Part shown: positions 1-64,000 of the stretch, piece after piece
Position numbering within the stretch: position 1 is the first letter of the stretch
Layout: every line of letters begins with the position of its first letter
NCBI RefSeq assembly: GCF_011801145.1
Contig: NZ_CP046172.1
Span: 6,758,001-6,822,000, forward strand
Direction of reading: 5' to 3'
Length of the DNA: 64,000 nucleotides
Source of the DNA: Nocardia arthritidis
GTDB taxonomy: Bacteria > Actinomycetota > Actinomycetes > Mycobacteriales > Mycobacteriaceae
The notes under the pieces: model-generated
Seen by the model: the letters and a program-made list of their open reading frames with translations, nothing else
The model's database searches: none
What the model was told of the DNA's origin: nothing
Translations under genes and position numbers: made by a program

Positions 1-460
1 ACCGGTCCGGTGTCAGTCCAGAGGATTCGAGTGCGACAGCCATCGGGACCTGGACAACGACCATTGCCGTGGCGGGGACCGCAAGTTGCATCGCGTACGG
101 CATACCTGTCGAGAACAGAACCATGGTGCCCGGCCTCCCCTCCACGCTACGGCCGCCATGCTCGATGAGCGCGCGCCCCTGCGACACCAGCATGACGCTC
201 AGGAATTCCCCCTCCGATTGCGCCACCTGCCGCGCGCTGCGGCGGACGAATAGGCCAGAGCTGCGGAAGCTCGACACCGCCAGCTGGTCGAACGCGGTGA
301 ACCTTGCCCGGCCGAAGAAGCTGTCGCCCCCCACAGGCGCCACCGATACCGGAACCAGCGTGTTGCTCAGCAAATGTTCCCACTGTTCGAATGCGTCACG
401 CACCGAACACTCCGGCGTTGAACTCACCTCGACAAAAGCGCCGCTTGGCAATTCGGTCAC
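1..460 (-). CDS. AraC-family regulator, N-terminal cupin-like ligand domain (partial)
   Basis: Reading the minus strand from a GTG at 460 gives an open frame that runs off the window start, so only the N-terminal part of about 153 residues is present. It begins VTELPSGAFVEVSSTPECSV and continues with FGRARFTAFDQLAVSSFRSS, which resembles the AraC-binding-like domain (AraC_binding_2 type) found ahead of an AraC helix-turn-helix in many actinobacterial regulators. The DNA-binding half would lie outside the window. A TTG at 463 is an alternative start. It is divergent from the transposase remnant that follows. Family assignment is by recalled pattern only; what it senses or regulates cannot be said. 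Confidence 0.6.
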   Translation of the reverse strand, partial: MTELPSGAFVEVSSTPECSVRDAFEQWEHLLSNTLVPVSVAPVGGDSFFGRARFTAFDQLAVSSFRSSGLFVRRSARQVAQSEGEFLSVMLVSQGRALIEHGGRSVEGRPGTMVLFSTGMPYAMQLAVPATAMVVVQVPMAVALESSGLTPDR

Positions 461-546
461 CAACCCATGATCACATCGAACCGAACGCCCGGCGGACCAG
501 ACGATGTTCCTGGCGGCGGAATCGCGAGACGCTGCATTCATACCAA

Positions 547-1182
547 GCTGACCGCGAGCGGCCGGGCACCGGTGAACCCCTCGTGGTGGACCTGCGGCCC
601 GGCAACGCCTGGCTCCAACACCGCCGCCGACCACAAACAGGTCCTGGCCGCGGCGTTGGCGCAGCTACCGTGGCAGCCGGGTTACCGTGTCGGGCGGAAA
701 GCGCTGGTCCGCACCGACGCCGGCGGCGGCACGCACGAGTTCGTGGCCTACTGCGCCGCACGGCGGCTGCAATATTCGCTCGGGTTCACCCTCACCGAAG
801 CCTTGGTCGAGGCGGTCAATGCCGTCCCGAAACACGTGTGGACCCCGGCTTACGACGCCGAAGGCCAGGTGCGCGAGGGCGCCTGGGTCGCCGAAATCAC
901 CGATATGGCAGACCTTTGCGGCTGGCCCGAGGGAATGCGACTGATCGTCAGGGAAGAAAGGCCCCATCCTGGCGCGCAGTTGCGGTTCACCGACGTCGAC
1001 GGGCTGCGGTTGACCGCGTTCGTCACCAACACCGGCCACGGTCAGCTCCCCGACCTGGAATTACGGCACCGCCGCCGCGCCCGCTACGAGGACCGGATCC
1101 GCGCGGCAAGGACACCGGGCTGCGCAATCTGCCCTTCGACAGCTATGAAGCCTCGATTAGTGCGCAAATTTCGACCCCATAA
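547..1182 (+). pseudogene. IS1380-family transposase remnant (frameshifted, truncated)
   Basis: The translation resembles the C-terminal half of an IS1380-type DDE transposase: RTDAGGGTHEFVAYCAARRL, YSLGFTLTEALVEAVN, VREERPHPGAQLRFTDVDG and TNTGHGQLPDLELRHRRRAR. The reading frame changes at least twice. GEPLVVDLRPGNA is in one frame and GSNTAADHK in the next (near 610). RYEDRIRAA then passes back into KDTGLRNLPFDSYEAS near 1107. The N-terminal catalytic part is missing upstream and the C-terminus is lost. This is a dead fragment and no terminal repeats were identified. Confidence 0.75.
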
Positions 1183-1680
1183 ACCGCAAACCAGCAGATC
1201 AGGAGCTTACAAACAAACAACGCTACAGAACGTGAGCCAAGTCAGGCCCGGAACCAATGGACTGCCACGTTCCGCCCGCGTGGCTCGGATTGTTCACCGC
1301 TTCGCCCGGGGATAGTTCGGTCGCCGCGGCTCGGCTGCGCAAAACGCACGCTTCGTCTTATATGCCCGTATCATTCTTTTCCAGTTAGAAGTGTTCCGGG
1401 GTGCTTCCGCAAGCTCGGAACACGGTCGGAAAGAGGATCAGTGGTGGGGATCAAGCTCAAGCCGGGCACGTACTGCGTGTGATCGTCCGGTCGCGGCGCA
1501 GAAGAGCACGTCGCGATTCGGAATACACCATCCCCGAAAGCAGGCTCTACAGGAATAACAGTGGAAAGGCCGGGCAGGCCAGCAGCTACCGGCTACCCAT
1601 AACCCCGTGGTCTGCGCGCCTGCGGCGCGCAGACACTGAATTCACGACCGTGGATCCGGGTTGAAGAATCAGGCTGAATC
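1183..1680. other. Intergenic, no gene seen
   Basis: About 500 bases between the IS1380 remnant and the next gene. The only sizeable open frame here (1401-1664) has an arginine-rich composition with no recognisable motif, and looks like a GC-driven chance frame. No repeat or RNA structure was recognised. Confidence 0.4.
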
Positions 1681-2208
1681 TCACACTCCCGCATGCCCTG
1701 TCGAGGACCCTTGCCAGATAGTGACTGTACAGTGACCGTCCTCACCCTTGATAGCGAAGGTGCCATCGTATATCAACATGTCCCAGGTTATTGTCCCGAG
1801 GAAATCGTCACCGTTGGAGTCGTCGGCCTCCATTATCTCGAATTCCATTTGTTGATGTTCATAGAGATATTGCACAGGAACGGCAACCGTCATCGACGTC
1901 GCGGTGCTCGGAGATTCCGGTACGACGCAGTTCGGAAAGTAGCCATTCAGGTCCTGGCACCACGGGTGGTAACGGAACGGATGAGCTTCGGCACTCCTGA
2001 ATTCTTTATCGAGCAGGTAAGGCTCGGGATCGCCCTCCTCGCCCGGGTTGTGGATATTCTCAATTTTGAAAAAAAGTATCGCTTCCCGATCACGCGGGAA
2101 TGGTATTGTCGTGTCGGGCGCTGCGGTGCCGGGTCCCATGGTCGTCACAATCGTCGCAGCGGCGGCTGCGGCAATCATTGCTAGGCGATTCATGAATCGT
2201 ATGACCAT
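1681..2208 (-). CDS. Small secreted protein of unknown function
   Basis: 175 residues from the chosen ATG at 2208, which gives a clean export signal: MVIRFMNRLAMIAAAAAA, then TIVTTMGPGTAAPDTT with a likely cleavage after the TAA segment. The longer frame starting at 2289 would put a charged stretch ahead of the signal and is rejected. A purine-rich AAAGGGTAG lies just upstream of the chosen start. The mature part is acidic, with two closely placed cysteines (PWCQDLNGYFPNC) and a third near the C-terminus (GHCTVTIW). The pattern suits a small beta-rich exported protein. No family is recognised. It stands alone between mobile-element remnants. Confidence 0.6.
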   Translation of the reverse strand: MVIRFMNRLAMIAAAAAATIVTTMGPGTAAPDTTIPFPRDREAILFFKIENIHNPGEEGDPEPYLLDKEFRSAEAHPFRYHPWCQDLNGYFPNCVVPESPSTATSMTVAVPVQYLYEHQQMEFEIMEADDSNGDDFLGTITWDMLIYDGTFAIKGEDGHCTVTIWQGSSTGHAGV

Positions 2209-2389
2209 TCGTTCTACCCTTTCTTCGATTATCTCTGACGGAGCCATCCAACGTGGCCCAGCGATGCGGGGACTGTCGAGCGGATCCACGTGCAGGTTAT
2301 CCCGCCCGAGCTATCGACCACCATGTGTCGAGCGCACAAATTTATCCGCCACGGTGCACAAGGTGAAATGAAATAGAACTGTAGGAGAT

Positions 2390-2414
2390 ATCGGTTCGAA
2401 TCCGATCCACGGCA
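2390..2414 (+). other. tRNA-like 3' end (T arm plus acceptor strand), possible attachment-site remnant
   Basis: ATCGG-TTCGAAT-CCGAT forms a perfect five-pair T stem with the canonical TTCGAAT loop. It is followed by the seven bases CCACGGC and an A, as in the 3' strand of a tRNA acceptor stem. No matching 5' strand (GCCGTGG) or D and anticodon arms are visible upstream, so it is not a complete tRNA gene. Such 3' fragments are left when elements integrate into tRNA genes; that reading is an inference. It could also be chance. Confidence 0.35.
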
Positions 2415-2725
2415 ATGAGGTTCGGCAAGCTGAAGGCCAACACCGCCGACTCGCTGGCCGCCAAATTCGACGCCACCGGCCCGCAATTGGAACAAATCCT
2501 GCTCCCACTGCAATGGACGTCGAAGGCCACCCCATCATCTCCGCCGTAACCTCCGAGCATGGCGGCGTCTACCAGATCAGCGCCTTCCTCAATGTCAACT
2601 CCACCAGCGCCCAGAATCCCCAAGGCGGCCTGACAACGGTGACCTACGCCGTGACCGTCGACCGCAATGCGGGATGGAAGATCACCGAAGTAGGCGGCCT
2701 GGACAGCACGCTGCCCCGCAAGTGA
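2415..2725 (+). pseudogene. Hypothetical protein remnant, frameshifted
   Basis: An ATG at 2415 opens MRFGKLKANTADSLAAKFDA, then TGPQLEQILLPLQ. The frame is then lost near 2513 and the sense continues in another frame as HPIISAVTSEHGGVYQISAF, TTVTYAVTVDRNAGWKITEV and a stop at 2725. Joining the two gives about 100 residues with a beta-rich C-terminus like the end of many small actinobacterial exported or Mce-associated proteins (VDRNAGWKITEVGG). The start follows the tRNA-like fragment directly, so the N-terminus may also be lost. The role is unknown. Confidence 0.45.
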
Positions 2726-2851
2726 CCGAACACAGCACCGACGAGCCGGGGCATGAGCGGGCGACTCGTCCGCAAGTCCTGTACAGCAGATCGGTCAGGT
2801 AGCCGCGGATCGAAGCTGTTTCGGCGGGAACTCACGGCGCTTTTTGAATTG

Positions 2852-4123
2852 TCAGTTCGACTGCGCCGGAACGACTTCGACTCCTCGTGCGGCTGAGGCC
2901 AACAGCTGCGGGATCGCGAAGAGAGGGCGGTGCTCGGTCACCTGGGCTTCGAACGGTTTGCTGCTCTCCGCGACCACCGCGGGCCAGTCGTCGCGGACCT
3001 GGCGCGGATACTTGGCCAGCAGTTCGGTGGAGATGTAGGACCAGCGGTCGTCGAGGACCGACCAGTTCCAATCTGGTAGCGGGAGCGTGAGTTTCATCGC
3101 CCGGCCGTCCGCGGCGGTGAACGGTAGGGACACCGGATGGAATTCGCGCGGGGCGATGACACCCGCCAGAGTCGGTGCGCCGATCACGGCCATCAAATAG
3201 GTGAACGCTTCACCGACATTGCCCTTGTAGGTGCGAACCCGATCCCAGTGCGCGCCAACCACTTCGGATTGTTCCCGGCGCATGAGCGCGGCATTGCCCG
3301 CCTCGATTCGGGCCGGTTCGCCGGACGCGATATCTGCCCAGGCGTTCATGATTGTGTCGCCGAACAGGCCCGCGGCCCGCATCTCCGCGACGGCGGGCAA
3401 CCCGCCGGTGAGATAGGCCAGGTGCATCGGCGCCAGGTCGGCGAAGATGTTGCGCCACATCACCAACACCTCGGTGATCATGTATCGGATGTCGTCGAGC
3501 TTGATCGTGCGGCCACCGTCGACTAGCGCGGCCAATCCCCGTGGCAGCAGCGGCAGCGCCGCCGGGCCCGCGGCCCGCTCCACCGCGCCGTATACCGCCT
3601 GCGCCCCATCGGCCACCGCAGGCATGGTGTCGTACAGCGCGGTGCCGATATCGATCCCGAGCTGGCTGTCGAACATGGCGCCGGCCAGTGCGGCGCCCGC
3701 TTGGCCCGCCATACCCGCCCACTGCAATTCGCGGTGGGCCAGCTGCAGCTGCTCGTAGTAGCGGTAGGTGCTGATCATATTCTGTTTGTTGGCATTCATG
3801 CCGGCGCGCGGGTTCCAGCTCTGCAGCTGTACCCCGGCCTGTTCGGTGGCATCGGCAAGCCAGTACTGCAGCAGCAGAGCCGAGTAGCGGGCCGGCGGTA
3901 CCCCGGCGTCGCGCACGTCGTGCAACAGGCGGCCGAGTTCGGCTTGGTCGTAAGGCAATTCGGGGTTGATACCACCGGGGCCGACGGAGCCGTCCCGATT
4001 CACCATGGGCAGGTCGAGGTAACGATCGGCGCCGGTGGCGCCCGCGGGCACGGCGGCGATGCCGATGCCGAGCAGCAGAGGCAGTATCAGCCCCATGGCG
4101 CGCGGAATTCTGCCGAGGCGCAT
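2852..4123 (-). CDS. Secreted hypothetical protein
   Basis: 423 residues starting MRLGRIPRAMGLILPLLLGI followed by GIAAVPAGATGADRYLD, a classical signal peptide with cleavage probably after AGA or ATG. The mature protein is largely helical and rich in Ala, Leu and Trp (YYEQLQLAHRELQWAGMAGQ; MWRNIFADLAPMHLAYLTGG). It ends in a section containing PLPDWNWSVLDDRWSYISTE. No catalytic motif stands out and the family is not recognised, although the length and composition look like an intact, selected gene. It is probably monocistronic, flanked by a frameshifted remnant and an IS remnant. Confidence 0.65.
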   Translation of the reverse strand: MRLGRIPRAMGLILPLLLGIGIAAVPAGATGADRYLDLPMVNRDGSVGPGGINPELPYDQAELGRLLHDVRDAGVPPARYSALLLQYWLADATEQAGVQLQSWNPRAGMNANKQNMISTYRYYEQLQLAHRELQWAGMAGQAGAALAGAMFDSQLGIDIGTALYDTMPAVADGAQAVYGAVERAAGPAALPLLPRGLAALVDGGRTIKLDDIRYMITEVLVMWRNIFADLAPMHLAYLTGGLPAVAEMRAAGLFGDTIMNAWADIASGEPARIEAGNAALMRREQSEVVGAHWDRVRTYKGNVGEAFTYLMAVIGAPTLAGVIAPREFHPVSLPFTAADGRAMKLTLPLPDWNWSVLDDRWSYISTELLAKYPRQVRDDWPAVVAESSKPFEAQVTEHRPLFAIPQLLASAARGVEVVPAQSN

Positions 4124-4343
4124 ACGAATCTATCCTTTCGCGGAACATCGATGGGTACGGCCGAGTCGTCCGTCGCGCGCTTTGTGTGCGGCCGGGGAGT
4201 CGATGCGAAGAATAGGGTTTGCCGAATGGTATTGGCGAGCTGATCAACCTGACCGTCAACCGAGTTGAGTTGGGCTGCAACGATAGTTCCGGCCCGGGCG
4301 TGGTCGGCGAAGCTGGTGCGGGCCAGCCGATCTGACGGCCGGG

Positions 4344-4767
4344 TTCGGCCGCGACGCCGCCCACGCCGAATGGTTCTACGGGTTCCGGCTCGGCCTGCGC
4401 ACCGATCTGGGCAGCCGGATCGTGCGGGCGTGGGAGACCACCCTCGCCGCCGTGGACGAACGCGTTGTCGCGGCCGACCTGCTCGATGGCGACTGGCACC
4501 CAGTCCGGCTGCTGTGCGACCGCGGGTTCACCGGCCGCGCCTTCACCGCCAGCCAGGCCGAACGCGGCACCCGGATCGTGCTGGCCCCGAGCCGCACACC
4601 CAACGCCATACCCAACCGCCAGCCCGGCTGCACGCGATCGCGGTGCTGCGCAACAGGATCGAGACCACCAACGGCGAAATCACCGAAACCTCGGGCTGGC
4701 CCACCACCGCGCCCGCACCTTCTGGGGACTGCTGACCCGCACCGCAGCCACCCTCTGCGCCCACGCA
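4344..4767 (+). pseudogene. DDE transposase remnant (IS4/IS5/IS982-type)
   Basis: An open segment reads GRDAAHAEWFYGFRLGLRTD, LLDGDWHPVRLLCDRGFTGR and AERGTRIVLAPSRT, the middle and C-terminal DDE core of a transposase (the D of CDRGF is a likely catalytic acid). The frame then breaks near 4620. It resumes as HAIAVLRNRIETTNGEITE, and after another break as LGLAHHRARTFWGLLTRT then AATLCAH, with the terminal glutamate region of the DDE triad in IETTNGEI. No start region or terminal repeats were found. It is a decayed insertion sequence, and the exact family is uncertain. Confidence 0.65.
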
Positions 4768-4915
4768 AGTAGAACAACCCCGGCCCGACATGTTGTCTTA
4801 CCGTCTGCCCCGTTGGCTCTCACGGTGCAGCATACGATTCGGGTTGCAATCTGCATGGTCGTTGGCGACGAATACCCGCTCGGAGAGATAAACCCCTGTC
4901 CATGGAAGGGCTCAC

Positions 4916-5401
4916 ATGGGATCGACTGACCAGATCAAGAAGCTTGCTGTTTGTGTGGCGCTGACGGGTGGTGTGCTGGCGGGTGCGTCGCCAGCGGTCG
5001 GTAATGCCGCTCCCGCGTGCAAGAACCTCGACGCCAGCGCCTACTACGGCATCTGGCAGGGCCAAGCCACCGCCGGGAATCTCACTCTCCTACTGAAACT
5101 CGACTTCACGAGTAGTGGCGTCCAAGTCCAGCAGTCGGATAGCGAGGATAGCGTACGATTTAAAGGGCACGGCAAATTCCAGGTAAACGCCAACGGGGTG
5201 TTACAGAATTTCACCGCCACCGGGGTTAAAATCGCTGTTTCTGTCGTCACCGACTCGTTCACATCGAAATACACTGTCGACAGCGTGACCTGTGACGCGG
5301 AAGGCAAACCCGCCGATATCAAAGTCACCTCCACCAATCTCCGGCATAAGCCGGATACCTTCGACCTGAAGGTTGCACCGGAGGCCGAGGACGAGGACTA
5401 G
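4916..5401 (+). CDS. Small secreted protein of unknown function
   Basis: 161 residues. MGSTDQIKKLAVCVALTGGV followed by LAGASPAVGNAAPACKN is a signal peptide with cleavage probable after NAA. A GAAGGG-type ribosome-binding site lies ahead of the ATG. The mature chain alternates polar and apolar residues (NLTLLLKLDFTSSGVQVQQS; TGVKIAVSVVTDSFTSKYTV), suggesting a beta-barrel or sandwich. It has two cysteines (ACKN and VTCDAE) that could pair, and ends in an acidic tail (EAEDED). No known family is recognised. It lies directly downstream of an IS remnant and is followed by about 640 bases without a gene. Confidence 0.65.
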   Translation: MGSTDQIKKLAVCVALTGGVLAGASPAVGNAAPACKNLDASAYYGIWQGQATAGNLTLLLKLDFTSSGVQVQQSDSEDSVRFKGHGKFQVNANGVLQNFTATGVKIAVSVVTDSFTSKYTVDSVTCDAEGKPADIKVTSTNLRHKPDTFDLKVAPEAEDED

Positions 5402-6043
5402 GAATTGCCCTTGTAGAGGGTAGGGGTGCCACCCATGCTCGACACGCCGTATAGCACGTCACCCTGTCGACGGTATCGTGTCCGTGTCGTCACCCACTCT
5501 CGGCGACACCGCATGAAGGCTCCGCACGGACACCCCCTGCGCCGTGCACAAGCAGTCCGGGCGGAGCCCACTGGGACGGCGACACCAGCCAGTTCCTTCA
5601 CCCAAACGAGTGAGTGTTGCCTCGAGACACCATTTGCCATCAGCCTAAGCCATCTGACTGATTTATGGTCAACAGATTCAGCTAGCATCTAAATGCTGCC
5701 GATCCACGTTAATGATTCATCACAACACCCTCGACCTTGTCGGCTGGTGGAACAATCATTTCGTTGTGTTGTCCGACGGGAAGCTGCTGCTCGATCTGAT
5801 CCTGCCGATTGTCCATCGGCCTCCCCGGAAGCATTCAGTTCGTTCCTTCCCCATCGCGTTCCAATGAGCTTACGTTTGTGCCCCGACAATCGGCGCTCGT
5901 CCCACTGCACGCCGCAGGAGACCGACGAATCCAGCCTGGGGCACCGACGCGACGGCATGGAAGTGACCACGGAACTGAGCATCTGGGGGCCATACGCCGT
6001 TGACTCAGGGACACTCTTGTCGGGGAATCCCGCTGCTGGGGTT
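5402..6043. other. Intergenic, no convincing gene
   Basis: Open frames on both strands here overlap each other, have no recognisable motif and carry arginine- and serine-rich shadow-like compositions. A short plus-strand frame from 5711 (MIHHNTLDLVGWWNNHFVVL...) ends after about 51 codons and could be a fragment, but there is nothing to identify it. Confidence 0.35.
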
Positions 6044-6910
6044 CTATCTGGCGAGCTGGTTCAGCAGCGTCAGGAACTCGTCGGTGGGTTGCAGTTCGAA
6101 AGATTCGTTGGCTGGTTGGACGTGGACAGCCAGCTCGATATGGCCGTCATTCCACCGGTACAGGTGCGGACTGGTCGGCCACGGATCGTTCGCGAAGTGG
6201 TGCGTCGCCAGCGAGGCGAGGATCTGCCCTGCCTCGAGCACGTCGATATCGTCGATCGGGGCGGCGTAAATGCTGAGTTCGGCGGGAACGGCGAATAGCG
6301 CACCGGCACGGCCGATGACATCGGGATAGTCGCCGAGCCACAGCGCATGCGCGCTGGTGTAGTCGTTGCCTTGGAGCAGAAACCAGGGCGGGGCATCCTC
6401 AGGGAAGTCGGCCAGCTCGACCTGCAGCGGCCCATCGGTACGCGTGTTCCGCTCACCGAGCGCGAACAGATCGCGTTCATCGATGTCCCAGCTCGCCAGC
6501 AGCTGATAGGTCACCGGCGAGATGGTGTGCACACCGTCGAGCACCACACGCTGGGTCAGTCCAGGAGCAAGCTGTCGGCACACGCACGCGACTTGATCAT
6601 GAGTGCTGTCGGGATACAGCCGGGTGCGCACCAGTGTCCGCACCTCGGCGAACTCCATCGCCTCCAGCGGTTCGGTATCGGCGACCTCGTCGTGGCTCAG
6701 CCCGGTGCCGAGGTGGTCGGCGACCAGTGCCGCCCAGTCCCGCGGTGGCGCGGCGGCGATTTCGCGTACCAAGTTCTCCAGGTAGTAGACCGTGGCCCCG
6801 GTCGGGCCGGTCACCGTCACCTCACCCTCGGCGGTCACCTGCGCGGCGTGACCGCCCAATTCGGCTGCGGTGCAGAACAATTCCATGACCTGCCTGCGAA
6901 TGTCGCTCAT
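6044..6910 (-). CDS. Conserved hypothetical cytoplasmic protein
   Basis: 288 residues from the ATG at 6910, chosen because GGGAGGGACGGG lies at normal spacing ahead of it. The longer frame to 6982 has no such site. The protein is acidic and soluble, without a signal or membrane segment: MSDIRRQVMELFCTAAELGG, later VVLDGVHTISPVTYQLLASW, PWFLLQGNDYTSAHALWLGD, and a C-terminal FELQPTDEFLTLLNQLAR. Residues 8-60 give a small beta/alpha segment with GEVTVTGPTGATVYYLENLV. It has the look of an actinobacterial DUF-type protein, but no function can be assigned. No operon partner is visible. Confidence 0.65.
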   Translation of the reverse strand: MSDIRRQVMELFCTAAELGGHAAQVTAEGEVTVTGPTGATVYYLENLVREIAAAPPRDWAALVADHLGTGLSHDEVADTEPLEAMEFAEVRTLVRTRLYPDSTHDQVACVCRQLAPGLTQRVVLDGVHTISPVTYQLLASWDIDERDLFALGERNTRTDGPLQVELADFPEDAPPWFLLQGNDYTSAHALWLGDYPDVIGRAGALFAVPAELSIYAAPIDDIDVLEAGQILASLATHHFANDPWPTSPHLYRWNDGHIELAVHVQPANESFELQPTDEFLTLLNQLAR

Positions 6911-7403
6911 CGCCCGTCCCTCCCGATTGTCGACGCAGGCTGGAATCGGACCGGCCTGCCGGACCTGAGCGTAGAAGAGCACCCCGACACAATCGCGGGT
7001 TGGAGAGCCCTGCGGCAGTGCCCGACTCCCACTGTCACTGCTACATCAGGTAATTCGCCTGGTAAACCCGAAATCTGCGATGAAACACCCGTGCGCGGAA
7101 CATATTCCGGGAACCGCTCCCAGCGTGCGAACCTGACGGAAGGTGAGAACTACTGGCTCGGGACACCATCCGGGCCCGAACGGTGAAGGTCCGGTGGGCG
7201 GGTGGTGCAGTAGTCCCCGCCGCCCTGCGATATCACGCCCGCGCGACTTCAACAGGGCCCGTCGAACTTATGGTCACCCGCTGAAACACGACTTTGCCGG
7301 AACCTTTGTAGCGAATGGGATGCTCCACACGAATTCCGGTACGGGCACCCGATCACGAAAGGTATGTCCGGAAAAGGGTTCGCTGGCCTTCGGATTACCG
7401 CGA

Positions 7404-7435
7404 AGCGCCCCGGGCTGACGGTAGGCCGGGGCGCT
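7404..7435 (-). terminator. Hairpin terminator after the tandem-repeat secreted gene
   Basis: AGCGCCCCGG and CCGGGGCGCT form a perfect ten-pair stem with a 12-base loop, 18 bases beyond the stop codon at 7453. There is no U-run, as is usual for actinobacterial terminators. The rest of 6911-7452 holds no gene that I can see. Confidence 0.6.
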
Positions 7436-7452
7436 CCACTCGGCCGATCGGA

Positions 7453-8247
7453 CTATGAGGAGATATCGAACAGCTGTATTTCGCTCCTTTCCGTACTGCC
7501 GATGTTGAAGAGCGACGTCACTTTCCAGTTGGCCAGGCGTAATTCCAGCTTCTCGCCGGGTGCCAGTTGCCCGGACACCTCGATCCGACCCTTGCTACGC
7601 GGGTTGTCGGAGTTGCACTCGATTTCCGAGGACTGCTTCCACGACTCGCTCGTGCCGCCGTACTCCAGCCACACGGTGTTGCGGACGGTGTTGCGGTCGG
7701 AGTGCCAGCCGTCGGCGGACAGCTCACCGGCTACGGTGTACGCACCCTTGCCGTCCCACGTCAATTCGCCATCGAACCCCAGTATAGAATCCTCGTCACG
7801 GGTGACGTTGAACGTCACGCGGGTTTTCCTGTGCCCGCTCGGCGATATATCGAACGTCTGCTTGTCGCTGTAGTGCGTATAGCCTTCTGTAGTGCCCAGA
7901 CGCAGTTCCAGCTTCTCGTTGGGCGCGATTTTCCCAGACATCTCGATATGAGATTCTTCGCCGTTGCACTCTATTTCGTTGGACTTCTTCCACGACTCGG
8001 TCTCGCCGCCGTGTTCCATCCACAGGGTGGCATTACGTTGAGGCGAGTAACACAAGAGATTTCCATCAACGGAGTATCCGCCGTTGCCATCCCATTTCAA
8101 TTGACCCGTGAAGAACTTCATACCCCGGCCACTGACGGAAAATTCCACCTTGGTCTGCGAATCCGCATGCGCGACGGCGGTGGGAATACCGAATAGGCAC
8201 GTCATCGTGGCCAAAGCAGTGATGACAGAAGCGCTGACACGTTTCAT
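7453..8247 (-). CDS. Secreted protein made of two tandem homologous domains
   Basis: 264 residues: signal peptide MKRVSASVITALATMTCLFG then IPTAVAHADSQ. Two copies of one domain follow. Copy one (about 32-136) has KVEFSVSGRGMKFFTGQLKW, then NATLWMEHGGETESWKKSNE and APNEKLELRLGTTEGYT. Copy two (about 141-262) has RVTFNVTRDEDSILGFDGEL, then NTVWLEYGGTSESWKQSSEI and APGEKLELRLANWKVTS. The shared elements (F.G.L.WDG.G.Y.V.G; W.E.GG..ESWK.S.EIEC; LELRL) and a conserved IEC cysteine in each copy show an internal duplication. The fold is likely all-beta, exported to the wall or outside. No named family is recognised. Confidence 0.65.
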   Translation of the reverse strand: MKRVSASVITALATMTCLFGIPTAVAHADSQTKVEFSVSGRGMKFFTGQLKWDGNGGYSVDGNLLCYSPQRNATLWMEHGGETESWKKSNEIECNGEESHIEMSGKIAPNEKLELRLGTTEGYTHYSDKQTFDISPSGHRKTRVTFNVTRDEDSILGFDGELTWDGKGAYTVAGELSADGWHSDRNTVRNTVWLEYGGTSESWKQSSEIECNSDNPRSKGRIEVSGQLAPGEKLELRLANWKVTSLFNIGSTERSEIQLFDISS

Positions 8248-8427
8248 AACTCAAAATCCTCCATGACACCAAATACGATGCCGCGCAAACACTATCATCC
8301 ACGCTCATCGACTGGCAGGTCGTCAAACACTTACTTCAGATGGAACTTTAGGCATGGCGCGCAGCGAGAGACAACAGTTGATATATAATTTGTGCGAAGC
8401 GCACATGATTGCCGAATCCCCTTGGAC

Positions 8428-8445
8428 GGCCCCGCACAAGGGGCC
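8428..8445. terminator. Short GC hairpin
   Basis: GGCCCC-GCACAA-GGGGCC, a six-pair stem followed by TTCGGTT, in the gap between the secreted gene and the IS3 element. It may have terminated a transcript that the IS now interrupts. Weak evidence. Confidence 0.35.
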
Positions 8446-8520
8446 TTCGGTTATCAACTCGTCGCGCATAGGCACGGCCGTTCTGTCACGATCTTGAATC
8501 CCCCCGGTGAGTCCGGAGAC

Positions 8521-9369
8521 TTACTGGTGTGACAGCTCAGCAGGTTGCTGGGCTGGGTTCTGAGCGTAGTAGGCGGTCTCCATCTGGGCGGGTGGCATGT
8601 CCCCGCAGTGCTGGTAGAGGCGCCGGTGGTTGAACCAGTCCACCCATTCAGCGGTGGCCAACTCGACGTGATCCACGGTGCGCCACGGTGCCCGCGGTTT
8701 GATCAACTCGGTTTTATAGAGGCCGTTGATCGTTTCGGCGAGTGCGTTGTCGAAGCTCGATCCCACCGCTCCTACGCTGGGCTGGATCCCGGCTTCGGCA
8801 AGCCGTTCGGTGAATTTCACCGACGTGTATTGCGATCCTCGATCATTATGGTGCACAACATCTTTCACGTTCCAGCCCTCGCGTTCACGAGTCCAGATGG
8901 CATGCTCGATCGCGTCGAGCACCAACGCGGCGGTCATCGACGTGGATGTGCGCCAGCCGATAACGCGCCGCGCATAGGCGTCCACGACGAATGCCACATA
9001 CACCCACCCCGACCACGTCGACACATAGGTGATGTCGGCAACCCATAGCCGGTTCGGCGCCGCCGGAGCGAACTTACGCTGCACTAGATCCGCCGGCCGC
9101 TGCGCGTTCGGGTCCGGGATCGTGGTGCGTTTGACCTTGCCGCGCATCGCGCCTCGTAACCCGAGCCGGCGCATGAGCCGCTCCACCGTGCAGCGCGCCA
9201 CCGGGATGTCTTCCCGGTTCAATTGCAGCCACACCTTTCTCGCGCCATACACGCCGAAATTCTCGCGGTGCACACGCCTTATCTCCACGGCCAGTTCCTC
9301 GTCACGCAGCTGCTGCTTGGTGACGGTGCGACGGCGGTGTTCGTAATAGGTCGACGGGGCGACTTTCAC
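8521..9369 (-). CDS. IS3-family transposase OrfB (DDE integrase domain)
   Basis: 282 residues from ATG 9369. The open frame continues upstream to the overlap with orfA (IRFITEHQGRRDADGLRWGI...), so the true product is probably OrfAB made by -1 frameshifting near 9465-9480. After a helix-turn-helix-like region (EIRRVHRENFGVYGARKVWL) comes the rve integrase core. The first D is in WVADITYVSTWSGWVYVAFV, the second in VVHHNDRGSQYTSVKFTERL, and the E in SSFDNALAETINGLYKTELI. This completes the DDE triad with the spacing usual for IS3. It catalyses cutting and strand transfer of the element. Confidence 0.9.
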   Translation of the reverse strand: MKVAPSTYYEHRRRTVTKQQLRDEELAVEIRRVHRENFGVYGARKVWLQLNREDIPVARCTVERLMRRLGLRGAMRGKVKRTTIPDPNAQRPADLVQRKFAPAAPNRLWVADITYVSTWSGWVYVAFVVDAYARRVIGWRTSTSMTAALVLDAIEHAIWTREREGWNVKDVVHHNDRGSQYTSVKFTERLAEAGIQPSVGAVGSSFDNALAETINGLYKTELIKPRAPWRTVDHVELATAEWVDWFNHRRLYQHCGDMPPAQMETAYYAQNPAQQPAELSHQ

Positions 9370-9464
9370 GCCGAGCTCTGTGAGCCCGGCGCAGATAGAC
9401 TCGATGCCCCACCGCAGGCCGTCGGCATCACGGCGGCCCTGGTGTTCGGTGATGAACCGGATTA

Positions 9465-9821
9465 TCAGCGTTGTGGCCGGTCTATCTCGGCCGCGAAGAA
9501 AGCCGACGCCGCTTTCAGAATTGCGTTGGCGCGCTTGAGTTCTGCGTTCTCACGCCGCAGCCGTTTCAGCTCCTCGGACTCCCCGGTCGTCACCCCCGAG
9601 CGAGCACCGGTATCGACCTCACTTTGACGCACCCACCCACGAACCGTCTCCGGATGACCCACACCCAACAACTCGGCGACCGCCCGCATCGCCGCCCACT
9701 CCGACCCATGCTGATCACGGATCTCACCAAACATCCGCACGGCCCGCTCACGCAGCTCGTCCGGGTACTTCCTCCTCGACACGACTCCATCCTTCCCAAG
9801 AGATGAAGTCTCCGGACTCAC
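9465..9821 (-). CDS. IS3-family transposase OrfA (helix-turn-helix)
   Basis: 118 residues. The N-terminal part RKYPDELRERAVRMFGEIRD ... AELLGVGHPETVRGWVRQSE is the usual IS3 OrfA helix-turn-helix that binds the inverted repeats. The C-terminal part GESEELKRLRRENAELKRAN is a leucine-zipper-like coiled coil for dimerisation, ending at AEIDRPQR. The start may be ATG 9821 or a GTG about 15 codons further in (VSRRKYPDEL). Its stop overlaps the upstream extension of orfB, as needed for the frameshift fusion. Confidence 0.88.
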   Translation of the reverse strand: MSPETSSLGKDGVVSRRKYPDELRERAVRMFGEIRDQHGSEWAAMRAVAELLGVGHPETVRGWVRQSEVDTGARSGVTTGESEELKRLRRENAELKRANAILKAASAFFAAEIDRPQR

Positions 9822-9825
9822 CGGG

Positions 9826-10248
9826 GTGGCTCAACCTGTCATCACGCACGTTGCACTGACCAAGACGGTGGCCAAGCATTGGGGTGAGGAGCGTTGGCTC
9901 GTCACCGAAGGGGCGCCGTTCGGATTCAAGGTGATTCACTTGACGGCGGGTCACCGGACCAGCCTGCAATATCATCGGCGCAAAGAAGAGGCGAATCTTA
10001 TCCTGCGCGGTTCGGGGACTCTCTACTATGCGCCATCTCCGGATGAGCCGTTGCTGCAACGCCCGCTCGTCGTCGGTGAAATCGTCCACGTGCGACCAGG
10101 TACGGTGCACCGGATCGAGGCGGACACCGACATCACCCTGGTCGAGGTCTCGACCCCAGAGCTCGACGATGTGATCAGGCTGGCCGATGACCAGAACCGT
10201 GCCGACGGCCGCATCGATGCCGAACACGAGACCGGGAGCGCGTCCTGA
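9826..10248 (+). CDS. Cupin-domain protein, mannose-6-phosphate isomerase-like; start codon lies in the IS end
   Basis: 140 residues. The body reads KHWGEERWLVTEGAPFGFKV, then AGHRTSLQYHRRKEEANLIL and PGTVHRIEADTDITLVEVST. This is the cupin fold with the two metal-site motifs (HRTSLQYHRRKEE and the later H of GTVHRIE) seen in type II mannose-6-phosphate isomerase C-terminal domains. The first possible start, GTG at 9826, is part of the IS3 right inverted repeat and the native upstream sequence has been replaced, so the N-terminus and promoter are those of the IS junction. Its stop overlaps the next start (TGATG), so it is coupled to the HAD gene and they probably act together in sugar-phosphate metabolism. 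Confidence 0.75.
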   Translation: MAQPVITHVALTKTVAKHWGEERWLVTEGAPFGFKVIHLTAGHRTSLQYHRRKEEANLILRGSGTLYYAPSPDEPLLQRPLVVGEIVHVRPGTVHRIEADTDITLVEVSTPELDDVIRLADDQNRADGRIDAEHETGSAS

Positions 10249-10922
10249 TGACGCTGATCCAGCTCGGACTCCCCGACCACACCACACTCACCTGCGCTGC
10301 TGTCTTGTTCGACATGGACGGCGTGCTGGTCGACTCCGCAGCCGTCATCGAACAGAATCTTCGTGGCTGGGCCGGCGAACATGGCCTCGACGCTGATCAT
10401 GTGATCGCAGTGTGCCCTGGCCGCACCCTCGCCGAACTCGTCGCGGAGGTCGCGCCCTTCCTCGATGCCCGAGCCGAAGCGCAGCGCCTGCTCGAGCAGG
10501 ACATCAGCAATACCGACAGGCTCACTGCCTGCCCTGGAGCGGAGCATCTGATTCGCCAACTCCCCGAATCCGTTTGGGCTGTGGTCACTTCCGGCCACTA
10601 CCCCGTCGCCGTCACCAGGCTGACCCACACACGACTCCCGATCCCTGATGTCCTGATCACCGCCGACGACGTCAGCACGGGAAAACCGGCGCCGGAAGGT
10701 TACCTGACCGCAGCGTCGAGACTCGGCGTCGAACCCCGAGACTGCGTCGTGATAGAAGATGCGCCCGCAGGACTGCACGCGGCCAAAGCCGCCGGTATGC
10801 GAGCCATCGCCATCGCCGGTCGCGAAGGCGGGCCATTTGCACCCTACGATCATCGCATCGAATCGTTGTCCTCGATCAAAGTCCTGCACATCGACACCAC
10901 CCCCACCGTTCCCGAGCGATGA
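10248..10922 (+). CDS. HAD-superfamily sugar-phosphate phosphatase / beta-phosphoglucomutase-like
   Basis: 224 residues with all four HAD motifs: nucleophile motif FDMDGVLVDSAAVIEQN (residues about 21-37), the Ser of VVTSGHYPVA (motif II), the Lys of STGKPAPEGYL (motif III) and VVIEDAPAGLHAAKAAGM (motif IV). The alpha-helical cap follows motif I, as in subfamily I members that dephosphorylate sugar phosphates or glycerol phosphate, or act as phosphomutases. It starts on the TG of the upstream cupin stop, so the two form a small operon. The substrate cannot be told from sequence alone. This gene looks intact, whereas the sequence just beyond it is decayed. Confidence 0.85.
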   Translation: MTLIQLGLPDHTTLTCAAVLFDMDGVLVDSAAVIEQNLRGWAGEHGLDADHVIAVCPGRTLAELVAEVAPFLDARAEAQRLLEQDISNTDRLTACPGAEHLIRQLPESVWAVVTSGHYPVAVTRLTHTRLPIPDVLITADDVSTGKPAPEGYLTAASRLGVEPRDCVVIEDAPAGLHAAKAAGMRAIAIAGREGGPFAPYDHRIESLSSIKVLHIDTTPTVPER

Positions 10923-10937
10923 CAGCGATCAACCAGA

Positions 10938-10989
10938 AAACGTTATCCGACGCGTAAGCGCATACCCAGGGCGCCGAAAGATAACGTTT
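10938..10989. repeat. Perfect 10-bp inverted repeat, 32-bp spacing
   Basis: AAACGTTATC at 10938-10947 and GATAACGTTT at 10980-10989 are exact reverse complements. They sit just after the HAD stop codon and just before a putative recombinase remnant. They could be recombination-site arms or an old element end; CAGAAAACG near the left arm recalls the inner part of Tn3-type ends, but no GGGG terminus is present. The function is an inference. Confidence 0.4.
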
Positions 10990-11002
10990 CCGAAATCACA
11001 AA

Positions 11003-11187
11003 GGCGACCCGGCTCATATCCTGGGTGGAGCGCAACTCGGCTACGCCGTCGCCCGCGCCTACGCCGGACATACCGAGCCAGACAGCCGTACCGGACAAAC
11101 AGCCACCTACATCCGCGCCAGCATCCAAGAGGTCGCCCAGGCACTATCTCCGCAATGACGGGAATCCCACACCCGCTCGCAGCGTAG
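11003..11187 (+). pseudogene. C-terminal remnant, possibly of a tyrosine recombinase
   Basis: An open frame reads GDPAHILGGAQLGYAVARAY, then AGHTEPDSRTGQTATYIRAS and IQEVAQALS. It ends after a one-frame slip as MTGIPHPLAA and a stop at 11187. The GH followed by T.TY fits the last box of tyrosine integrases, in which the Tyr is the nucleophile, but only this tail is present and I assign it with caution. The N-terminal and central parts, including the first catalytic Arg, are absent. If the call is right, this is the relic of an integrase gene. Confidence 0.35.
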
Positions 11188-11225
11188 TCGCGCGCTACCG
11201 CGAGGCCCACAATGTACGGGCCATG

Positions 11226-11513
11226 CTCACCGTGCCCATCCACCTTCGGGCTCATAAACTCCGCGAAGCAGGGCGCGCCGGTGGGGGCCCTCAACAGGAG
11301 ACATCTCCCCAGCCTCGACGGCGTTGCCGAACAGGTAGCCATATCGTGCCAGCGGGTTCCCATTCATCCGCTCGGCAATCGCGGTGGCCGCCTCACCGAC
11401 CCGGCGGTGGTAATCCGCAAGCTGCTGCTCCTGCAGGCGATGCCGCCTTGCTCGCTCCTCCTCGTCTATGCCCTCGTCGTAGGGTCGGGCGCGGTGTTTG
11501 ACGAGGCCAAGCG
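11226..11513 (-). pseudogene. Fragment of an unidentified coding sequence
   Basis: The minus strand holds a charged, codon-plausible frame without an ATG: HRARPYDEGIDEEERARRHR, then LQEQQLADYHRRVGEAATAI, AERMNGNPLARYGYLFGN and VEGPHRRALLRGVYEPEGGW, then AR and a stop. The composition (amphipathic helix, then a globular tail) looks like the end of a real protein rather than a shadow frame, but no family is recognised and the 5' part is missing after an in-frame TAG near 11516. Confidence 0.3.
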
Positions 11514-11606
11514 CTGAGGGCTAGCCTCCCTCACATGGACACTTTCTCAGTGTCCAGCGGTACTGAAAACGTGCCCCATTCCCTGATGGCGCACCATTTC
11601 ACGGGT

Positions 11607-11632
11607 CTAGAACCCTTATTCAGGGGTTCTAG
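11607..11632. terminator. Hairpin beyond the acyl-CoA synthetase remnant
   Basis: CTAGAACCC-TTATTCAG-GGGTTCTAG, a perfect nine-pair stem about 70 bases past the stop at 11701. A second small palindrome, CTAGTG-C-CACTAG, overlaps its right arm. A terminator role is likely but there is no U-run. Confidence 0.4.
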
Positions 11633-11700
11633 TGCCACTAGAGCACACTTCGAACATCGCATTGACACAAATGTTCCGCCGTAAAGCTTGGCACATACGG

Positions 11701-12996
11701 TCACACCCGCTCGCGCAGTTGCCGCTTGAGCACCTTTCCCGCCCCCGATACCGGAAGCGCAGCAACGAATCCGATCGTACGCGGCACCTTGTACCCGGCA
11801 ATCAGGGTTCGACAGTGGGTCCGCAACGCCTCCTCGGAGATCTGCTGTCCGGGCCGCGTGACCACGACGGCATGCACCCGTTCACCCCACTGTTCGTCGG
11901 ACATTCCGATCACGGCGACGGCCGCCACGGCCGGGTGCGCGGCGAGGGCGTTCTCGACCTCGACGCAGTACACGTTCTCACCACCGGTGATGATCATGTC
12001 CTTGATCCTGTCGACGACGAAGACGTAGCCTTCGGCGTCCATGCGACCGGCATCGCCGGTGTGCATCCAGCCGCCGGCGAGCGCTTCGGCGGATTCGGTT
12101 GCGCGGGCCCAGTATCCAAGCATGGCATTGTCGCCGCGCACGATGATCTGTCCGATCTCGCCGCGCGGCAGCTCACGGTCTTGCGCGTCGACGATGCGGA
12201 TCTCGGTATGGGCGGCGGCCCGGCCTGCCGACCGCAGTAGTTCCGGGCGCTCGTGATCGTCGGGGGTCAGCAGGGTGGCGGTCGGCGAGAGCTCGATCAT
12301 GCCGTAGGCCTGGGTGAAGCGGGCGGTGGGCAGGGCCTTGCGCGCTCGGACAAGTACCGATTCGGTGATCGGCGAGGCGCCGTACGCGAGTTTGCGGAGG
12401 CTGGAGGTGTCGTAGCCGTCGAGTTCCGGGTGATCGATGAGCATCTGGATCATGGTCGGCACCAGGATGGTGTCGGTCACGCCGAATGCCTGGATCGCGT
12501 CGAGGACCGCGCTGGGCGTGAACGCTGGAATGATGACATGCGTTGTCTCGGCGAGGTTTCCGGCGGACCACAGCGCGAAGTCGGCGACGTGGAACATGGG
12601 GGCCGCGTGCAAAAGCCGCCCGTGCGGCGTGACCAGCACCCCGGCACCGAACGCACCGAAGGCGGAGGCCAGCACGTTCGTGTGGCTGAGCATGACGCCC
12701 TTGGGGTGTCCGGTCGTACCGCCGGTATAGAAGACGCCGAAGAGCGTGTCACCACCGGTGCGCGTGTCCTCGATCGGTTCGGCGCCGGCGAGGAGTTCTT
12801 CGTAGCCGAGCATCCCGTCGGGGACCGTGCCGTCACCGATGAAGACGACGGTCGTCAGCTCGGGGTAGGCCGCGCGGATGGGTTCGACGGCCGCGGCGAA
12901 GGCGTCGTCGACCAGCAGCACGGTGGTTGCCGAAGATCGTGAACAGCGCGTCGGGCCGCTGCTGGACGCCGCGGTGCAGGGATTGGGTGAGATACA
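11701..12996 (-). pseudogene. Acyl-CoA synthetase (AMP-forming) with an internal deletion
   Basis: The gene starts at ATG 12996 behind GAGGATATC with MYLTQSLHRGVQQRPDALFT then IFGN, the usual N-terminus of long fatty acyl-CoA ligases. Near 12930 the reading jumps straight to LLVDDAFAAAVEPIRAAYPE in another frame. About 70-80 residues that normally carry RTWREVADR...LEDS are gone. The rest is well conserved: AMP-binding motif VFYTGGTTGHPKGVMLSHTN, MDAEGYVFVVDRIKDMIITG with GGENVYC, and the C-terminal catalytic lysine in VSGAGKVLKRQLRERV. The enzyme would activate a carboxylic acid as an acyl-adenylate and transfer it to CoA. In this state it should be inactive. Confidence 0.8.
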
Positions 12997-13009
12997 TCGA
13001 TATCCTCGA

Positions 13010-13390
13010 ATCAGTGCGACGCGTAGCGCGCAGATCGTCCACGAAGTCGACCGACTTCGGCGCCTTGTAGTAGGCGACCCGATCGCGGACGTAACAGATC
13101 AACCCGGCCGCCATTTCCGGAGACCCGCTGTGCCGTGGTTCCAGCTGGATCACCGTCTTGACCTGCTCGCCTATTTCGGCGTCTGGGACAGCGATCACCG
13201 CGGCCTCGGCGACAGCCGGATGCAGGGCTTATAGTCGGTGAGGTACAGGCATCCGTCCACGTCGAGATATCCGCGCACGGCGTGGCCGACCGATCCGGGA
13301 TGCGCCTGCCACTGGTCGCTGTCGATATTGCAGTGCCGGGCTTTTCGTTGGCATTCGAGCAGGACGATCCCGAAATGTGGTGCGGGAGAG
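13010..13390 (-). pseudogene. Second acyl-CoA synthetase, C-terminal remnant with internal deletions
   Basis: Pieces in successive frames line up with the C-terminal third of an acyl-CoA ligase: WQAHPGSVGHAVRGYLDVDG then CLYLTDYK, next HPAVAEAAVIAVPDAEIGEQ, and SPEMAAGLICYVRDRVAYYK followed by APKSVDFVDDL. About 20 codons that should read MIISGGVNIYPAEIENAL are missing at the stop near 13230. The terminal segment with the catalytic lysine (TPTGKLVKRKLR in intact relatives) is replaced by RATRRTDSRIS running into the next gene. It lies immediately upstream of the other broken ligase, probably once in the same operon. Confidence 0.7.
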
Positions 13391-13410
13391 GTGGTCTCGA
13401 AACAGATCGC

Positions 13411-14040
13411 TCAGTGTTCGGCCGCGCGTGCCGCCGGTGAGGTCGCCAGGTATTGCAGCGCCTTATCCAGCGGGCCCATGGACGAGGGGTGGAAGTTGCG
13501 CTTCAGGTAGGGCGGGACCTCGGTCACGAAGAACTTCCAGTCGGGGACCAGGCCCTTTCGCATGGCACCGACGAGTTGCACCGGCCACGGTTTCCACCAG
13601 CGCCGGGTCGGGTCCTGCCGGTAGAGGCCGGTCGAGGACGAGGAGGAAGGTCCCCAGCAGGCCGATGCTGCCCAGCAGAACGGTCCGCAGTCGGCGGAGG
13701 TAGCCGCCGTCGACGTGCTCGAAGACGTCGAAGAGCACATTGCGGTGCTCGACCTCTTCGGCGCCGTGCCAGCGCAGCAGATCCAGCATCATTGGGTGTA
13801 TTCCCGACTGTTCGAGGCCCTCCGAATCGAGAAACCACTGCCCGACGATCGCGGTGAAGTGCTCCATGCCGGCGTAGAGGGCCAGCCGCTCGAACAGCCA
13901 TTCCTCTTTCGCGCGGCCGGTGAGGCCGTGGTCGCCGAAGACGACCCGCAGCATGTGTTCCACGTGGCCGGATGCAATGGGCCGGGATCCGGAACCGGGG
14001 TGTCGCCGTGCACCAACTCCTTCATCGCGACCCCCCGCAC
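13411..14040 (-). pseudogene. Metal-dependent hydrolase (PF10118-like), deleted and frameshifted
   Basis: Begins MRGVAMKELVHGDTPVPDPG then PLHPATW at 14040. It then jumps frame to EHMLRVVFGDHGLTGRAKEE, WLFERLALYAGMEHFTAIVG and LLRWHGAEEVEHRNVLFDVF, the HExxEH-type metal-ligand region (WHGAEEVEHRN) typical of this family. Near 13620 a further frameshift leads to YRQDPTRRWWKPWPVQLVGA and VTEVPPYLKRNFHPSSMGPL, ending in AARAAEH. Compared with the family, about 85 residues between PLHPATW and VEHML are missing, including the first metal ligands, so activity is unlikely. It shares the deletion style of the neighbouring ligase genes. Confidence 0.7.
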
Positions 14041-14145
14041 CCGATGCAGCCGAACGACCGCGACATTGCGGCCCTGAAGATTGCCATGCGCCGACAGTAC
14101 GCTGTTACATCTCTCATATCAATGTATCTGCGACCGGACCCTGCA

Positions 14146-14766
14146 CTACCGCAGAAGTGATAGATCTGGGTCATTCAGAAAGTCGTCGAGTGACCGGAGT
14201 CGCCACACCGCGTAGACCGCCAGGATCGGCGCTGCCGGTCCATAGAGGAGGATCGGCTCTTCGATGTCGAATCCGATAACTACGGTGTTGCCGTCCAAGT
14301 CGATTTCGAGCCGGTCGACGAGATCCCAGTAGAAATCGACGACATGCCCATCGGCACAGCTTCGGAGAAGTAGGCGCTGATCGGTACATGCGATGTCAGC
14401 CGAGCAGTGGCCTTCCCAATCGTCTCCGGCGATATAGGAATGCGCGACGCCCAGAACGACACGTACGTCGATCTGCTCACTCGGCCCGAGGTTGAATGGT
14501 GCTGCATCTCTAGGAGTTAGCGTGGTGCCCTTCGCCAGTTGGGTGTACAACAAGGACGCGTCGGCGCGCAGATGTGCGGTTTGTGCTGCAGCCCAGTCGG
14601 TTCCCCCGGCCAACTCATTCAACGGGCCTTCGCTGCTCGTATTATGCGCACGGCGGCGAAGTATCGAGGTCGCACGCCGCAGCATGCGGTGCGGCAGCCA
14701 GGACAGGCCGTCCTCGGCGGCTTGGTCGGAGTACATATTCGCAGCGTATGCGCCCTGCCTAGTCAT
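14146..14766 (-). CDS. Hypothetical protein, last gene of the T4SS-like operon
   Basis: 206 residues. The N-terminal part is basic and helical (LSWLPHRMLRRATSILRRRA). The middle and end look like a beta-rich pleckstrin-homology-like fold: EQIDVRVVLGVAHSYIAGDD, DIACTDQRLLLRSCADGHVV, DFYWDLVDRLEIDLDGNTVV and PILLYGPAAPILAVYAVWRL. PH-like domains of this kind (YtxK/DUF-type, with D.R.L......G.V) occur in many actinobacterial cytoplasmic proteins; this is a suggestion only. Only 3 bases separate its start from the stop of the DUF4913 gene, so it belongs to the same transcript. Its role in the secretion system is unknown. Confidence 0.6.
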   Translation of the reverse strand: MTRQGAYAANMYSDQAAEDGLSWLPHRMLRRATSILRRRAHNTSSEGPLNELAGGTDWAAAQTAHLRADASLLYTQLAKGTTLTPRDAAPFNLGPSEQIDVRVVLGVAHSYIAGDDWEGHCSADIACTDQRLLLRSCADGHVVDFYWDLVDRLEIDLDGNTVVIGFDIEEPILLYGPAAPILAVYAVWRLRSLDDFLNDPDLSLLR

Positions 14767-14769
14767 CTG

Positions 14770-15183
14770 CTACCGCCCTGCGGCCGGCCGATTCGTTCTT
14801 CTGTTGACGGCCGATCGGTCCCACCAGCCCGCCGGAACAGGCTCGACGTCGAGCCCGCCGCGATCGACGTGTTGTTCCTGGCTGCACAGCGCCATCGGAC
14901 CATGCTCGCTGTCGAGGACGACGCGAAGATGCGGTTCGCAGTGGTTGAGCCACCAGTGGCTCATCGCGTTGGCGTCGGTGGCGCCGGCTGCGACGGCCGC
15001 TTCCCAGGACCGCCAGAGGGCATTGAGCCGGAGAACGACTTCTGGGTGAGCCCACCAGCGGGGGCACCAGCGCTTGCCTGGTTGTCCCGGTTTGCCCCAG
15101 AGGCGGCGGTTGATTGCGGGTGCGAACCAGGACTCGACCCAGTCCACTACGTTCGGGTACCGCGGTTGGGGCTGGCCGGTCAT
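14770..15183 (-). CDS. DUF4913 domain protein
   Basis: 137 residues with the tryptophan-rich DUF4913 pattern: FPVVDW-like opening NVVDWVESWFAPAINRRLWG, then KRWCPRWWAHPEVVLRLNAL, WRSWEAAVAAGATDANAMSH and WWLNHCEPHLRVVLDSEHGP. In actinobacterial mobile elements DUF4913 genes commonly sit beside the conjugative coupling ATPase, as here. The start ATG overlaps the coupling-protein stop in an ATGA arrangement. The short C-terminal tail (WWDRSAVNRRTNRPAAGR) is basic. No biochemical role is known to me for this family; a cytoplasmic accessory of the transfer machinery is the natural guess. Confidence 0.75.
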   Translation of the reverse strand: MTGQPQPRYPNVVDWVESWFAPAINRRLWGKPGQPGKRWCPRWWAHPEVVLRLNALWRSWEAAVAAGATDANAMSHWWLNHCEPHLRVVLDSEHGPMALCSQEQHVDRGGLDVEPVPAGWWDRSAVNRRTNRPAAGR

Positions 15184-17024
15184 TCCGGTGCCTCCCTCCA
15201 GTCAGGCGCGGATCGGTACTCGGACTGTTCCACCGGGTCAATTCCCTTGAGTGCCGGTCGTTTTGCACCGAACGGCTCGATCCCGTGCGAGATGAGACTG
15301 TCGTTGATCGCCGCGCGGTGCTCGGAATCCCACCACCAGATCTTGTTGACGAGGATTGGCTTGTGGTGGGGGAAGCGGATGATCGCTCGTTGTTTCGGTA
15401 GGGCGGCGAGGTCGTCGACGGTGAGGATCTCTTCGGTGCGCCAGCTCAGTGAGCGGCTTCGGCCGCGTGGTCCGGCGGCGATCGATTCGGTGAGGGTGGA
15501 AACATCGTGGCCGCCAATAAGTTTCGAGAGGTCTCCCAAGTATTCGGTGTCGGCGACGTTGCCGCCGTATATCTGCACGCTCTGGTCGAGCATCTCTGCC
15601 ATTGGTCCTGGCCCCCATACACGTTCGCCCTGCTTGCGCGACTGGAGGAAGGTCAGGGGGATGATCCCTCGGCCGCCGAAATGGCTGTATTGAGAGGGTA
15701 ATTCGGGAAGTTTGCAGATGTTCGCGACTTCATCGAGTACGGCAATGAGCGGAATCAGAAGGCGGCCACCGTGTTTTGTTGATTCGGCGACTGCTGCGTC
15801 GAGGACTTGGCCGACCAGTGCCGTCGTCAGGGCGGCTGCGGAGTCGGCGCCCTCCATCGAGAGTGCGTAGAGGGTGTCGCGGCTGGTGACGAACTGGACA
15901 GGGTCGAACACCGGCAGATTGTGTATGTATGTTCCTGGCTCCGTGCGGATGTCACGCCCGCCAGTGAGTACGAAGCGGCGTCGACGAGGCGGCAGCGCCA
16001 TGCGGGCGTAGTCGTCGTCGGACAGCACGTCCAGGAACCGTCGCGCCATATCCAGGAGTCCATCGCGCTGGCGGGGATGGAGGTCGCGTGCCTCGCCGAT
16101 CCGGGCTGCGGCACGAAGTTTGCCTGCGGACTGCAGTATTCGGTCCGCCGTCTCATCGAGAGGGTTGCCGAGCCACTCCAGAACGTGGACCAAGTCGCCG
16201 CCAGCGATCGCGCTGGCCAGCATGTATAGGGCGAGGAGTTCTTTGGCGCCGCCGTCGAAGTAACTGTCGACTCGCGAGTCGATAGGAGTGGATGCCGCGA
16301 CGAAGAAGGATGCCAGTCGGCGAGCGTGTCGGAGTTGCGAGACGTGGGCCAGAGGGTTCCACCAGAATTCGATTCGTTCGGCGCCGGTGACGCCCTGGGG
16401 GTCTGCGAGCCAGGTTCGAGCGCCGTTGCTGCGGCGCGGTAGGTCGGTGTGCGCCCAGACATCGGCTTTGTTGCTTGTTGCGATGCATGGTCCTGGTGCG
16501 TCGAGGATTGCGCGGATCGCGTAGGCGGCGGATTTTCCGGTTCGGGTTCCGGCGATTACCGTGCAGACCATCTCCCAGACGAGGTAGACCGGTCTGTGTC
16601 CAGATATGGTGTACCCCAACAACATTCCGCGGTTACTGCCATCGTGCACCTCCGGTCCGCTGGTTTTGTCGACGCCGATCAGTTCTCGCGGGGATTGCAT
16701 TGTCCGCGCGGCGATGTCGACACCGCAGCCCGTCCGGCTGCTCCACTTTCGCCAGGCTGCTGCAGAACCCACCGCTGCGAGAACAGCGGCGAGTGCGAGC
16801 AGGACCATGGTCGACTCGCGCGGCCACTCGACTGGATCGCCGGATAGCGCTCGATGGACGGGATTCACCGTAATGGGTAAACCGGCTGCCCACTGACCAA
16901 TTGCCAACGCTGCCCAGCTCGCCAAAATCATTGCGGCGCAAATCAAAGCTGCCCACGCGAATGCATCTGCACCCAACGAGGTTCCGGTCTGTCCGCCCGG
17001 GCGGCGCCGACGGATTTCAGTCAT
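15180..17024 (-). CDS. VirD4/TraG-type coupling ATPase
   Basis: 614 residues from ATG 17024, which overlaps the upstream stop by 8 bases; the longer frame to 17126 lies inside the preceding gene. Two N-terminal membrane segments come first (ADAFAWAALICAAMILASWA and MVLLALAAVLAAVGSAAAW). Walker A is CTVIAGTRTGKSAAYAIRAI (about residue 160) and Walker B is LIPLIAVLDEVANI (about 428). The end of the domain has FGGRGIIPLTFLQSRKQGER. This is the inner-membrane ATPase that presents DNA-protein substrate to a type IV secretion channel. It is VirD4-like rather than the FtsK-like TraB of Streptomyces, so it would normally partner a relaxase; none was recognised in the window. Confidence 0.88.
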   Translation of the reverse strand: MTEIRRRRPGGQTGTSLGADAFAWAALICAAMILASWAALAIGQWAAGLPITVNPVHRALSGDPVEWPRESTMVLLALAAVLAAVGSAAAWRKWSSRTGCGVDIAARTMQSPRELIGVDKTSGPEVHDGSNRGMLLGYTISGHRPVYLVWEMVCTVIAGTRTGKSAAYAIRAILDAPGPCIATSNKADVWAHTDLPRRSNGARTWLADPQGVTGAERIEFWWNPLAHVSQLRHARRLASFFVAASTPIDSRVDSYFDGGAKELLALYMLASAIAGGDLVHVLEWLGNPLDETADRILQSAGKLRAAARIGEARDLHPRQRDGLLDMARRFLDVLSDDDYARMALPPRRRRFVLTGGRDIRTEPGTYIHNLPVFDPVQFVTSRDTLYALSMEGADSAAALTTALVGQVLDAAVAESTKHGGRLLIPLIAVLDEVANICKLPELPSQYSHFGGRGIIPLTFLQSRKQGERVWGPGPMAEMLDQSVQIYGGNVADTEYLGDLSKLIGGHDVSTLTESIAAGPRGRSRSLSWRTEEILTVDDLAALPKQRAIIRFPHHKPILVNKIWWWDSEHRAAINDSLISHGIEPFGAKRPALKGIDPVEQSEYRSAPDWREAPE

Positions 17025-17784
17025 CCCCGCACCACTCGTTGAGTGTGGGATCGACGTACGCGGCAGTTTCGCTGAGATCTTCGGCGACCTCGCTTGGTTC
17101 GTCGAAGCGTGCACCAGACAGGGCATCGGGTGTCAGCTCCCCTCCGTCGGGGAATGCTGCCGTCACAAGATCCTCTGTGACATCGACGTCGAGATACGTT
17201 GCGGCGCCGGTGTTCTCGTTGCTGACGCTCACGTTTTGATACTGTTCCGGCTCGACGAGCACCTGCCCCTCGAACTCGTTGCTGGTCTCAGTACGTTCGC
17301 TTGAACGGGAGGTGGATGGCTCCGTGCCAGCCGGATCATCCTTACCGACCGCCGCCTCCTCGTAAGGCGATGTGTCGATGCCCGCATCGCTGAGGTAGCC
17401 GGTCCATTCAGCGTGAGCGGCGGGTTCGAGCCTGCGGACCGCGTCGTACGCGGCCATCCGAGCCTCGCCAGCGCGCCGCTCCAACTGCGCCAGCTGCTGA
17501 CGCAGTTGCGGCACCTCAAGCACATCCTGATGCTTTTGTAATTCCCGGCGTAGGCGCAGAGCCTCCAACCGCCGCTGTTGTTTTCGATCCTGCGCTCGCT
17601 CGCGAAACTCCAGTTGTCGTGCTTGCCGTTCCCGGCCCTGTTCGGCTCGGTCGGCTGCACGAACGGCCGCTTCGACCGCGACCTGGTGGAGCTGCGCGAG
17701 CGCCGTCAACGCCTGAAGCAGTTTGGACGCGGCGGTTCCGCTCTCGCGAACAGCATCGTCGACTTCGCCCGACATCGCGGTCAC
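17017..17784 (-). CDS. Coiled-coil protein between the giant protein and the coupling ATPase
   Basis: 255 residues. Residues about 20-110 form a long charged helix: LHQVAVEAAVRAADRAEQGR, RERAQDRKQQRRLEALRLRR and QLRQQLAQLERRAGEARMAA, with heptad-like leucine spacing. The second half is acidic and probably disordered (DDPAGTEPSTSRSSERTETS; EDLSETAAYVDPTLNEWCGD). No membrane segment or enzyme motif is seen. Only 3 bases separate it from the giant gene upstream, and it overlaps the coupling ATPase downstream. A linking or chaperone role between those two proteins is an inference from order alone. ATG 17784 or the second Met (MSGEVDD) could be the start. Confidence 0.65.
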   Translation of the reverse strand: MTAMSGEVDDAVRESGTAASKLLQALTALAQLHQVAVEAAVRAADRAEQGRERQARQLEFRERAQDRKQQRRLEALRLRRELQKHQDVLEVPQLRQQLAQLERRAGEARMAAYDAVRRLEPAAHAEWTGYLSDAGIDTSPYEEAAVGKDDPAGTEPSTSRSSERTETSNEFEGQVLVEPEQYQNVSVSNENTGAATYLDVDVTEDLVTAAFPDGGELTPDALSGARFDEPSEVAEDLSETAAYVDPTLNEWCGDD

Positions 17785-17787
17785 CTC

Positions 17788-20700
17788 CTACAGGCTTGGG
17801 CCGGTGTCGCAACCGGGGTCGGCATCCTTGGATGCTTCGTTGGACGTGGCTATCCAGTCGGCTCGGAGGCTCACACCGCCCGATGGTTCGGTCATCTGTA
17901 TCAGGGAATTCGGCGGTCCTGTCGCCTCCGCCGAAGCCGGCAAGGGGCCGCTCCGTCCAACCTCCGGGTTCGGAGATCTTCCGCTTTCAGCTGCCCCACC
18001 ATGTACAGCAGGTCGAACTGCGGGCTCAGAAGATATTGCGCGACAGTATGTTTCATGCGCGGCCTGCTTCGCGGCCACCCGCACCGCATCCACGGCCGCA
18101 GATCGGTTCGCCGCCAACTCTCGATACGTCTCGATTGCAGTCATCCCGGTCTGAGTGAAAGCCGCTCGCGCGCTCAGGGCGTCCAGACCATGTTGAGTGT
18201 CGTCGATCGCCATCAGCAGTTCCCGGACGCGTGGATCCGCACCAGTGGTTGCTATGTCGAGATCAACGCGGCTGCGCCGCAGATCGCCGTACCACCACCG
18301 ATAGTCGACGTTGCGACGTTCCCGCGCGGCATGCGCCTGGTGAACGGCCGATTCGGCGGCAGTCGCTTCTACGAAACCCCGGCTACGCGTGCGTATATAA
18401 CGCTCCACGGTTTCTTCCGCGAATTGGAAGTGCTGTCGTTCGAGTGACTCGGCACCACGGATCAGAGCATCGTGTCGGGCATCGAGTTGTGCTGAATTCC
18501 AACCGGTTACGTAGATCGCCGGGGGCAGGATGTCCGGCGATTCGTAGCCGTGCCAGCGTAAAGACCGGACAATCGCCTCCCTATCGCGTTGTTCGGCGAC
18601 GGCGAGTACATGCTGGCTGCCGTGCCGTCCGCCGTCCTCCCTTATCACGATCTCTTCTGGGTCGTCGACGTACTGCTCGCAGATCCCCAGGATCGGCGCG
18701 AGCACTGGCAGAACTTGCCCCGCTGGCCGACTCGTCAGGTCGGCATGGCTCATGGTGAAGTCTCTGTCCACCGTGGCAGCCTGGAGCGCCTTAAGGTGAT
18801 CGAGCTGGGCCTGATACTCGGATAGTTCGCTGCGGACCCAGTCGGGTATTTCGACGGCTCGGCAGTCATGTCCGTGTGCCGTCGGTGCGGTCAGATGTTC
18901 GCAGACGTCACGGACGTCGGAGACAGCTCGGTCGAAGTGCAGCTCCTCCGATACTCGTAGCCCGGTTTCGGATACCCGACCGCGTTGTGTCACAGCCCAT
19001 TTGCCGTAATCACGGCCGACTGTGACGAGTATCTGTGGCTCCTGAGGGTCATAGAAGTGGACGGTGAAGATGTCCAGCAGTGCGGTCCAGTACTCATGTT
19101 CGAGCACCGCTGAAGGGACAACGGCCAACGTCGCCTCTGCCCGCAGTCTGTCCGCGATCGGCTTGACGGCGCCATCCCCATCAGATTCGAATAAGTCGGA
19201 GTTGTAAGTCAGTCCATCGGCAACCGAACTGGCCGATTCCGGTTGGCGCAGCGATCCTCGTGCGGCAGTCCGGCCGGCATCGATGCCCCGGTTCGCCGCA
19301 GTCTCGATGACGTTCTCGCTCACGCCGAGTACCCGAGCGGTGTCCTCGAGATCCCGTAGGTGTTCGAGCAGTCCCGGTGCTTCCAACCGGGCGAATTCGC
19401 GAGCGGTGTCGTATATCGCGGTGAGCGCCTGATTCCGCTCGCGATGTGTTCGGGCGGAACTCAGCTGCTCCCAATCGGTCACCGCAAGATCGGATTCGAT
19501 TTGGAATGTTCGCTTGCGCTGCTCGTCGGCCGCCGCCCCGAACCTGCTGGTGTCCACCGCTTCTCGGATCTGCTGGCGCAGGTCATCCAAGTGGATAAGG
19601 AGATAGAGTCGCAATCCGGCCAGTCGATCGTCGGCCAGTCGGACCGCGGTGGACTCGTAATCCGTGAATAGGGCTGTGAGACTGTGGTTCTCACCCATCC
19701 GAACGTCCAGAGCTTCATTCAACAAGTCCAGTCGCTGGGCTACCTCCTGCCCACTTCCTTTTATATCTGACAGCGGCAGGTCGGCGTTGCCGATCGGATT
19801 AGCACGGTTCACCTCTGCGCAGATGATCACGGTTGACGTCTCGTCGATGTTGTCGCGCAACCACTTACGGGCATCACGATCGCAGAGGAATGCTTCGACA
19901 CGTTCGACGGTTACGTCGCCTCGTTCATCGAGTTCAGCGATGCGGGCCCGATATGGCAGGGCACCGTCCCGGTCCGGAGTGGCCGCGGCGTCGCGGGCCG
20001 CACGGCTCAATGTGTCGAGTTCGTCCTGGATAGCTCCAAGCCGTGCACGTGCGTATTCGGGCACCTCGATCGGGTCCAGATGCTCACCGCTGCGGCCGAA
20101 TTCAGCACTGTATGGCGCTCCGATCTCCAGGTCGCTGAGCAATTCGGCCACACGCGCTGCATGGCCTTCGGCTACCGAGCCGACTCGGCGCTCACCACCA
20201 GGGACAGTGGCGTTGCGCCGATACTCGTAAACCGCCCATTCACCGTGGTGCAAGACGACTTCGAGTACACGATCGCTATCCGCTGGATCGGTGAACCGCA
20301 CGCGTTCACCAGCATTTCGCGCGGCTTCGAATCGCGCCTGTGCCACCTCAGCCGGATCGGTCGACGTCTCGCAGGTTTCTGCACGGCGGCCGTCTGTCGG
20401 CAGGACATCTGGAGCCAATCTCGCCAGTCGGGCAATGCGTTCGTCGAAGTAGTTGAGATGGTCGCGGATTCGGTTCGGCACCGGAACCGGGGGCCAGCGG
20501 CGTATCCCGCTCGCCTCCTCCGAGAGGACACCCCGCGACAGATCGCCCATCAGGTCACCGGCACGCCGGTAGCGCGTTGTCGTTCCGACGATCTGATAGC
20601 CCTCATCGTCACGAATGCCGTCGAAGGCCGCCCACCCGCCAGCAGCCCATCCGATCGTGACGATTCGCTCGGGCTGACGGGTATCGGCAAATTCCATATC

Positions 20701-23424
20701 CCAGGGCCGATTGCACAGCAGAGCCAGTTCTGCTGCGGCATTTTCCACGTCGAGAACGACAGAATCAGGGACCGGTTCGGCGAATCCTCGGCGCTTGATG
20801 GCTTCGATGTGGTGGGGCCGAACACCAGCCGCGAGGGCCGCCTGTTCGGCCTGCCAGTAACGCTGTTGGATCCTCCTCGGTGCCTCGGCGAGGCTGCGCC
20901 GCGTCACGGTGCTGGCGGCGGCATGGCACACGGCCTCTACTTCAGCCAACCTTTCGGCCTGCTCCGCCGTTAAGTCGATTTCGCCGATGACCTTGGCGAA
21001 CTCATCGAAATGTGTTTGCGCCCAGCTCGATTCGTTCATCAGCCGGTCGACCCGAATGCTGATCTCATTACGGATACCGGAGGCGTCGCCGAGGACACGA
21101 GCTAGTTCTGTGCGCAATGCCAGCAAAGTGTCTTCTGTCTCGGCGAGATCAGGATCTCCCACGCGCAGAACCGAGCCTTCCGCGCGGTCGATGGCGCTCT
21201 CCACGACCTCGACGTAGTCGGCGACGGCCGGAGCCAAAACCGCTGTCTCCAAGGAGATTACGCTCGGCAGGAACTTCAGGGCCCCGCGATTCTCAGCGGG
21301 CTGGTTCAGATAGCGGATGTAATGGTCCGGCGTGCGTCCATCAATAATTTCTTGCAGGTCGCCGTCGCCCAAGCGGGAAACGGTACGCAAGCGAGCTTCG
21401 TAGGGACCGTTGTGCTGCTCAGCCAACGTCATCAACCATGCATGCGCACTCTGTTTATCGGCGAACCGGGCCGTGAGCGGAACCTGTAACAGCTCCGGCA
21501 GATCGGGAGCCACCGCCTGAGCGAACGCCACAGCATGACCAGGCGGAGCGAAATCCGGTTCCTCGGAATTAATTTCGACCGTTGCAGTCCAGTAAGCGCA
21601 CCGCACAATGGATTCGATCGCCGCGGCCTCAAGGCCTTCGGTGGCCGCTTCGGCCCGCAACGCCCGATAGCGATCTGTCAGCGCGTCGATATCGGCTCTT
21701 TCATCTGGGTAGTCGTGGGCATGTAGTCCCTGACGAGATGCGTGGATCGTCAGTTCGACCGCCGCCAGCGCCAGTTGCTCGCCCACGTCATCGACTGGCG
21801 GCACCTCGGTGCCGAGCTCGGTCAGCATCCGCTCCCAATGTGCGCGCGCAAGGTCACCGCGGGGCACGACCTTTGCAATCTGCTGCGCGACCCATGCGTC
21901 CTCACCGACCAGATTAGGTGCCGTCAACATGGAAAGGATCTGCTCGCGTATGGCATTTAGCTCGGCGTCGAATTCCTCGATGACCTCGAACGATCCGGTT
22001 TCGGCCAATTCGATGAGGCGCCAGGCGTACTTGGTGGTCAGTCCATGCAGCAATGCCGTATCGAGCGGCTGATGATCGGTGAAGCCAGCATTGGAATGCC
22101 GTATATCTAGCCGGAACGGCCCGTCCTCGGAGAACGCGGGAGTCGCGTGCGCGATATCGACGGGTCCGATGCCCAATTCGAGTGCCGCTGTAAACTTGGC
22201 CGCCATCTGCTCGACGAGATACTCTGCGATCGGATCCAGCGCAGGGCCACGTGGCCCATAACTACGGAGCTCGGCGGCAGCCTGGTCGAGCGCTTCGATG
22301 GCCTCACGCTGATCGGCATCCAATGCGAGCGGCTGCTCCGCGCTGTCGCTGATCCACTTCTGGCGGGTAGCCGTCACCCGCACCAAGGCCCGGGTGAGAT
22401 CGACAGAGCTTTCGTAGTCGGACAGCGTGCCGATGGCGTCACTGGACAGTTGGATCGGCGGGTAGGTGTCCACCTCGACGCCCAGCTTGGTCAGTGCAGG
22501 GCCTGATTCGAGAGCATCGGTCAGGCCGGAGAGCCTTTCCGCCGCAGCGAGATCACCCAGATAGATCCGCTCACCGGTCACCGGGTCGCGAGCGACTGCG
22601 GCGGCGCGCCAACCGTTTTGGCCACCTGCAACTTCCACCAGCTGGCCATCACGCGTAGGCACTATTACCGATACGCCGGTGTCCAGTAGCTCACTGAGCT
22701 GTCTGCGGTAGCGGAACGCCAAGTCGATGTCGTCATGCCCGCGAGCTCGGTCAGTCGCCTGTCCTTCGCCGGATGTTGCCGAATCATCTACTTCTGCAAT
22801 GGGATTCAATACCGCGAAGTAGCCCTCGCACTTCAGCACGTTCAGCACGCGCTCAGCAGCGGCGGCAGTATCGCGTGGATCGCCACTACCAGAACCGTCG
22901 CGCATCCGGCCGATCCGATCGTCAATGGTGGTCAGATGGTCCAGAACATCAATGTGCCGACTGATCGCAGCATGGTTGCCGAACTCGGCGATGGCGACGC
23001 GAAGTTGGCCGGTCCGCACCCACGCCTCGAATGCGAAACCGCAGCTCGGGTCTACCGCGAATGCGCGAGCCCAGGCGTAGTCCAGACAAAGTTGCTTCAG
23101 GGCAGCGGCGTCAGCCATCACACTGCCTGTGAATTGCGGCTCGGTGTCGACCGCCACGGCGAGTAGGTGTAGGTCATTGCGGACGATCGACCGTGCAGCG
23201 TCCGTCTCGCGATACAGCACCCGCATTCGGCCGGAATGAGGGTCGAACGCGCTCAGCGAAGCGTCGATCTGCCCGGATCCATTGCGTACCTTATCCATTA
23301 ACCACAGCCGCGCGCTGCGCTCGCAGTCGAACCACGCTCGGGTGGGGTACTGCTCATCGTGTTCGCGATAGGCAGCATGGTAGGGCGTCGGTAGCGACTC
23401 TGCGGAGACATTTCTCGTGTTCAT
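17788..23424 (-). CDS. 1878-residue protein of unknown function with four diverged repeat modules
   Basis: Largest gene of the window. There is no signal peptide, membrane segment, Walker motif, HUH relaxase motif or metal-site pattern that I can see. The chain is acidic, mostly helical and very charged. Four copies of a module of about 85 residues occur near 252-341, 916-998, 1050-1138 and 1461-1548. Each has a beta hairpin with a G-W-A core (GGQNGWRAAAVARD; GWAAGGWAAFDGIRDDEGYQ; VVLHHGEWAVYEYRR; VTVGRDYGKWAVTQRGRV) and a later P-x-x-x-R-x-x-L helix (VPNRIRDHLNYFDERIARL; EVPEYARARLGAIQDELDTL; EIPDWVRSELSEYQAQLDHL). The last 80 residues are Pro/Gly/Ser-rich and look disordered. The gene lies just upstream of the coiled-coil and coupling-ATPase genes, where MobF-type relaxases of similar size are often encoded. 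Confidence 0.75.
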   Translation of the reverse strand: MNTRNVSAESLPTPYHAAYREHDEQYPTRAWFDCERSARLWLMDKVRNGSGQIDASLSAFDPHSGRMRVLYRETDAARSIVRNDLHLLAVAVDTEPQFTGSVMADAAALKQLCLDYAWARAFAVDPSCGFAFEAWVRTGQLRVAIAEFGNHAAISRHIDVLDHLTTIDDRIGRMRDGSGSGDPRDTAAAAERVLNVLKCEGYFAVLNPIAEVDDSATSGEGQATDRARGHDDIDLAFRYRRQLSELLDTGVSVIVPTRDGQLVEVAGGQNGWRAAAVARDPVTGERIYLGDLAAAERLSGLTDALESGPALTKLGVEVDTYPPIQLSSDAIGTLSDYESSVDLTRALVRVTATRQKWISDSAEQPLALDADQREAIEALDQAAAELRSYGPRGPALDPIAEYLVEQMAAKFTAALELGIGPVDIAHATPAFSEDGPFRLDIRHSNAGFTDHQPLDTALLHGLTTKYAWRLIELAETGSFEVIEEFDAELNAIREQILSMLTAPNLVGEDAWVAQQIAKVVPRGDLARAHWERMLTELGTEVPPVDDVGEQLALAAVELTIHASRQGLHAHDYPDERADIDALTDRYRALRAEAATEGLEAAAIESIVRCAYWTATVEINSEEPDFAPPGHAVAFAQAVAPDLPELLQVPLTARFADKQSAHAWLMTLAEQHNGPYEARLRTVSRLGDGDLQEIIDGRTPDHYIRYLNQPAENRGALKFLPSVISLETAVLAPAVADYVEVVESAIDRAEGSVLRVGDPDLAETEDTLLALRTELARVLGDASGIRNEISIRVDRLMNESSWAQTHFDEFAKVIGEIDLTAEQAERLAEVEAVCHAAASTVTRRSLAEAPRRIQQRYWQAEQAALAAGVRPHHIEAIKRRGFAEPVPDSVVLDVENAAAELALLCNRPWDMEFADTRQPERIVTIGWAAGGWAAFDGIRDDEGYQIVGTTTRYRRAGDLMGDLSRGVLSEEASGIRRWPPVPVPNRIRDHLNYFDERIARLARLAPDVLPTDGRRAETCETSTDPAEVAQARFEAARNAGERVRFTDPADSDRVLEVVLHHGEWAVYEYRRNATVPGGERRVGSVAEGHAARVAELLSDLEIGAPYSAEFGRSGEHLDPIEVPEYARARLGAIQDELDTLSRAARDAAATPDRDGALPYRARIAELDERGDVTVERVEAFLCDRDARKWLRDNIDETSTVIICAEVNRANPIGNADLPLSDIKGSGQEVAQRLDLLNEALDVRMGENHSLTALFTDYESTAVRLADDRLAGLRLYLLIHLDDLRQQIREAVDTSRFGAAADEQRKRTFQIESDLAVTDWEQLSSARTHRERNQALTAIYDTAREFARLEAPGLLEHLRDLEDTARVLGVSENVIETAANRGIDAGRTAARGSLRQPESASSVADGLTYNSDLFESDGDGAVKPIADRLRAEATLAVVPSAVLEHEYWTALLDIFTVHFYDPQEPQILVTVGRDYGKWAVTQRGRVSETGLRVSEELHFDRAVSDVRDVCEHLTAPTAHGHDCRAVEIPDWVRSELSEYQAQLDHLKALQAATVDRDFTMSHADLTSRPAGQVLPVLAPILGICEQYVDDPEEIVIREDGGRHGSQHVLAVAEQRDREAIVRSLRWHGYESPDILPPAIYVTGWNSAQLDARHDALIRGAESLERQHFQFAEETVERYIRTRSRGFVEATAAESAVHQAHAARERRNVDYRWWYGDLRRSRVDLDIATTGADPRVRELLMAIDDTQHGLDALSARAAFTQTGMTAIETYRELAANRSAAVDAVRVAAKQAAHETYCRAISSEPAVRPAVHGGAAESGRSPNPEVGRSGPLPASAEATGPPNSLIQMTEPSGGVSLRADWIATSNEASKDADPGCDTGPSL

Positions 23425-23426
23425 GA

Positions 23427-23504
23427 TTACTGCCCGCCGTCGTCGCGAAGGATGTGGCGGCCGAGCACCCGGTATTCGGTGGTGCTCTTGTAAGTGGCGT
23501 TCAT
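23427..23504 (-). CDS. 25-residue ORF coupled to the giant gene
   Basis: ATG 23504 is preceded by GTGAGGTCATT and opens MNATYKSTTEYRVLGRHILR then DDGGQ and a TAA, two bases before the ATG of the 1878-residue gene. It could be a leader whose translation opens the giant gene's start, or simply part of the intergenic stretch. The good ribosome-binding site and the tight junction favour translation. No function can be given. Confidence 0.4.
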   Translation of the reverse strand: MNATYKSTTEYRVLGRHILRDDGGQ

Positions 23505-23552
23505 AATGACCTCACTCTCTGAAAGGATTTGTGGCTGTTTGCTTCTCGCGGC

Positions 23553-25067
23553 TCAGGTGATGCGCCTCGCTCGCGCACCGGACGAAACCGGGCCTTCCTT
23601 GACGTACTCGCCAGGCTGCGGCGCTTCGATCTCCTGTCCGCTTCCGGCGGCGATCGCAACGTGTCCTGGGCCCGCGGGCCCGAAGTTGCTGAACAGCAGA
23701 TCGCCCGGACGGGCGTGATCGAGGGGAACCTCGGCACCGACTTCCCACTGCTGCTCCGATGTGCGGGGCAGGGTACGACCGGTCGCCGCGAATACGGCCG
23801 CAGAGGTGAATCCAGAGCAATCGAAGCCGCCGTTGCTTGGCCCGCCCGGTCCGCCGCCGCCCCAGACGTATGGCGTGCCGATCCATTGACGCGCTGCTGC
23901 GACGATCTGTAGACCGACATCAGTGCGACCATCAGGCACGAATTCGCCTGAGCCGCCCGGTATTCGGAAATTCGGCTCGGTGGCGAGTATGCGGCTGACG
24001 TACGCCTGTGTCTCTGCGTAGGGCGGGATTCCCTCGTAGGCAAGCACTTTGTCGGCGCCAGCGTTGTAGGCAGCGAGCGCGAGGGCCGGGACGTCGCCGT
24101 GAACACGACCGGACGCATTCCACTGCTCGGCTTGCGAGGCGAGGTAGCACATATAACGTGCCTGCCCAACGATAGCGTCGCCGTCGTCCCACACCGATGT
24201 GGCACCGTTGCCGTCAGCGTCAATCACGAACGGTTGCCCGTCGAGCGGATCGATGGCTTTCGCGGTGCCGGGCAGGAATTGCGCGAGCCCTTGAGCCCCG
24301 GCGGGAGAAGTCAGGTCGCGGACGAAACCGCTCTCTTGTTGGACTTGTGCGGCGAGCAGCGACGCGCTGATCTGTGGACAGAGCGATCCGCCACGACGGA
24401 ACCACTGCTCGAGTTCCGGAGGCACCTTTCCTGGGGCCAGGCTGGCACCGGGTGTACCAAACCCATTCGTGCACAGTTGATCTCGCGAAATGCCAGGGGT
24501 GACAACCCCCGCCAGCCAGGGTATCGGGTCGATGGGACTACCGCCCTCCAACCGGCCACCGGGAACGACCTCGAAATGCAGATGCGGTCCGGTCGATTCA
24601 CCAGCTGAGCCCACGTCCGCAATGTGCTGACCAGCTGTAACCTGATCGCCGACCCGGACATGCACCCCGTCGTCGAACATGTGCCCGTACACCGTGGAGA
24701 ACCGTCGGCCTTGTTCATCGACGGAGTCGACGACGATCCAATTCCCGAATCCGGATGCAGGTCCCGCGGCGACTACTCGGCCCGCCGCCGCAGCGAGAAT
24801 GGGAGTGCCGGCCGGAGCTGCGAAATCGACGCCCTTGTGTGCGCCACCGCGGGCGCCGAAGACGTCGGAGACGGTGAACGAGCCGCCCAAAGGATGCGTC
24901 CGATTCGCCGACGGCGCCGGCAGCGATACGGCAGCTTCGGCATGCCCAATCATCTCGGCTCCAGGCGCGCAACCAGAGTCGCTGCTAGGTGCGATCACCA
25001 GCGCGACGAGCAGCACCATCCCGGCCGTCGAGCCGAGTCCAGCGGTTGCCACCATGCTGGTACTCAT
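23553..25067 (-). CDS. Exported cell-wall hydrolase: M23 peptidase, lytic transglycosylase and NlpC/P60 domains
   Basis: 504 residues from ATG 25067 (ATGA overlap with the VirB4-like stop). The N-terminal anchor or signal is TAGLGSTAGMVLLVALVIAP. The M23 domain has metal-site HKGVDF (about 77) and TGPHLHFE (about 164). The lytic transglycosylase domain follows, with catalytic Glu in AAQVQQESGFVRDLTSPAGA (about 244) and LALAAYNAGADKVLAYEGIP. The C-terminal NlpC/P60 domain has Cys in NGGFDCSGFTSAAVFAATGR (about 417) and His in GPGHVAIAAGSGQE (about 470). It can thus cut stem peptides and glycan strands, opening the wall for the secretion channel. The three-domain architecture is typical of Gram-positive conjugative systems (VirB1-like role). 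Confidence 0.9.
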   Translation of the reverse strand: MSTSMVATAGLGSTAGMVLLVALVIAPSSDSGCAPGAEMIGHAEAAVSLPAPSANRTHPLGGSFTVSDVFGARGGAHKGVDFAAPAGTPILAAAAGRVVAAGPASGFGNWIVVDSVDEQGRRFSTVYGHMFDDGVHVRVGDQVTAGQHIADVGSAGESTGPHLHFEVVPGGRLEGGSPIDPIPWLAGVVTPGISRDQLCTNGFGTPGASLAPGKVPPELEQWFRRGGSLCPQISASLLAAQVQQESGFVRDLTSPAGAQGLAQFLPGTAKAIDPLDGQPFVIDADGNGATSVWDDGDAIVGQARYMCYLASQAEQWNASGRVHGDVPALALAAYNAGADKVLAYEGIPPYAETQAYVSRILATEPNFRIPGGSGEFVPDGRTDVGLQIVAAARQWIGTPYVWGGGGPGGPSNGGFDCSGFTSAAVFAATGRTLPRTSEQQWEVGAEVPLDHARPGDLLFSNFGPAGPGHVAIAAGSGQEIEAPQPGEYVKEGPVSSGARARRIT

Positions 25068-26716
25068 GCGACGCCGGTCCCGAATTGACTGAAGCGACTG
25101 TTCGTGTCGTGAATCCCGGCCTCGATCTCGGTGTGGCACAGGTGCATCTGGAATGGGATGCCGGGGCGACGGTCCTCACCGACCTTGAGCAGGAATTTGC
25201 CGGTGCCGGGTGGGCACGGCCGCGGCTGGCCGGGCTGAAGCGCTTCTCCGGTAAGCGCTTGCGGCGCCGACCAACTGGTAACCATTTCTCGCTCGCTGCT
25301 GGTGAACGGAGCGATGGAATCCAGGCGCGCCAGCTCTTCGGCGGGCAGCGCACCGAACATCTTGGCGCGAGCGCGTTCGAGGAACCCGAGTGCCTTCGCG
25401 ACCGCAGCTGGATTGTGCAGCGACTGTAGGTCTTTGATGGTGTGGCTGATCATGATCAGCGCCGTGCCGATGCCGCGTTGCAGCCGGGTGAGTTCGTCGA
25501 CTCGATCGACCATGAAGTCCCCGAGGCCCAAGACCTGCCACAACTCGTCCATCACGACCTGGAAGTAACGTTGCGGCCCGTGTCCGGTGTCGGCAAGGAC
25601 GTGGGCGGCCTCCACCGAGGCGAAGCCGTCGGCCCAGCAGGCGAGCATCACGGCGGCCTTGAGCTTCTTGTCTCCGGAAGGAATGTGAGAGACGTCGACG
25701 CAGACAGCGGTTGCGTCGGTATCGATATCGGTGGTTGTGTGGCCGTTGAATATCGCCCCGAATGGCCCCTGCGTGAGGGCGCGAAGAGAACGACGCAAAC
25801 CCTTTATGGCAGAGCGGTATTCGAGCACATCATCGGCACCGGCGTCGAGCAGCAGCTCCTCTCCCCCACCAATGACGACTTCCAGCAAGTCCGACAGCAG
25901 CGGCGGCTGGTCAGGTGTGAATCCGCCTGGTCCGTAGAGGATTCGGAGGGCGGTTGCGATTAGCGTCTCTTCGAAATCAGCGACTCGTGCGCCGCGGATG
26001 AGCTCGATAAGTCCGGCTATCACTGTGACCTGCCGAGCCCGGAGTTCGGTGGCAACTTGTTGCGCCACTTCGGGATTGCCGCTGAGGACATCCGTGACTC
26101 GACCGAGGGCACCAGCGGCCAGCGGGTTGAGGTGTCCATGCCCGTAGCCGAGATCGATCACTTGACCGCCGACCACCTCGACCAGCCGACGGTAGTCAGG
26201 CTTCACGTCGGCAAGGATCAGTGGCGTGATCCCTTGAACAACACCACCCAGAACAATCCGCCGAACAAGCGAGGACTTACCAAAACCATTGAGGCCCAAT
26301 ACGAACAGACTGGGTGCGGTGATGAAGCTGCCGCGCATGAACCAGTTCATCGGGTCGAAACACACCGGGGCGCCGGTGTGGAGGTGCGAACCCAATGGAG
26401 TGCCGATCAAAGGTGCACCGGCGCCGACCGACCACGGCCATAGCCCCGCTACCTGAGCGGTCGACGCTCGGTATTCGACCGGCCGCGCCACTACTGCACA
26501 CCGGCCGCCGCCGTATCCGAGATAACCGCGGTCGCTCGGTCGAGCGACCAGGCGGTCGAACCTTTCCAGTTGCGTCGCAGCCGAACGTGTTTCGGCACAC
26601 CGGCGACGATTGTCGTCAGCTCGAAGGCGCTGTCCCGCCCACCAAGCCCGCAGCCCAGTACGAGCGCGTCGAGTTTGCTGGAGCTGCATACGGGTGGCGT
26701 CGTCGAGCAACTTCAT
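25064..26716 (-). CDS. VirB4-like secretion ATPase
   Basis: 550 residues from ATG 26716 (ATGA overlap with the WhiB stop). It begins MKLLDDATRMQLQQTRRART. Walker A is FVLGLNGFGKSSLVRRIVLG (about residue 145), followed by LILADVKPDYRRLVEVVGGQ. Walker B is FQVVMDELWQVLGLGDFMVD (about 390), with RGIGTALIMISHTIKDLQSL after it. These match the C-terminal ATPase half of VirB4/TraC/TrwK proteins. The N-terminal VirB4 portion is very short here, and the neighbouring SCO6880 protein probably supplies that part, as in other actinobacterial systems. It powers assembly and transport at the inner membrane. Confidence 0.88.
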   Translation of the reverse strand: MKLLDDATRMQLQQTRRARTGLRAWWAGQRLRADDNRRRCAETRSAATQLERFDRLVARPSDRGYLGYGGGRCAVVARPVEYRASTAQVAGLWPWSVGAGAPLIGTPLGSHLHTGAPVCFDPMNWFMRGSFITAPSLFVLGLNGFGKSSLVRRIVLGGVVQGITPLILADVKPDYRRLVEVVGGQVIDLGYGHGHLNPLAAGALGRVTDVLSGNPEVAQQVATELRARQVTVIAGLIELIRGARVADFEETLIATALRILYGPGGFTPDQPPLLSDLLEVVIGGGEELLLDAGADDVLEYRSAIKGLRRSLRALTQGPFGAIFNGHTTTDIDTDATAVCVDVSHIPSGDKKLKAAVMLACWADGFASVEAAHVLADTGHGPQRYFQVVMDELWQVLGLGDFMVDRVDELTRLQRGIGTALIMISHTIKDLQSLHNPAAVAKALGFLERARAKMFGALPAEELARLDSIAPFTSSEREMVTSWSAPQALTGEALQPGQPRPCPPGTGKFLLKVGEDRRPGIPFQMHLCHTEIEAGIHDTNSRFSQFGTGVA

Positions 26717-27051
26717 GATGCTGCCCTCCGACTCGCCTCCCGCTTGAAGTCCTCCGCAGCGGCCCTCGGGCTCTGTGCGGATGCCAACTGCGCAATAAGC
26801 GCACGGCGTGCTGCCGCGCCACGACCTCGCCCTGCCGTCAGACGAAGGCATTTCCGCAACGCTCGACGTTCGGCGGCGGTAAATCCGCCCCAGACGCCGT
26901 GGTCTTCGCCGCTGACCAGAGCGTTTCCCAAGCACTCTCGCCATACCGGACAGGTCGCGCACCATTCTTTCGCATCCGCACTCAGGTCATCGTCGAAGAA
27001 CGGGTCGTATACACCGCGGCATGCGGCCTTGACCATCCAGTCGCGGTTCAT
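26713..27051 (-). CDS. WhiB-family iron-sulphur regulator
   Basis: 112 residues from ATG 27051, which overlaps the DUF2637 stop (ATGA). The longer open frame upstream is arginine-rich shadow. Four cluster-ligand cysteines occur as WMVKAACRGVYDPFFDDD then EWCATCPVWRECLGNA (one Cys, then CxxCx5C). The WhiB turn GVWGGFTAAERRALRKCLRL and a basic AT-hook-like tail (TAGRGRGAAARRA) follow. WhiB proteins bind a 4Fe-4S cluster and act with the sigma factor as redox- or stress-sensitive regulators. It is unusual in lying inside the secretion operon, coupled to both neighbours, and may tie expression of the transfer genes to cell state. Confidence 0.92.
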   Translation of the reverse strand: MNRDWMVKAACRGVYDPFFDDDLSADAKEWCATCPVWRECLGNALVSGEDHGVWGGFTAAERRALRKCLRLTAGRGRGAAARRALIAQLASAQSPRAAAEDFKREASRRAAS

Positions 27052-27860
27052 GACGACACCGCTTCCGATGGGCGACGCGCCTTGTCCGCCGCGTCGAGAA
27101 TCCGCCCTACAGTCGAGTGGTGCGTGTCGACATCTCGACCGATCCGCCGATGCGACCAGCCTGCTTCGTATTTCAGGTGCAGAATTCGCGCGACAACCTG
27201 CGGGTCTCGCTGACCGGTCGGGTCGGCCGCACAGACCTGCTCGGCGACCTCCCACCAGCGTTCCTCCGAAACTCCTTGCGATACAGTCTGTTCGGATTCA
27301 GTTGAGTCGGCCCAGTGGCGAGTCAGGAAAGACTCGTTCCGATGCTGCAGGGCAACAGAATTCGAGATTCGCTCGTCGATCGACCCGTAATTGTGAGCCT
27401 CAGAGTGGGCGCTGGTCCGAGCAAGAATGGCCAGCCCATGGGTCGCGGCCAGGAGGCTGACCGGCGCGACGGCAGCGATTGCGGCCGCGACGAGCGCTGG
27501 CAGCGGCCCCGCGTTGATCCATGCGTGAAAACCGTTGCCGGAAATGCTAATAGAAGCGGCTCCGGTCAGTACCGTCCAGAAGAACCTCCGGTGCCGTCCG
27601 GTATCCAGGTACGGTGCCAATGCCACGATCGCCACGGTGGACTGCACAATCGTCCCGTCGATGATGACGGGCCACAGCCACGCCAGCCGAGGCGGTTGTC
27701 CGGCCTTGATCGCGAGATCCCATAAGGCCGCGAATGACAGCACGAAGCCCGCGACACCGATCCCGATGGTGGTGACAATGGCGACCACGCGGGCCAGCAT
27801 GATGACCGGCGGAACATTCATTGCCGCCTGGTAGACAATAGGTTTGGTCATCGCGATCAC
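27048..27860 (-). CDS. DUF2637 membrane protein with C-terminal helix-turn-helix
   Basis: 270 residues. The start is GTG 27860 (GTGA overlap with the SCO6880 stop) or ATG 27851. Four membrane helices fill the first 150 residues: VVAIVTTIGIGVAGFVLSFA, LAWLWPVIIDGTIVQSTVAI, FFWTVLTGAASISISGNGFH and LPALVAAAIAAVAPVSLLAA, with the DUF2637 signature W.PV..D. The C-terminal 70 residues (DPQVVARILHLKYEAGWSHR then RIGRDVDTHHSTVGRILDAA) form a helix-turn-helix of the kind seen in DUF2637 proteins of actinobacterial plasmids and integrative elements. It is probably a membrane-tethered regulator or replication/partition-linked protein of the element. Confidence 0.8.
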   Translation of the reverse strand: MIAMTKPIVYQAAMNVPPVIMLARVVAIVTTIGIGVAGFVLSFAALWDLAIKAGQPPRLAWLWPVIIDGTIVQSTVAIVALAPYLDTGRHRRFFWTVLTGAASISISGNGFHAWINAGPLPALVAAAIAAVAPVSLLAATHGLAILARTSAHSEAHNYGSIDERISNSVALQHRNESFLTRHWADSTESEQTVSQGVSEERWWEVAEQVCAADPTGQRDPQVVARILHLKYEAGWSHRRIGRDVDTHHSTVGRILDAADKARRPSEAVSS

Positions 27861-29359
27861 CCCAATGCCTTCGGTACGGTGGCATGTTCAGGCAGAATCA
27901 CTCCGCACCCGAGCGAGGCCGCGAACGCGGCGGCTTGGTAGCGGTAGCAGCGCCGAATCTTCAATCGGGCCTGCGTCGACAGATCTCGAACGATTGCTTC
28001 GATTCCCGGCAGGTCACCGTCGAGCGGTTCGGTGACCGTGATCAGCGCACCGAAGCGAGCTAGACCGTGCCCGCGCGCCTGCTCCTCGCGGGTGTGCTGG
28101 GTAGCCTCCACGCGCAACACCGCCGCCGCCGAGACGACACCGCGTTCGGATTGCTGTGCGACGAGGGCGTTCTTGTAATCGTCATCGACGATCTCGGCAG
28201 CGTCCGCGGCGGTGTGCGGACGGAACACGAGCGCGACGCGCTTACGCGGAGTCTGCGGGTTCGGAGCCAAAAGCCGTTGCAACACATGCTCGTCGACAGT
28301 TCCCTCCGGCGCGGCGTCCATCTCCCATGTCACCGACCGGCCGCCGTCGTGGATGTAGTGGTCCCACCTCTCCTCGTGCGAAACCGGGCCGGTGTCAGAC
28401 CAATCCAGGCCGTGGCCCTCCGGGTCGGCTGCCGCTACTTCCAGATCCGCTTGCGCGGCCGGGTCGTAGCTGCGTCGAACGACCGCGATCACCTCTCCGG
28501 CGTTCATCGGTCGTGCCCGGACTCCGGCATCGGCCAGCGCGGCGCAGATGCCCGGCAGTCGGCGAGCGATCTCGACGGCCTGTTCGGCGGGGTTCTTGCG
28601 CCGTTCCGCCGTGGCGGCGGTGAAGGTGATCGCGCATCGGCCGGATAGCTGGACTCCGTCTGTCGGGAGTTCCTCCGCGAGTTCGGCCATCACCGCCTTC
28701 GCGATCGCTGGAGCACCCGAGCGGGTGATGGCGTCGATTTCGGCCAGCAGCCGGTTCCCGGTTTCCGGAATCGTATCGATCAGCGTGGTGACTGCCGCGA
28801 TATCGCTGGTCTGGCCGAGCGAGGCGAGGAACGTTCCCCATGCGGCGACCCACTGATCGATGAGCGGTTGATCGACGGCCTCGTGGCCTTGTGGCCAAAC
28901 CCGAAGCACCACAGTGTATTGGGCGAACTTCGGCAGGTGGATCATCGCGAAGCGGTATCCGCCGGAATCGATCCCCTCATAGCAACGAGCCCCAGCGAGC
29001 AGCCCGGGTAGCTGGGTCGTGCCACCAGGGATGCGGGAGAACCGCCCGCCGCGGTAGATGTGCTCGCCGTGCCGCCGGGCCAGCATCCATCGGAGTCGAA
29101 TCCAGCCGGTCTCGTATCCGGATCGGCCACCGTGGCGCCAGACGAGCGGCACTAAAGCGACCGCTCCCGCGCCTGCAACGACAAGACCGACGCGAACACC
29201 CACAATCACACACGCCAGCAGCGCGGCGATTACGACCACGAATCCGAGAACCGTTTCTCCCCAACGCAATCCGAACAATCCCGCTGAGCGAGGGCGCTGC
29301 CACAATCCGTAGGAGCGACGCTCGTAGGTCGAGGCGGTCTCGTACACATGCGTAGTCAT
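27857..29359 (-). CDS. SCO6880-family T4SS protein
   Basis: 500 residues; ATG 29359 overlaps the TrbL-like stop. It begins with MTTHVYETASTYERRSYGLW, two membrane helices (LRWGETVLGFVVVIAALLAC; VGLVVAGAGAVALVPLVW) and then a large soluble part: YRFAMIHLPKFAQYTVVLRV, IDQWVAAWGTFLASLGQTSD, GEVIAVVRRSYDPAAQADLE and RKRVALVFRPHTAADAAEIV. The family is named for Streptomyces SCO6880 and accompanies the VirB4-like ATPase in actinobacterial transfer loci. It is thought to stand in for PrgI/VirB3 plus the VirB4 N-terminal domain. The order here (TrbL-like, SCO6880, DUF2637, WhiB, ATPase) supports that role. Confidence 0.85.
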   Translation of the reverse strand: MTTHVYETASTYERRSYGLWQRPRSAGLFGLRWGETVLGFVVVIAALLACVIVGVRVGLVVAGAGAVALVPLVWRHGGRSGYETGWIRLRWMLARRHGEHIYRGGRFSRIPGGTTQLPGLLAGARCYEGIDSGGYRFAMIHLPKFAQYTVVLRVWPQGHEAVDQPLIDQWVAAWGTFLASLGQTSDIAAVTTLIDTIPETGNRLLAEIDAITRSGAPAIAKAVMAELAEELPTDGVQLSGRCAITFTAATAERRKNPAEQAVEIARRLPGICAALADAGVRARPMNAGEVIAVVRRSYDPAAQADLEVAAADPEGHGLDWSDTGPVSHEERWDHYIHDGGRSVTWEMDAAPEGTVDEHVLQRLLAPNPQTPRKRVALVFRPHTAADAAEIVDDDYKNALVAQQSERGVVSAAAVLRVEATQHTREEQARGHGLARFGALITVTEPLDGDLPGIEAIVRDLSTQARLKIRRCYRYQAAAFAASLGCGVILPEHATVPKALG

Positions 29360-30810
29360 CGGCGAATCACCCCCGATGGCCGAGCCTGGCTCGGACTGTC
29401 ACCGGTCAATCGCCCAGCGGCACGATCCGCACTCCGCGCCAGGGTGCCGGTTGTAGCAACCGCCGTGGACGATCGCCGTGAGGAAGTGCGCCCACCCGCA
29501 CCGGCAGGTACTGCTCCGCCAGTAGCCGTGCCCCCGCCTTGGGCCGGGCGAGGCGGCGGCGAGTTGGGCGGCGGAACTCTACCGCCACCTGCCGAACCCG
29601 ACGGGCGAGGGCCGCCCCCGCCCGATACAAATCCGGCGGCACCGGGCGCGGCTGCTCCTTTGGCCCCCAACGCCTTCCCGCCAGTAGCCGCTGCGGCAAC
29701 GGCCAACGCAGCCACTCCAGCAGCACCGAGTCCGGAACCACCGGCACCAATTGTGGAAACAGCCGGTACGACCAGCCGCATCAACGCAGGAAGGACGAAC
29801 GAGACACTGCACAACAACACGACACCGACCAGGATGCGTTGTGCCTGTTCCGAATTCGGTGTATCTGATGCAGACTCAGCGCCGATCGATCCAGCGGTTG
29901 TGAACGCGATCATGTAGACGACAGCGGCGACCGGCTTCCACAGCAGGAAGGCGATCACCCAGCCGATCAGCTTCTGATACGACTGCATCCCGATCTTCAG
30001 CCCTGAAGCTGCCGCCGCCACCGGCACGAATCCGACGGCAACGATCAATAGGCCCTGTCGAATCACCGCGAGCACACACTGCGCCAAGGCGCCGAGCAGC
30101 CCGACGACAGCTACGACCAATATCAGCCCTGGCGAAAAAGCTTGCAATTCATTGGTTTTCACCATCAGCTCGGCGATGCCCTTGGCGTTGCCTCCGGTTG
30201 CGTCGTCTATCAACCAGGTCGATAGCCGGTCGCCTCCGCGGGTGCCGACGACAATGATCGCTCCGAACATCCATGACGACAACACAACTCGCGCATATAG
30301 TCGGAATCCTTCGGCCGCTTGGTCGAGCGTCGCACCGCGGCGGGCCTCCGCCAGCCTGATACCGGTCACGATCGTCGAAGCGATCAGGAGTATCAGCTGA
30401 ATCTCATAGGTGTAGTCGGAGACCTTTGTGAACAATCCGCTGTCGGCGAGTTGCTCGTTGGGCAGTTTGGTCCACCAAACCAGTGACAAGGTGAGCGCTT
30501 GGCCTAGTCCTTCCAGCAGGGAATCCACGACTTTGCCGAAGGCCGAATCCCATGCCTTGTCCGCGATGGCACCCGGCACGTCCTGCGGATGGCTCGCGGC
30601 GTTGCCGCCCTTGCACAGCGCAGACGCCGAATCACCGAGTGCTGATCCGATTCCGAGAGGAATCTTCGACAGCATGTCGTGCAGCTGATCACACGTTGCG
30701 TCGAACCCATATGTGTTGCCGCCTGAATCCGGCTGCGCGAGTGCGGTATTCGGCACAGCCAATGTCAGTGCGAAACAGGCTGCCAGTGCGACGATTACGC
30801 GTTTCACCAT
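29356..30810 (-). CDS. TrbL/VirB6-like polytopic channel protein
   Basis: 484 residues from ATG 30810, chosen because it yields a signal peptide (MVKRVIVALAACFALTLAVP then NTALAQPD) and overlaps the upstream stop by 7 bases. At least five membrane segments follow, including IQLILLIASTIVTGIRLAEA, LILVVAVVGLLGALAQCVLA, GLLIVAVGFVPVAAAASGLK, LIGWVIAFLLWKPVAAVVYM and ILVGVVLLCSVSFVLPALMR, the last four resembling the TrbL/VirB6 core. The C-terminal 130 residues are Gly/Pro/Ala-rich (GAKGAAAPGAAGFVSGGGGP; PPPNSPPPRPAQGGGTATGG), an extended, probably disordered tail. It forms the inner-membrane channel. Confidence 0.85.
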   Translation of the reverse strand: MVKRVIVALAACFALTLAVPNTALAQPDSGGNTYGFDATCDQLHDMLSKIPLGIGSALGDSASALCKGGNAASHPQDVPGAIADKAWDSAFGKVVDSLLEGLGQALTLSLVWWTKLPNEQLADSGLFTKVSDYTYEIQLILLIASTIVTGIRLAEARRGATLDQAAEGFRLYARVVLSSWMFGAIIVVGTRGGDRLSTWLIDDATGGNAKGIAELMVKTNELQAFSPGLILVVAVVGLLGALAQCVLAVIRQGLLIVAVGFVPVAAAASGLKIGMQSYQKLIGWVIAFLLWKPVAAVVYMIAFTTAGSIGAESASDTPNSEQAQRILVGVVLLCSVSFVLPALMRLVVPAVSTIGAGGSGLGAAGVAALAVAAAATGGKALGAKGAAAPGAAGFVSGGGGPRPSGSAGGGRVPPPNSPPPRPAQGGGTATGGAVPAGAGGRTSSRRSSTAVATTGTLARSADRAAGRLTGDSPSQARPSGVIRR

Positions 30811-31628
30811 GGCGTCCACCCCTCGAGCGAGGTCAGCGTCTGGGATACCGATCCGGCCGCTGGTACCGTCAGCCGCCAGTCCGAGTCGACCCACGTCACC
30901 GCCAACCGGATCACCCGCCATGTCCGAGCACCGACAATGTTGGCAGGCGTAGCGAGTTCCACGACCGCGAAATCGGCGCTGTAACTGGGAATTCGGAACG
31001 CATCGGAGGCGACGAGATATCGGGTGACAGCTTCGGGCCACAGCTGCGGCAGATGAGAGCTATCCCTGTCGATTTCGGTCTTCTGAGACTCGGTCAACAT
31101 CATCTGACGCACGTATAACGCGCGATCGCTGGGGTGCGCGACAGACCGGTAGTAGATCTGAGCAGCGGCAAGCACGGCGCCCTGTGGCGTGTGGGTATAG
31201 CCGACGACGAGGCCGTCGTCGACGCGCGCCGGACCGTCGGAGGTCGAAAACGGTACGGATGCTCCGAACACGCGCTGCCAACCGCCCGGATCACGGACAC
31301 CGTAGGGTGCTCCGGTCAGCCAATCCGGAGCGGCCGGTGTGCGCTGAAGTGCCGGGTACTGCGGAAGTGGCTGTCCCGCAGTATTGTTCGGCACATCAAC
31401 GCGGCGGCCGAGCATATCGAGCTGCGGTGGCCCGAATCCCGTAGTAGGTGCTCTCAACGACGGAGTTGGTGCGACAGTGACGGAGCCCGTCGCGCCACGA
31501 GATCCGTGCCGGGCAACGGCCGCGAATAGTCCGCCGAGCAGAATCAGCATTACGAAGATCGCCGCCGCGATGGTGGATGGCGACGTCCATCGGTTCCGGC
31601 GATCGGCACCTCCGTCGGCCGCCTTCAT
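30804..31628 (-). CDS. VirB8/TcpC-like membrane protein
   Basis: 274 residues. A short cytoplasmic stretch, one membrane helix (STIAAAIFVMLILLGGLFAA) and then an outside domain: DDGLVVGYTHTPQGAVLAAA, YYRSVAHPSDRALYVRQMML, SYSADFAVVELATPANIVGA and WRVIRLAVTWVDSDWRLTVP. One anchor followed by an alpha-plus-beta outside domain is the TcpC/VirB8-like layout of Gram-positive systems. The motif GY-x-H-T-P-Q-G-A-x-L-A-A recurs in the next gene (GFAHSPQGAALAA), so the two are paralogues. It overlaps both neighbours. Likely a bridge between channel and wall. Confidence 0.75.
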   Translation of the reverse strand: MKAADGGADRRNRWTSPSTIAAAIFVMLILLGGLFAAVARHGSRGATGSVTVAPTPSLRAPTTGFGPPQLDMLGRRVDVPNNTAGQPLPQYPALQRTPAAPDWLTGAPYGVRDPGGWQRVFGASVPFSTSDGPARVDDGLVVGYTHTPQGAVLAAAQIYYRSVAHPSDRALYVRQMMLTESQKTEIDRDSSHLPQLWPEAVTRYLVASDAFRIPSYSADFAVVELATPANIVGARTWRVIRLAVTWVDSDWRLTVPAAGSVSQTLTSLEGWTPW

Positions 31629-32293
31629 CGCGGTGCCGCCAATGCGACAGCGCCCGCGGGTAACTCGGCGATTTCAGTAACTGGATCCGTCGTCGCCTGC
31701 GGCGAAGGAAGCCGCAGGCGCCAGTCATTGCCGTCCCACACGACGACTGCCGCATTCGCAGTGCGCGAAGCGTCCGGATATTCGGTGAAGACCGTAACCG
31801 CGGCCTCTCCAGGTTGATACCTGGCAATGCGATAGCCGATGAGCCTTGGGGCCGACTTCGGTGACGCGGTTCCACTGATCGATAGCAGTACTCGGTTGAC
31901 CGCCCATGCATCGACAGCCGGTCCAGGCTCGATTTCGCCATCGATGACATGCGGCCACTGGCCGTCCGGCGCAACCGACAACCGCACCGTGTGGGTGATG
32001 GCCGCAAGCGCAGCTCCTTGTGGCGAGTGCGCGAATCCTGTTGCTGCACCGCTTTCTTCGTGGAAAGGACCTTGATCCGCATGTGGCAACGCGATGCCCT
32101 GATACGGCACCCACCGCAGATTCGTCGGCGGCGCAAGCAAATCAGCCTGCGATTCGGAGTGATTTTCGGCCTGGTGTCCGCAGCTATTTACCAGGAGGGC
32201 GGTCAGCACCAGCGACGCCACTGCGATTTCGCGACCCGCCAGGCTCCACCGACATGGCGTTACTGAATTGCGCTGTCTACCTTTGGTATTCAT
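31625..32293 (-). CDS. Lipoprotein paralogous to the VirB8/TcpC-like protein
   Basis: 222 residues with a lipoprotein signal: REIAVASLVLTALLVNSCGH, where the Cys of LVNSCG would be lipidated. The outside part has YQGIALPHADQGPFHEESGA, then ATGFAHSPQGAALAAITHTV and AVVVWDGNDWRLRLPSPQAT. It shares the SPQGA-x-LAA motif and the terminal W-DWRL element (VDSDWRLTVP in the neighbour) with the upstream-acting membrane protein. The pair therefore look like a duplication in which one copy is helix-anchored and the other lipid-anchored. ATGA overlap with the following gene. Probably a subunit of the envelope-spanning complex. Confidence 0.7.
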   Translation of the reverse strand: MNTKGRQRNSVTPCRWSLAGREIAVASLVLTALLVNSCGHQAENHSESQADLLAPPTNLRWVPYQGIALPHADQGPFHEESGAATGFAHSPQGAALAAITHTVRLSVAPDGQWPHVIDGEIEPGPAVDAWAVNRVLLSISGTASPKSAPRLIGYRIARYQPGEAAVTVFTEYPDASRTANAAVVVWDGNDWRLRLPSPQATTDPVTEIAELPAGAVALAAPR

Positions 32294-32323
32294 CCGGAAA
32301 CCTCCGTTCCCGTAGCCACGTGG

Positions 32324-32593
32324 TTACGACAGGATCGCGAGGGCAATCGCGGTGGAACTGGTGGCGACGATCGCGCCGAGCAGGCTCATCACGACCCCGT
32401 GCGGCCCTTCGGACGAGGTGGCCTGGCCTTCGTGGCGCATGATCCACATCCGCCCGGCCGCCACCAGCAGCCATCCGAGGCAGGCGACGAGTGCCACCCA
32501 AAGCAACCAACTCAGCAGTGTGGTGAATGGTTCGATGACGTCGGACGGGAGGTGCTTGTATGCGTTAATCGGTTGATCAGCAAGGATATTCAT
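32324..32593 (-). CDS. Small membrane protein (89 residues) of the T4SS-like operon
   Basis: ATG 32593 overlaps the stop of the next gene upstream (ATGA); the longer frame is a shadow of that gene. MNILADQPINAYKHLPSDVI is followed by helix one LLSWLLWVALVACLGWLLVA. A short polar loop (RMWIMRHEGQATSSEGPHGV) and helix two (VMSLLGAIVATSSTAIALAI) complete it. Size, two helices and a loop between them resemble VirB2-type pilin or VirB3-like small proteins. It is similar in plan to the next protein (GVIATSSAAIMNA against AIVATSSTAIALA), suggesting paralogy. Confidence 0.65.
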   Translation of the reverse strand: MNILADQPINAYKHLPSDVIEPFTTLLSWLLWVALVACLGWLLVAAGRMWIMRHEGQATSSEGPHGVVMSLLGAIVATSSTAIALAILS

Positions 32594-32904
32594 GAAACCG
32601 TCACCACCGCGTTCATGATCGCCGCCGCCGACGTGGCGATGACACCACCAACCAAAGCGCCGATTACGATCTTCGGGGACTCCAGCGCGCCGCCGTTCCA
32701 GCGCTCCCACGCGAAACGCCCACCGCCATAAATGATTCCGGCGATTCCTGCGAGCAGAACCACCCACATCAGCCACCGCATCAACTTCAGCAGACCGTTC
32801 GATCCCGGCGGAGCCTCCGGCGAAATCTGGGTGATCTGCGTGTGCCAGTAGCCGACCATGTCGGCCAAGAGCGGCCCGGCGTTCACGATGTCACCCACAA
32901 ACAA
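32590..32904 (-). CDS. Small two-helix membrane protein, pilin-like
   Basis: Up to 104 residues. The start is unclear: TTG 32904 or GTG 32898, both inside the end of the 51-residue ORF, so coupled re-initiation is likely. VNAGPLLADMVGYWHTQITQ is followed by helix one (RWLMWVVLLAGIAGIIYGGG), the loop FAWERWNGGALESPKIVIG and helix two (ALVGGVIATSSAAIMNAVVT). It resembles the 89-residue protein downstream. VirB2-like pilins are small two-helix proteins, and these are the best candidates here, but that remains an inference. Confidence 0.6.
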   Translation of the reverse strand: MFVGDIVNAGPLLADMVGYWHTQITQISPEAPPGSNGLLKLMRWLMWVVLLAGIAGIIYGGGRFAWERWNGGALESPKIVIGALVGGVIATSAAAIMNAVVTVS

Positions 32905-33038
32905 GGCCGACGATGTGGCAATCCGACTGTGACTGGATTGCGGAAGCGCTGTCCTCGTTGGCTTTTCGATGTAGCGGCACCGATCATGGGCACCGCGACG
33001 TGCCGAGGACCTTTAGGCGCGCTAGAAACGTTATTCAT
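32883..33038 (-). CDS. 51-residue basic ORF ahead of the pilin-like genes
   Basis: ATG 33038 follows an excellent ribosome-binding site (GTGGAGGTTCAGAG). Product: MNNVSSAPKGPRHVAVPMIG, then AATSKSQRGQRFRNPVTVGL and PHRRPCLWVTS. It is basic, with no membrane helix. Its end overlaps the frame of the two-helix protein by about 20 bases. Either it is a small basic partner, or the two frames were once one gene whose N-terminus has slipped; a single frameshift near 32890 would fuse them. Confidence 0.45.
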   Translation of the reverse strand: MNNVSSAPKGPRHVAVPMIGAATSKSQRGQRFRNPVTVGLPHRRPCLWVTS

Positions 33039-33119
33039 CTCTGAACCTCCACGTTCAAGCCCGCGGCGGTTGGACACCCGCCTACCGCCGGGACGGTCGG
33101 ATTTCGCATAACTCGCGCT

Positions 33120-33770
33120 TTAGGAGGCAATGTCGAACCCTCCCTCCGGATCAGCGCAGGCACCGGATGCAGCGACCGCATCACGGACGGCCGCATCGAG
33201 CTCGGTTCCCAGCCGAACGACATCACCGGGGATGAATGCCTCTGTATGGGAGCTCCGCTGGCGTGTGGACGAATCCGGATTCCACTCGGGGAGATCCTTG
33301 ATCGGCGTGACGAGCCATTCGTTGTGCCAGTTCACCCGCCACGAATGCTCGACCAACCCGGCCACAACGCTGCGATAGCGGCGAATGTCGGACTGCAGCC
33401 GACCCGGCCGAGCAGCCACCGTCACCAATCCAAGGACAGTGGACGGACCAGCAAGACCGCAGGCGTGTTGCCGGAGCAGATCGTGTGCCGCGGTGATGCC
33501 CACGATCGTCTCCCGAGCCACGACAACGACGAACCGCGATTCCATACCGATCACCGCAGGCCAGCGCCCGCCGCAGTCAACCGTGTGCGGTAGACACCGC
33601 TCGAGACAGCTCACTCCGGCGCCGCCGTGCGCACCCAGCAACCACGCCAGCGGCTGACACTCCCCTACTGGAACCGGGCCCGCCCAGATCGGCGCTCTCC
33701 GATGAGCCGGAGGTGCGACAACTCCCGCAATCGCCGGCGTACGGTGACGATTATCAATCCAGGTCAGCAT
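33120..33770 (-). CDS. DUF6668-like protein with a P-loop-like motif
   Basis: 216 residues from ATG 33770, which has GGAG at the right distance. The in-frame extension to 33806 begins with ATT and is rejected. The sequence ACQPLAWLL-like segment reads PVGECQPLAWLLGAHGGAGV then SCLERCLPHT. GAHGGAGVS occupies the place of a ParA/MinD-type P-loop but lacks the usual GK-S/T, which is the mark of the DUF6668 group as I recall it. Later parts include SRFVVVVARETIVGITAAHD and GPSTVLGLVTVAARPGRLQS, a Rossmann-like continuation. Possibly a nucleotide-binding-like accessory of the secretion system. Confidence 0.65.
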   Translation of the reverse strand: MLTWIDNRHRTPAIAGVVAPPAHRRAPIWAGPVPVGECQPLAWLLGAHGGAGVSCLERCLPHTVDCGGRWPAVIGMESRFVVVVARETIVGITAAHDLLRQHACGLAGPSTVLGLVTVAARPGRLQSDIRRYRSVVAGLVEHSWRVNWHNEWLVTPIKDLPEWNPDSSTRQRSSHTEAFIPGDVVRLGTELDAAVRDAVAASGACADPEGGFDIAS

Positions 33771-33909
33771 CGGACCAGCTCCAGTTGCACTGCGGCAGAA
33801 CGACAATCGACGCCATTACGGCGAACTACGTTGCTTCCCTTCGGTTCCGAATCCCGATCGACAGAAATCCGGGTATCGGACCAAGCCATGCCGACTCGAA
33901 ATGACGTGT

Positions 33910-35346
33910 TCATTTCCCTACCGCCTGTCCAGCACCGGCGATGTCTTTCGCCGCGGCGGCGAACCAGTCGGCCACGTACTGAACCGCGGTTTCACCGTTC
34001 GCCGCGACCGGTGTCGAACCGTATGCGGTATGGCGCTGAATCGTGTCCCAGTAGCGAACCCACGTTGCGGTATTCAGCAGATCCGAGTTGTCGGTGACGT
34101 TGTCCGTCACTACCTGAAATGCCTGCTGTACCAACCGATTCGATGTCGCAGGCGGGACCAGCTGTACTACGGCTCCGGCCAGTTTCTGCCCGAACAGCGC
34201 GAGTGCGACAGCAGGATCACTGAGCCCCACGGCCGTCAACTCGGCGATATTCGACGGCGTCAGCATCGTGCGAGCGACGGTCACCACCGCGTTGAGCCCA
34301 ATCGTCCCGACCTTCATCAACGCCCGAACAGCGGCATTCACATCGACCGGTGTGCGTGGATCGGAAGCTTCAGCGATCCTGCGAGACAGCGACTTCTTCG
34401 GGGTGATCGACAGCTCCGAGAGCGACTGCCCTTGAATATCTTCGTTCACCACCGCGGTCGCCGTCTTGATCGCGGTGAATGCCAGCGCCTGCGCGATCGA
34501 GGACAGCGACGCCACCGGATCTCCTCCGGAAAGTTCCGACTGGCCAGCGATATTCGCTACCGCCCGCAGAACCGGCGCGTTGTCCGGCGCATCGCACGCC
34601 AGGTCCGCCGGAACGCAAAACGTCGCTACCCGACCGGTCAGCGAGCCGAAGTTGGCGGCAAGGTCACGCTGCGGCCCGATTCCACCGCCCGCGACGGGCG
34701 ATTGGGTCACTACCGGAATCGCAGCCACGGCACCGCCGGATGTACCGGGCGCCGGGTCGGGCCGCTGCTTGTCCGGCGCACCTGGAAACACCGATGCCCC
34801 AGGATTTCTCGTTGGATCTGCGAACAACGCCACTGCGGCGACCCGATCCGCCGGAACGCCGGTACCACCGGAGCCGATGTCCTGGGCGAACATCGAAACG
34901 ACGTTCGCGCCTTGGGAATAGCCCACCAGCGCGAGCCGCGTCGACGAACACCGCTGTGTGATCTCACGAGCCCTGTCCCGCAGCCGATCCAGCCCACCGG
35001 CTACCGACTGCGCATAGGGCGCCGAACCACCCGACGTCGCGCCGCCGAAGCTCGCCTCGTACGGAATGTATTCCCGCGCAACAATATCCCCGGCATTCGC
35101 CAGCAACGGACGGAACACCGTCGACAACATCCCCGTATCGGTTGTCGGTGCCGCATCCGGCGAGGACTCCCCTGTGCCCTGCACTCCGAGGGCGTACAAG
35201 GCCGGACAATCGGCTCCCGCCGAAGCCACCGTTCCAGGGACGGCCGCGACAGCGCCTGCGGTCAGAACCGCGACACATCCAGCGACAACAAGCCGTCCGC
35301 TGCTCGCATCACGCCGTCGACCACGGGTTGTTCGATCGGTGTCCAT
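33910..35346 (-). CDS. Exported cutinase-family serine esterase, first gene of the operon
   Basis: 478 residues from ATG 35346. Signal peptide: SGRLVVAGCVAVLTAGAVAA then VPGTVASAGADCP. The first 240 residues are a cutinase domain: CPALYALGVQGTGESSPDAA, then nucleophile elbow STRLALVGYSQGANVVSMFA (Ser at about 144) and the D/H region VATFCVPADLACDAPDNAPV (Asp in the DLACD element). The second half is a helical extension (VRALMKVGTIGLNAVVTVAR; VQQAFQVVTDNVTDNSDLLN), not part of ordinary cutinases. In mycolic-acid bacteria such enzymes act on envelope lipids. Its place at the head of a secretion operon suggests remodelling of the outer mycomembrane at the transfer site. Confidence 0.82.
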   Translation of the reverse strand: MDTDRTTRGRRRDASSGRLVVAGCVAVLTAGAVAAVPGTVASAGADCPALYALGVQGTGESSPDAAPTTDTGMLSTVFRPLLANAGDIVAREYIPYEASFGGATSGGSAPYAQSVAGGLDRLRDRAREITQRCSSTRLALVGYSQGANVVSMFAQDIGSGGTGVPADRVAAVALFADPTRNPGASVFPGAPDKQRPDPAPGTSGGAVAAIPVVTQSPVAGGGIGPQRDLAANFGSLTGRVATFCVPADLACDAPDNAPVLRAVANIAGQSELSGGDPVASLSSIAQALAFTAIKTATAVVNEDIQGQSLSELSITPKKSLSRRIAEASDPRTPVDVNAAVRALMKVGTIGLNAVVTVARTMLTPSNIAELTAVGLSDPAVALALFGQKLAGAVVQLVPPATSNRLVQQAFQVVTDNVTDNSDLLNTATWVRYWDTIQRHTAYGSTPVAANGETAVQYVADWFAAAAKDIAGAGQAVGK

Positions 35347-35375
35347 GAGCCCTCCTTGCCGAAGCCTTTGAGTCA

Positions 35376-35411
35376 ATTAGTTCTGAGATTAGCGCTTAAA
35401 TTAGAGCTGTC
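35376..35411. promoter_or_regulatory. Three 12-bp direct repeats between divergent genes
   Basis: ATTAGTTCTGAG, ATTAGCGCTTAA and ATTAGAGCTGTC follow one another without gaps, all sharing ATTAG at exact 12-base spacing. They lie 30 bases ahead of the cutinase start and about 95 ahead of the XRE gene, so a regulator bound here could control the whole secretion operon and itself. The likely binder is the adjacent XRE protein, an inference. Confidence 0.5.
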
Positions 35412-35504
35412 AAGAATGCGGGTGGCGAACACCAATTCGCAATCTCGCCTCAGCTGCGAAACAGGCGCTAACCTTGACTCACATCGCCGACCGAGAGGGT
35501 CCTA

Positions 35505-35912
35505 GTGAGCAAGGACTGGCCAGCTGTCGCCGCCGCCGTTCGAAACCGAATGGCCGAGCTGGACATGACCCAGGCGGAGTTCATCCACAAGTCCCGCCTG
35601 GCGCCGATGACGATCCGCAACCTCCTCGAGGACGAACCGCCCCGCAAGGCGACCCGACCGACGCTGGCGACCGCGTCGGAAGCCCTCGGCTGGCCCCGCG
35701 ACCGGCTAGAACGGATCCTGAACGGTGAAGCACCCCCCGACCCGGACGCCGATGACAAAACCATCGGCGAACTCGGGCGCATGCGACGCAAACTCGCCAA
35801 AACCGAAGACATCGGCCAACTCGCCGAGGCCATAGCCGCGATCAACCGCCGCCTCGATCGAATCGAGAAGCAGCTCGTTCGTCGGCAAGCTGACGACGAC
35901 GAACGGCCATAA
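35505..35912 (+). CDS. XRE-type helix-turn-helix regulator
   Basis: 135 residues from GTG 35505 (GAGAGGG upstream). Helix-turn-helix region: RNRMAELDMTQAEFIHKSRL then APMTIRNLLEDEPPRKATRP and TLATASEALGWPRDRLERIL. It ends with a coiled coil (ELGRMRRKLAKTEDIGQLAE then AIAAINRRLDRIEKQLVRRQ) fit for dimerisation. It is divergent from the cutinase-led secretion operon across the 12-bp repeats, so it is the best candidate repressor of that operon. Cytoplasmic. Its end overlaps the antisense 66-residue ORF by about 70 bases. Confidence 0.8.
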   Translation: MSKDWPAVAAAVRNRMAELDMTQAEFIHKSRLAPMTIRNLLEDEPPRKATRPTLATASEALGWPRDRLERILNGEAPPDPDADDKTIGELGRMRRKLAKTEDIGQLAEAIAAINRRLDRIEKQLVRRQADDDERP

Positions 35913-36042
35913 CCAGGCGTATTCGAGCCTCGAGCTCGCCCAACTGTTTCAGGACAGGGTCGTCGCTTACCCGACCGCAGCTGGAACCCCGGCAACTCTG
36001 AACCGGCGTACGCCCCGACGAGCGTTTGACGTTGTCGCCCAT
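35842..36042 (-). CDS. Small hypothetical protein (66 residues)
   Basis: ATG 36042 stands behind a strong site (AGGAGGTGGTGCC). MGDNVKRSSGRTPVQSCRGS is followed by PVLKQLGELEARIRLVMAVR then RRQLADERAASRFDRGGG, a charged helix. It converges on and overlaps the end of the XRE gene. The ribosome-binding site is the main support; function unknown. Confidence 0.4.
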   Translation of the reverse strand: MGDNVKRSSGRTPVQSCRGSSCGRVSDDPVLKQLGELEARIRLVMAVRRRQLADERAASRFDRGGG

Positions 36043-36081
36043 GGCACCACCTCCTTGCCGAGCACCACTCCTCACGTTTGC

Positions 36082-36097
36082 TGTGGCATAGCTCACA
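36082..36097. promoter_or_regulatory. CRP/GlxR-like palindrome
   Basis: TGTGGCATAGCTCACA matches the TGTGA-N6-TCACA consensus of actinobacterial CRP/GlxR proteins except one base in the left half. It is located between the divergent 66-residue ORF and the XRE/ImmA operon. Pattern match only. Confidence 0.4.
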
Positions 36098-36202
36098 GTA
36101 GATCCAGACCCGATGGTCTGCAATAAACAAACAACAGAAAAACCACAAAACTGATCTTTTCTTGGGCAAAACCTTGGATTCGACCACAGGAGAGATACAA
36201 TC

Positions 36203-36628
36203 TTGCTCATGGAGGGTGCCGCTGAACGGTTCGGCAGAATCGTCAGATCTCGTCGGCTAGCCCTTGGCATGACGCAACGTGACGTCAAGGCCGCGGGCGG
36301 CCCCAGCGTGATGACGCAGAATCACATAGAGAATGGCACTTCGCCGCACACGCCGACGCCAACCACACTCGGCAAGTACGACCCCGTCCTGCGCTGGACG
36401 CCCGGGAGCGCCTCCGCCACCTTCTACGGCGGCGAACCGACTCCGGTCGACGCGCCTGCGCCAACCCCGCCAGGGCGCGAGGAATTCGCTCGCCTTCTTG
36501 AGGCGAACCCGACGATTCGGCTTGCGGCGCGCCGTCTATCCGAACTGTCGGACGAAGATGTCCGAACTTTCATGGATCTGCTGGCAATTGTCGAGAAGCA
36601 CCGGGGGACAAACCAAACGGGAGGCTGA
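36203..36628 (+). CDS. XRE-type regulator paired with ImmA/IrrE peptidase
   Basis: 141 residues; TTG 36203 has the better spacing from AGGAGAGA, ATG 36209 is the alternative. Helix-turn-helix: RFGRIVRSRRLALGMTQRDV then KAAGGPSVMTQNHIENGTSP. A Pro-rich linker (PVDAPAPTPPGREEF) follows, and then a C-terminal helical part LLEANPTIRLAARRLSELSD, EDVRTFMDLLAIVEKH. Repressors of this type are the usual substrate or partner of ImmA/IrrE peptidases encoded next door, as here (20 bases apart). It is presumed to control the four-gene cassette that follows. Confidence 0.8.
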   Translation: MLMEGAAERFGRIVRSRRLALGMTQRDVKAAGGPSVMTQNHIENGTSPHTPTPTTLGKYDPVLRWTPGSASATFYGGEPTPVDAPAPTPPGREEFARLLEANPTIRLAARRLSELSDEDVRTFMDLLAIVEKHRGTNQTGG

Positions 36629-36648
36629 CCCTGTATGCGCCGCTGATC

Positions 36649-37149
36649 GTGCCACCCCCGGCCGGATTACCGGCCAGGTACTTCTGGCTGCGCCATAAGG
36701 TCGCCCACTTACTCCGCAATCTCGGCGTCGATGCCGCTGATGGACACGAGGCAATCGTCGACGCGTTGTCTCGGCGACTCGATGCACCAATCCACATCAG
36801 GTTGTATTCATTCCCTGTACCAGGATTCTTCAGCTTCGTCATCGTGGACCCCGAGCATGGGGAGTTCCACATATTCGTCCAGGCGGCCACCAGCCACGAA
36901 CACCAACTGCACCTGTTGATGCACGAGGTCGCCCACATCATCCTCGGCACTCTCGATCTCGGAGACTCCATCGTCGCCGGTACTCACCGCACCGGCGATT
37001 ACTCGAATCTGGCTGAACGAGATGCGGAGTTCGTCGCCCGGCTGATCAGTACCTGGATCGATCTACATGCCGGGGCCCAGTTGCCAGTCCAGCCCGATCC
37101 GGCCGCCGAACGCCTCTCCCGAACTCTTCAAGACCGACTCGCGTGGTGA
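36649..37149 (+). CDS. ImmA/IrrE-family metallo-endopeptidase
   Basis: 166 residues from GTG 36649 (the frame is open further up to 36631, with only a CTG nearer the GGGAGG site). HIFVQAATSHEHQLHLLMHE then VAHIILGTLDL contains the zinc-site HExxH (LLMHEVAHIIL), and a later acidic ligand is probable in NLAERDAEFVARLISTWID. The family cleaves XRE repressors to induce mobile-element or stress genes. Together with the upstream XRE gene it forms a derepression switch. The product is cytoplasmic. Confidence 0.85.
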   Translation: MPPPAGLPARYFWLRHKVAHLLRNLGVDAADGHEAIVDALSRRLDAPIHIRLYSFPVPGFFSFVIVDPEHGEFHIFVQAATSHEHQLHLLMHEVAHIILGTLDLGDSIVAGTHRTGDYSNLAERDAEFVARLISTWIDLHAGAQLPVQPDPAAERLSRTLQDRLAW

Positions 37150-37165
37150 AAGGGGTTCGCCCACA

Positions 37166-38311
37166 ATGAATTACGACTCTCCAACCAATCTGCCGCTGCG
37201 GATAGCCGTCGTTGCGATCATCGCGCTCTGGCGTTGCTGGCAGATGACACGCCGCCGCCCCACCACCGCGTCCTTGATCATTACGGTGGCCATCCTGGGC
37301 TCATGCGGCAGCCTGATCTTCGAGGCCATCGCGCATGCTCAGTCCAGAGCAGGCACCGGGCGCGTGTACATCATGCTGTCGCTGCAGGTGATCTGCTTGG
37401 CGATCATGCTGGTGGCGCTGTGTGCCTATTACGCAGTTGCCGCCGATACCCGGCAAGCACGCAATCTCGTCCTTCTCGTGGCCAGTATCGGCTTCATCTC
37501 ATGCGGAATTGCTCTCGGGCTGTCCTTCCAGGTCGCACCCGGTCGCGAACTGTGGGATTTCCAGCACTCCGACACTCTGCGCTGGTACTTCGCCAGCACA
37601 TTGTTCTTCCCAGTAGCGACAGCCGTCGGCGGCCTGCTCGCAGCTCGGTCTGCCCGCCGTGCCTTCGGCGCGTTGCGCGTTGCGCTCGGCATGGCGGCAG
37701 CCGGCCTTTGGCTGCTGGCCGCAGTCGGCATCGTCACCCCCATCAGCTATTGGAACGGCCGCAATACCCCCGACTCGCTAGCGACGGTAGGCCCGCCGGG
37801 CACCGTGGGTGAACCGCTGAAGACGTTCATCTACGTCGGCTTCAACGGCGGCTGCGTACTGGTGGTGATCAGCTGGGCCGCCGTGGCCATCGCCCATCGC
37901 GCCCGACAACTACGTGAGATTCGCGATGCATGGCGAGACACCCGAGACATGCGCAAGCTTCGCGATGATCTCAGCACCGTCGCTCCCGAATTGTCTTTCC
38001 CCCGGACAGGCTGGACTCCCCTGCTGTTGAAACCGCACGCCGCACGCATGACCGCGCTCATCGAGTGCCGCGACCGACTGATCACGCTCAGCCCGCGCCT
38101 GGCCGCCGAACTGAACCCCGAGGAATACCAAAACCCCCGTTCCGTGGCGGCAGCGCTACAACAACTACGGGGCATCGGCGCCCTCCATCAACCCTCCAAC
38201 CAGGTCCAGGCAGTACCGATCCTCACCGACTCCGGCGCATACGGCCGAGACCAACTGATCTCGTTGGCCCGCAGCTACTCCCGACAAGGCAAGGAGACTT
38301 CCGCATGGTGA
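37166..38311 (+). CDS. MAB_1171c-type polytopic membrane protein
   Basis: 381 residues from ATG 37166. It has about seven membrane helices in the first 260 residues (LPLRIAVVAIIALWRCWQMT; ASLIITVAILGSCGSLIFEA; IMLSLQVICLAIMLVALCAY; LVLLVASIGFISCGIALGLS; VALGMAAAGLWLLAAVGIVT; YVGFNGGCVLVVISWAAVAI). A cytoplasmic tail follows with WTPLLLKPHAARMTALIECR and DRLITLSPRLAAELNPEEYQ. This layout and tail match proteins annotated in mycobacteria as the MAB_1171c family of putative transporters, often beside XRE-ImmA genes; substrate unknown. Its stop overlaps the start of the monooxygenase. Confidence 0.72.
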   Translation: MNYDSPTNLPLRIAVVAIIALWRCWQMTRRRPTTASLIITVAILGSCGSLIFEAIAHAQSRAGTGRVYIMLSLQVICLAIMLVALCAYYAVAADTRQARNLVLLVASIGFISCGIALGLSFQVAPGRELWDFQHSDTLRWYFASTLFFPVATAVGGLLAARSARRAFGALRVALGMAAAGLWLLAAVGIVTPISYWNGRNTPDSLATVGPPGTVGEPLKTFIYVGFNGGCVLVVISWAAVAIAHRARQLREIRDAWRDTRDMRKLRDDLSTVAPELSFPRTGWTPLLLKPHAARMTALIECRDRLITLSPRLAAELNPEEYQNPRSVAAALQQLRGIGALHQPSNQVQAVPILTDSGAYGRDQLISLARSYSRQGKETSAW

Positions 38312-39348
38312 CCATCGTCGGCGGCGGAATCGCAGGCTCGGTTCTCGCCGGAGCCCTCGCACGGCACGGCGAGCAGGTCACCCTCTACGAGCAACAGCCT
38401 GCCGGGCCCGGCGCTGGCGCTTTCCTGTTCATCGACGGCCGCGGCCACAATGCACTCACCACCCTCGGCGTATCCGAAGCCGAGCTGCACGAAGCGTCGT
38501 GTCCGCTGGTGGAGCTTCAGTACCGGAACAGCGCCGGGTTCAGCGGTGGACGGCCTAGCGCTGGGCATCGCTTTTGGATGCGCCGCGCGCTGATGAAGAT
38601 CCTGACCGACTTCGTTGACACCTCCGGCGCCGAACTGCACTACGGCCACCCCATCACCGATGTATCCCGCAACGGATCCGGCTGCATCCTTCATCAGGGC
38701 GATCAGGCCATCACCGTCGACGATCTGATCATCGGTGCCGACGGAATCGACTCCGTCGTGCGGACCCGTCTGGAGCCAGACCGCGTACCGGTGTACGCCG
38801 GTGACGTCGTGCTCTACGGGATGACCACCGCACCCCTGGACCTCCCCACCGACCCCGCCGTACTGCACTTCTTCGCCGAAACCGCCCCCGACAACAGCTC
38901 ATTCAGCACCCTCGGACACATCTGGCGCCCCGGCGACGACAACGCACTCTGGTTCCTCCGCATCGCCCGCGAACCCCTGACCGACGGCGATGACCTCGGC
39001 CTGCGACCAGTCGACGAATGGGCCGACGCCGTACTCGAAACGACACCATCCAATCAGGAACTGGCCCAAGCGTTTATCGAAAACACCGACGTCGTGCACG
39101 TCAGCAATGCACGCAACGTCCCCCTCGACAATGCAGCCGAACCCACCACACCCGCACTCCTCATCGGAGACGCCGACCACGCCATCACCCCCGCTGCCGG
39201 AGTCGGCGCCCGCGATGCCCTCGAAGACGTACTCGCCGTCTACCAAGCCCTGGCAACAGGCGAATCACCTTCAGCCGCAATGGCACAACGACGCAAACAA
39301 ATCACCACCGAACGCGAGCAAGTCCAGCGCGCCATGCGCCGGAACTGA
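38305..39348 (+). CDS. FAD-dependent monooxygenase
   Basis: 347 residues from ATG 38305 (7-base overlap with the membrane-protein gene; AAGGAGAC at good spacing). The FAD-binding Rossmann motif is MVTIVGGGIAGSVLAGALAR. The middle has VDDLIIGADGIDSVVRTRLE (the DG motif). The second FAD motif GD is TPALLIGDADHAITPAAGVG then ARDALEDVLAVYQAL. These are the marks of class A flavoprotein hydroxylases (PHBH type). The substrate is unknown. Coupling to the MAB_1171c-like protein suggests that the pair modify and move a small molecule, under XRE/ImmA control. Confidence 0.85.
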   Translation: MVTIVGGGIAGSVLAGALARHGEQVTLYEQQPAGPGAGAFLFIDGRGHNALTTLGVSEAELHEASCPLVELQYRNSAGFSGGRPSAGHRFWMRRALMKILTDFVDTSGAELHYGHPITDVSRNGSGCILHQGDQAITVDDLIIGADGIDSVVRTRLEPDRVPVYAGDVVLYGMTTAPLDLPTDPAVLHFFAETAPDNSSFSTLGHIWRPGDDNALWFLRIAREPLTDGDDLGLRPVDEWADAVLETTPSNQELAQAFIENTDVVHVSNARNVPLDNAAEPTTPALLIGDADHAITPAAGVGARDALEDVLAVYQALATGESPSAAMAQRRKQITTEREQVQRAMRRN

Positions 39349-39762
39349 TGACGCTCCTGTCGGTGGGGTGCCTGAAGTTGTTCACGAATCTCGACGGCAC
39401 CATCGGTCGCGAGAAAGTGGTGTTCACGAACAATGACAGCACTTGGCGGGCTCCGGCGAACGCCCGCCATGCGGCTACAGCTCACTCGGGTGGGCTGTAG
39501 CCAGTATAGGACTGCTGCCCGAACCGCATAACACGGAATGTCTTACGTCGATGAGCGAATGTTCTGCGCCGCACCGCATCTCGCACCAGCGACCGCCCGG
39601 CTCAGCGGCTACTCGCCGTGCTGGCGTCACATTTGGATCAGCCACGCCGCCTCATGCCCGAGATACATCGTCGCGATCGTCCACTTGGACGAATGACCCG
39701 CTGGCCGGCGAACCGACCTCCAAGACGACGAGCCCCCGCACCGTCTGCCCTCGGGACTGTAT
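39349..39762. other. Intergenic between convergent operons
   Basis: No convincing gene. A 50-codon frame starting on the monooxygenase stop (39348-39500, MTLLSVGCLKLFTNLDGT...) is open but has no motif. GGCGGG...CGCCCGCC near 39455-39475 could fold as a weak terminator between the convergent units. Confidence 0.35.
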
Positions 39763-40152
39763 CTAAAGGCTCTGTCCCACTTTACGGAACGTCTCTGCGA
39801 ACAAACCGATGTCTTCAGCCGAGATGTCGGAACGAACCAGGAATGTCCAGCGACAAGATTTAGAATGCGAGATAATCGACCCCAGTGTGCAGCGATTGTA
39901 TCGCATAGCATCCTGCACACATGCACCCAATTCGGCTGACATGGTTATTGCGCCTATGACACCTGCGCGAACAATAATTCGGTCAAACTCAGGATCTATG
40001 CCAGCAGGAATGCCGCATACATTTCGATAGTATGCACACCGGGATCGGGTTGTATCGGATATCCGCGAGTCATCCATTAGCATCACACTCTCGACGGTGT
40101 CGCCTGGGCGTATCAACAAGCCCTGCCGCAAGATCGGGATGAGTGGACTCAT
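39763..40152 (-). CDS. Short conserved Nocardia-type protein (often labelled RNA polymerase subunit beta)
   Basis: 129 residues. SRCAYYRNVCGIPAGIDPEF is followed by RIIVRAGVIGAITMSAELGA, then SIISHSKSCRWTFLVRSDIS and DIGLFAETFRKVGQSL. The blocks VCG-P...D, G-IGA-TM...LG and SH....RWTFL..DI recall a family of small Nocardia proteins that databases name DNA-directed RNA polymerase subunit beta. I think that name is a misannotation, as nothing here resembles RpoB. This copy seems shorter at the C-terminus than those I recall. Function unknown. It follows the DUF4254 gene at about 100 bases. Confidence 0.5.
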   Translation of the reverse strand: MSPLIPILRQGLLIRPGDTVESVMLMDDSRISDTTRSRCAYYRNVCGIPAGIDPEFDRIIVRAGVIGAITMSAELGACVQDAMRYNRCTLGSIISHSKSCRWTFLVRSDISAEDIGLFAETFRKVGQSL

Positions 40153-40252
40153 TTATTAAGTCGATCCGCTCGGCATTCACAAATAAGGCACCGATGACCT
40201 GCACATATGACTGCATGAAACCACTATTTCGTCCACAATCCGCAAACATGAC

Positions 40253-40768
40253 TCAACTCCAATCGGTTTCTGGAAGGTATGTCGGCAAATCGCAGGTGCC
40301 CGCTTCCAAACCGCGTACGAGGTCGTTGTACGCCTGGACCAGCTCAGCCAGCCGACGCCACAGCGGATGTATTTCTGAAACCGGTAGCTGCTCAGAGCAT
40401 TTCGCTGCCCGGGCGATCCACGCCACCAACTCCCCCATCGAGACCGGCGCCATCGTCGCCCCACCTACGGCGCGCGGCATGGTGCGCGCGATCCAGTCGT
40501 TCACCTCATCGATGATCTTGCTTGCCCGCTGACGGATATCAGCAGGGAGAGGGCCGTCGCCGAGCCGCGCGTAGAGCACACCGAGCCGGTACGCCCACCG
40601 CGCTAATTCAGGATCCGTTTCAACTTCCCACGACCGATGGAGAGCAGCGAGCAACACATTCGCCCGTGGCAGTATACCGGTCAACGACGTCTTCGGTTCG
40701 GATGAGTCTGCAGCCATCATCGGCGAACCCGCAAGGAGGGAATACGCATCCGGCAACATGCCGATCAC
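40253..40768 (-). CDS. DUF4254-like protein
   Basis: 171 residues, all helical. LLAALHRSWEVETDPELARW is followed by RASKIIDEVNDWIARTMPRA, then MGELVAWIARAAKCSEQLPV and HPLWRRLAELVQAYNDLVRG. The H...LHR..W...E beginning and the D...DEVN.WI segment resemble DUF4254, a family of unknown function found in several copies in Nocardia genomes. The ATG overlaps the stop of the gene upstream (ATGA), so the two are co-translated. Confidence 0.55.
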   Translation of the reverse strand: MIGMLPDAYSLLAGSPMMAADSSEPKTSLTGILPRANVLLAALHRSWEVETDPELARWAYRLGVLYARLGDGPLPADIRQRASKIIDEVNDWIARTMPRAVGGATMAPVSMGELVAWIARAAKCSEQLPVSEIHPLWRRLAELVQAYNDLVRGLEAGTCDLPTYLPETDWS

Positions 40769-41070
40769 CCCAGCGGAACCCAGTAGCCACGGGTACGGGG
40801 CGGGACCGGAATATCACAGTCCACAGCCAACTGCCTGGCCAATTGCTGAGGCGTAAGGCCAAGCAGCTCAGCCCCATTCCTCACTTCCGACCAGCAAGAT
40901 TCAGCAAGGTTCGGCGCACCGCGCAGAATCATCGCGGCTTGTACAGCTGCCGATGCCACCTCGGTCGAGACCGTCCTTCCGGGCAGCCACGGCAATGTGA
41001 AGTAATTTCCCCCGACCCACCACGCCGAGAGCATCCTGTCGGCACCTGGCACTAGCTGCATCGCTATCAC
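40765..41070 (-). CDS. Hypothetical protein coupled to the DUF4254 gene
   Basis: About 101 residues from GTG 41070 (ATG 41061 is the alternative). ADRMLSAWWVGGNYFTLPWL, then VSTEVASAAVQAAMILRGAP and RNGAELLGLTPQQLARQLAV. The last part could be a small helix-turn-helix (LGLTPQQLARQL). No named family is recognised. It forms one unit with the DUF4254 gene through an ATGA overlap. Confidence 0.5.
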   Translation of the reverse strand: MIAMQLVPGADRMLSAWWVGGNYFTLPWLPGRTVSTEVASAAVQAAMILRGAPNLAESCWSEVRNGAELLGLTPQQLARQLAVDCDIPVPPRTRGYWVPLG

Positions 41071-41392
41071 CCCTGCTGGCCTCGGCTATCCGAGGAGTCG
41101 GCCGTTCGGACCACCACGGTTCCATCACCGCAGCGCTGTCGACCCGAGCCGACGACCATATGCGAATACAGACCGTTGGCGTCGCGTCGACAATGACAAC
41201 CGCAGAGCCACACAACAATCCGCCTACACCTCAGCGCACTGCCTGTGACCTGCAAGCATGTACCGAGTCAAGCGCCGATACAGGAGGGATCTCAACGGCA
41301 CGAATTTACGTCGGATACAACATGGGCTCGACCGGCGAATACGGCATGTGCGGCAACCAAATACAGCACACCAGCTGTAAAGCGTTGGGCCG
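41071..41392. other. Intergenic, no gene recognised
   Basis: The open frame at 41160-41399 on the plus strand (ending GEYGMCGNQIQHTSCKALGR) has a Cys-containing tail but no recognisable motif or good ribosome-binding site, and overlaps the end of the kinase gene on the other strand. Confidence 0.3.
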
Positions 41393-42286
41393 CTACTGAT
41401 ACCGCTGCCACAGTGCCGCCGTGCGCCCCGACCGGAGTGTCGCCAGTCGGTGAGCATGCTGAGCAGCCACGTCTGGGCGGTGACCCAAATCCGGTAGGAC
41501 GCTGGTGACCATGATCAGTTCGCGGATACGAGCGAGCACCGGCCAATACGGCTCATCGCGGACATCGGAACCGTAGGCGTCGACGAACTGGCTATAGAAG
41601 CTGGCGCGGTTGAATCGCGCCGCCCCAACTGCTTGCGGAACCAAATCCCATGCGAGCGGGCCGATTCCAGTTTCATCGAGGTCGCACAGCACGACCCGCC
41701 CACCTCCGTCTAGCAGCAGATTTCCGATGTGCGGGTCGCCGTGAATGACCCCCATCGGCATCGCACGCTTTGACGCCAGGTAGTCCTGCTCGGTCGCGAG
41801 CCACTGGTCACGAAGCCACGCAAGATCACCGGATGGAATGGATGGATCGGCGCCGGCCAGCCGACGCCGAGCCGTTTCGAACGGATCCCATGCAGGTACC
41901 GACTCATCAGGAACGAGGTGATGGAGCGCTCGCAGCGGGCTAACCAGATCCTGCGCAGTCCAATCTTCTTTCACCGGAAGCTCGTGCCAGAACGTCACCG
42001 TGTATCGCTCGCCGACATGAACCGGCTGATCACCTTCAACTAGTTGCGCTATCGGTGCGTTGCGGTCTGCCAACCATCGCGCAACCTCGACCAATCGCTG
42101 ACCGCGGGCCTGTCCGACATCTCCCGACCCAACTCGCACGATGACGGGCGCCGCCAGTCGATAGACGGCGTTGACGGTGTACTTGATCAGCTCTGCCCCG
42201 TCCGCGGCCAAATTCATCTGCGCACAGGCATCCACCACCGCCGCATGCAATTCCGCAGCACGGCGCGGCGAGAGTTCGGTCGCCAC
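41393..42286 (-). CDS. Aminoglycoside-phosphotransferase-family kinase (APH)
   Basis: 297 residues. The kinase catalytic loop is MPMGVIHGDPHIGNLLLDGG (HGDxHxxN) and the metal-binding Asp is in RVVLCDLDETGIGPLAWDLV. The N-lobe has INRAP-like KYTVNAVYRLAAPVIVRVGS. The family phosphorylates small hydroxyl substrates (aminoglycosides, choline, homoserine, macrolides), so drug resistance cannot be assumed. It follows the XRE/TPR regulator gene by about 40 bases on the same strand, suggesting co-transcription. Confidence 0.82.
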   Translation of the reverse strand: MATELSPRRAAELHAAVVDACAQMNLAADGAELIKYTVNAVYRLAAPVIVRVGSGDVGQARGQRLVEVARWLADRNAPIAQLVEGDQPVHVGERYTVTFWHELPVKEDWTAQDLVSPLRALHHLVPDESVPAWDPFETARRRLAGADPSIPSGDLAWLRDQWLATEQDYLASKRAMPMGVIHGDPHIGNLLLDGGGRVVLCDLDETGIGPLAWDLVPQAVGAARFNRASFYSQFVDAYGSDVRDEPYWPVLARIRELIMVTSVLPDLGHRPDVAAQHAHRLATLRSGRTAALWQRYQ

Positions 42287-42325
42287 GTCGCTATGTTAGT
42301 TCGCCCGCGAGCCGCCCCACCGCCC

Positions 42326-43771
42326 TTAATTCGTCAATGTCCTCGGTGCGGGCAATGCGAGCTGGTTGACCTGGTAACAGATTTCCCGCACATCGGCGCG
42401 CTTCCGAAAAGCTTGTGCCCCAACGCTCATCGTTCGCAGCCGATCCACGACACGAGCGCTGAGCACCTCACCGGTAAGGGCGAGCGCCATATCGGCGGAG
42501 GCGACGGCAGAGCCGATGTCGCCAAGCCGGAATAGGCAAGCCGCCGAAGTGGTGTGATCGAATGCCAGACTGCGGATCGGTCGGTCATCGGCCGACGACC
42601 CGAGCGAATCCGTAGCTCGCTGCAAGGCGTGAATCGTGTACTGCTGCGCGATTTTTGGATCATCGGACGCCAGCGCCAGCTCGTTGAAGATGACTGACAT
42701 GAGGCCGGCCTGTTCACCGGTAGTGAAGAAGACTGCGTTCCATGGATCCATATCCGTCGCACCGACTTGGCTGATCTCGTGCTCAGCCCTGGCCAACGAA
42801 TCATGCATCTGCCGCCGATTCCCCATCATCGCGTGCGCCCACGCCACGTTGGTGTGCAGCCGCGCAGACTCACCGGCATTCGATGCGTCCTGCGCGGATA
42901 TCTGACCGAGCTGGAACATCCGCAACGCCTCACGTGGCCGACGCTCGGCCAGACTCATCCGCCCCAGTACGTACAAGATCGATGCGGTGAGGCTGTCTGC
43001 GCCCACGCTTCGTGCGTACGACAGCGCAAGGGTGAGGTAGCTCCGAGCGAGGCCGTGCTCGCCGATGTCGTGATAAGCCCAGCCAGCCAGGCGTGCAAGA
43101 TCGGCCAACGCTACCGACATCGATACAGCAGTCGTCTCCTCCTCACAATGCCCCAGCAGACCTCGACTCCAATTCAGCAGGCCCAACGCGGAATCGACAA
43201 CGGACAGACCACCGTGTCGCTGATCGAGGCCTCGGAGGCTCGCGGTGACTCGCCGAACGAATTCGACGTCCGCCATTCCGACTTTGCCTGGAACCGGCAC
43301 GTGCACAGAGCCTTTGGGAAGCCAGGGCACCAATTCCACTGTCAGACCTACTGTCACCGCAGCGGCGATTGCGGCGAGGAACCTTCGACGATCAGCCTCC
43401 ACCACAGCCAGCACATCGGGCATCAAATGGTTCGGTACGCAGTCACCATCGAATTCGGCATCTTGCTCCGCGGCCATAGCTTCCGGGGTAGGCGCACCGA
43501 GTTCGCGAAGGGCGACCGCGTAGTCGGGGCCAGGCTGCTGGACCGCACCACATTCCCAGCGGGACACATGCTGCTGCTCGCAGGAAAGTTTGAGGCCCAA
43601 CTCGGCGCCCTTGGTGTTCAGCGCGGCGGCGAACTCCTGCTGGTTCAGCTTCAGCACGTCTTTGCGGTACGCGCGCAATCGACAACCCCATGCGGACGCC
43701 CGACGAGCCGGGCCCGCGCCGTGAGCAGCATCTGAAATGGAGTTTTCGCCGATCTCAGCAATCATCGACAT
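42326..43771 (-). CDS. XRE-type regulator with TPR-like C-terminal region
   Basis: 481 residues. Helix-turn-helix near 29-85: RLRAYRKDVLKLNQQEFAAA then CEQQHVSRWECGAVQQPGPD. A hydrophobic stretch (RRRFLAAIAAAVTVGLTVEL, about 127-147) links to a helical repeat array: LARLAGWAYHDIGEHGLARS, ILYVLGRMSLAERRPREALR, LHTNVAWAHAMMGNRRQMHD and ACLFRLGDIGSAVASADMAL. This is the common actinobacterial plan of a DNA-binding head with tetratricopeptide-like peptide-sensing tail. It is divergent from the XRE-DUF5753 gene over the 43.8-44.0 kb repeats, and precedes the APH-like kinase. The ATG at 43771 or the second Met may be used. Confidence 0.78.
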   Translation of the reverse strand: MSMIAEIGENSISDAAHGAGPARRASAWGCRLRAYRKDVLKLNQQEFAAALNTKGAELGLKLSCEQQHVSRWECGAVQQPGPDYAVALRELGAPTPEAMAAEQDAEFDGDCVPNHLMPDVLAVVEADRRRFLAAIAAAVTVGLTVELVPWLPKGSVHVPVPGKVGMADVEFVRRVTASLRGLDQRHGGLSVVDSALGLLNWSRGLLGHCEEETTAVSMSVALADLARLAGWAYHDIGEHGLARSYLTLALSYARSVGADSLTASILYVLGRMSLAERRPREALRMFQLGQISAQDASNAGESARLHTNVAWAHAMMGNRRQMHDSLARAEHEISQVGATDMDPWNAVFFTTGEQAGLMSVIFNELALASDDPKIAQQYTIHALQRATDSLGSSADDRPIRSLAFDHTTSAACLFRLGDIGSAVASADMALALTGEVLSARVVDRLRTMSVGAQAFRKRADVREICYQVNQLALPAPRTLTN

Positions 43772-43884
43772 CCACCTTGGTCACGCCGAGCCGACCGGAC
43801 CGGCACAATCACGGCCCGAGCGCCGGCGTGCTGTTCGGCGCCCTACCGCCCGTATTTGAAATCGGCCAACCGATAGATCCGGCA

Positions 43885-43899
43885 TGGCCACTGTGGCCA
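43885..43899. promoter_or_regulatory. Perfect 7-bp-arm palindrome
   Basis: TGGCCAC-T-GTGGCCA, directly next to the 12-bp direct repeats and between divergent regulator genes. A candidate operator. Confidence 0.4.
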
Positions 43900-43935
43900 T
43901 TTTCACATGAATTTTCACCTGAATCAATACATGAA
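43900..43935. promoter_or_regulatory. Three 12-bp direct repeats
   Basis: TTTTCACATGAA, TTTTCACCTGAA and TCAATACATGAA lie end to end (consensus TTTTCAC-TGAA; the third is diverged). They are AT-rich compared with the surroundings, between the XRE/TPR gene and the XRE-DUF5753 gene. Arrays at one helical turn suit cooperative binding by a regulator such as one of the two neighbours. Confidence 0.5.
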
Positions 43936-44055
43936 CCTTTACGTGGCGTGTCATCAAGACGGACTATGGCTGCTAACACCCCCTGTCTATCGGATACGAC
44001 AAGATCTGCCCCGGCCGATGCAAAACTGTTCGACGAGACAACGAGGAGGAGCCAC

Positions 44056-44901
44056 GTGGCCAGTCGGGAAGACCCAGACGCCGTTGCGTACCTGGTTGGC
44101 GTCGAGCTTGCCGCATATCGCAAGCGCGCAGGCAGAACTATCAGCGAAGCCGCGAAGGAACTCGGGTGCTCACAGGCCAAGATCCACAACATGGAGAACG
44201 GCCGCAATCAGCAACGCCCCGACGAGGTCGAGCAGCTGCTGACCTACTACGGCGCTGGGCGAGCCGATGTCGATCGTCTATGCGCACTCGCTGGGTCAGC
44301 TGTCGGCGCAACCTGGTGGGCACCATGGACGGACGTCGTTCCGGACTGGCTCAAGACCTTCGTCGGCCTCGAAGGGCTTGCGACACACGAACACGTCTAC
44401 GCGCCACAGGTTTTGCCCGCGCTCGTGCAGACCGCCGACTACAGCTTCGCGGCTACCGAAGGTGACATGCGGGTTCGTCCGGACCATTACGAACGAGTCG
44501 CCGCGTTGCGGCAGGGGCGGCAACGCAGGATCACCGAGGATGACGAACGACTGGTGCTCGAGGTCTTCCTGGAGGAAGCGGCACTCGACCGACCATTCGG
44601 TGGCCAAGACGTAATGAATGACCAGTACAGGCATCTACTCGACTTGAGCATGCTGGAGAACGTATCGCTGCGCCTTCTGCCGACCAGCATCGGGCGACAC
44701 GACGCAGTGGCCGGGAGATTCGTTGTCTTGCAATTCAGCGAGGCCAGTTCGATCGCCTACATCGAGATGCTGCACGGCGCGGTGTACGTCCAAGATCCCG
44801 ATGAAGTCGCTGGGTACACTCGGGTTCTGGACAAACTACGAGCATGCGCGCTCGATCCTAACGCTACTGCGGCGGCGATCCGAGCGCGCATCATCGCATA
44901 A
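44056..44901 (+). CDS. XRE regulator with DUF5753 domain
   Basis: 281 residues from GTG 44056, behind GAGGAGGAGCC; the long frame upstream is not used. Helix-turn-helix: LAAYRKRAGRTISEAAKELG then CSQAKIHNMENGRNQQRPDE. The DUF5753 part has WWAPWTDVVPDWLKTFVGLE, QVLPALVQTADYSFAATEGD (the L.QT..Y motif), RKRITEDD-like QRRITEDDERLVLEVFLEEA and SIAYIEMLHGAVYVQDPDEV. This is the standard pair partner of DUF397 proteins in actinomycetes, comparable to the BldB/WhiJ-type systems of Streptomyces. The DUF397 gene follows after 21 bases. Confidence 0.88.
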   Translation: MASREDPDAVAYLVGVELAAYRKRAGRTISEAAKELGCSQAKIHNMENGRNQQRPDEVEQLLTYYGAGRADVDRLCALAGSAVGATWWAPWTDVVPDWLKTFVGLEGLATHEHVYAPQVLPALVQTADYSFAATEGDMRVRPDHYERVAALRQGRQRRITEDDERLVLEVFLEEAALDRPFGGQDVMNDQYRHLLDLSMLENVSLRLLPTSIGRHDAVAGRFVVLQFSEASSIAYIEMLHGAVYVQDPDEVAGYTRVLDKLRACALDPNATAAAIRARIIA

Positions 44902-44922
44902 CCGACCCACCTGGAGTGAGCA

Positions 44923-45297
44923 GTGCCAACCCCGAAGCGCGCCGGCCGCCGAACGAGCACCTACAGTGATCACGGAAGCGGTTGCGTTGCAGTTGATTTC
45001 ATCAGCGACGCTTCGGGCACGGCGACCGAGCTGGTCGAAGTCACGCACAGCAAGATCGCAAACAGTCCCGCTATTCTGTTCACCCCCACCGAGTGGAACG
45101 CATGGCAGGACGAGGTTGCCGCCGACAAACTGGCCAACAGCAACGGCCGTGTGAGTGTTGTTGTACGAGAAGAGCATTGGCATGTCTCCGATAACGACAG
45201 CAACGTGTCGCTCACCTTCAACGAAACCGAGTGGACCGCGTTCCGCAAGGGCGTCCTCGACCTAGAGTTCGCCCCGGACAACGTATTCCGTCGGTGA
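44923..45297 (+). CDS. DUF397-like protein, partner of the XRE-DUF5753 regulator
   Basis: 124 residues from GTG 44923 (TGGAGTGAG upstream). The DUF397 pattern is seen twice. First: SGCVAVDFISDASGTATELV then VTHSKIANSPAILFTPTEWN with the F.P.EW element. Then a second, partial one: VREEHWHVSDNDSNVSLTFN then ETEWTAFRKGVLDLEFAPDN. Proteins of this family are small, act with a cognate XRE-DUF5753 protein and modulate its DNA binding. The repeated F...EW..F/W unit suggests an internal duplication compared with the usual length of about 65 residues. Confidence 0.75.
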   Translation: MPTPKRAGRRTSTYSDHGSGCVAVDFISDASGTATELVEVTHSKIANSPAILFTPTEWNAWQDEVAADKLANSNGRVSVVVREEHWHVSDNDSNVSLTFNETEWTAFRKGVLDLEFAPDNVFRR

Positions 45298-45436
45298 CCT
45301 GTCGGACTCGCGGAGGAACCTCGCGGCAGCGATCTCGCGCGCTCCCATCGCTACTGAACAAACGTCATCGAACTGGGTACCCAGGACCTGAAGGACGTTG
45401 CCGCCGAAAACGCCGGATCATGTTGCACCCTCATCT

Positions 45437-45850
45437 TCAGTCAGCCGATGGGGGCTCGTAGGTGACAGTTCCAGTTGACGACAGGGCCAGAACGCCACCA
45501 ACGTCTCCATAGCTGACGATCGCGGCAACGAGATCACGTGCCATTGCCTTGACGCATTTCTCGGCCGCCAGGGAATCGCGCACACCAGCTGCGGTCTCGA
45601 CTTCGTCCATAACGACCAAGGTTCGGTCGTACTTCTCCCCGGCGATCTGCGCCGTCACTTCACACCGAGGCCCAGCTTCGTACAGGTGACGCCTGCCCGC
45701 CACCTCCATGATCAGATTGGCGCGAATCAAGAACTCACCCTTACGGACTCCGTTGTTCGACAAGTAGCTCGCACTGTCCGCGGCGAGAACCCACAGCGAT
45801 GCCCCGGCGGCAGATGGCGTCCAGCTCATAGGGTCTGCAAAATCCGACAC
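45437..45850 (-). CDS. Hypothetical cytoplasmic protein
   Basis: 137 residues from ATG 45850: MSDFADPMSWTPSAAGASLW, then VLAADSASYLSNNGVRKGEF, AGPRCEVTAQIAGEKYDRTL and SLAAEKCVKAMARDLVAAIV. Alpha-beta composition, no signal or membrane segment. It is convergent with the DUF397 gene, without a recognised family. A possible small partner of the regulator island, but this is only position. Confidence 0.5.
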   Translation of the reverse strand: MSDFADPMSWTPSAAGASLWVLAADSASYLSNNGVRKGEFLIRANLIMEVAGRRHLYEAGPRCEVTAQIAGEKYDRTLVVMDEVETAAGVRDSLAAEKCVKAMARDLVAAIVSYGDVGGVLALSSTGTVTYEPPSAD

Positions 45851-46464
45851 GGTTCAGAGTGAACCAGCCAGCGCCAGATAACGTAAGCCGGGACTTGAAA
45901 CGAGCTGGGCCGGTCCCACATGCGGCCTCGTGAGCTCTGGATTATCCCAGAGCAAGCAGGCCATCTATGGCGGCGACCGCTACGGATTCCTGCGCGGCGG
46001 CAGCGAGGCCACGGTCTGCCGTCGACACGCAGCCACCTTCTTACTTGCGTCGATCTGCGACGGCCGCTTCGACAAACAACACATCCTCTACTGACAATGG
46101 CGATCAGTTCGTCGGCGCCCGCAGGAGACGCTCCCTCCGCACGCTTGGCCGACTCGAATGTGGAGGATGGTTGTCACCATCGGGCGTGTGGCACGTACCG
46201 GTCCTTGGGTTCTCTTGCTCAGTACCGCGACCAACATCGATCGTGGCCGACGTCACACTGCTCGATGGTTCGACGGGTATCCCCGCGGCAAAGTTCTGTC
46301 ACACGGTCCCCATATCGCCGAATTCCGCAACAGGCTCGGACATCGGGTCCTTGAAAGTCCGTGTCTATCGCCATCTAATCTCATGGCGGCTATCGATCAG
46401 CGATCTCAAATTACCTTGAGATAACTTGCTATTTAATCTCCATTTACTTCCATTCAGAACAGAA
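45851..46464. other. Intergenic, no complete gene
   Basis: A plus-strand frame from about 45928 (KQAIYGGDRYGFLRGGSEAT then VCRRHAATFLLASICDGRF) has a coding-like composition but is only about 60 codons, with no start site or family: perhaps a fragment. The remainder, turning AT-rich from 46420, shows no gene. Confidence 0.3.
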
Positions 46465-46492
46465 TTGACTATCGTAACGACTGCGCTATATA
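46465..46492 (+). promoter_or_regulatory. Sigma-70-like promoter of the GMC-aminotransferase-MFS operon
   Basis: TTGACT and TATATA with 16 bases between, within an AT-rich island that stands out from the GC-rich context, about 90 bases ahead of the GMC start codon. Both boxes are near consensus. Start point not shown. Confidence 0.55.
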
Positions 46493-46578
46493 CGGAGCCG
46501 AGTCCTCGGTCAGGCTGTAATCGACTGTGTTGCAATCAGTTTCGCGCTCATCCGGTAGGCGCGAACGAAGGGGGAACT

Positions 46579-48123
46579 ATGGGTTCCGATGTCAGAGATC
46601 ATTACGACTATTGTGTAATCGGTGGTGGGGCCAGCGGGCTCGTCGCCGCGACGGAGCTTGCGCTGGCCGGTTACTCGGTGTTGGTCCTGGAGGAAGGCGA
46701 ACGTGTCGCGCCGGGAAGTGATTTGCGCACCGCGGAGTCGGGGTGGCAAATGGCGCTGGCACCAGGGGATCCGTCGCGAACTGCCAATCCTTGGACGGCC
46801 CGCGGGCTCGGTGGCGGGACGATGTTCTTCGCCGGTATCGCGTTTCGGTATCGGGAGCTGGATTTCGCGGTGGATCCATTTCTCGCCGCCGATGCGCTCC
46901 CGGCGAGTTGGCCGCTCGATTACCAGGTGCTGCGTGGCTACTACGACGAGATCGAGCATCGGCTCGGAGTAGCCCGATCCGCCGATGGTGATCCCTGGCA
47001 GCCTCCATCGGCGTCAACCGCGTTGCCACCACATGATTACGATCGCCGTGGCCGGTTGATCGCGGAGGCTGGTCAGCGAATGGGGTTATCGCCGTTCGCA
47101 ACTCCGTTGGCCATCAATTCGCTGCCCGCCAGCGGACGTCCGGCCTGCGTGGGATGCAGCGGTTGCACCGAACGGTCCTGCCCGACCGGAGCGAAAGGTG
47201 ATGCGGTACAGACGATCCTGAATCCGACGCGAGTTCCGATGACGATTCGTACCGGGGCGCGGGCAGTTCGTTTGCTCGGCGGGCGGGTGCATCGGGTGGA
47301 TGCAGTCGAGTGGATAGACACCGCATCAGCGCAGCGGAACACAACGCGTGCGGAAGCTTTTCTGTTGGCGGCCAACGCTGTTCAGACGGCACGGTTGCTG
47401 TTGGCGTCGACGACGCGATGGGCTCCGAACGGAATCGGCAACAGCTCCGGATTGCTCGGTGCGGGTCTGTCGCTCAAGTTCAGCTGCTATCTCAGCGGCC
47501 GGGTACGCGATGCTAACGAAAACCCCTCCGGTGGACCGCATTCCACTGTCGCGTTCACCGACTACTACCTGCATTCGGATGTGCCCGGATTGCTCGGCGG
47601 CACGATTTATCAAGCCAATCCGGTGATCAGCGCGGACGCGAACACGTTACGTCTGCACGTGCTGGCGGGTGATCATCCGATGGAGCGCAACCGTGTCCGG
47701 TTGGCGAAGGTCTGTGACGAGTTCGGGGTGCCCGGGGTGATGCTCGACTACCGAACTCATCCACGCGATGCCGCGCGGATGCGATTCTTGGCGGAACGCG
47801 CGGCAGACATTCTGCGCGCGGCAGGTGCTGATCGAATTCGCTTCGAGCCCACCGAGTTCCATCGCGGCAGTCGACATCTGCACGGTACCTGCCGGGCGGG
47901 CAAGGACCCCGGCGAGTCGGTCACAAATCGGGACGGCCGACTGCACGACATCGACAACGTCCACATCGTCGACGCGAGCACCTTTCCGTTCGCAGGTGGT
48001 GTCAATCCGGTCCTGACCATCCAAGCGAACGCCCTGCGGATCGCGCGCGAGCTGACCGGGCGTCACCGGCCGCAGACCACCCCATCCATCGAATCGACCG
48101 ACTTGCTGGCGTCAACACACTGA
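46579..48123 (+). CDS. GMC-family FAD oxidoreductase
   Basis: 514 residues from ATG 46579, which has GAAGGGGG in front. FAD motif: YDYCVIGGGASGLVAATELA then GYSVLVLEEGE. Next comes the GMC signature TARGLGGGTMFFAG. A cysteine-rich segment ACVGCSGCTERSCPTGAKGD (about 193-212) resembles the Cys-rich region of gluconate/sorbose-type GMC dehydrogenases. The C-terminal part has the catalytic-region HLHGTCRAGKDPGESVTNRD and VHIVDASTFPFAGGVNPVLT. It oxidises a primary or secondary alcohol to carbonyl. The product could feed the aminotransferase that starts 12 bases after its stop. Real substrate unknown. Confidence 0.87.
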   Translation: MGSDVRDHYDYCVIGGGASGLVAATELALAGYSVLVLEEGERVAPGSDLRTAESGWQMALAPGDPSRTANPWTARGLGGGTMFFAGIAFRYRELDFAVDPFLAADALPASWPLDYQVLRGYYDEIEHRLGVARSADGDPWQPPSASTALPPHDYDRRGRLIAEAGQRMGLSPFATPLAINSLPASGRPACVGCSGCTERSCPTGAKGDAVQTILNPTRVPMTIRTGARAVRLLGGRVHRVDAVEWIDTASAQRNTTRAEAFLLAANAVQTARLLLASTTRWAPNGIGNSSGLLGAGLSLKFSCYLSGRVRDANENPSGGPHSTVAFTDYYLHSDVPGLLGGTIYQANPVISADANTLRLHVLAGDHPMERNRVRLAKVCDEFGVPGVMLDYRTHPRDAARMRFLAERAADILRAAGADRIRFEPTEFHRGSRHLHGTCRAGKDPGESVTNRDGRLHDIDNVHIVDASTFPFAGGVNPVLTIQANALRIARELTGRHRPQTTPSIESTDLLASTH

Positions 48124-48134
48124 GGGAGTTCGAC

Positions 48135-49418
48135 ATGTCGACAATGTCTGCACTGCTGGACCGGGCCAACGCGGTGACTACCAGTCCGCGTTGGGATTTG
48201 GAGAAGCGATTCCCCGTCGTCGCCGACCGCGCCGAGGGCTGTCACATCTGGGACGCCGATGGGAAACGCTATATCGACTACACCTCCTGCAGCGGAGCGG
48301 CGCCACTGGGTGTCGGACATCCGGCGGTCATCGAAGCCGCGATCGGCGCGCTGCGTACCGGAGGAATCGTCCCATCCACACTCTCCGCGGCGCGGATCCA
48401 AACCGCCGAACAGTTGCTGCCGCTTTTCCCGTTCGCCGATCGAGTCCGCTTCTTTCGCACCGGCTCCTGCGCGACCACGGCAGCGGCGCGCATCTGCCGG
48501 GTACACACCGGCCGTAGTCTGCTGTTGACGAGCGGTTTTCACGGGTGGCACGACTGGCACCTGCAATCGACGTTCGGTGGTCTGCCCAACCGTGACCCGG
48601 AGACCATCGACTTCGGATACGACCTGCAACGACTCGCTGATCTGCTCGCCGAGCGCTGGAACGAGGTCGCAGGTGTTTTCATCACCCCCGAGGTCAACTT
48701 CTTCCCCCACGCCTACCACGTAGAACTGGCACAACTGGTCCGCGGCCACGGGTGTTTGCTCATCCTGGATGAGGTGATGACCGGTTTCCGGTATCAACTG
48801 GGCGGATACGCGGTCGCCGCTGATATTCAGCCGGACCTGATCACCCTGAGCAAGGGGCTCGCGAACGGCATGGCGCTATCGGCTGTCGTTGGTCGGGCGG
48901 AAGTATTCGACGGTGCCGAGCCCGCCTATCTCGGCTACACCTATCAGCGGGAGGTGACACCGTTCGCCGCGGCGGCGGCTTCATTGAACGCGTTCCGCAC
49001 CGAGGATCCGATCGGCAGGATGCACGATGTCGGCCGCGCTCTGATCTCGGGACTGAACGACCTGTTCGAGCGCACGTCGGTCCCCGCGATCGCGTTCTCC
49101 TGGCCGTCGATGTTCCGGGTGCTGTTCGGCGACAACGAAATCGGCGAAAGCTTCTACGCGGGACTGCTGCGCCGTGGAGTGCTCATGGAATACGGCGGAG
49201 TCCACATGATTTCAGCGGCTACCTCCGCCGAAGACATCGCACTGACCTTGTCGGCCGCCGAGGACAGCCTGACCGACGTACTCCGCACCGCGCGTCCGAC
49301 GCTGAACGGCACCGGCCTCACTGACACCGATGCCCACGAGCTGGCCGCACGAGCATTCGGCGCGACCGCGGAGACAGCGGCCAAATGGTGGCCAGGCTAT
49401 TCGCCCAGCAACCAGTAA
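48135..49418 (+). CDS. Class III PLP-dependent aminotransferase
   Basis: 427 residues. Blocks of the glutamate-1-semialdehyde aminomutase/omega-transaminase fold: HIWDADGKRYIDYTSCSGAA, RVRFFRTGSCATTAAARICR, GFHGWHDWHLQSTFGGL and LLILDEVMTGFRYQLGGYAV (the D of LILDEV holds the PLP pyridine). The Schiff-base lysine is in QPDLITLSKGLANGMALSAV (about 240). It would transfer an amino group onto the carbonyl made by the upstream GMC enzyme. The ATG lies 12 bases after the GMC stop, so one transcript is expected. The nature of the amine product is not known. Confidence 0.88.
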   Translation: MSTMSALLDRANAVTTSPRWDLEKRFPVVADRAEGCHIWDADGKRYIDYTSCSGAAPLGVGHPAVIEAAIGALRTGGIVPSTLSAARIQTAEQLLPLFPFADRVRFFRTGSCATTAAARICRVHTGRSLLLTSGFHGWHDWHLQSTFGGLPNRDPETIDFGYDLQRLADLLAERWNEVAGVFITPEVNFFPHAYHVELAQLVRGHGCLLILDEVMTGFRYQLGGYAVAADIQPDLITLSKGLANGMALSAVVGRAEVFDGAEPAYLGYTYQREVTPFAAAAASLNAFRTEDPIGRMHDVGRALISGLNDLFERTSVPAIAFSWPSMFRVLFGDNEIGESFYAGLLRRGVLMEYGGVHMISAATSAEDIALTLSAAEDSLTDVLRTARPTLNGTGLTDTDAHELAARAFGATAETAAKWWPGYSPSNQ

Positions 49419-49476
49419 CTGCCAAGGCATGACTCGGGTAATGCATCCGGCCAACCGGAACTAACTTAGGAGTTCG

Positions 49477-50688
49477 TTGATGTCGATACCGACCGCAGGG
49501 CAGCAGATCGGCGGTTGGCGTGCCGCTCTGTGGTCGGTCCGGCTGATGTTCTTTCTGACCGGCCTGCTCTTCGCGACGTGGGCGGCACGTACCCCAACTA
49601 TCAAGGCGAAGCTCGATCTCGACGATGCGGGTTTGGCCGTTGCCTTCGCCGGGCTGAACCTCGGCGCGGTGCTCGGCCTGCAACTCGGCAAAATCATCAC
49701 CCTGCGCTTCGGTAGCCGAGCCACCCTGCGGGCGACGATGCCATTGTTCGCGCTCGCACTGTACGGGCTGTCGGCGGCGAACAATCTGACGGTGCTGACC
49801 GTGACCGTCGCTATCTTCGCAGTCGCCAACAGTGTCGTGGACATCGCCATGAACGCGCACGGGATCGCAGTCGAAAAAACGAGTGCACAACCGCTGCTGT
49901 CGGGGATCCACGCCTGCCACAGCCTCGGAATGATCACCGGCGCTTCGGCTGGTGCGGCCGCCGAACGGATACAGCTGTCCCTCGGTGGTCACCTCGCCGG
50001 AGTTTCGGTTGCCGTTGCCGCGGCAGCCGCCATAGGTACCCGCAGACTGCTGCCGTCGACTGTCGATCGCCTCTCCGATATCGCACCCGATCCGCAAGCC
50101 ACACAACGTTGGCGGCGCTGGCCGACCCGGTTGATCGTGCTCGGTTCACTGGCTTTTTGTGTCGCACTGGCCGAGGGCGCCGCCAACGACTGGACCGCCG
50201 TCTACATCCACGACGCCACCGGCGCCACAACCACCGTCGCTGCACTGGGATTCGCGGTTTTCGCCGCAGCGATGTTCATCGGCCGCCTCCTCGGCGACCG
50301 GCTGGTCACCGTGTTAGGTTCGGCTCGCCCATACCTGGCCGCCACACTCACCGCCGCCACCGCAATGACCACCGCACTGCTTGTCGGCGGCACAACCCCG
50401 GCACTCGTCGGTATCGCGCTGTTCGGGCTCGGCATTTCCTTCACACTGCCGCTGATCTTCTCCGCCACCGCAACCGTGACCGGAATACCCACCGCCCAGG
50501 CCATCGCCAATATCTCGATCGTCGGCTACCTCGGATTCTTCACCGGCCCAGTCCTCATCGGCTTCATCGCCAACCACTACGGCCTCGCCACCGCCATGGC
50601 CATCCCGGCGATCTTCATGGCACTCGCCGCCTGCGGCACCGCCGCCTTCCACCGTCCCAGCAACTCGAAGCCACCGATGCAGCGCTGA
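49477..50688 (+). CDS. MFS transporter
   Basis: 403 residues with about 12 helices, e.g. LMFFLTGLLFATWAARTPTI, AVAFAGLNLGAVLGLQLGKI, LFALALYGLSAANNLTVLTV, GFAVFAAAMFIGRLLGDRLV and GFFTGPVLIGFIANHYGLAT. The start ATG 49477 follows TAGGAG. FAGLNLGAVLGLQLGKIITL near the start and GRLLGDRLV in the second half are loop 2-3 style MFS motifs. It is the last gene of the GMC-aminotransferase operon (58 bases apart) and most simply exports the product or imports the substrate. Confidence 0.85.
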   Translation: MMSIPTAGQQIGGWRAALWSVRLMFFLTGLLFATWAARTPTIKAKLDLDDAGLAVAFAGLNLGAVLGLQLGKIITLRFGSRATLRATMPLFALALYGLSAANNLTVLTVTVAIFAVANSVVDIAMNAHGIAVEKTSAQPLLSGIHACHSLGMITGASAGAAAERIQLSLGGHLAGVSVAVAAAAAIGTRRLLPSTVDRLSDIAPDPQATQRWRRWPTRLIVLGSLAFCVALAEGAANDWTAVYIHDATGATTTVAALGFAVFAAAMFIGRLLGDRLVTVLGSARPYLAATLTAATAMTTALLVGGTTPALVGIALFGLGISFTLPLIFSATATVTGIPTAQAIANISIVGYLGFFTGPVLIGFIANHYGLATAMAIPAIFMALAACGTAAFHRPSNSKPPMQR

Positions 50689-50937
50689 TATGTGGGTCAA
50701 CACTGCCGGTCGGCTCGGTCTAGTTACCGATGTGCGGTGCGGGCACCCGGTAAAAGGGTATCGCGACTCGATCCCCGAAACCGCTTGCTCGACCGTCACG
50801 GCCTGGGTGTTCATCGCAGCGTCGAGCGCGCCTTGGAACAGACCCCAATGAACAATCGACCGGGATATCGGGTAGTGGTGGCCACCGCCCGACGTAACGC
50901 GGACGGTGGCCACGAACTCAGCGGCCCGAATCCCGAA

Positions 50938-51453
50938 TCAGCCGACAACCAGATTCGTGATCGGCATCTCGAACGAACGCGCCTGCCCGGCAAGGCAATC
51001 CGGGACGGTTTGGCCGACGTTGGAAATCTGGCCAACGGTGACCGCAAGTGTTCCGCTACCGTCGCCGCCCGTCACTGGCAGGGTGTTCGTCTCCGAGTTT
51101 GAAAACGTGAGGTTTTGCATGTGCCACGGACCGGATACATGCGTGCGCTTTCCGTTGGCCCAATTCAGATCGGCGTCCACCAGAACGCCCGCACCGCCGC
51201 AGGCGGCCTGGCCGTTGAAGGTTCCCGCTGCCGTACCCGCCCCGCCGGTATCGCCGGAACAGCCCGTGAACGTCGCATTCAGAGTACCGTTCACCGGAGC
51301 ACTGGCCGGGCCGATGGGACTGGTGTTGAATTTCAGGGTTCCACCATTGCACGACGTGAATTGATCGGCGTGAGCGGGCGCGCTGATCATGACGATACCG
51401 GCGGCCATCGCGCAAGCCGACCCCGCCGCAATCATGGATTTGCTGATCTTCAT
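50938..51453 (-). CDS. Small secreted protein, Gly/Thr-rich
   Basis: 171 residues from ATG 51453: signal peptide MKISKSMIAAGSACAMAAGI then VMISAPAHADQ (AHA cleavage). The mature part SCNGGTLKFNTSPIGPASAP, GTLNATFTGCSGDTGGAGTA, GTFNGQAACGGAGVLVDADL and DGSGTLAVTVGQISNVGQTV has a repeated beta-strand style and several cysteines (SC, GC, AC, DC) likely to form disulphides. It stands alone. It resembles small exported proteins of Nocardia and Mycobacterium of unknown role. No family name can be given. Confidence 0.65.
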   Translation of the reverse strand: MKISKSMIAAGSACAMAAGIVMISAPAHADQFTSCNGGTLKFNTSPIGPASAPVNGTLNATFTGCSGDTGGAGTAAGTFNGQAACGGAGVLVDADLNWANGKRTHVSGPWHMQNLTFSNSETNTLPVTGGDGSGTLAVTVGQISNVGQTVPDCLAGQARSFEMPITNLVVG

Positions 51454-52079
51454 TGTGCACCTTACCCTTTCGTTTGGTCTGGCGATTACAATGTCTGACC
51501 GCGGGCACGGTTTCGCTGGCACTTCGCAAGCCCGCGTAGAACGGTAGTGGTACAAACGCTCGCTGAGCCAGATCTCCGCGCTCAACGCGCCGAGCCGAAA
51601 TGACAACAGCGGCTAGAGAGTCCGGCCATCGGGCGCGGACGAAAGTCCGGCCATACGGCCGCTGAGACCTCACCGAGCGGCTGTCATAGATTCATGACGG
51701 ACGCGGTCTGGGTGGCGACGAACGGGACGGCGTCGACGGCAGCCACAGGGCGGCTATCGCAGTCTTCTTCAGGATCGACATGCTGACGCACCTCTCGGAT
51801 ATCCGATTCGGCAGGGACTTGCCTTGCGCAATCGCAAGGCTAACTCAGCAAATCAACGGTTATCTCTGTAATCCAAAACACTGATGCGGACGGTCTCCAC
51901 GCTTGGGCGGGCTTTGCGCATCCGATGGCCGAACCTGCAAATCTCTTGGCAGATCAAGCGAGAGATATCTACCGAGGGCCTTCAGCTTTCACACCTGCCG
52001 CTCATCGGTGTCGTCGCGGGCAACCTCCACATCATTCGCTTGCCGTTCACTGCGCGGCGCGCCGAAGTTTCGTGGAGCG
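51454..52079. other. Intergenic with a perfect hairpin
   Basis: No gene seen. At 51821-51840 lies GCCTTGCG-CAAT-CGCAAGGC, an eight-pair stem with a four-base loop, a terminator-like structure not adjacent to any intact gene. Confidence 0.4.
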
Positions 52080-52660
52080 ATCACCGGATCAGACCCGCAG
52101 CGACGGTGGCATTGCCCTCAGCCGGGTCGATCAACAGGAAACAGCCCACCGTGTGCACCCGATGCGCGCCGTAAGTGCCCCACGAGGCGGCATGCACGGC
52201 ACGGATCTGATCGACCAGCCAGGCATGGCGGATCGACCGCTGCGACGGCGGTCGCGATCGCCCCAGGTAATAGCCCGGATTCAGCAACACCGAGGAGCCG
52301 GCACGCGGCCTGCACCGGTAAACCCTCGGCTGCCATCGTGGCTATGGCCGCGTATCACCTTTTGCTCCCCCCGGCTCTTTCAGCAGCTCACGCGCTCGTT
52401 TCAGGATCGCTACTCCTGCTCGAATTCTCGGATCCGCCGCTTCGCTGCCGACAACTCGACCTGCTCGGTGCGAGTCGCGCCTTGTAGCTGGCCCGAGTCG
52501 ATCAAATCCTGCTTACGCCAGACATAGATCGTCTGATCGCTGATGCCTGTACCTCCGCGGACGTCACACCGTCCTGCAACGCACCCATCACCCGCATCCG
52601 CAACGCTTCCTGCTGTCCGGGGAGAGCCTGCGCATGTCCATCCCGAGATCATCACTCACC
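52080..52660 (-). pseudogene. IS3-family element remnant (orfA end plus orfB start)
   Basis: Minus strand: ISDQTIYVWRKQDLIDSGQL, then EQVELSAAKRRIREFEQE and ILKRARELLKEPGGAKGD are the C-terminal part of an IS3 OrfA. AAEGLPVQAACRLLGVAESG followed in another frame by SQRSIRHAWLVDQIRAVHAA, SWGTYGAHRVH is the N-terminal part of OrfB. The DDE core is missing, with frameshifts around 52280-52310. It differs in sequence from the intact IS3 element at 8.5-9.8 kb (different subgroup). Confidence 0.75.
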
Positions 52661-52692
52661 CCCGAAACATCAAGAACCGCAACCGATCCGTT

Positions 52693-53912
52693 TCATGTCA
52701 ATAGAGATACGCGCGATACAATGGACTTGCGGGTAGAAAGATTTGCGATCGCGGAAATTGCGGCACTGCCCGCAGCGATCAGGATCAATGCCCAATGTAT
52801 GTCATCGACGGCCGCGAGTATCCCCGCGCTTATCGCTGCTCCGAGTCCGAACAGAGCATGTTGCGCAGAAAACCCGCGCGTATGTAGTGATTCAGATACA
52901 GATGCATCGAGACTGATCAAACGCTGCGTGTCCAGTGCAGTTACGAAAAAACCGGCGACGCCTATCCACGCGGCGATCGCGCGGAGGTCCACGAGAAAGC
53001 CAGCGAAACAACACAGGCATCCATGAGGATCAGTGTGATGAACGATTGGATAGTGATATGAACTCTGATTCGTTTGGCAATCCTCTCGTAGCACAGAGTT
53101 CCGACAATGCCAGCACCTGCCAGAACGCCGACAAGGACGCCGGACCACGACTCTGACGCATCCGAACGTATAAGCAAGATCGGCAAGACCGAAACGATCC
53201 CGGTGACGACCATACCGACCGCGATCGAGTCTGCAAGGCTGGGCCACGCCGCCCGATGGGACCATAGCGAGCCCTGACGGGCGATACTCTCTGTCGAGAA
53301 CTTCGGTCTTCCATCTCGCGGCACCAGTGGCCCAAGGAAAAAATATACGCCCAGAAAAGTTATCGCCATGGCCAGAACACCGATCGACGGGCTGTGGAGC
53401 AGGCTCAATACTACGATGACGGCCGATCCGAGTAGCCACGCCGATTCCGTGATGACCGAGTCCCATGAGAATGCTCTGTCGATCACTCGTGCATCCGCAT
53501 AATGCACCAGCACTGTGCGAGCCAGACCATGCAGCCCAGCCGGTAGTGCGGCACTGACGGCCGTGGCGATGGTGACGACCACGAGCGATATGTGGAAATT
53601 CCCGGAGCAGGCGAGAGCGGTATGCAATAGAAAAGATAATACTGTCACCACTCCGACGGCACACCGTTGACGACGTGCATTATCCAGGATTCTTCCGCCG
53701 ATCGTTGCGGTGAGCGCTCCCGAAAAGGTATATACGCTGACGAGAAAAGCGCCATAAGAATATCCGCTAATGAACGTTCCGAGGTCGACCAAAGCCAGCG
53801 TAGCCATCGGCTCGGTTATTCGCGAAAATCCTGCACCCAATGCCCATCGCCACCACCAGTTCGTTCGGAATAGTACCGGCTCGGTGTGAGCGTTAGCCTT
53901 ATCGACGGACAT
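52693..53912 (-). pseudogene. MFS transporter with one apparent frameshift
   Basis: Begins MSVDKANAHTEPVLFRTNWW at 53912, with helices such as GTFISGYSYGAFLVSVYTFS, HISLVVVTIATAVSAALPAG and SWSGVLVGVLAGAGIVGTLC. Near 53000 the frame ending ILMDACVVSLAFSWTSARSP should pass to GFLVDLRAIAAWIGVAGFFV, which continues TALDTQRLISLDASVSESLH and FSAQHALFGLGAAISAGILA to a stop at 52693. One missing base would restore about 400 residues and 12 helices. It is the third gene behind the oxygenase and decarboxylase, probably the export step. The break may be genuine or a sequencing fault. Confidence 0.75.
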
Positions 53913-54094
53913 TGCAATCCAAATGCTACTTTCGGATAGGTGGCCGACCAGAGCGGCACAGTTGGCGTTCGCTGGCGGGTGCAGCGAACATCCTCCGCCA
54001 GAAACGCCCGGATGGCCACCGCTCGCGGCACACGATGCTTACCGAGACCGAGCAAGAAAAAGAATGTCCAGCGGCAGCGCACTGATAAACGGGT

Positions 54095-55254
54095 CTAGCG
54101 TGAGTAATGATGTACAGTCGTAGGTTCGTCGAATCCATTGAATCGAGTTGAATATGCGGTGGTGTACGCTCCTGCGGAGTGAATGAATAAGAGGTCACCC
54201 TCGCTGAGCGAGGCCGGTAGATTCACATCGAACGCAAATGTGTCCTGGCTATCGCAGGTAGGGCCGGTGACATGGTAAGTGCGCATGTGCCCGGAGGATG
54301 ATGAAGTGATTGGGTACCGAAGCTGACCGTTCGATTCCAGCACCTCCATCATTCCGTTGAAAACCCCTAGGTCGGTGTGCACCCACCAGGTTTCCGCCCG
54401 GCGCACCACTTGGATGACCTTGCACACGAGAACACCGGCTTCCGCGACGAGAGATCGGCCGGGCTCGGCGACGACGCTCATCGGATACGGCAAATTTTCC
54501 AGCAAGCATGCGATGTGAGTACCGAACTCCGTCAGTGAGGGAACATCAGACCCGTAGCGAGCGGGGAAACCGCCGCCGATGTCCAGCATCTCGAGCCTTA
54601 TGCCCTTGTCAGCCAACTGCTTTGCGATATGTATGGCATCCGATATGGGCTGATCCCATGCGTGTGGGTCGGTCATTTGCGAGCCGACATGAAACGAAAT
54701 CCCGTACGGAGAAAGGCCGAGCGAGTGGGCACGCTCCAGCAGGTCGGCGGCTACGGATGGATCAACACCAAATTTGCCCTCGCTCGGCACGAGGCTGGCG
54801 GCCGACCTGGTGGCCAAACGTACGTATACGGCGGCACCGGGCGCGGCAGCCGACAGCTTGACCAGCTCGGATCTCGAATCAGTGCAGAATCGCCATACGC
54901 CGCGACGATGGGCTTCTGCGATGTGAGATCGTGGCCGCACCGGGTTGCTGAACAACACATCACCCGGTGCCACCCCGCGGATTCCAGTAAAGCTAATTCC
55001 GAGATCGATGCGATCTCGAAGCCGCAGCCCACTCTGTGTAACTCACGGACCAGTTCTATTGCGGGATTGCATTTGACCGCATAATGAATGTCCACCCCAG
55101 GAAACGCGGTAGTGAACTCGGCGACGGTCTTGACAACCTTGTCGTGATCGAGAACTAGAAACGGAGTAGCGACTTCTACGTCATCGCCGACGATTTCGAG
55201 ATCCGGTTCCAGCGCCCAGGCCGCGGCATGTGCTTTCGGCAGATCTTCCGACAT
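54095..55254 (-). pseudogene. Fold-III PLP decarboxylase (ornithine/diaminopimelate type), one apparent frameshift
   Basis: The N-terminal part from ATG 55254 has the PLP lysine in TAFPGVDIHYAVKCNPAIEL and GFEIASISELALLESAG. The frame slips at 54973-54976 in a run of G (four where five are needed). It then continues as APGDVLFSNPVRPRSHIAEA, GISFHVGSQMTDPHAWDQPI, EMLDIGGGFPARYGSDVPSL, and the substrate Cys motif HVTGPTCDSQDTFAFDVNLP. All key residues (Lys, GGGFP, CDSQD) are retained, so the break is either recent or a sequencing error. It decarboxylates a basic amino acid to a diamine. It starts 17 bases after the oxygenase stop. Confidence 0.82.
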
Positions 55255-55271
55255 TCAGACCTAACCAGACT

Positions 55272-56222
55272 TCAGAGGACCGGAACGTCAGGAAGGCCGT
55301 ACGCCGACGGGTTTCCTCGGATTCTATCGCGCAGATCCGGCGCAGGCATGCTTTCGTGGTAGACCCACGGGAATACAGGGTCGTTGAGTTCCGGGTTGAC
55401 GAAGTACATCATCGATGTCCGCTCGCCTTGTTGCAGATTACGGACACAATGATCCAGCGGAGCGATGCGCCCACCGGTGAGATCCTGAAGAACAGACCCC
55501 GGCATGAGGATTATTTCGTCACGGCATGTTTCGGCAGGAACTGGGCGGCCGTCGACCAATAACTCTAAACCGGGCGCATCAGCGTGGATAACGGTCATTA
55601 AATTGCCGTCTTCGTGACAATCCTGGAGGAGATCTCGATCGAATTTCGTGGCACGGTAGTGATTCACCTGTAGGTGTGATGCGGCACGGAACGGTGGTAG
55701 AGCACCAGAGAACTGGTGGGCGATGGCTGCTCCGACGTCGCCCACCACTTCGGCGGCACAGTCACGCCAGCGGAGCATCGCTGTGGTCAGCGATTCGATC
55801 TCTTCCGAGTGCGTGATGAGATCGGTCCTGTCGGACCACAGCGTAAAGCAGTCGTTGAGATCTGGACGATCGACTGTGCTCGAATACTCGCGGCCCATGG
55901 GCCGGTAGCCGAAATTGAAGTCTCCGCTGGCATGGCGCATCTTGTTCTCGATCGGCATCGCGAAGAACTCCCGACACTTCGACAGTGCCCCGTGCAATAA
56001 CTGCGCCTGAACATCCGATAACGTAACCCGAGCATAACCGCAGTCGAATATGCTACGCACGGCACGATCAATCACTCTCACATCTCCATATCCGTGAACA
56101 AATTCCCGAATCCAGAATTTCGCTCGACCCGAGTTCACTGCCCGACCATCGAACAGTTGCGTGTGAATGTGACATGGGCTGCCACTCATTTTTTCGGGTG
56201 GGACCGACCCTCGGTGACGCAA
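55272..56222 (-). CDS. 2-oxoglutarate/Fe(II)-dependent oxygenase, isopenicillin-N-synthase-like
   Basis: 316 residues (ATG 56222, or ATG 56189 at MSGSPCHIHTQL). The non-haem iron facial triad is seen: His and Asp in LLQDCHEDGNLMTVIHADAP (HED), and the distal His in RIAPLDHCVRNLQQGERTSM, with the oxoglutarate Arg in GERTSMMYFVNPELNDPVFP. The N-terminal part LLHGALSKCREFFAMPIENK then NFGYRPMGREYSSTVDRPDL resembles the DIOX_N domain of the isopenicillin N synthase type. It heads the decarboxylase-MFS operon; it may hydroxylate an amino acid or its amine. Substrate unknown. Confidence 0.85.
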   Translation of the reverse strand: MRHRGSVPPEKMSGSPCHIHTQLFDGRAVNSGRAKFWIREFVHGYGDVRVIDRAVRSIFDCGYARVTLSDVQAQLLHGALSKCREFFAMPIENKMRHASGDFNFGYRPMGREYSSTVDRPDLNDCFTLWSDRTDLITHSEEIESLTTAMLRWRDCAAEVVGDVGAAIAHQFSGALPPFRAASHLQVNHYRATKFDRDLLQDCHEDGNLMTVIHADAPGLELLVDGRPVPAETCRDEIILMPGSVLQDLTGGRIAPLDHCVRNLQQGERTSMMYFVNPELNDPVFPWVYHESMPAPDLRDRIRGNPSAYGLPDVPVL

Positions 56223-56437
56223 AACGTATCAACGTGTGACCGCGGACGTCTATGTGCGGGCGGCACAAACTAACTGCTTCTTCCTGTAAGCTTCGGTGCG
56301 TTTGTCTCCAGCGCCGAGCGCGGCCCGATTCTGTTAGGGCAGGCTCCTTATCGGCTCGATGCCGCGCGAACTCGCGTGGGCGTGAGGATTGGCGCGGTGA
56401 CCTATTATCGGCAGGAACCGGCCGAGCAATTGCCAGC

Positions 56438-57229
56438 CTATTTGCGTGGTGTCAGTCGCCGGGGCGGCTGGTCCGGGTTCACGCTCAATGTGCACACTTG
56501 CTCGGTCGTGCAGGAGGTTTTGGCGATCCAGGCGCAATTTCCATAGGTGTAGGAGTTGCTGCTGGTCGGTGTCACTTTGCCGCCGTTGGCCGTTGGCGTG
56601 CCGTACACGGCGGTCGCGGCCGGAACCGCGGAGCAGGACGGCGGTTGCTGAGCGCCCTGGGCGAAGTTTTCCACCCACTCGGACAGTCCGGCGAGTCCGC
56701 CGTAACTCGGCGGCACCACAATCGTCGCGACGGTTGAGTTCTCTCTGGTTCGAGTGTTGGTTATCGACGCAGTCCAGCCGTCGGTACCCGATTTGGCCAG
56801 GGTGATCTGATAGGTTACCCCTTGCTGCCAGGCGTAGTTTATCCAGCATTGCACCCCGCTGCCCTCGTGCCCGAAAAGGTTGCATGTGGCCCCTGCGGAG
56901 TCGCGCCAGCTAGTGGCTCCCCAGATCGAGAAATTCAGGGCCTTATCGTTCCCGTCTCTGCTCTGCAGGCCGATATATCCTCCATCGGTGGTGCCGGTGT
57001 ACCCCCACTGGTGTGCCCAGTATGTTTTACCGTTCGATCCCGGTTCTCGTGTGACGGTGATCGAAAATGTCATATCGTCGAATCCGCCCGGCACTTCCGG
57101 CCACGTTCTGTCGATCGCGGCCATGCCACCGGCCACGATGGCCTGTGCGACGCTTGGTTTGATGATGCCGATGGCAAATGCGACGGAGATCAGTATGGTT
57201 CGAAGAAGTTTCTTGACCGCTGTGGACAT
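56438..57229 (-). CDS. Secreted DUF3472-like protein
   Basis: 263 residues from ATG 57229. Signal: LLRTILISVAFAIGIIKPSV then AQAIVAGG. The mature beta-rich domain has DRTWPEVPGGFDDMTFSITV, TTDGGYIGLQSRDGNDKALN, FSIWGATSWRDSAGATCNLF and WINYAWQQGVTYQITLAKSG. It resembles DUF3472-type modules (Y-x-G-x-Q, F-S-x-W, then a G...Y.W..G..Y segment). It ends in a Cys-containing tail (CAWIAKTSCTTEQVCTLSVN). It probably acts in the cell wall or outside; function unknown. The assignment is by resemblance and is not firm. Confidence 0.6.
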   Translation of the reverse strand: MSTAVKKLLRTILISVAFAIGIIKPSVAQAIVAGGMAAIDRTWPEVPGGFDDMTFSITVTREPGSNGKTYWAHQWGYTGTTDGGYIGLQSRDGNDKALNFSIWGATSWRDSAGATCNLFGHEGSGVQCWINYAWQQGVTYQITLAKSGTDGWTASITNTRTRENSTVATIVVPPSYGGLAGLSEWVENFAQGAQQPPSCSAVPAATAVYGTPTANGGKVTPTSSNSYTYGNCAWIAKTSCTTEQVCTLSVNPDQPPRRLTPRK

Positions 57230-57663
57230 GAATGGCACCTTCAAATATGGTGACGATGCGTTGGTCTTGATGCACAATAATTCCAGCTCACGTCGGACGC
57301 CATGTGTCAAGAAGATAGATATTTCTTCCGCCTTTGTGCGCACCGCACAGGCTCTTGGTGGGGCCGATGCGCCGCATGTCGTTGATTTCGGCAGTTTCTT
57401 GTAGCAAAGCAGGTCGATGTCACTGCGAGGGTGAGGCACGACGAGGAGCCGACGGGCCCGCCGCGCTCGCGTCGAGAAACGCGCACCCTCCCGGCACTGG
57501 CCGCAAGTATCAACGCCCTTGCCCGATCTCGATCACCTCGGTTACGAATCGCCGGCGGCCGGATAGCGCCGCCGCAACCAATTGGTCCAGACCGCTGAAA
57601 TCTCTATGAACAGTAGCGCGCATGCCTGGACGCCCGGCACCATCCGCCTGCATGGTCTAGACC
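57230..57663. other. Intergenic between divergent secreted-protein genes
   Basis: 434 bases, no gene seen; it must contain the promoters for the DUF3472-like gene (left) and the phosphodiesterase gene (right). No boxes are convincing enough to mark. Confidence 0.4.
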
Positions 57664-58698
57664 ATGGACCCCATGAGCAAGTCGCTATCGAAAACCTTTG
57701 TCTCCGTGGCTGCTTCACTCATCGCCCTCACCGCCGCCACAGTGTCCGGACCCACCGCGCACGCCGACGCCGCGACGAACAAGCTCGTCGTCATCGGCCT
57801 CGACGGCACAATGTACGACAAGGTCGAAAAGGTCGGCGCGCCCAATCTGCTGAAGCTCAGCGAGCAGGGCACCCTGTCGCGGTACTCGATCTCGCCACAC
57901 ATCACGATTTCCGGTCCATCGTGGGCCACCACGCTCACCGGAGTATGGGACACCAAACACGGCATCACGAACAACGATTTCGACGCCAAACCGTTCGCCA
58001 AGTGGCCGACCGTATTCACCCGGCTCGAAAAGGCCGATCCCAATCTGAAAACCGCATCGATCGCCACCTGGGGCAAGATCGAAACCATCGCAGGCAGCGG
58101 CAACCCGCACGCCGACATCGTCCGCACCACCCCCGCCGTCCCGGGCGACGCCGACGAATCCAAGACCGACACCGCAACCGCCGACGGCGCCATCGAACAG
58201 ATCGATCAGGGCACCGACTTCCTGTTCACCCACCTCGACCAGGTCGACGAGGCCGGACATGCGCACGGCACCTGGTCGTCCGAGTACCGGAACGCGATCA
58301 AGCGGGTCGACACCGAGGTCGGCCGCATCGTCGCCGCAGTGGACAAGCGTGCCGCGGCCAACCCCAAGGAGCGCTGGACCATTCTGGTCACCACCGATCA
58401 CGGCCACGTACCGTGGGGTGGACATGGCGGCCAAACACCTTGGGAGACAGCGAGTTTCCTGATCGCGCGAGGCCCCGACTTCCGCGCGGGCGCCACCACC
58501 GCGGGTGCTTACTCGTTCGTCGACATCACCCCGACCGCCCTCGATTTGCTCGGCGCGCCCCCTGCCACCGGACTCGACGGGGTATCCATGGTCGGACGCC
58601 CGGTCGGGGCCGACGGTGGCCTGCCCGCCCAGTCTCCGGAGGGCCCGACCAAGGCGGATACGCAGCCCGATGGGCTGGCCAGATCGTCCGACCACTGA
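57664..58698 (+). CDS. Exported phosphodiesterase / alkaline-phosphatase-superfamily protein
   Basis: 344 residues (ATG 57664, or 57673 at MSKSLSKTF). Signal: FVSVAASLIALTAATVSGPT then AHADAAT. The alkaline-phosphatase fold begins LVVIGLDGTMYDKVEKVGAP (metal Asp), with the nucleophile in SISPHITISGPSWATTLTGV (Ser/Thr of TISGPS). DFLFTHLDQVDEAGHAHGTW gives the D..DE.GH metal cluster, and ILVTTDHGHVPWGGHGGQTP the DHG. The end has DITPTALDLLGAPPATGLDG. This is the nucleotide pyrophosphatase/phosphodiesterase type, acting outside the cell on phosphate esters. A paralogous fragment lies at 63.0-63.2 kb. Confidence 0.87.
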   Translation: MDPMSKSLSKTFVSVAASLIALTAATVSGPTAHADAATNKLVVIGLDGTMYDKVEKVGAPNLLKLSEQGTLSRYSISPHITISGPSWATTLTGVWDTKHGITNNDFDAKPFAKWPTVFTRLEKADPNLKTASIATWGKIETIAGSGNPHADIVRTTPAVPGDADESKTDTATADGAIEQIDQGTDFLFTHLDQVDEAGHAHGTWSSEYRNAIKRVDTEVGRIVAAVDKRAAANPKERWTILVTTDHGHVPWGGHGGQTPWETASFLIARGPDFRAGATTAGAYSFVDITPTALDLLGAPPATGLDGVSMVGRPVGADGGLPAQSPEGPTKADTQPDGLARSSDH

Positions 58699-58730
58699 CG
58701 TACCGGCGCTGATTCCGCGTCCCGAAACAC

Positions 58731-58763
58731 ACTGCGCTCGGCCGAGATACGGCCGAGCGCAGT
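58731..58763 (+). terminator. Strong hairpin terminator
   Basis: ACTGCGCTCGGCCG and CGGCCGAGCGCAGT form a perfect 14-pair stem with a five-base loop (AGATA), 32 bases past the phosphodiesterase stop. No gene is seen in the remaining bases to 59068. Confidence 0.8.
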
Positions 58764-59068
58764 CTCGTGCGCACTTCCGCCCGACCGCGGCGTTCGAGGC
58801 TTCCTCGGCCCCGATCGCGCACCACCGGGCTTGGCCGCACCCCGATGTGATTCGAATCGCCCTGGTGCACAACCCCACGAGCGCGCTGTGCGAAACGGAT
58901 CGATGTCGCGGCAGGTTGCCCGACAGGTGCGGCACCAACTCAGCTACGGTGGTCAGGTTATTCGTACCCAGGTACCGGTGCCGTTTTCATGGAGAGGGCT
59001 GCGTCGGCGGTCCAGCGGGGTACGGTCGTCATCGGCGTTGACGAGATGGGGAAGTCGGTCGCCAAGGC

Positions 59069-60334
59069 TTACGCGGCGGGCGATTTCCAGTCCGCGGACA
59101 GGTTGCCCACCCGGACTCGCTGTGGATGGGCACCCACCGGGGTCGAGGTGATCTTCTGCCCGGTGGCGAAATCGATGGCGGTGACCTGGTTTGCGGCGCT
59201 TTCGGAGATCAGGCACGCCTTACCGTCACCGCTGACTGTCGCCCAGTAGGGCTTGGCCGCGGTCACCAACGGACCCTCCTCGAGGGTGGCGGTGTCGACG
59301 ACGGTGGCGTAGTTGTCCATCGTTCCGGCGACGCACAGCTTGGTGCCCTCCGGGTTGATCGACAGGCCGTGGTGACGCGAGTCGTTGACAAATGTGGTGC
59401 GGTCGTCGCTGGTGTTGGGATTCTTCGGTAGCTCCTTGACGCGCAGGATCTTGTCGGCGGCCACGTCGTACTCGAGGAAGCCGTTGAAGAACGACACCTG
59501 GAAGTAGAACTTGGACTCATCGGGGCTGAAGGCCACCGGACGCACCGCATTCGAGAGGTCCTTGCGCCCGAAGGTGTCCAGTCGCGGACGCATGTCGATC
59601 ACCTTGACCTGCTTGAAGGTGTTCGCATCGGCGATGGTGATCTTGCGATCACCCTTGGTCCAGTCCATTGCTGGGGCATCGAGACCGGTGTTCACATTAC
59701 CGATGGCCATATTCCAGATTTTGCCGTCCCTGGTGAAGACGTTCTCGTGCGGCTTGTCGCCGGTGGCGAACTTACCCAACTCCTTTCCGGTATCGATATC
59801 GAGCACGTGGACGGTGTTGCTGGTCGAGGCCGATACCGCGACACGGGTCCCGTCAGGGGAGACGGCCATGTGGTCGGAGCGCTGGCCCGATACTTCGAAG
59901 CGCCACTTCAGCGTGCCGGTGGCGGTATCAATGGAAGCGACGTCAGCGAAACTCGGTCGTGAGACGACAATGGCCGAGCCGTCCGGGGTGGTGTACATGT
60001 CATCGACATACTGGTCATGGCCTTCGCCGACCGTTTCGCGGATGCCGAGAAAGTACACGAGCCGCACCGGGTTGGTGTAGATCTCACGCAGCCGCTCGTC
60101 CTTGTCGGGGACAAGGTTGATGCGCCCGATCTTGGCGAAGTCCCCGGTGGACTCGATGACGTCGGCGGTGCCCTCCCAGTTGTTGCCGACCAGCATGACC
60201 TGCTGAAGTCCGGGTTCCCCGGCGGCCTGGCCGACCTCGCAGGTGAATACCCCGGTCAGCAAGGTAGCGGCCATGGCCATTGGCGCGCTGCGCCAGAGTC
60301 GTCTACGCCGACGTGTTGGGTTCGAGACGCGCAT
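59069..60334 (-). CDS. Exported YncE-like beta-propeller protein
   Basis: 421 residues from ATG 60334, with CGAGGGGACTCC ahead; the longer frame is upstream shadow. Signal: LWRSAPMAMAATLLTGVFTC then EVGQAAGE. The mature part repeats blade-like units: FADVASIDTATGTLKWRFEV, HMAVSPDGTRVAVSASTSNT, VHVLDIDTGKELGKFATGDK, VRPVAFSPDESKFYFQVSFF, HGLSINPEGTKLCVAGTMDN and ISESAANQVTAIDFATGQKI. The SPDG-type turns and VLD..TG strands mark a seven-bladed propeller. Such YncE/YVTN proteins bind ligands in the periplasm or wall; enzymatic activity is not evident. The gene is monocistronic, convergent with the phosphodiesterase gene. Confidence 0.82.
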   Translation of the reverse strand: MRVSNPTRRRRRLWRSAPMAMAATLLTGVFTCEVGQAAGEPGLQQVMLVGNNWEGTADVIESTGDFAKIGRINLVPDKDERLREIYTNPVRLVYFLGIRETVGEGHDQYVDDMYTTPDGSAIVVSRPSFADVASIDTATGTLKWRFEVSGQRSDHMAVSPDGTRVAVSASTSNTVHVLDIDTGKELGKFATGDKPHENVFTRDGKIWNMAIGNVNTGLDAPAMDWTKGDRKITIADANTFKQVKVIDMRPRLDTFGRKDLSNAVRPVAFSPDESKFYFQVSFFNGFLEYDVAADKILRVKELPKNPNTSDDRTTFVNDSRHHGLSINPEGTKLCVAGTMDNYATVVDTATLEEGPLVTAAKPYWATVSGDGKACLISESAANQVTAIDFATGQKITSTPVGAHPQRVRVGNLSADWKSPAA

Positions 60335-60666
60335 GGAGTCCCCTCGGATATTCGAACTCGAGTTACCGAACAGTAGGTAGTCACGTCGTGGGCCACAAGC
60401 CGAAACGCGCAAGCCATATCCGCCACACCCGGATCGGCGATAGCGATGGCACAGTTGTCCGACTATCGATGCGACCAGTCGAATATCTGTCATGATCCGG
60501 CTTCAGCAGGCCCTCTTCGACCTTGCCGAGATTTAGCTTGGGTAGTCGAACGGATCGGAGATACAGAGATCTGGGAAGGAGTCTCGATGTTCGCGCAATT
60601 CCATTTCGATGCGATCGCGGTGGCCGACGGAGGGGTGCGGGGCGGTGCCAGCCTGCGGGTCTGCCG

Positions 60667-61671
60667 ATGACCCGTATGCGGGCGGTCACCGTCGCCGCCT
60701 TCGGTGCGCCACCGGAACTTACCGAAATACCTGTGCCCCAACCCGGTCCGGGCGAACTGCTGGTGCGCATCCAATCAGCGAGTATCAATCCCGCCGACCG
60801 CAAGATCGCCGACGGGTTCCTGAAAGGCAAAGCACTACACCGATTTCCGCTCGTTCTCGGCGCCGACGGGGCCGGGACAGTGACCGCGATCGGCCCTGCG
60901 GTCACCCGCTTCCACGTCGGCGAGCGGATCACCGGCAGATTCTCCGGCCCGCCGATCGGGCGGGGTTCCTTCGCCGAGTACGCGGTGATCGCACAGGATA
61001 CGGTCCTCACCCGGCTACCCGATCGGTTCTCGATGGTGGAGGCGGCCGCCCTTCCGGTCGCCGGACTGACAGCCCGCGCGCTGGACACAGCGATCGGACC
61101 GCATCTCGACCGTCGGATCCTCGTGATCGGCGCGGCCGGCGGTGTCGGCTCCTTCTTCGTCCAGTTCGCGAACAGCCACGGCGCCTACGTCATCGCAACC
61201 GGGCACCAGGACGACGAACGTCGTCTGCGACTACTCGGCGCGGTCGAGGTCATCGATTACACGCAAACCTCGGTGCCCGACCAGGTACGAACTCGTCACC
61301 CCGACGGTGTCGACGCGCTGATCGACCTGGTGAGCAATCCAGACGAATTCCAGGAACTGCTCGCGCTGGTCCGCCCCGGAGGCATCGCATTCAGTACGGT
61401 CGGCGACGCCGAGAGCGCGGAGCTCGTCGTCCGCGGTCTCGGTGGCGGAAACTTTCAGCATCTGCCACGCAGCGAGGATCTGGCCCAACTGGTACAGGCC
61501 GTGGCCCACCGCAGAATCCATGTGCCGATCGAACGCACCGTCCACCTCGACGAACTACCCGCCGTCCTCACCGCAACCGGCGGCCAGCGCGGCAAAACAG
61601 TGGCTGTCATCGGTACCGGCGACAGATCCGGTGATCTCGATCGGTGGCGCACACGCGACTCGACCAGATGA
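60667..61671 (+). CDS. NADPH:quinone oxidoreductase-like (zinc-independent MDR)
   Basis: 334 residues from ATG 60667. MTRMRAVTVAAFGAPPELTE then IPVPQPGPGELLVRIQSASI, NPADRKIADG is the groES-like N-terminal domain. The cofactor motif is RRILVIGAAGGVGSFFVQFA (AAGGVG), then VEVIDYTQTSVPDQVRTRHP and HLPRSEDLAQLVQAVAHRRI. No structural zinc cysteines are present, as in quinone oxidoreductases of the medium-chain superfamily. It would reduce quinones or enones with NADPH in the cytoplasm. It is convergent with the low-complexity gene downstream; no partner is visible. Confidence 0.85.
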   Translation: MTRMRAVTVAAFGAPPELTEIPVPQPGPGELLVRIQSASINPADRKIADGFLKGKALHRFPLVLGADGAGTVTAIGPAVTRFHVGERITGRFSGPPIGRGSFAEYAVIAQDTVLTRLPDRFSMVEAAALPVAGLTARALDTAIGPHLDRRILVIGAAGGVGSFFVQFANSHGAYVIATGHQDDERRLRLLGAVEVIDYTQTSVPDQVRTRHPDGVDALIDLVSNPDEFQELLALVRPGGIAFSTVGDAESAELVVRGLGGGNFQHLPRSEDLAQLVQAVAHRRIHVPIERTVHLDELPAVLTATGGQRGKTVAVIGTGDRSGDLDRWRTRDSTR

Positions 61672-61682
61672 CGATCGACAAC

Positions 61683-62651
61683 TCAGCCCATCGAACCGTT
61701 ATCGCTGAGCTCGAGCGGAGTTTCGGTCGTCTCGTCACTGGGTGCGAAAGTCGAGTCCGTAGAGTCCGTCGAGTCCGTGGTCGACGGGCCGTACGCGAGC
61801 CGCTCCGCCGAACCCGACGCCAGCCCACCGACCACCGGGGCCACTGCCGCGCTGCCGGTGCCGAGCGCCTGTGCCGCCGCGCCGATCACGGTACCCGCCG
61901 GTCCGGCGACCGCGGCGCTGCCGGTGCCGAGCGCCCCGGCAACCGCCCCGAGCACGGCCAGCGGAAGACCGAGTCCGCCGGTAGCCGCGCTGCCGGTGCC
62001 GCCGATCCCGGCGCTGCCGGTGCCGAGCGCCGCGCTGCCGGTGCCGAGCAGTTCCGCGGCCGTTGGGGCCACCGCCGCGCTGCCGGTGCCGAGCGCCGAA
62101 CTGCCGGTACCCAACGCCTCGGCCAACGGTCCGACCACGCCGAGACCCGCGCCGAGTACCGCGCTGCCGCTGCTCGATAGTGTCCCGGCGAGCGGGCCAA
62201 CCTGTTCGGCGCTACCGGTGCTCGAGCTGGACTTCGGGGCTGTACCGGCTGCGCCCGAGGCACCTGGACTGCTTGTCCGACTCGGCGCCGACTCGAGCTC
62301 GAGCGGGCTCCGACCCGTGGGTTCCGTCCACAGCGACTCCGTCCGAGTCTGTGGACGGGTGGCAGGCGCGGATCTCGGCGACGGGATCTCCGTTCTCGGC
62401 GGAGCCGAAAAGTGCGGTGCCCCAGGCTTGTTCGATATTCCCGGTCTGGCGCTCGGCGCCGGTCCGCCGCCGCCATGCGGGGCCGGGCTCCGGTAGACCT
62501 TCCAGTCCGCGGTGAGCGCCACGGCGTCGCCGGACCGCTCCGGCTGCGCGGTCCCGTGCTCGGCGATCGCCGCGTAGATCAGCGCGGCGGCCGACGCCAA
62601 GGCAATACGCGCTGTAGGGATGGGATTCCGTCGTGCAGTGTGCTTTCCCAT
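61683..62651 (-). CDS. Exported low-complexity protein with GTGSA repeats
   Basis: 322 residues: NPIPTARIALASAAALIYAA then IAEHGTAQPE is a signal or anchor. Residues about 55-150 are Pro/Ser-rich (PAPHGGGGPAPSARPGISNK; SAPATRPQTRTESLWTEPTG). From about 145 to 290, LGTGSAA-type units recur about seven times with spacers (ALGTGSSALGTGSAAVAP; LLGTGSAALGTGSAGIGG; ALGTGSAAVAGPAG; ALGTGSAAVAPVVGGL). At DNA level the repeat is a GC-rich block near CTGCCGGTGCCGAGCGC. Ends with TTDSTDSTDSTFAPSDETTE. It looks like a surface or wall-spanning spacer. No domain is recognised. Confidence 0.65.
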   Translation of the reverse strand: MGKHTARRNPIPTARIALASAAALIYAAIAEHGTAQPERSGDAVALTADWKVYRSPAPHGGGGPAPSARPGISNKPGAPHFSAPPRTEIPSPRSAPATRPQTRTESLWTEPTGRSPLELESAPSRTSSPGASGAAGTAPKSSSSTGSAEQVGPLAGTLSSSGSAVLGAGLGVVGPLAEALGTGSSALGTGSAAVAPTAAELLGTGSAALGTGSAGIGGTGSAATGGLGLPLAVLGAVAGALGTGSAAVAGPAGTVIGAAAQALGTGSAAVAPVVGGLASGSAERLAYGPSTTDSTDSTDSTFAPSDETTETPLELSDNGSMG

Positions 62652-62727
62652 TGGTTACTTCCTTCGCCGATCGTCGGATCGATTTGTGGCAGAACATCAC
62701 TCGGTGCGCACCGCCCTCGGCGGATCT

Positions 62728-62958
62728 TCAGTTGCGATTCAGCGAGCCGGTCCCCCGGTCGATCGTGGCGCACGCCGGGGCAACCGGGTTGTTGCTGCCC
62801 GCATCGAGGAAGAGGACATCGGGCGTCGGTTCGGCGACAGCCTGTGGGCTCGCCACCGCCCAGCCGACGACGATCACGACGCCGAGTACCCGGCGGTGAC
62901 CCGGGATCGACGCCTGTGGACAGCTGAAACGCTGAATCTCATGGTCAACTTTCTTCAT
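62728..62958 (-). CDS. Small secreted protein (76 residues)
   Basis: From ATG 62958: RVLGVVIVVGWAVASPQAVA then EPTPD is a signal peptide, and the mature chain is only about 40 residues (PDVLFLDAGSNNPVAPACAT then IDRGTGSLNRN). The Met at 62958 overlaps the stop of the phosphodiesterase fragment. The longer frame to 63273 is a shadow of that fragment. Unknown function. Confidence 0.45.
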   Translation of the reverse strand: MKKVDHEIQRFSCPQASIPGHRRVLGVVIVVGWAVASPQAVAEPTPDVLFLDAGSNNPVAPACATIDRGTGSLNRN

Positions 62959-63251
62959 CGAGAGCGAATCACGACGTCGGTGATTTTCTGGACGCACAAC
63001 GCGCTCCCGACCTCGAATTCGTCCGAGCCGCGTGGCGGACGATTTGTTTCGATCCGAAGAATATGAACCCACCCGAGCCGTGACAAGCGATTCCAAGCGT
63101 TCCTCAAGCGCGGTGAGACCCGATTCAACGACCGCCGGGTAAGCCCGTCGGAAGGCGCCTGCTCCGCCACGGGCTCCTCCGGCGACTCGGTCGGCGGTCC
63201 ACCATCGGCCCCGATCGGGCGCCCGATCATCGACACTCGGCATCGAGACAC
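62955..63251 (-). pseudogene. C-terminal fragment of a second phosphodiesterase copy
   Basis: VSMIGRPIGADGGPPTESPE then EPVAEQAPSDGLTR lines up with VSMVGRPVGADGGLPAQSPE then GPTKADTQPDGLAR at the end of the 57.7-58.7 kb phosphodiesterase. The rest of the enzyme is absent upstream, and a new tail (RSLNRVSPRLRNAWNRLSRL and onward) runs to the stop. This is therefore a remnant of a duplicated gene on the other strand. Confidence 0.65.
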
Positions 63252-63579
63252 GGTGAAGCCGTTGCTCTTTCAAGCATCAATGCCCAAGCGGTAGCCGGGA
63301 AAGATGACGATCGTATCTACACCCTCACCAGCAATAACCCTCAGCAGCCAGCGCTGCTCAGAACTTCTGAATTACCCCATGAGAAGCATGGCCGGAACAT
63401 CATGAAGATCTACTTCACATAATTTCGCTCGGTAAGAATGTTGCCCTATGGTCGACGGCGTCGAGTCATGGGCGTGGTACTTGTGTTCACAACACCAACT
63501 GATATCGCTGTTCCGATATCTATCGCCAGTCGAGCTCGCCAGTCCGATTCACTTATATTGCAGATGGAGGTTCTGTTTC

Positions 63580-64000
63580 ATGTCGAGTACCGCCAAACGG
63601 CGCAACTATCGCGGAAAACATCGACTTACGAAGGCGCGGTCAGGCGGTCTATCACATGCGGTGAAACAGCCCGGACCCCGGATAAGCGCCGCCCTTCTCG
63701 CCACCGCATTGCTTGCGCCCGGCGCGCTCAGCCTGACAAATGCCGCTACCGCATCGGCCCAAGCTCCGACTCTGGGAAACTGGAAAGTGGCGATCCAGGG
63801 TTACGACGAGCAGGGTCGGGCGATCGTTCATTACAACAACAGGGTCAACGATCCCAACATCGAGACTGCGGTCCAGCACTTGAACTCGACACCAGGCCTT
63901 AACGTCGTGTTGAAGCCCGGCACGAGCAGGGGCGCCATCAACATCAGTCACGAAAGATTCTCCGGGGCGACGGCCGGTTGGGGAGGGCTCGATGGTTCGG
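63580..64000 (+). CDS. Secreted protein, partial at window end (perhaps a snapalysin-like metalloprotease)
   Basis: ATG 63580 follows GATGGAGG. The frame is open to the window end (140 codons so far). The basic N-terminus MSSTAKRRNYRGKHRLTKAR leads into a signal segment ISAALLATALLAPGALSLTN then AATASAQAP. The mature part WKVAIQGYDEQGRAIVHYNN, RVNDPNIETAVQHLNSTPGL and NVVLKPGTSRGAINISHERF, SGATAGWGGLDG is reminiscent of the start of snapalysin-type small zinc proteases, but the HExxH site would be beyond the end, so the class is open. Confidence 0.55.
   Translation, partial: MSSTAKRRNYRGKHRLTKARSGGLSHAVKQPGPRISAALLATALLAPGALSLTNAATASAQAPTLGNWKVAIQGYDEQGRAIVHYNNRVNDPNIETAVQHLNSTPGLNVVLKPGTSRGAINISHERFSGATAGWGGLDGS

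Follow-up and report, generated by a model that had tools for sequence, protein, structure and literature searches.

The 1878-residue protein P0001 of Nocardia arthritidis, referred to here as the giant, appears from its sequence context to be an accessory, and probably delivered, protein of a MobF-type integrative conjugative element, separate from that element's relaxase. The reading favoured here, to which about an even chance is given, is that the giant is a fused multi-module protein whose tail would dock on the VirD4 coupling ATPase and which would be delivered together with the DNA. Its gene occupies positions 17788..23424 on the minus strand of the window, the 64,000-nucleotide stretch of DNA that was analysed, in a genome of one 10.0-Mb contig. 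It begins with ATG and comprises 1878 codons plus a stop; the coordinates and length given in the original prediction are exact, and the strand, which had been left out, is minus.

The giant has a net charge of -112 and its highest 19-residue hydropathy is 1.45, with no clear membrane segment; it is very acidic and probably located in the cytoplasm. Searches of Pfam and NCBIfam returned nothing above cut-off, including no match to PF08751 (TrwC) or AAA_30, and a PDB sequence search gave no match at E 1. Walker A (G-x4-GK[ST]) was not found, and H-x-H occurs only at residues 568 and 1517, in isolation, with no paired HUH; the absence of relaxase motifs that had been predicted is borne out. A search of 5.8 billion proteins for full-length relatives recovered only the giant itself, with a sensitivity limited by the 7984 candidates that were scored. 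No relative was found by tblastn against plasmids or among the viral contigs searched. Within 201 family genomes only matches to module C (described below) were seen, in the giant's own genome and in Aldersonia, and in an order-level sample the single positive among 397 genomes was the giant's own.

The giant is the largest gene of a T4SS-like operon, as had been proposed, and all of its neighbours lie on the same, minus strand. Read from right to left, the same-strand run starts with a cutinase-like protein (33910..35376; PF01083 E 2e-12), followed by a DUF6668 protein (33120..33806; PF20373 E 8.5e-7), two conserved T4SS operon genes of no family with homologues in sibling islands (31625..32293 and 30804..31628), and a VirB6/TraG_N-like membrane protein (29356..31041; PF07916 E 6.5e-4, below the curated cut-off). 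These are followed by an EccE/SCO6880-like protein (27857..29359; PF11203 E 8.5e-4, below the curated cut-off), a DUF2637 membrane protein (27048..27860; PF10935 E 4e-14) and a VirB4-type ATPase (25064..26965), which matches P-loop_TraG at E 6e-5, below the curated cut-off, and NF045975 at E 2.5e-14, below that model's cut-off. After VirB4 come a three-domain peptidoglycan hydrolase (M23, SLT and NlpC/P60; 23553..25139), the giant, a 255-aa protein of no family (17017..17784), a VirD4-type coupling ATPase (15180..17126; TraG-D_C E 5e-23) and a DUF4913 protein (14770..15183; PF16259 E 7e-29). The predicted arrangement holds in that the giant lies 3 bp upstream of the 255-aa gene, judged by eye to encode a coiled coil, and VirD4 is next. 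Elsewhere, a 224-aa gene that is HAD-like by eye is present in two copies of opposite orientation (window -3530..-2856 and 10248-10922) with identical N-terminal 50 residues, and an ORF that is transposase-like by eye (8521-9369) lies near the second copy.

A canonical, intact MobF protein is encoded 26 kb from the giant. It is 1745 aa long (window -13413..-8176) and profile matches assign to it a TrwC relaxase, an AAA_30 helicase and a Toprim domain; it is preceded by a phage-type integrase (window -19163..-17847), which stands at the left end of an insertion, and by a DUF932 gene and a ParB-like gene. Collinearity with three relatives extends to about -19.2 to -19.3 kb. Collinearity returns at about +301.5 kb in two of them, and the third gave no further match within the 364 kb searched. 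Because collinearity breaks and resumes at these points, the comparison assigns the integrase, MobF, the T4SS and the giant to a single, perhaps composite, insertion about 320 kb long. A search for att repeats gave no exact 16-base match and, at 13 bases, two unconvincing ones. The genome-wide relaxase search, which covered TrwC (PF08751) and PF03432, returned four TrwC matches and none for PF03432, and there are four coupling-protein matches; none of the four TrwC places falls inside the giant gene, and the insertion holds one of the four TrwC and one of the four coupling-protein matches. Since an intact MobF sits in the giant's own insertion, the job of relaxase is filled.

Four repeat modules had been proposed near residues 252-341, 916-998, 1050-1138 and 1461-1548, and the same four places are found by an external GxW profile of 24 modules from other proteins, whose rows were gathered with a profile still containing window rows. 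All on the minus strand, these are module A (residues 234-344; 22393..22725; iE 1.9e-5), module B (892-1000; 20425..20751; iE 4e-13), module C (1023-1139; 20008..20358; iE 3e-25) and module D (1437-1544; 18793..19116; iE 3e-7). The best iE among 200 shuffles was 2, and the reversed sequence gave no match at E 10. A later GxW profile, without window-row seeds and drawn from a pool without the giant, recovered the same four places plus one chance-level stretch. The motif ...DGLTYNSDLFESDGDG... stands before module D, which matches an 868-aa protein by blastp at E 3e-7. In pairwise alignment, every pair among B, C and D scores above 500 of 500 shuffles; module A is weaker, its score being reached by 9 of 500 shuffles with C, 2 of 500 with D and 92 of 500 with B. 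When each module was left out in turn and sought with the other three alone, C was found at 1.4e-6, D at 3.1e-6 and B at 0.26, and A was not found. The four modules of the original prediction are confirmed by the external profile.

The giant also contains a second module type, WL, that is common to its relatives and was absent from the original prediction. The WL places, likewise on the minus strand, are module 1 (residues 16-90; 23155..23379; external WL profile iE 0.0027), a tentative module 2 (631-686; 21367..21534; iE 8.4, and missed by a larger WL profile) and a weak module 3 (1153-1217; 19774..19968; iE 0.45 and 0.37 with two WL profiles). With seed rows picked by eye, the larger WL profile, which has no window rows, gives the whole giant E 5.5e-6, and the best of 500 shuffles reaches 0.043; the first, smaller profile gives 0.0024 against 0.095 for the best shuffle, and with it single stretches score no better than the best shuffle. 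Only the first of the three places (residues 16-90) is individually credible. In a tree of 27 modules, support is 0.97 for placing C with 353-aa-type proteins and 0.91 for placing D with a 490-aa protein, and it is weaker for B (0.90, then 0.48) and A (0.70). From this tree, which has a short alignment and modest support, separate origins of the modules look likelier, and simple tandem duplication was rejected, as the four fall beside different kinds of relatives. Since its modules group in this way, the giant resembles a fusion of GxW and WL modules for which other elements have separate, smaller genes.

With four GxW matches (iE 1.9e-5 to 3e-25) and its WL match, the giant belongs to a VirD4-linked GxW/WL family, which is defined here. 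The family is narrow: named matches come from Nocardia and Aldersonia only, and the genes often adjoin VirD4 genes. They are found beside VirD4-DUF4913 (class 1, the giant's class) or VirD4-DUF1173 (class 2), in two classes of Nocardia elements and in Aldersonia. The GxW profile is positive in 10 of 150 genus genomes, own included, which is an undercount because the GxW proteins of two further genomes (L130 and L134) surfaced only on reading next to VirD4; VirD4 relatives of some kind are present in 147 of 148. Reading beside VirD4-DUF4913 in class 1 yielded three more GxW proteins (524-566 aa), all with WL rows. The order VirD4, DUF1173, GxW protein, 459-type protein recurs in six loci (the 2.19-Mb island, L055, L056, L057, L060 and L061); the stretches of L056 and L057 include MobF as well, in L057 as a fragment. 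The question of a separate relaxase beside GxW proteins was answered in the giant's own insertion and also in Aldersonia, where a 534-aa GxW protein and a 1779-aa MobF share one 16-kb contig; MobF is beside a GxW gene in L059 as well. The 459-aa-type protein beside GxW genes (L010:2906-4285 and relatives) has Cys-rich CxxC pairs and ends in ...RRHL. At L129:9346-18021 (-), a 2891-aa protein adjoins VirD4-DUF4913 and matches ResIII and Helicase_C above cut-off and SNF2 and a methyltransferase weakly; close to its N-terminus, 190 aa align with the 868-aa GxW protein at 30% identity.

Sibling islands in the giant's own genome differ in what they carry in its place. The 6.31-Mb island has VirB4 and SCO6880-like proteins that are 77-78% identical to those of the window, a VirD4 that is only 34% identical, and in the giant's place a 213-aa protein, with no giant and no GxW protein there. 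The 2.19-Mb island, which has a different machine with DUF1173, encodes two GxW proteins, of 868 aa (three modules) and 353 aa (a single module). At 0.94 Mb, the place is filled by a homologue of the Toprim end of the window element's MobF. Stand-alone Toprim-end homologues are found in the giant's place at L013:14575-15663 (45%) and L091:14615-15730 (41%), aligned to MobF residues about 1366-1670. It had been stated that MobF proteins often occupy this place, which is not borne out by the loci read: 11 related loci have a recognisable peptidoglycan hydrolase and VirD4, and no ORF between the two matches the relaxase/helicase part of the window element's MobF. Matches confined to its C-terminal Toprim part are given by one ORF in L091 and another in the 0.94-Mb island.

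The C-termini of GxW/WL proteins change with the element class, from basic ...RRxL to acidic or neutral, and the relaxases of each class are alike in this. In class 2, the ending [RK][RK]x(0-2)[LI] is found in 21 of 27 proteins of the MobF, GxW and 459-aa-type families, which are not otherwise related to one another; the set takes in Aldersonia as well as two loci with no T4SS in view. Among 555 other ORFs only 4 have this ending, and one of the 4 is a 459-type relative. In class 1, MobF tails end in an acidic residue, 0-3 residues and then L, I or P in all 10 of those used against 33 of 442 background ORFs; the latter comprise 424 distinct sequences, among them other genes of these elements. 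The eleventh MobF, of genome G660, was left out because its frame is split (1053 aa; the second ORF ends ...GHGADL). Both patterns were written after the tails had been seen, and the tail counts are not independent because the counted proteins are related. Net charge over the last 12 residues is -3 for the giant and -2, -3 and 0 for the other class-1 GxW proteins, none of which has a basic tail, and +2 to +5 for 13 class-2 GxW proteins. That range leaves out L064 (0) and L058 (+5), where no T4SS gene was in view, P0007-P0013 (+1 to +5), whose genomic context was out of view, and two Aldersonia proteins (0, +2). The suggestion that the giant is a new kind of transfer partner is supported by the recurrence of the module family by VirD4 genes and by a tail type that goes with the element's relaxase. 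In one relative, a MobF frame is split into two ORFs (L137:8828-12933 (-)), and a 2334-aa ORF near VirD4-DUF4913 (L131:3507-10511 (+)) ends ...GTELDS where that genome's MobF ends ...ATELDL.

In 10 of 16 class-1 loci (L087, L090 and L093-L100), between one and eight small hairpin proteins, 40 altogether, are encoded upstream of VirD4, in the giant's place; these slot proteins share an acidic tail and a helical hairpin. A final L/P, a non-basic tail and a near-terminal G are combined in 21 of the 40, against 20 of the 442 background ORFs. Pfam gave nothing above cut-off for the eight slot proteins of the L096 array. The slot list of L086 probably includes chromosomal genes, because VirD4 is the only T4SS gene recognised there. 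Hairpin arrays also lie downstream of VirD4 in L130, L132, L133, L136, L138 and L139. No publication on the giant or on slot arrays was found in the literature searched, which consisted mostly of work outside subscription journals. That the giant is itself a fusion of slot hairpin proteins was hinted at by a regular expression and was rejected, as a profile of the 40 proteins gave no match to the giant at E 10. The same kind of tail is also seen on some VirD4 and DUF4913 proteins, for which reason it may be a general docking tag. In a model of the last 8 residues of slot proteins, the giant ranks third of the 442 background ORFs, itself counted, its own MobF only 37th, and the Toprim homologue of the 0.94-Mb island above all 442.

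The giant's acidic C-terminal tail (last 25 residues plus stop; 17788..17865, minus strand) was also compared directly. Over the last 25 residues, the giant and its own MobF are mutual best matches among 828 ORFs, with a score of 36 (next 26 and 32). As 20 out of 20000 shuffles and 59 out of 60000 tail pairs attain this score, about 0.8 chance matches are expected among the 828 ORFs, and the score is not rare enough to stand alone. The giant is MobF's best tail match at lengths 15 to 40, with a lead of one point at 15, and at length 60 it is absent from the best four matches listed. Its tail fails the strict class-1 MobF pattern. In other elements the ranking of tails against MobF does not single out module proteins: the Aldersonia 534-aa protein is third, the L056 393-aa protein second and the L059 318-aa protein tied first, the 868-aa protein of the 2.19-Mb island is tied behind the 459-aa protein, and no slot protein is among the 9 matches listed for the 0.94-Mb island.

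In the favoured mechanism, the giant's C-terminal tail would dock on the element's VirD4 as the tail of a relaxase does, the giant would then travel through the type IV apparatus as a passenger, and in the recipient its modules would help the incoming element to establish itself. Docking and passage are proposed because of the MobF present in the element, the linkage to VirD4, the tails that follow class, the rank of the giant's tail in the slot model and the mutual match with MobF. Passage is further suggested because the Toprim homologue with the top-scoring tail fills the giant's place at 0.94 Mb. Primases of conjugative systems are among the proteins known to be transferred. Counting against a role for the tail are the chance matches expected at a score of 36, the rankings in other elements, the failure of the strict pattern, the 37th rank of MobF and the miss by the hairpin profile. 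The mapped translocation signals of the MobF relaxases TraI and TrwC also count against tail docking, as they are described in the available part of the source as internal, not C-terminal (PMC10025392). A wider version is more tentative, although it keeps a fair share of plausibility: Nocardia elements may export sets of unrelated proteins with a class-specific C-terminal tag, and the giant may be a fusion of such passengers. The tag would then be matched to the element's own coupling ATPase, basic RRxL in one class and acidic ending in L/P in the other, and the giant might act as a single 1878-aa escort of the incoming DNA.

A donor-side role is unlikely but deserves serious weight. Here, the giant would stay in the donor as a scaffold or adaptor and bridge the relaxosome and VirD4 through its tail and modules. 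Its gene sits among the machine genes, directly upstream of VirD4's neighbour, a build of repeat modules suits binding, the similar tails on VirD4 and DUF4913 proteins of relatives suggest a shared docking site, and adaptor proteins are known in other T4SS, according to the portion of the review available (PMC10025392). However, the 6.31-Mb island does with closely similar VirB4 and SCO6880-like proteins and without a giant or GxW protein in place; a scaffold specific to the VirD4 of the giant's element would be compatible with this, because the VirD4 of that island is so divergent. A core scaffold should also be conserved, and the modules are found in far fewer genomes than VirD4 relatives even if their number is too low. 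It is considerably less probable that the giant is cargo unrelated to transfer, an orphan gene that serves the element in a house-keeping or regulatory capacity. A protein with no known domain, and with no full-length relative among the 7984 candidates, could be just this, but the family recurs beside VirD4 in separate elements and its tails follow the element class.

The module fold bears on a further alternative. The AF2 model of module C has a pLDDT of 83 and a pTM of 0.74, with the topology helix-4 strands-helix-strand-helix; a second model is poor (pLDDT 57). Foldseek found nothing with E <= 0.001 for the two models against the PDB, or for module C against a viral library. With Pfam, NCBIfam, the PDB sequence search and Foldseek all lacking a confident match, the giant has no named family or fold assigned, and a missing fold match does not make the fold new. 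The GxW modules might be beta4-alpha (PC4/Whirly-like) ssDNA-binding domains, and the giant a passenger that coats ssDNA, like VirE2 in trans. This is quite improbable, since all rows of the fold comparison have Z < 8, SH2 and PH domains appear among them too, no Foldseek match reaches E 0.001, the second model is poor, and the protein is strongly acidic, as are all seven module stretches (-3 to -10). The idea of a relaxase replaced beyond recognition, raised in the original prediction, has next to no probability. The giant's size resembles that of MobF relaxase-helicases and the operon neighbourhood is the same; yet it is contradicted by the intact 1745-aa MobF in the same insertion, by the pairing of a GxW protein with MobF on one Aldersonia contig and by the missing Walker A and paired HUH. 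As the element's relaxase the giant was thus ruled out, through the nearby MobF and its lack of TrwC, HUH and Walker A.

Delivery with the DNA, the reading preferred here, can be set beside known systems. The nearest known kind is that of polyvalent proteins, which in the available text are very large, multi-domain, encoded beside T4SS genes and predicted to accompany the DNA into the recipient (Iyer et al., 2017; PMC5512222). The giant, by comparison of sequence features, would work like them and is not a member. It likewise lies in a conjugative element alongside T4SS genes and joins several domains in one chain, four GxW and one to three WL. It differs from the polyvalent proteins as described in that text in having no recognised catalytic or curated Pfam domain and in repeating two unknown module types (PMC5512222); it is not counted among them because disparate recognised activities, by which membership is defined, are not found in it. 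The helicase and weak methyltransferase of the 2891-aa protein in L129 recall the methylase-helicase dyad named in the same paper (PMC5512222). The giant resembles MobF proteins (TrwC/TraI) in its size and its place in MobF-type actinobacterial elements, but it has no relaxase domain, Walker A or helicase and its element has its own MobF. VirF and VirE2, which have Arg-rich C-termini, are sent through conjugation machines, as reported in the part of the review available (PMC10025392), and passengers of the F plasmid include SSB and PsiB in the accessible text of another (PMC11288057). The Arg-rich tails of class-2 relatives and the proposed route via the coupling protein are like those of VirF as described there (PMC10025392), whereas the giant's own tail is acidic and its translocation is proposed here from sequence. 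Seventeen actinobacterial T4SS ICEs with MobF are listed in the available portion of PMC3218068, which resemble this element in combining an integrase, a VirD4-type T4CP, VirB4 and a TrwC relaxase; slot or module proteins are absent from the description in that portion.

Whatever the mechanism, a false lead is removed, as no relaxase is missing here. The GxW and WL modules match no Pfam or NCBIfam family. If the proposed role of the tail is true, tail peptides would make it possible to predict, from nothing more than sequence, which proteins an actinobacterial MobF element is likely to carry as cargo, and this would extend to many genes that have no known family.
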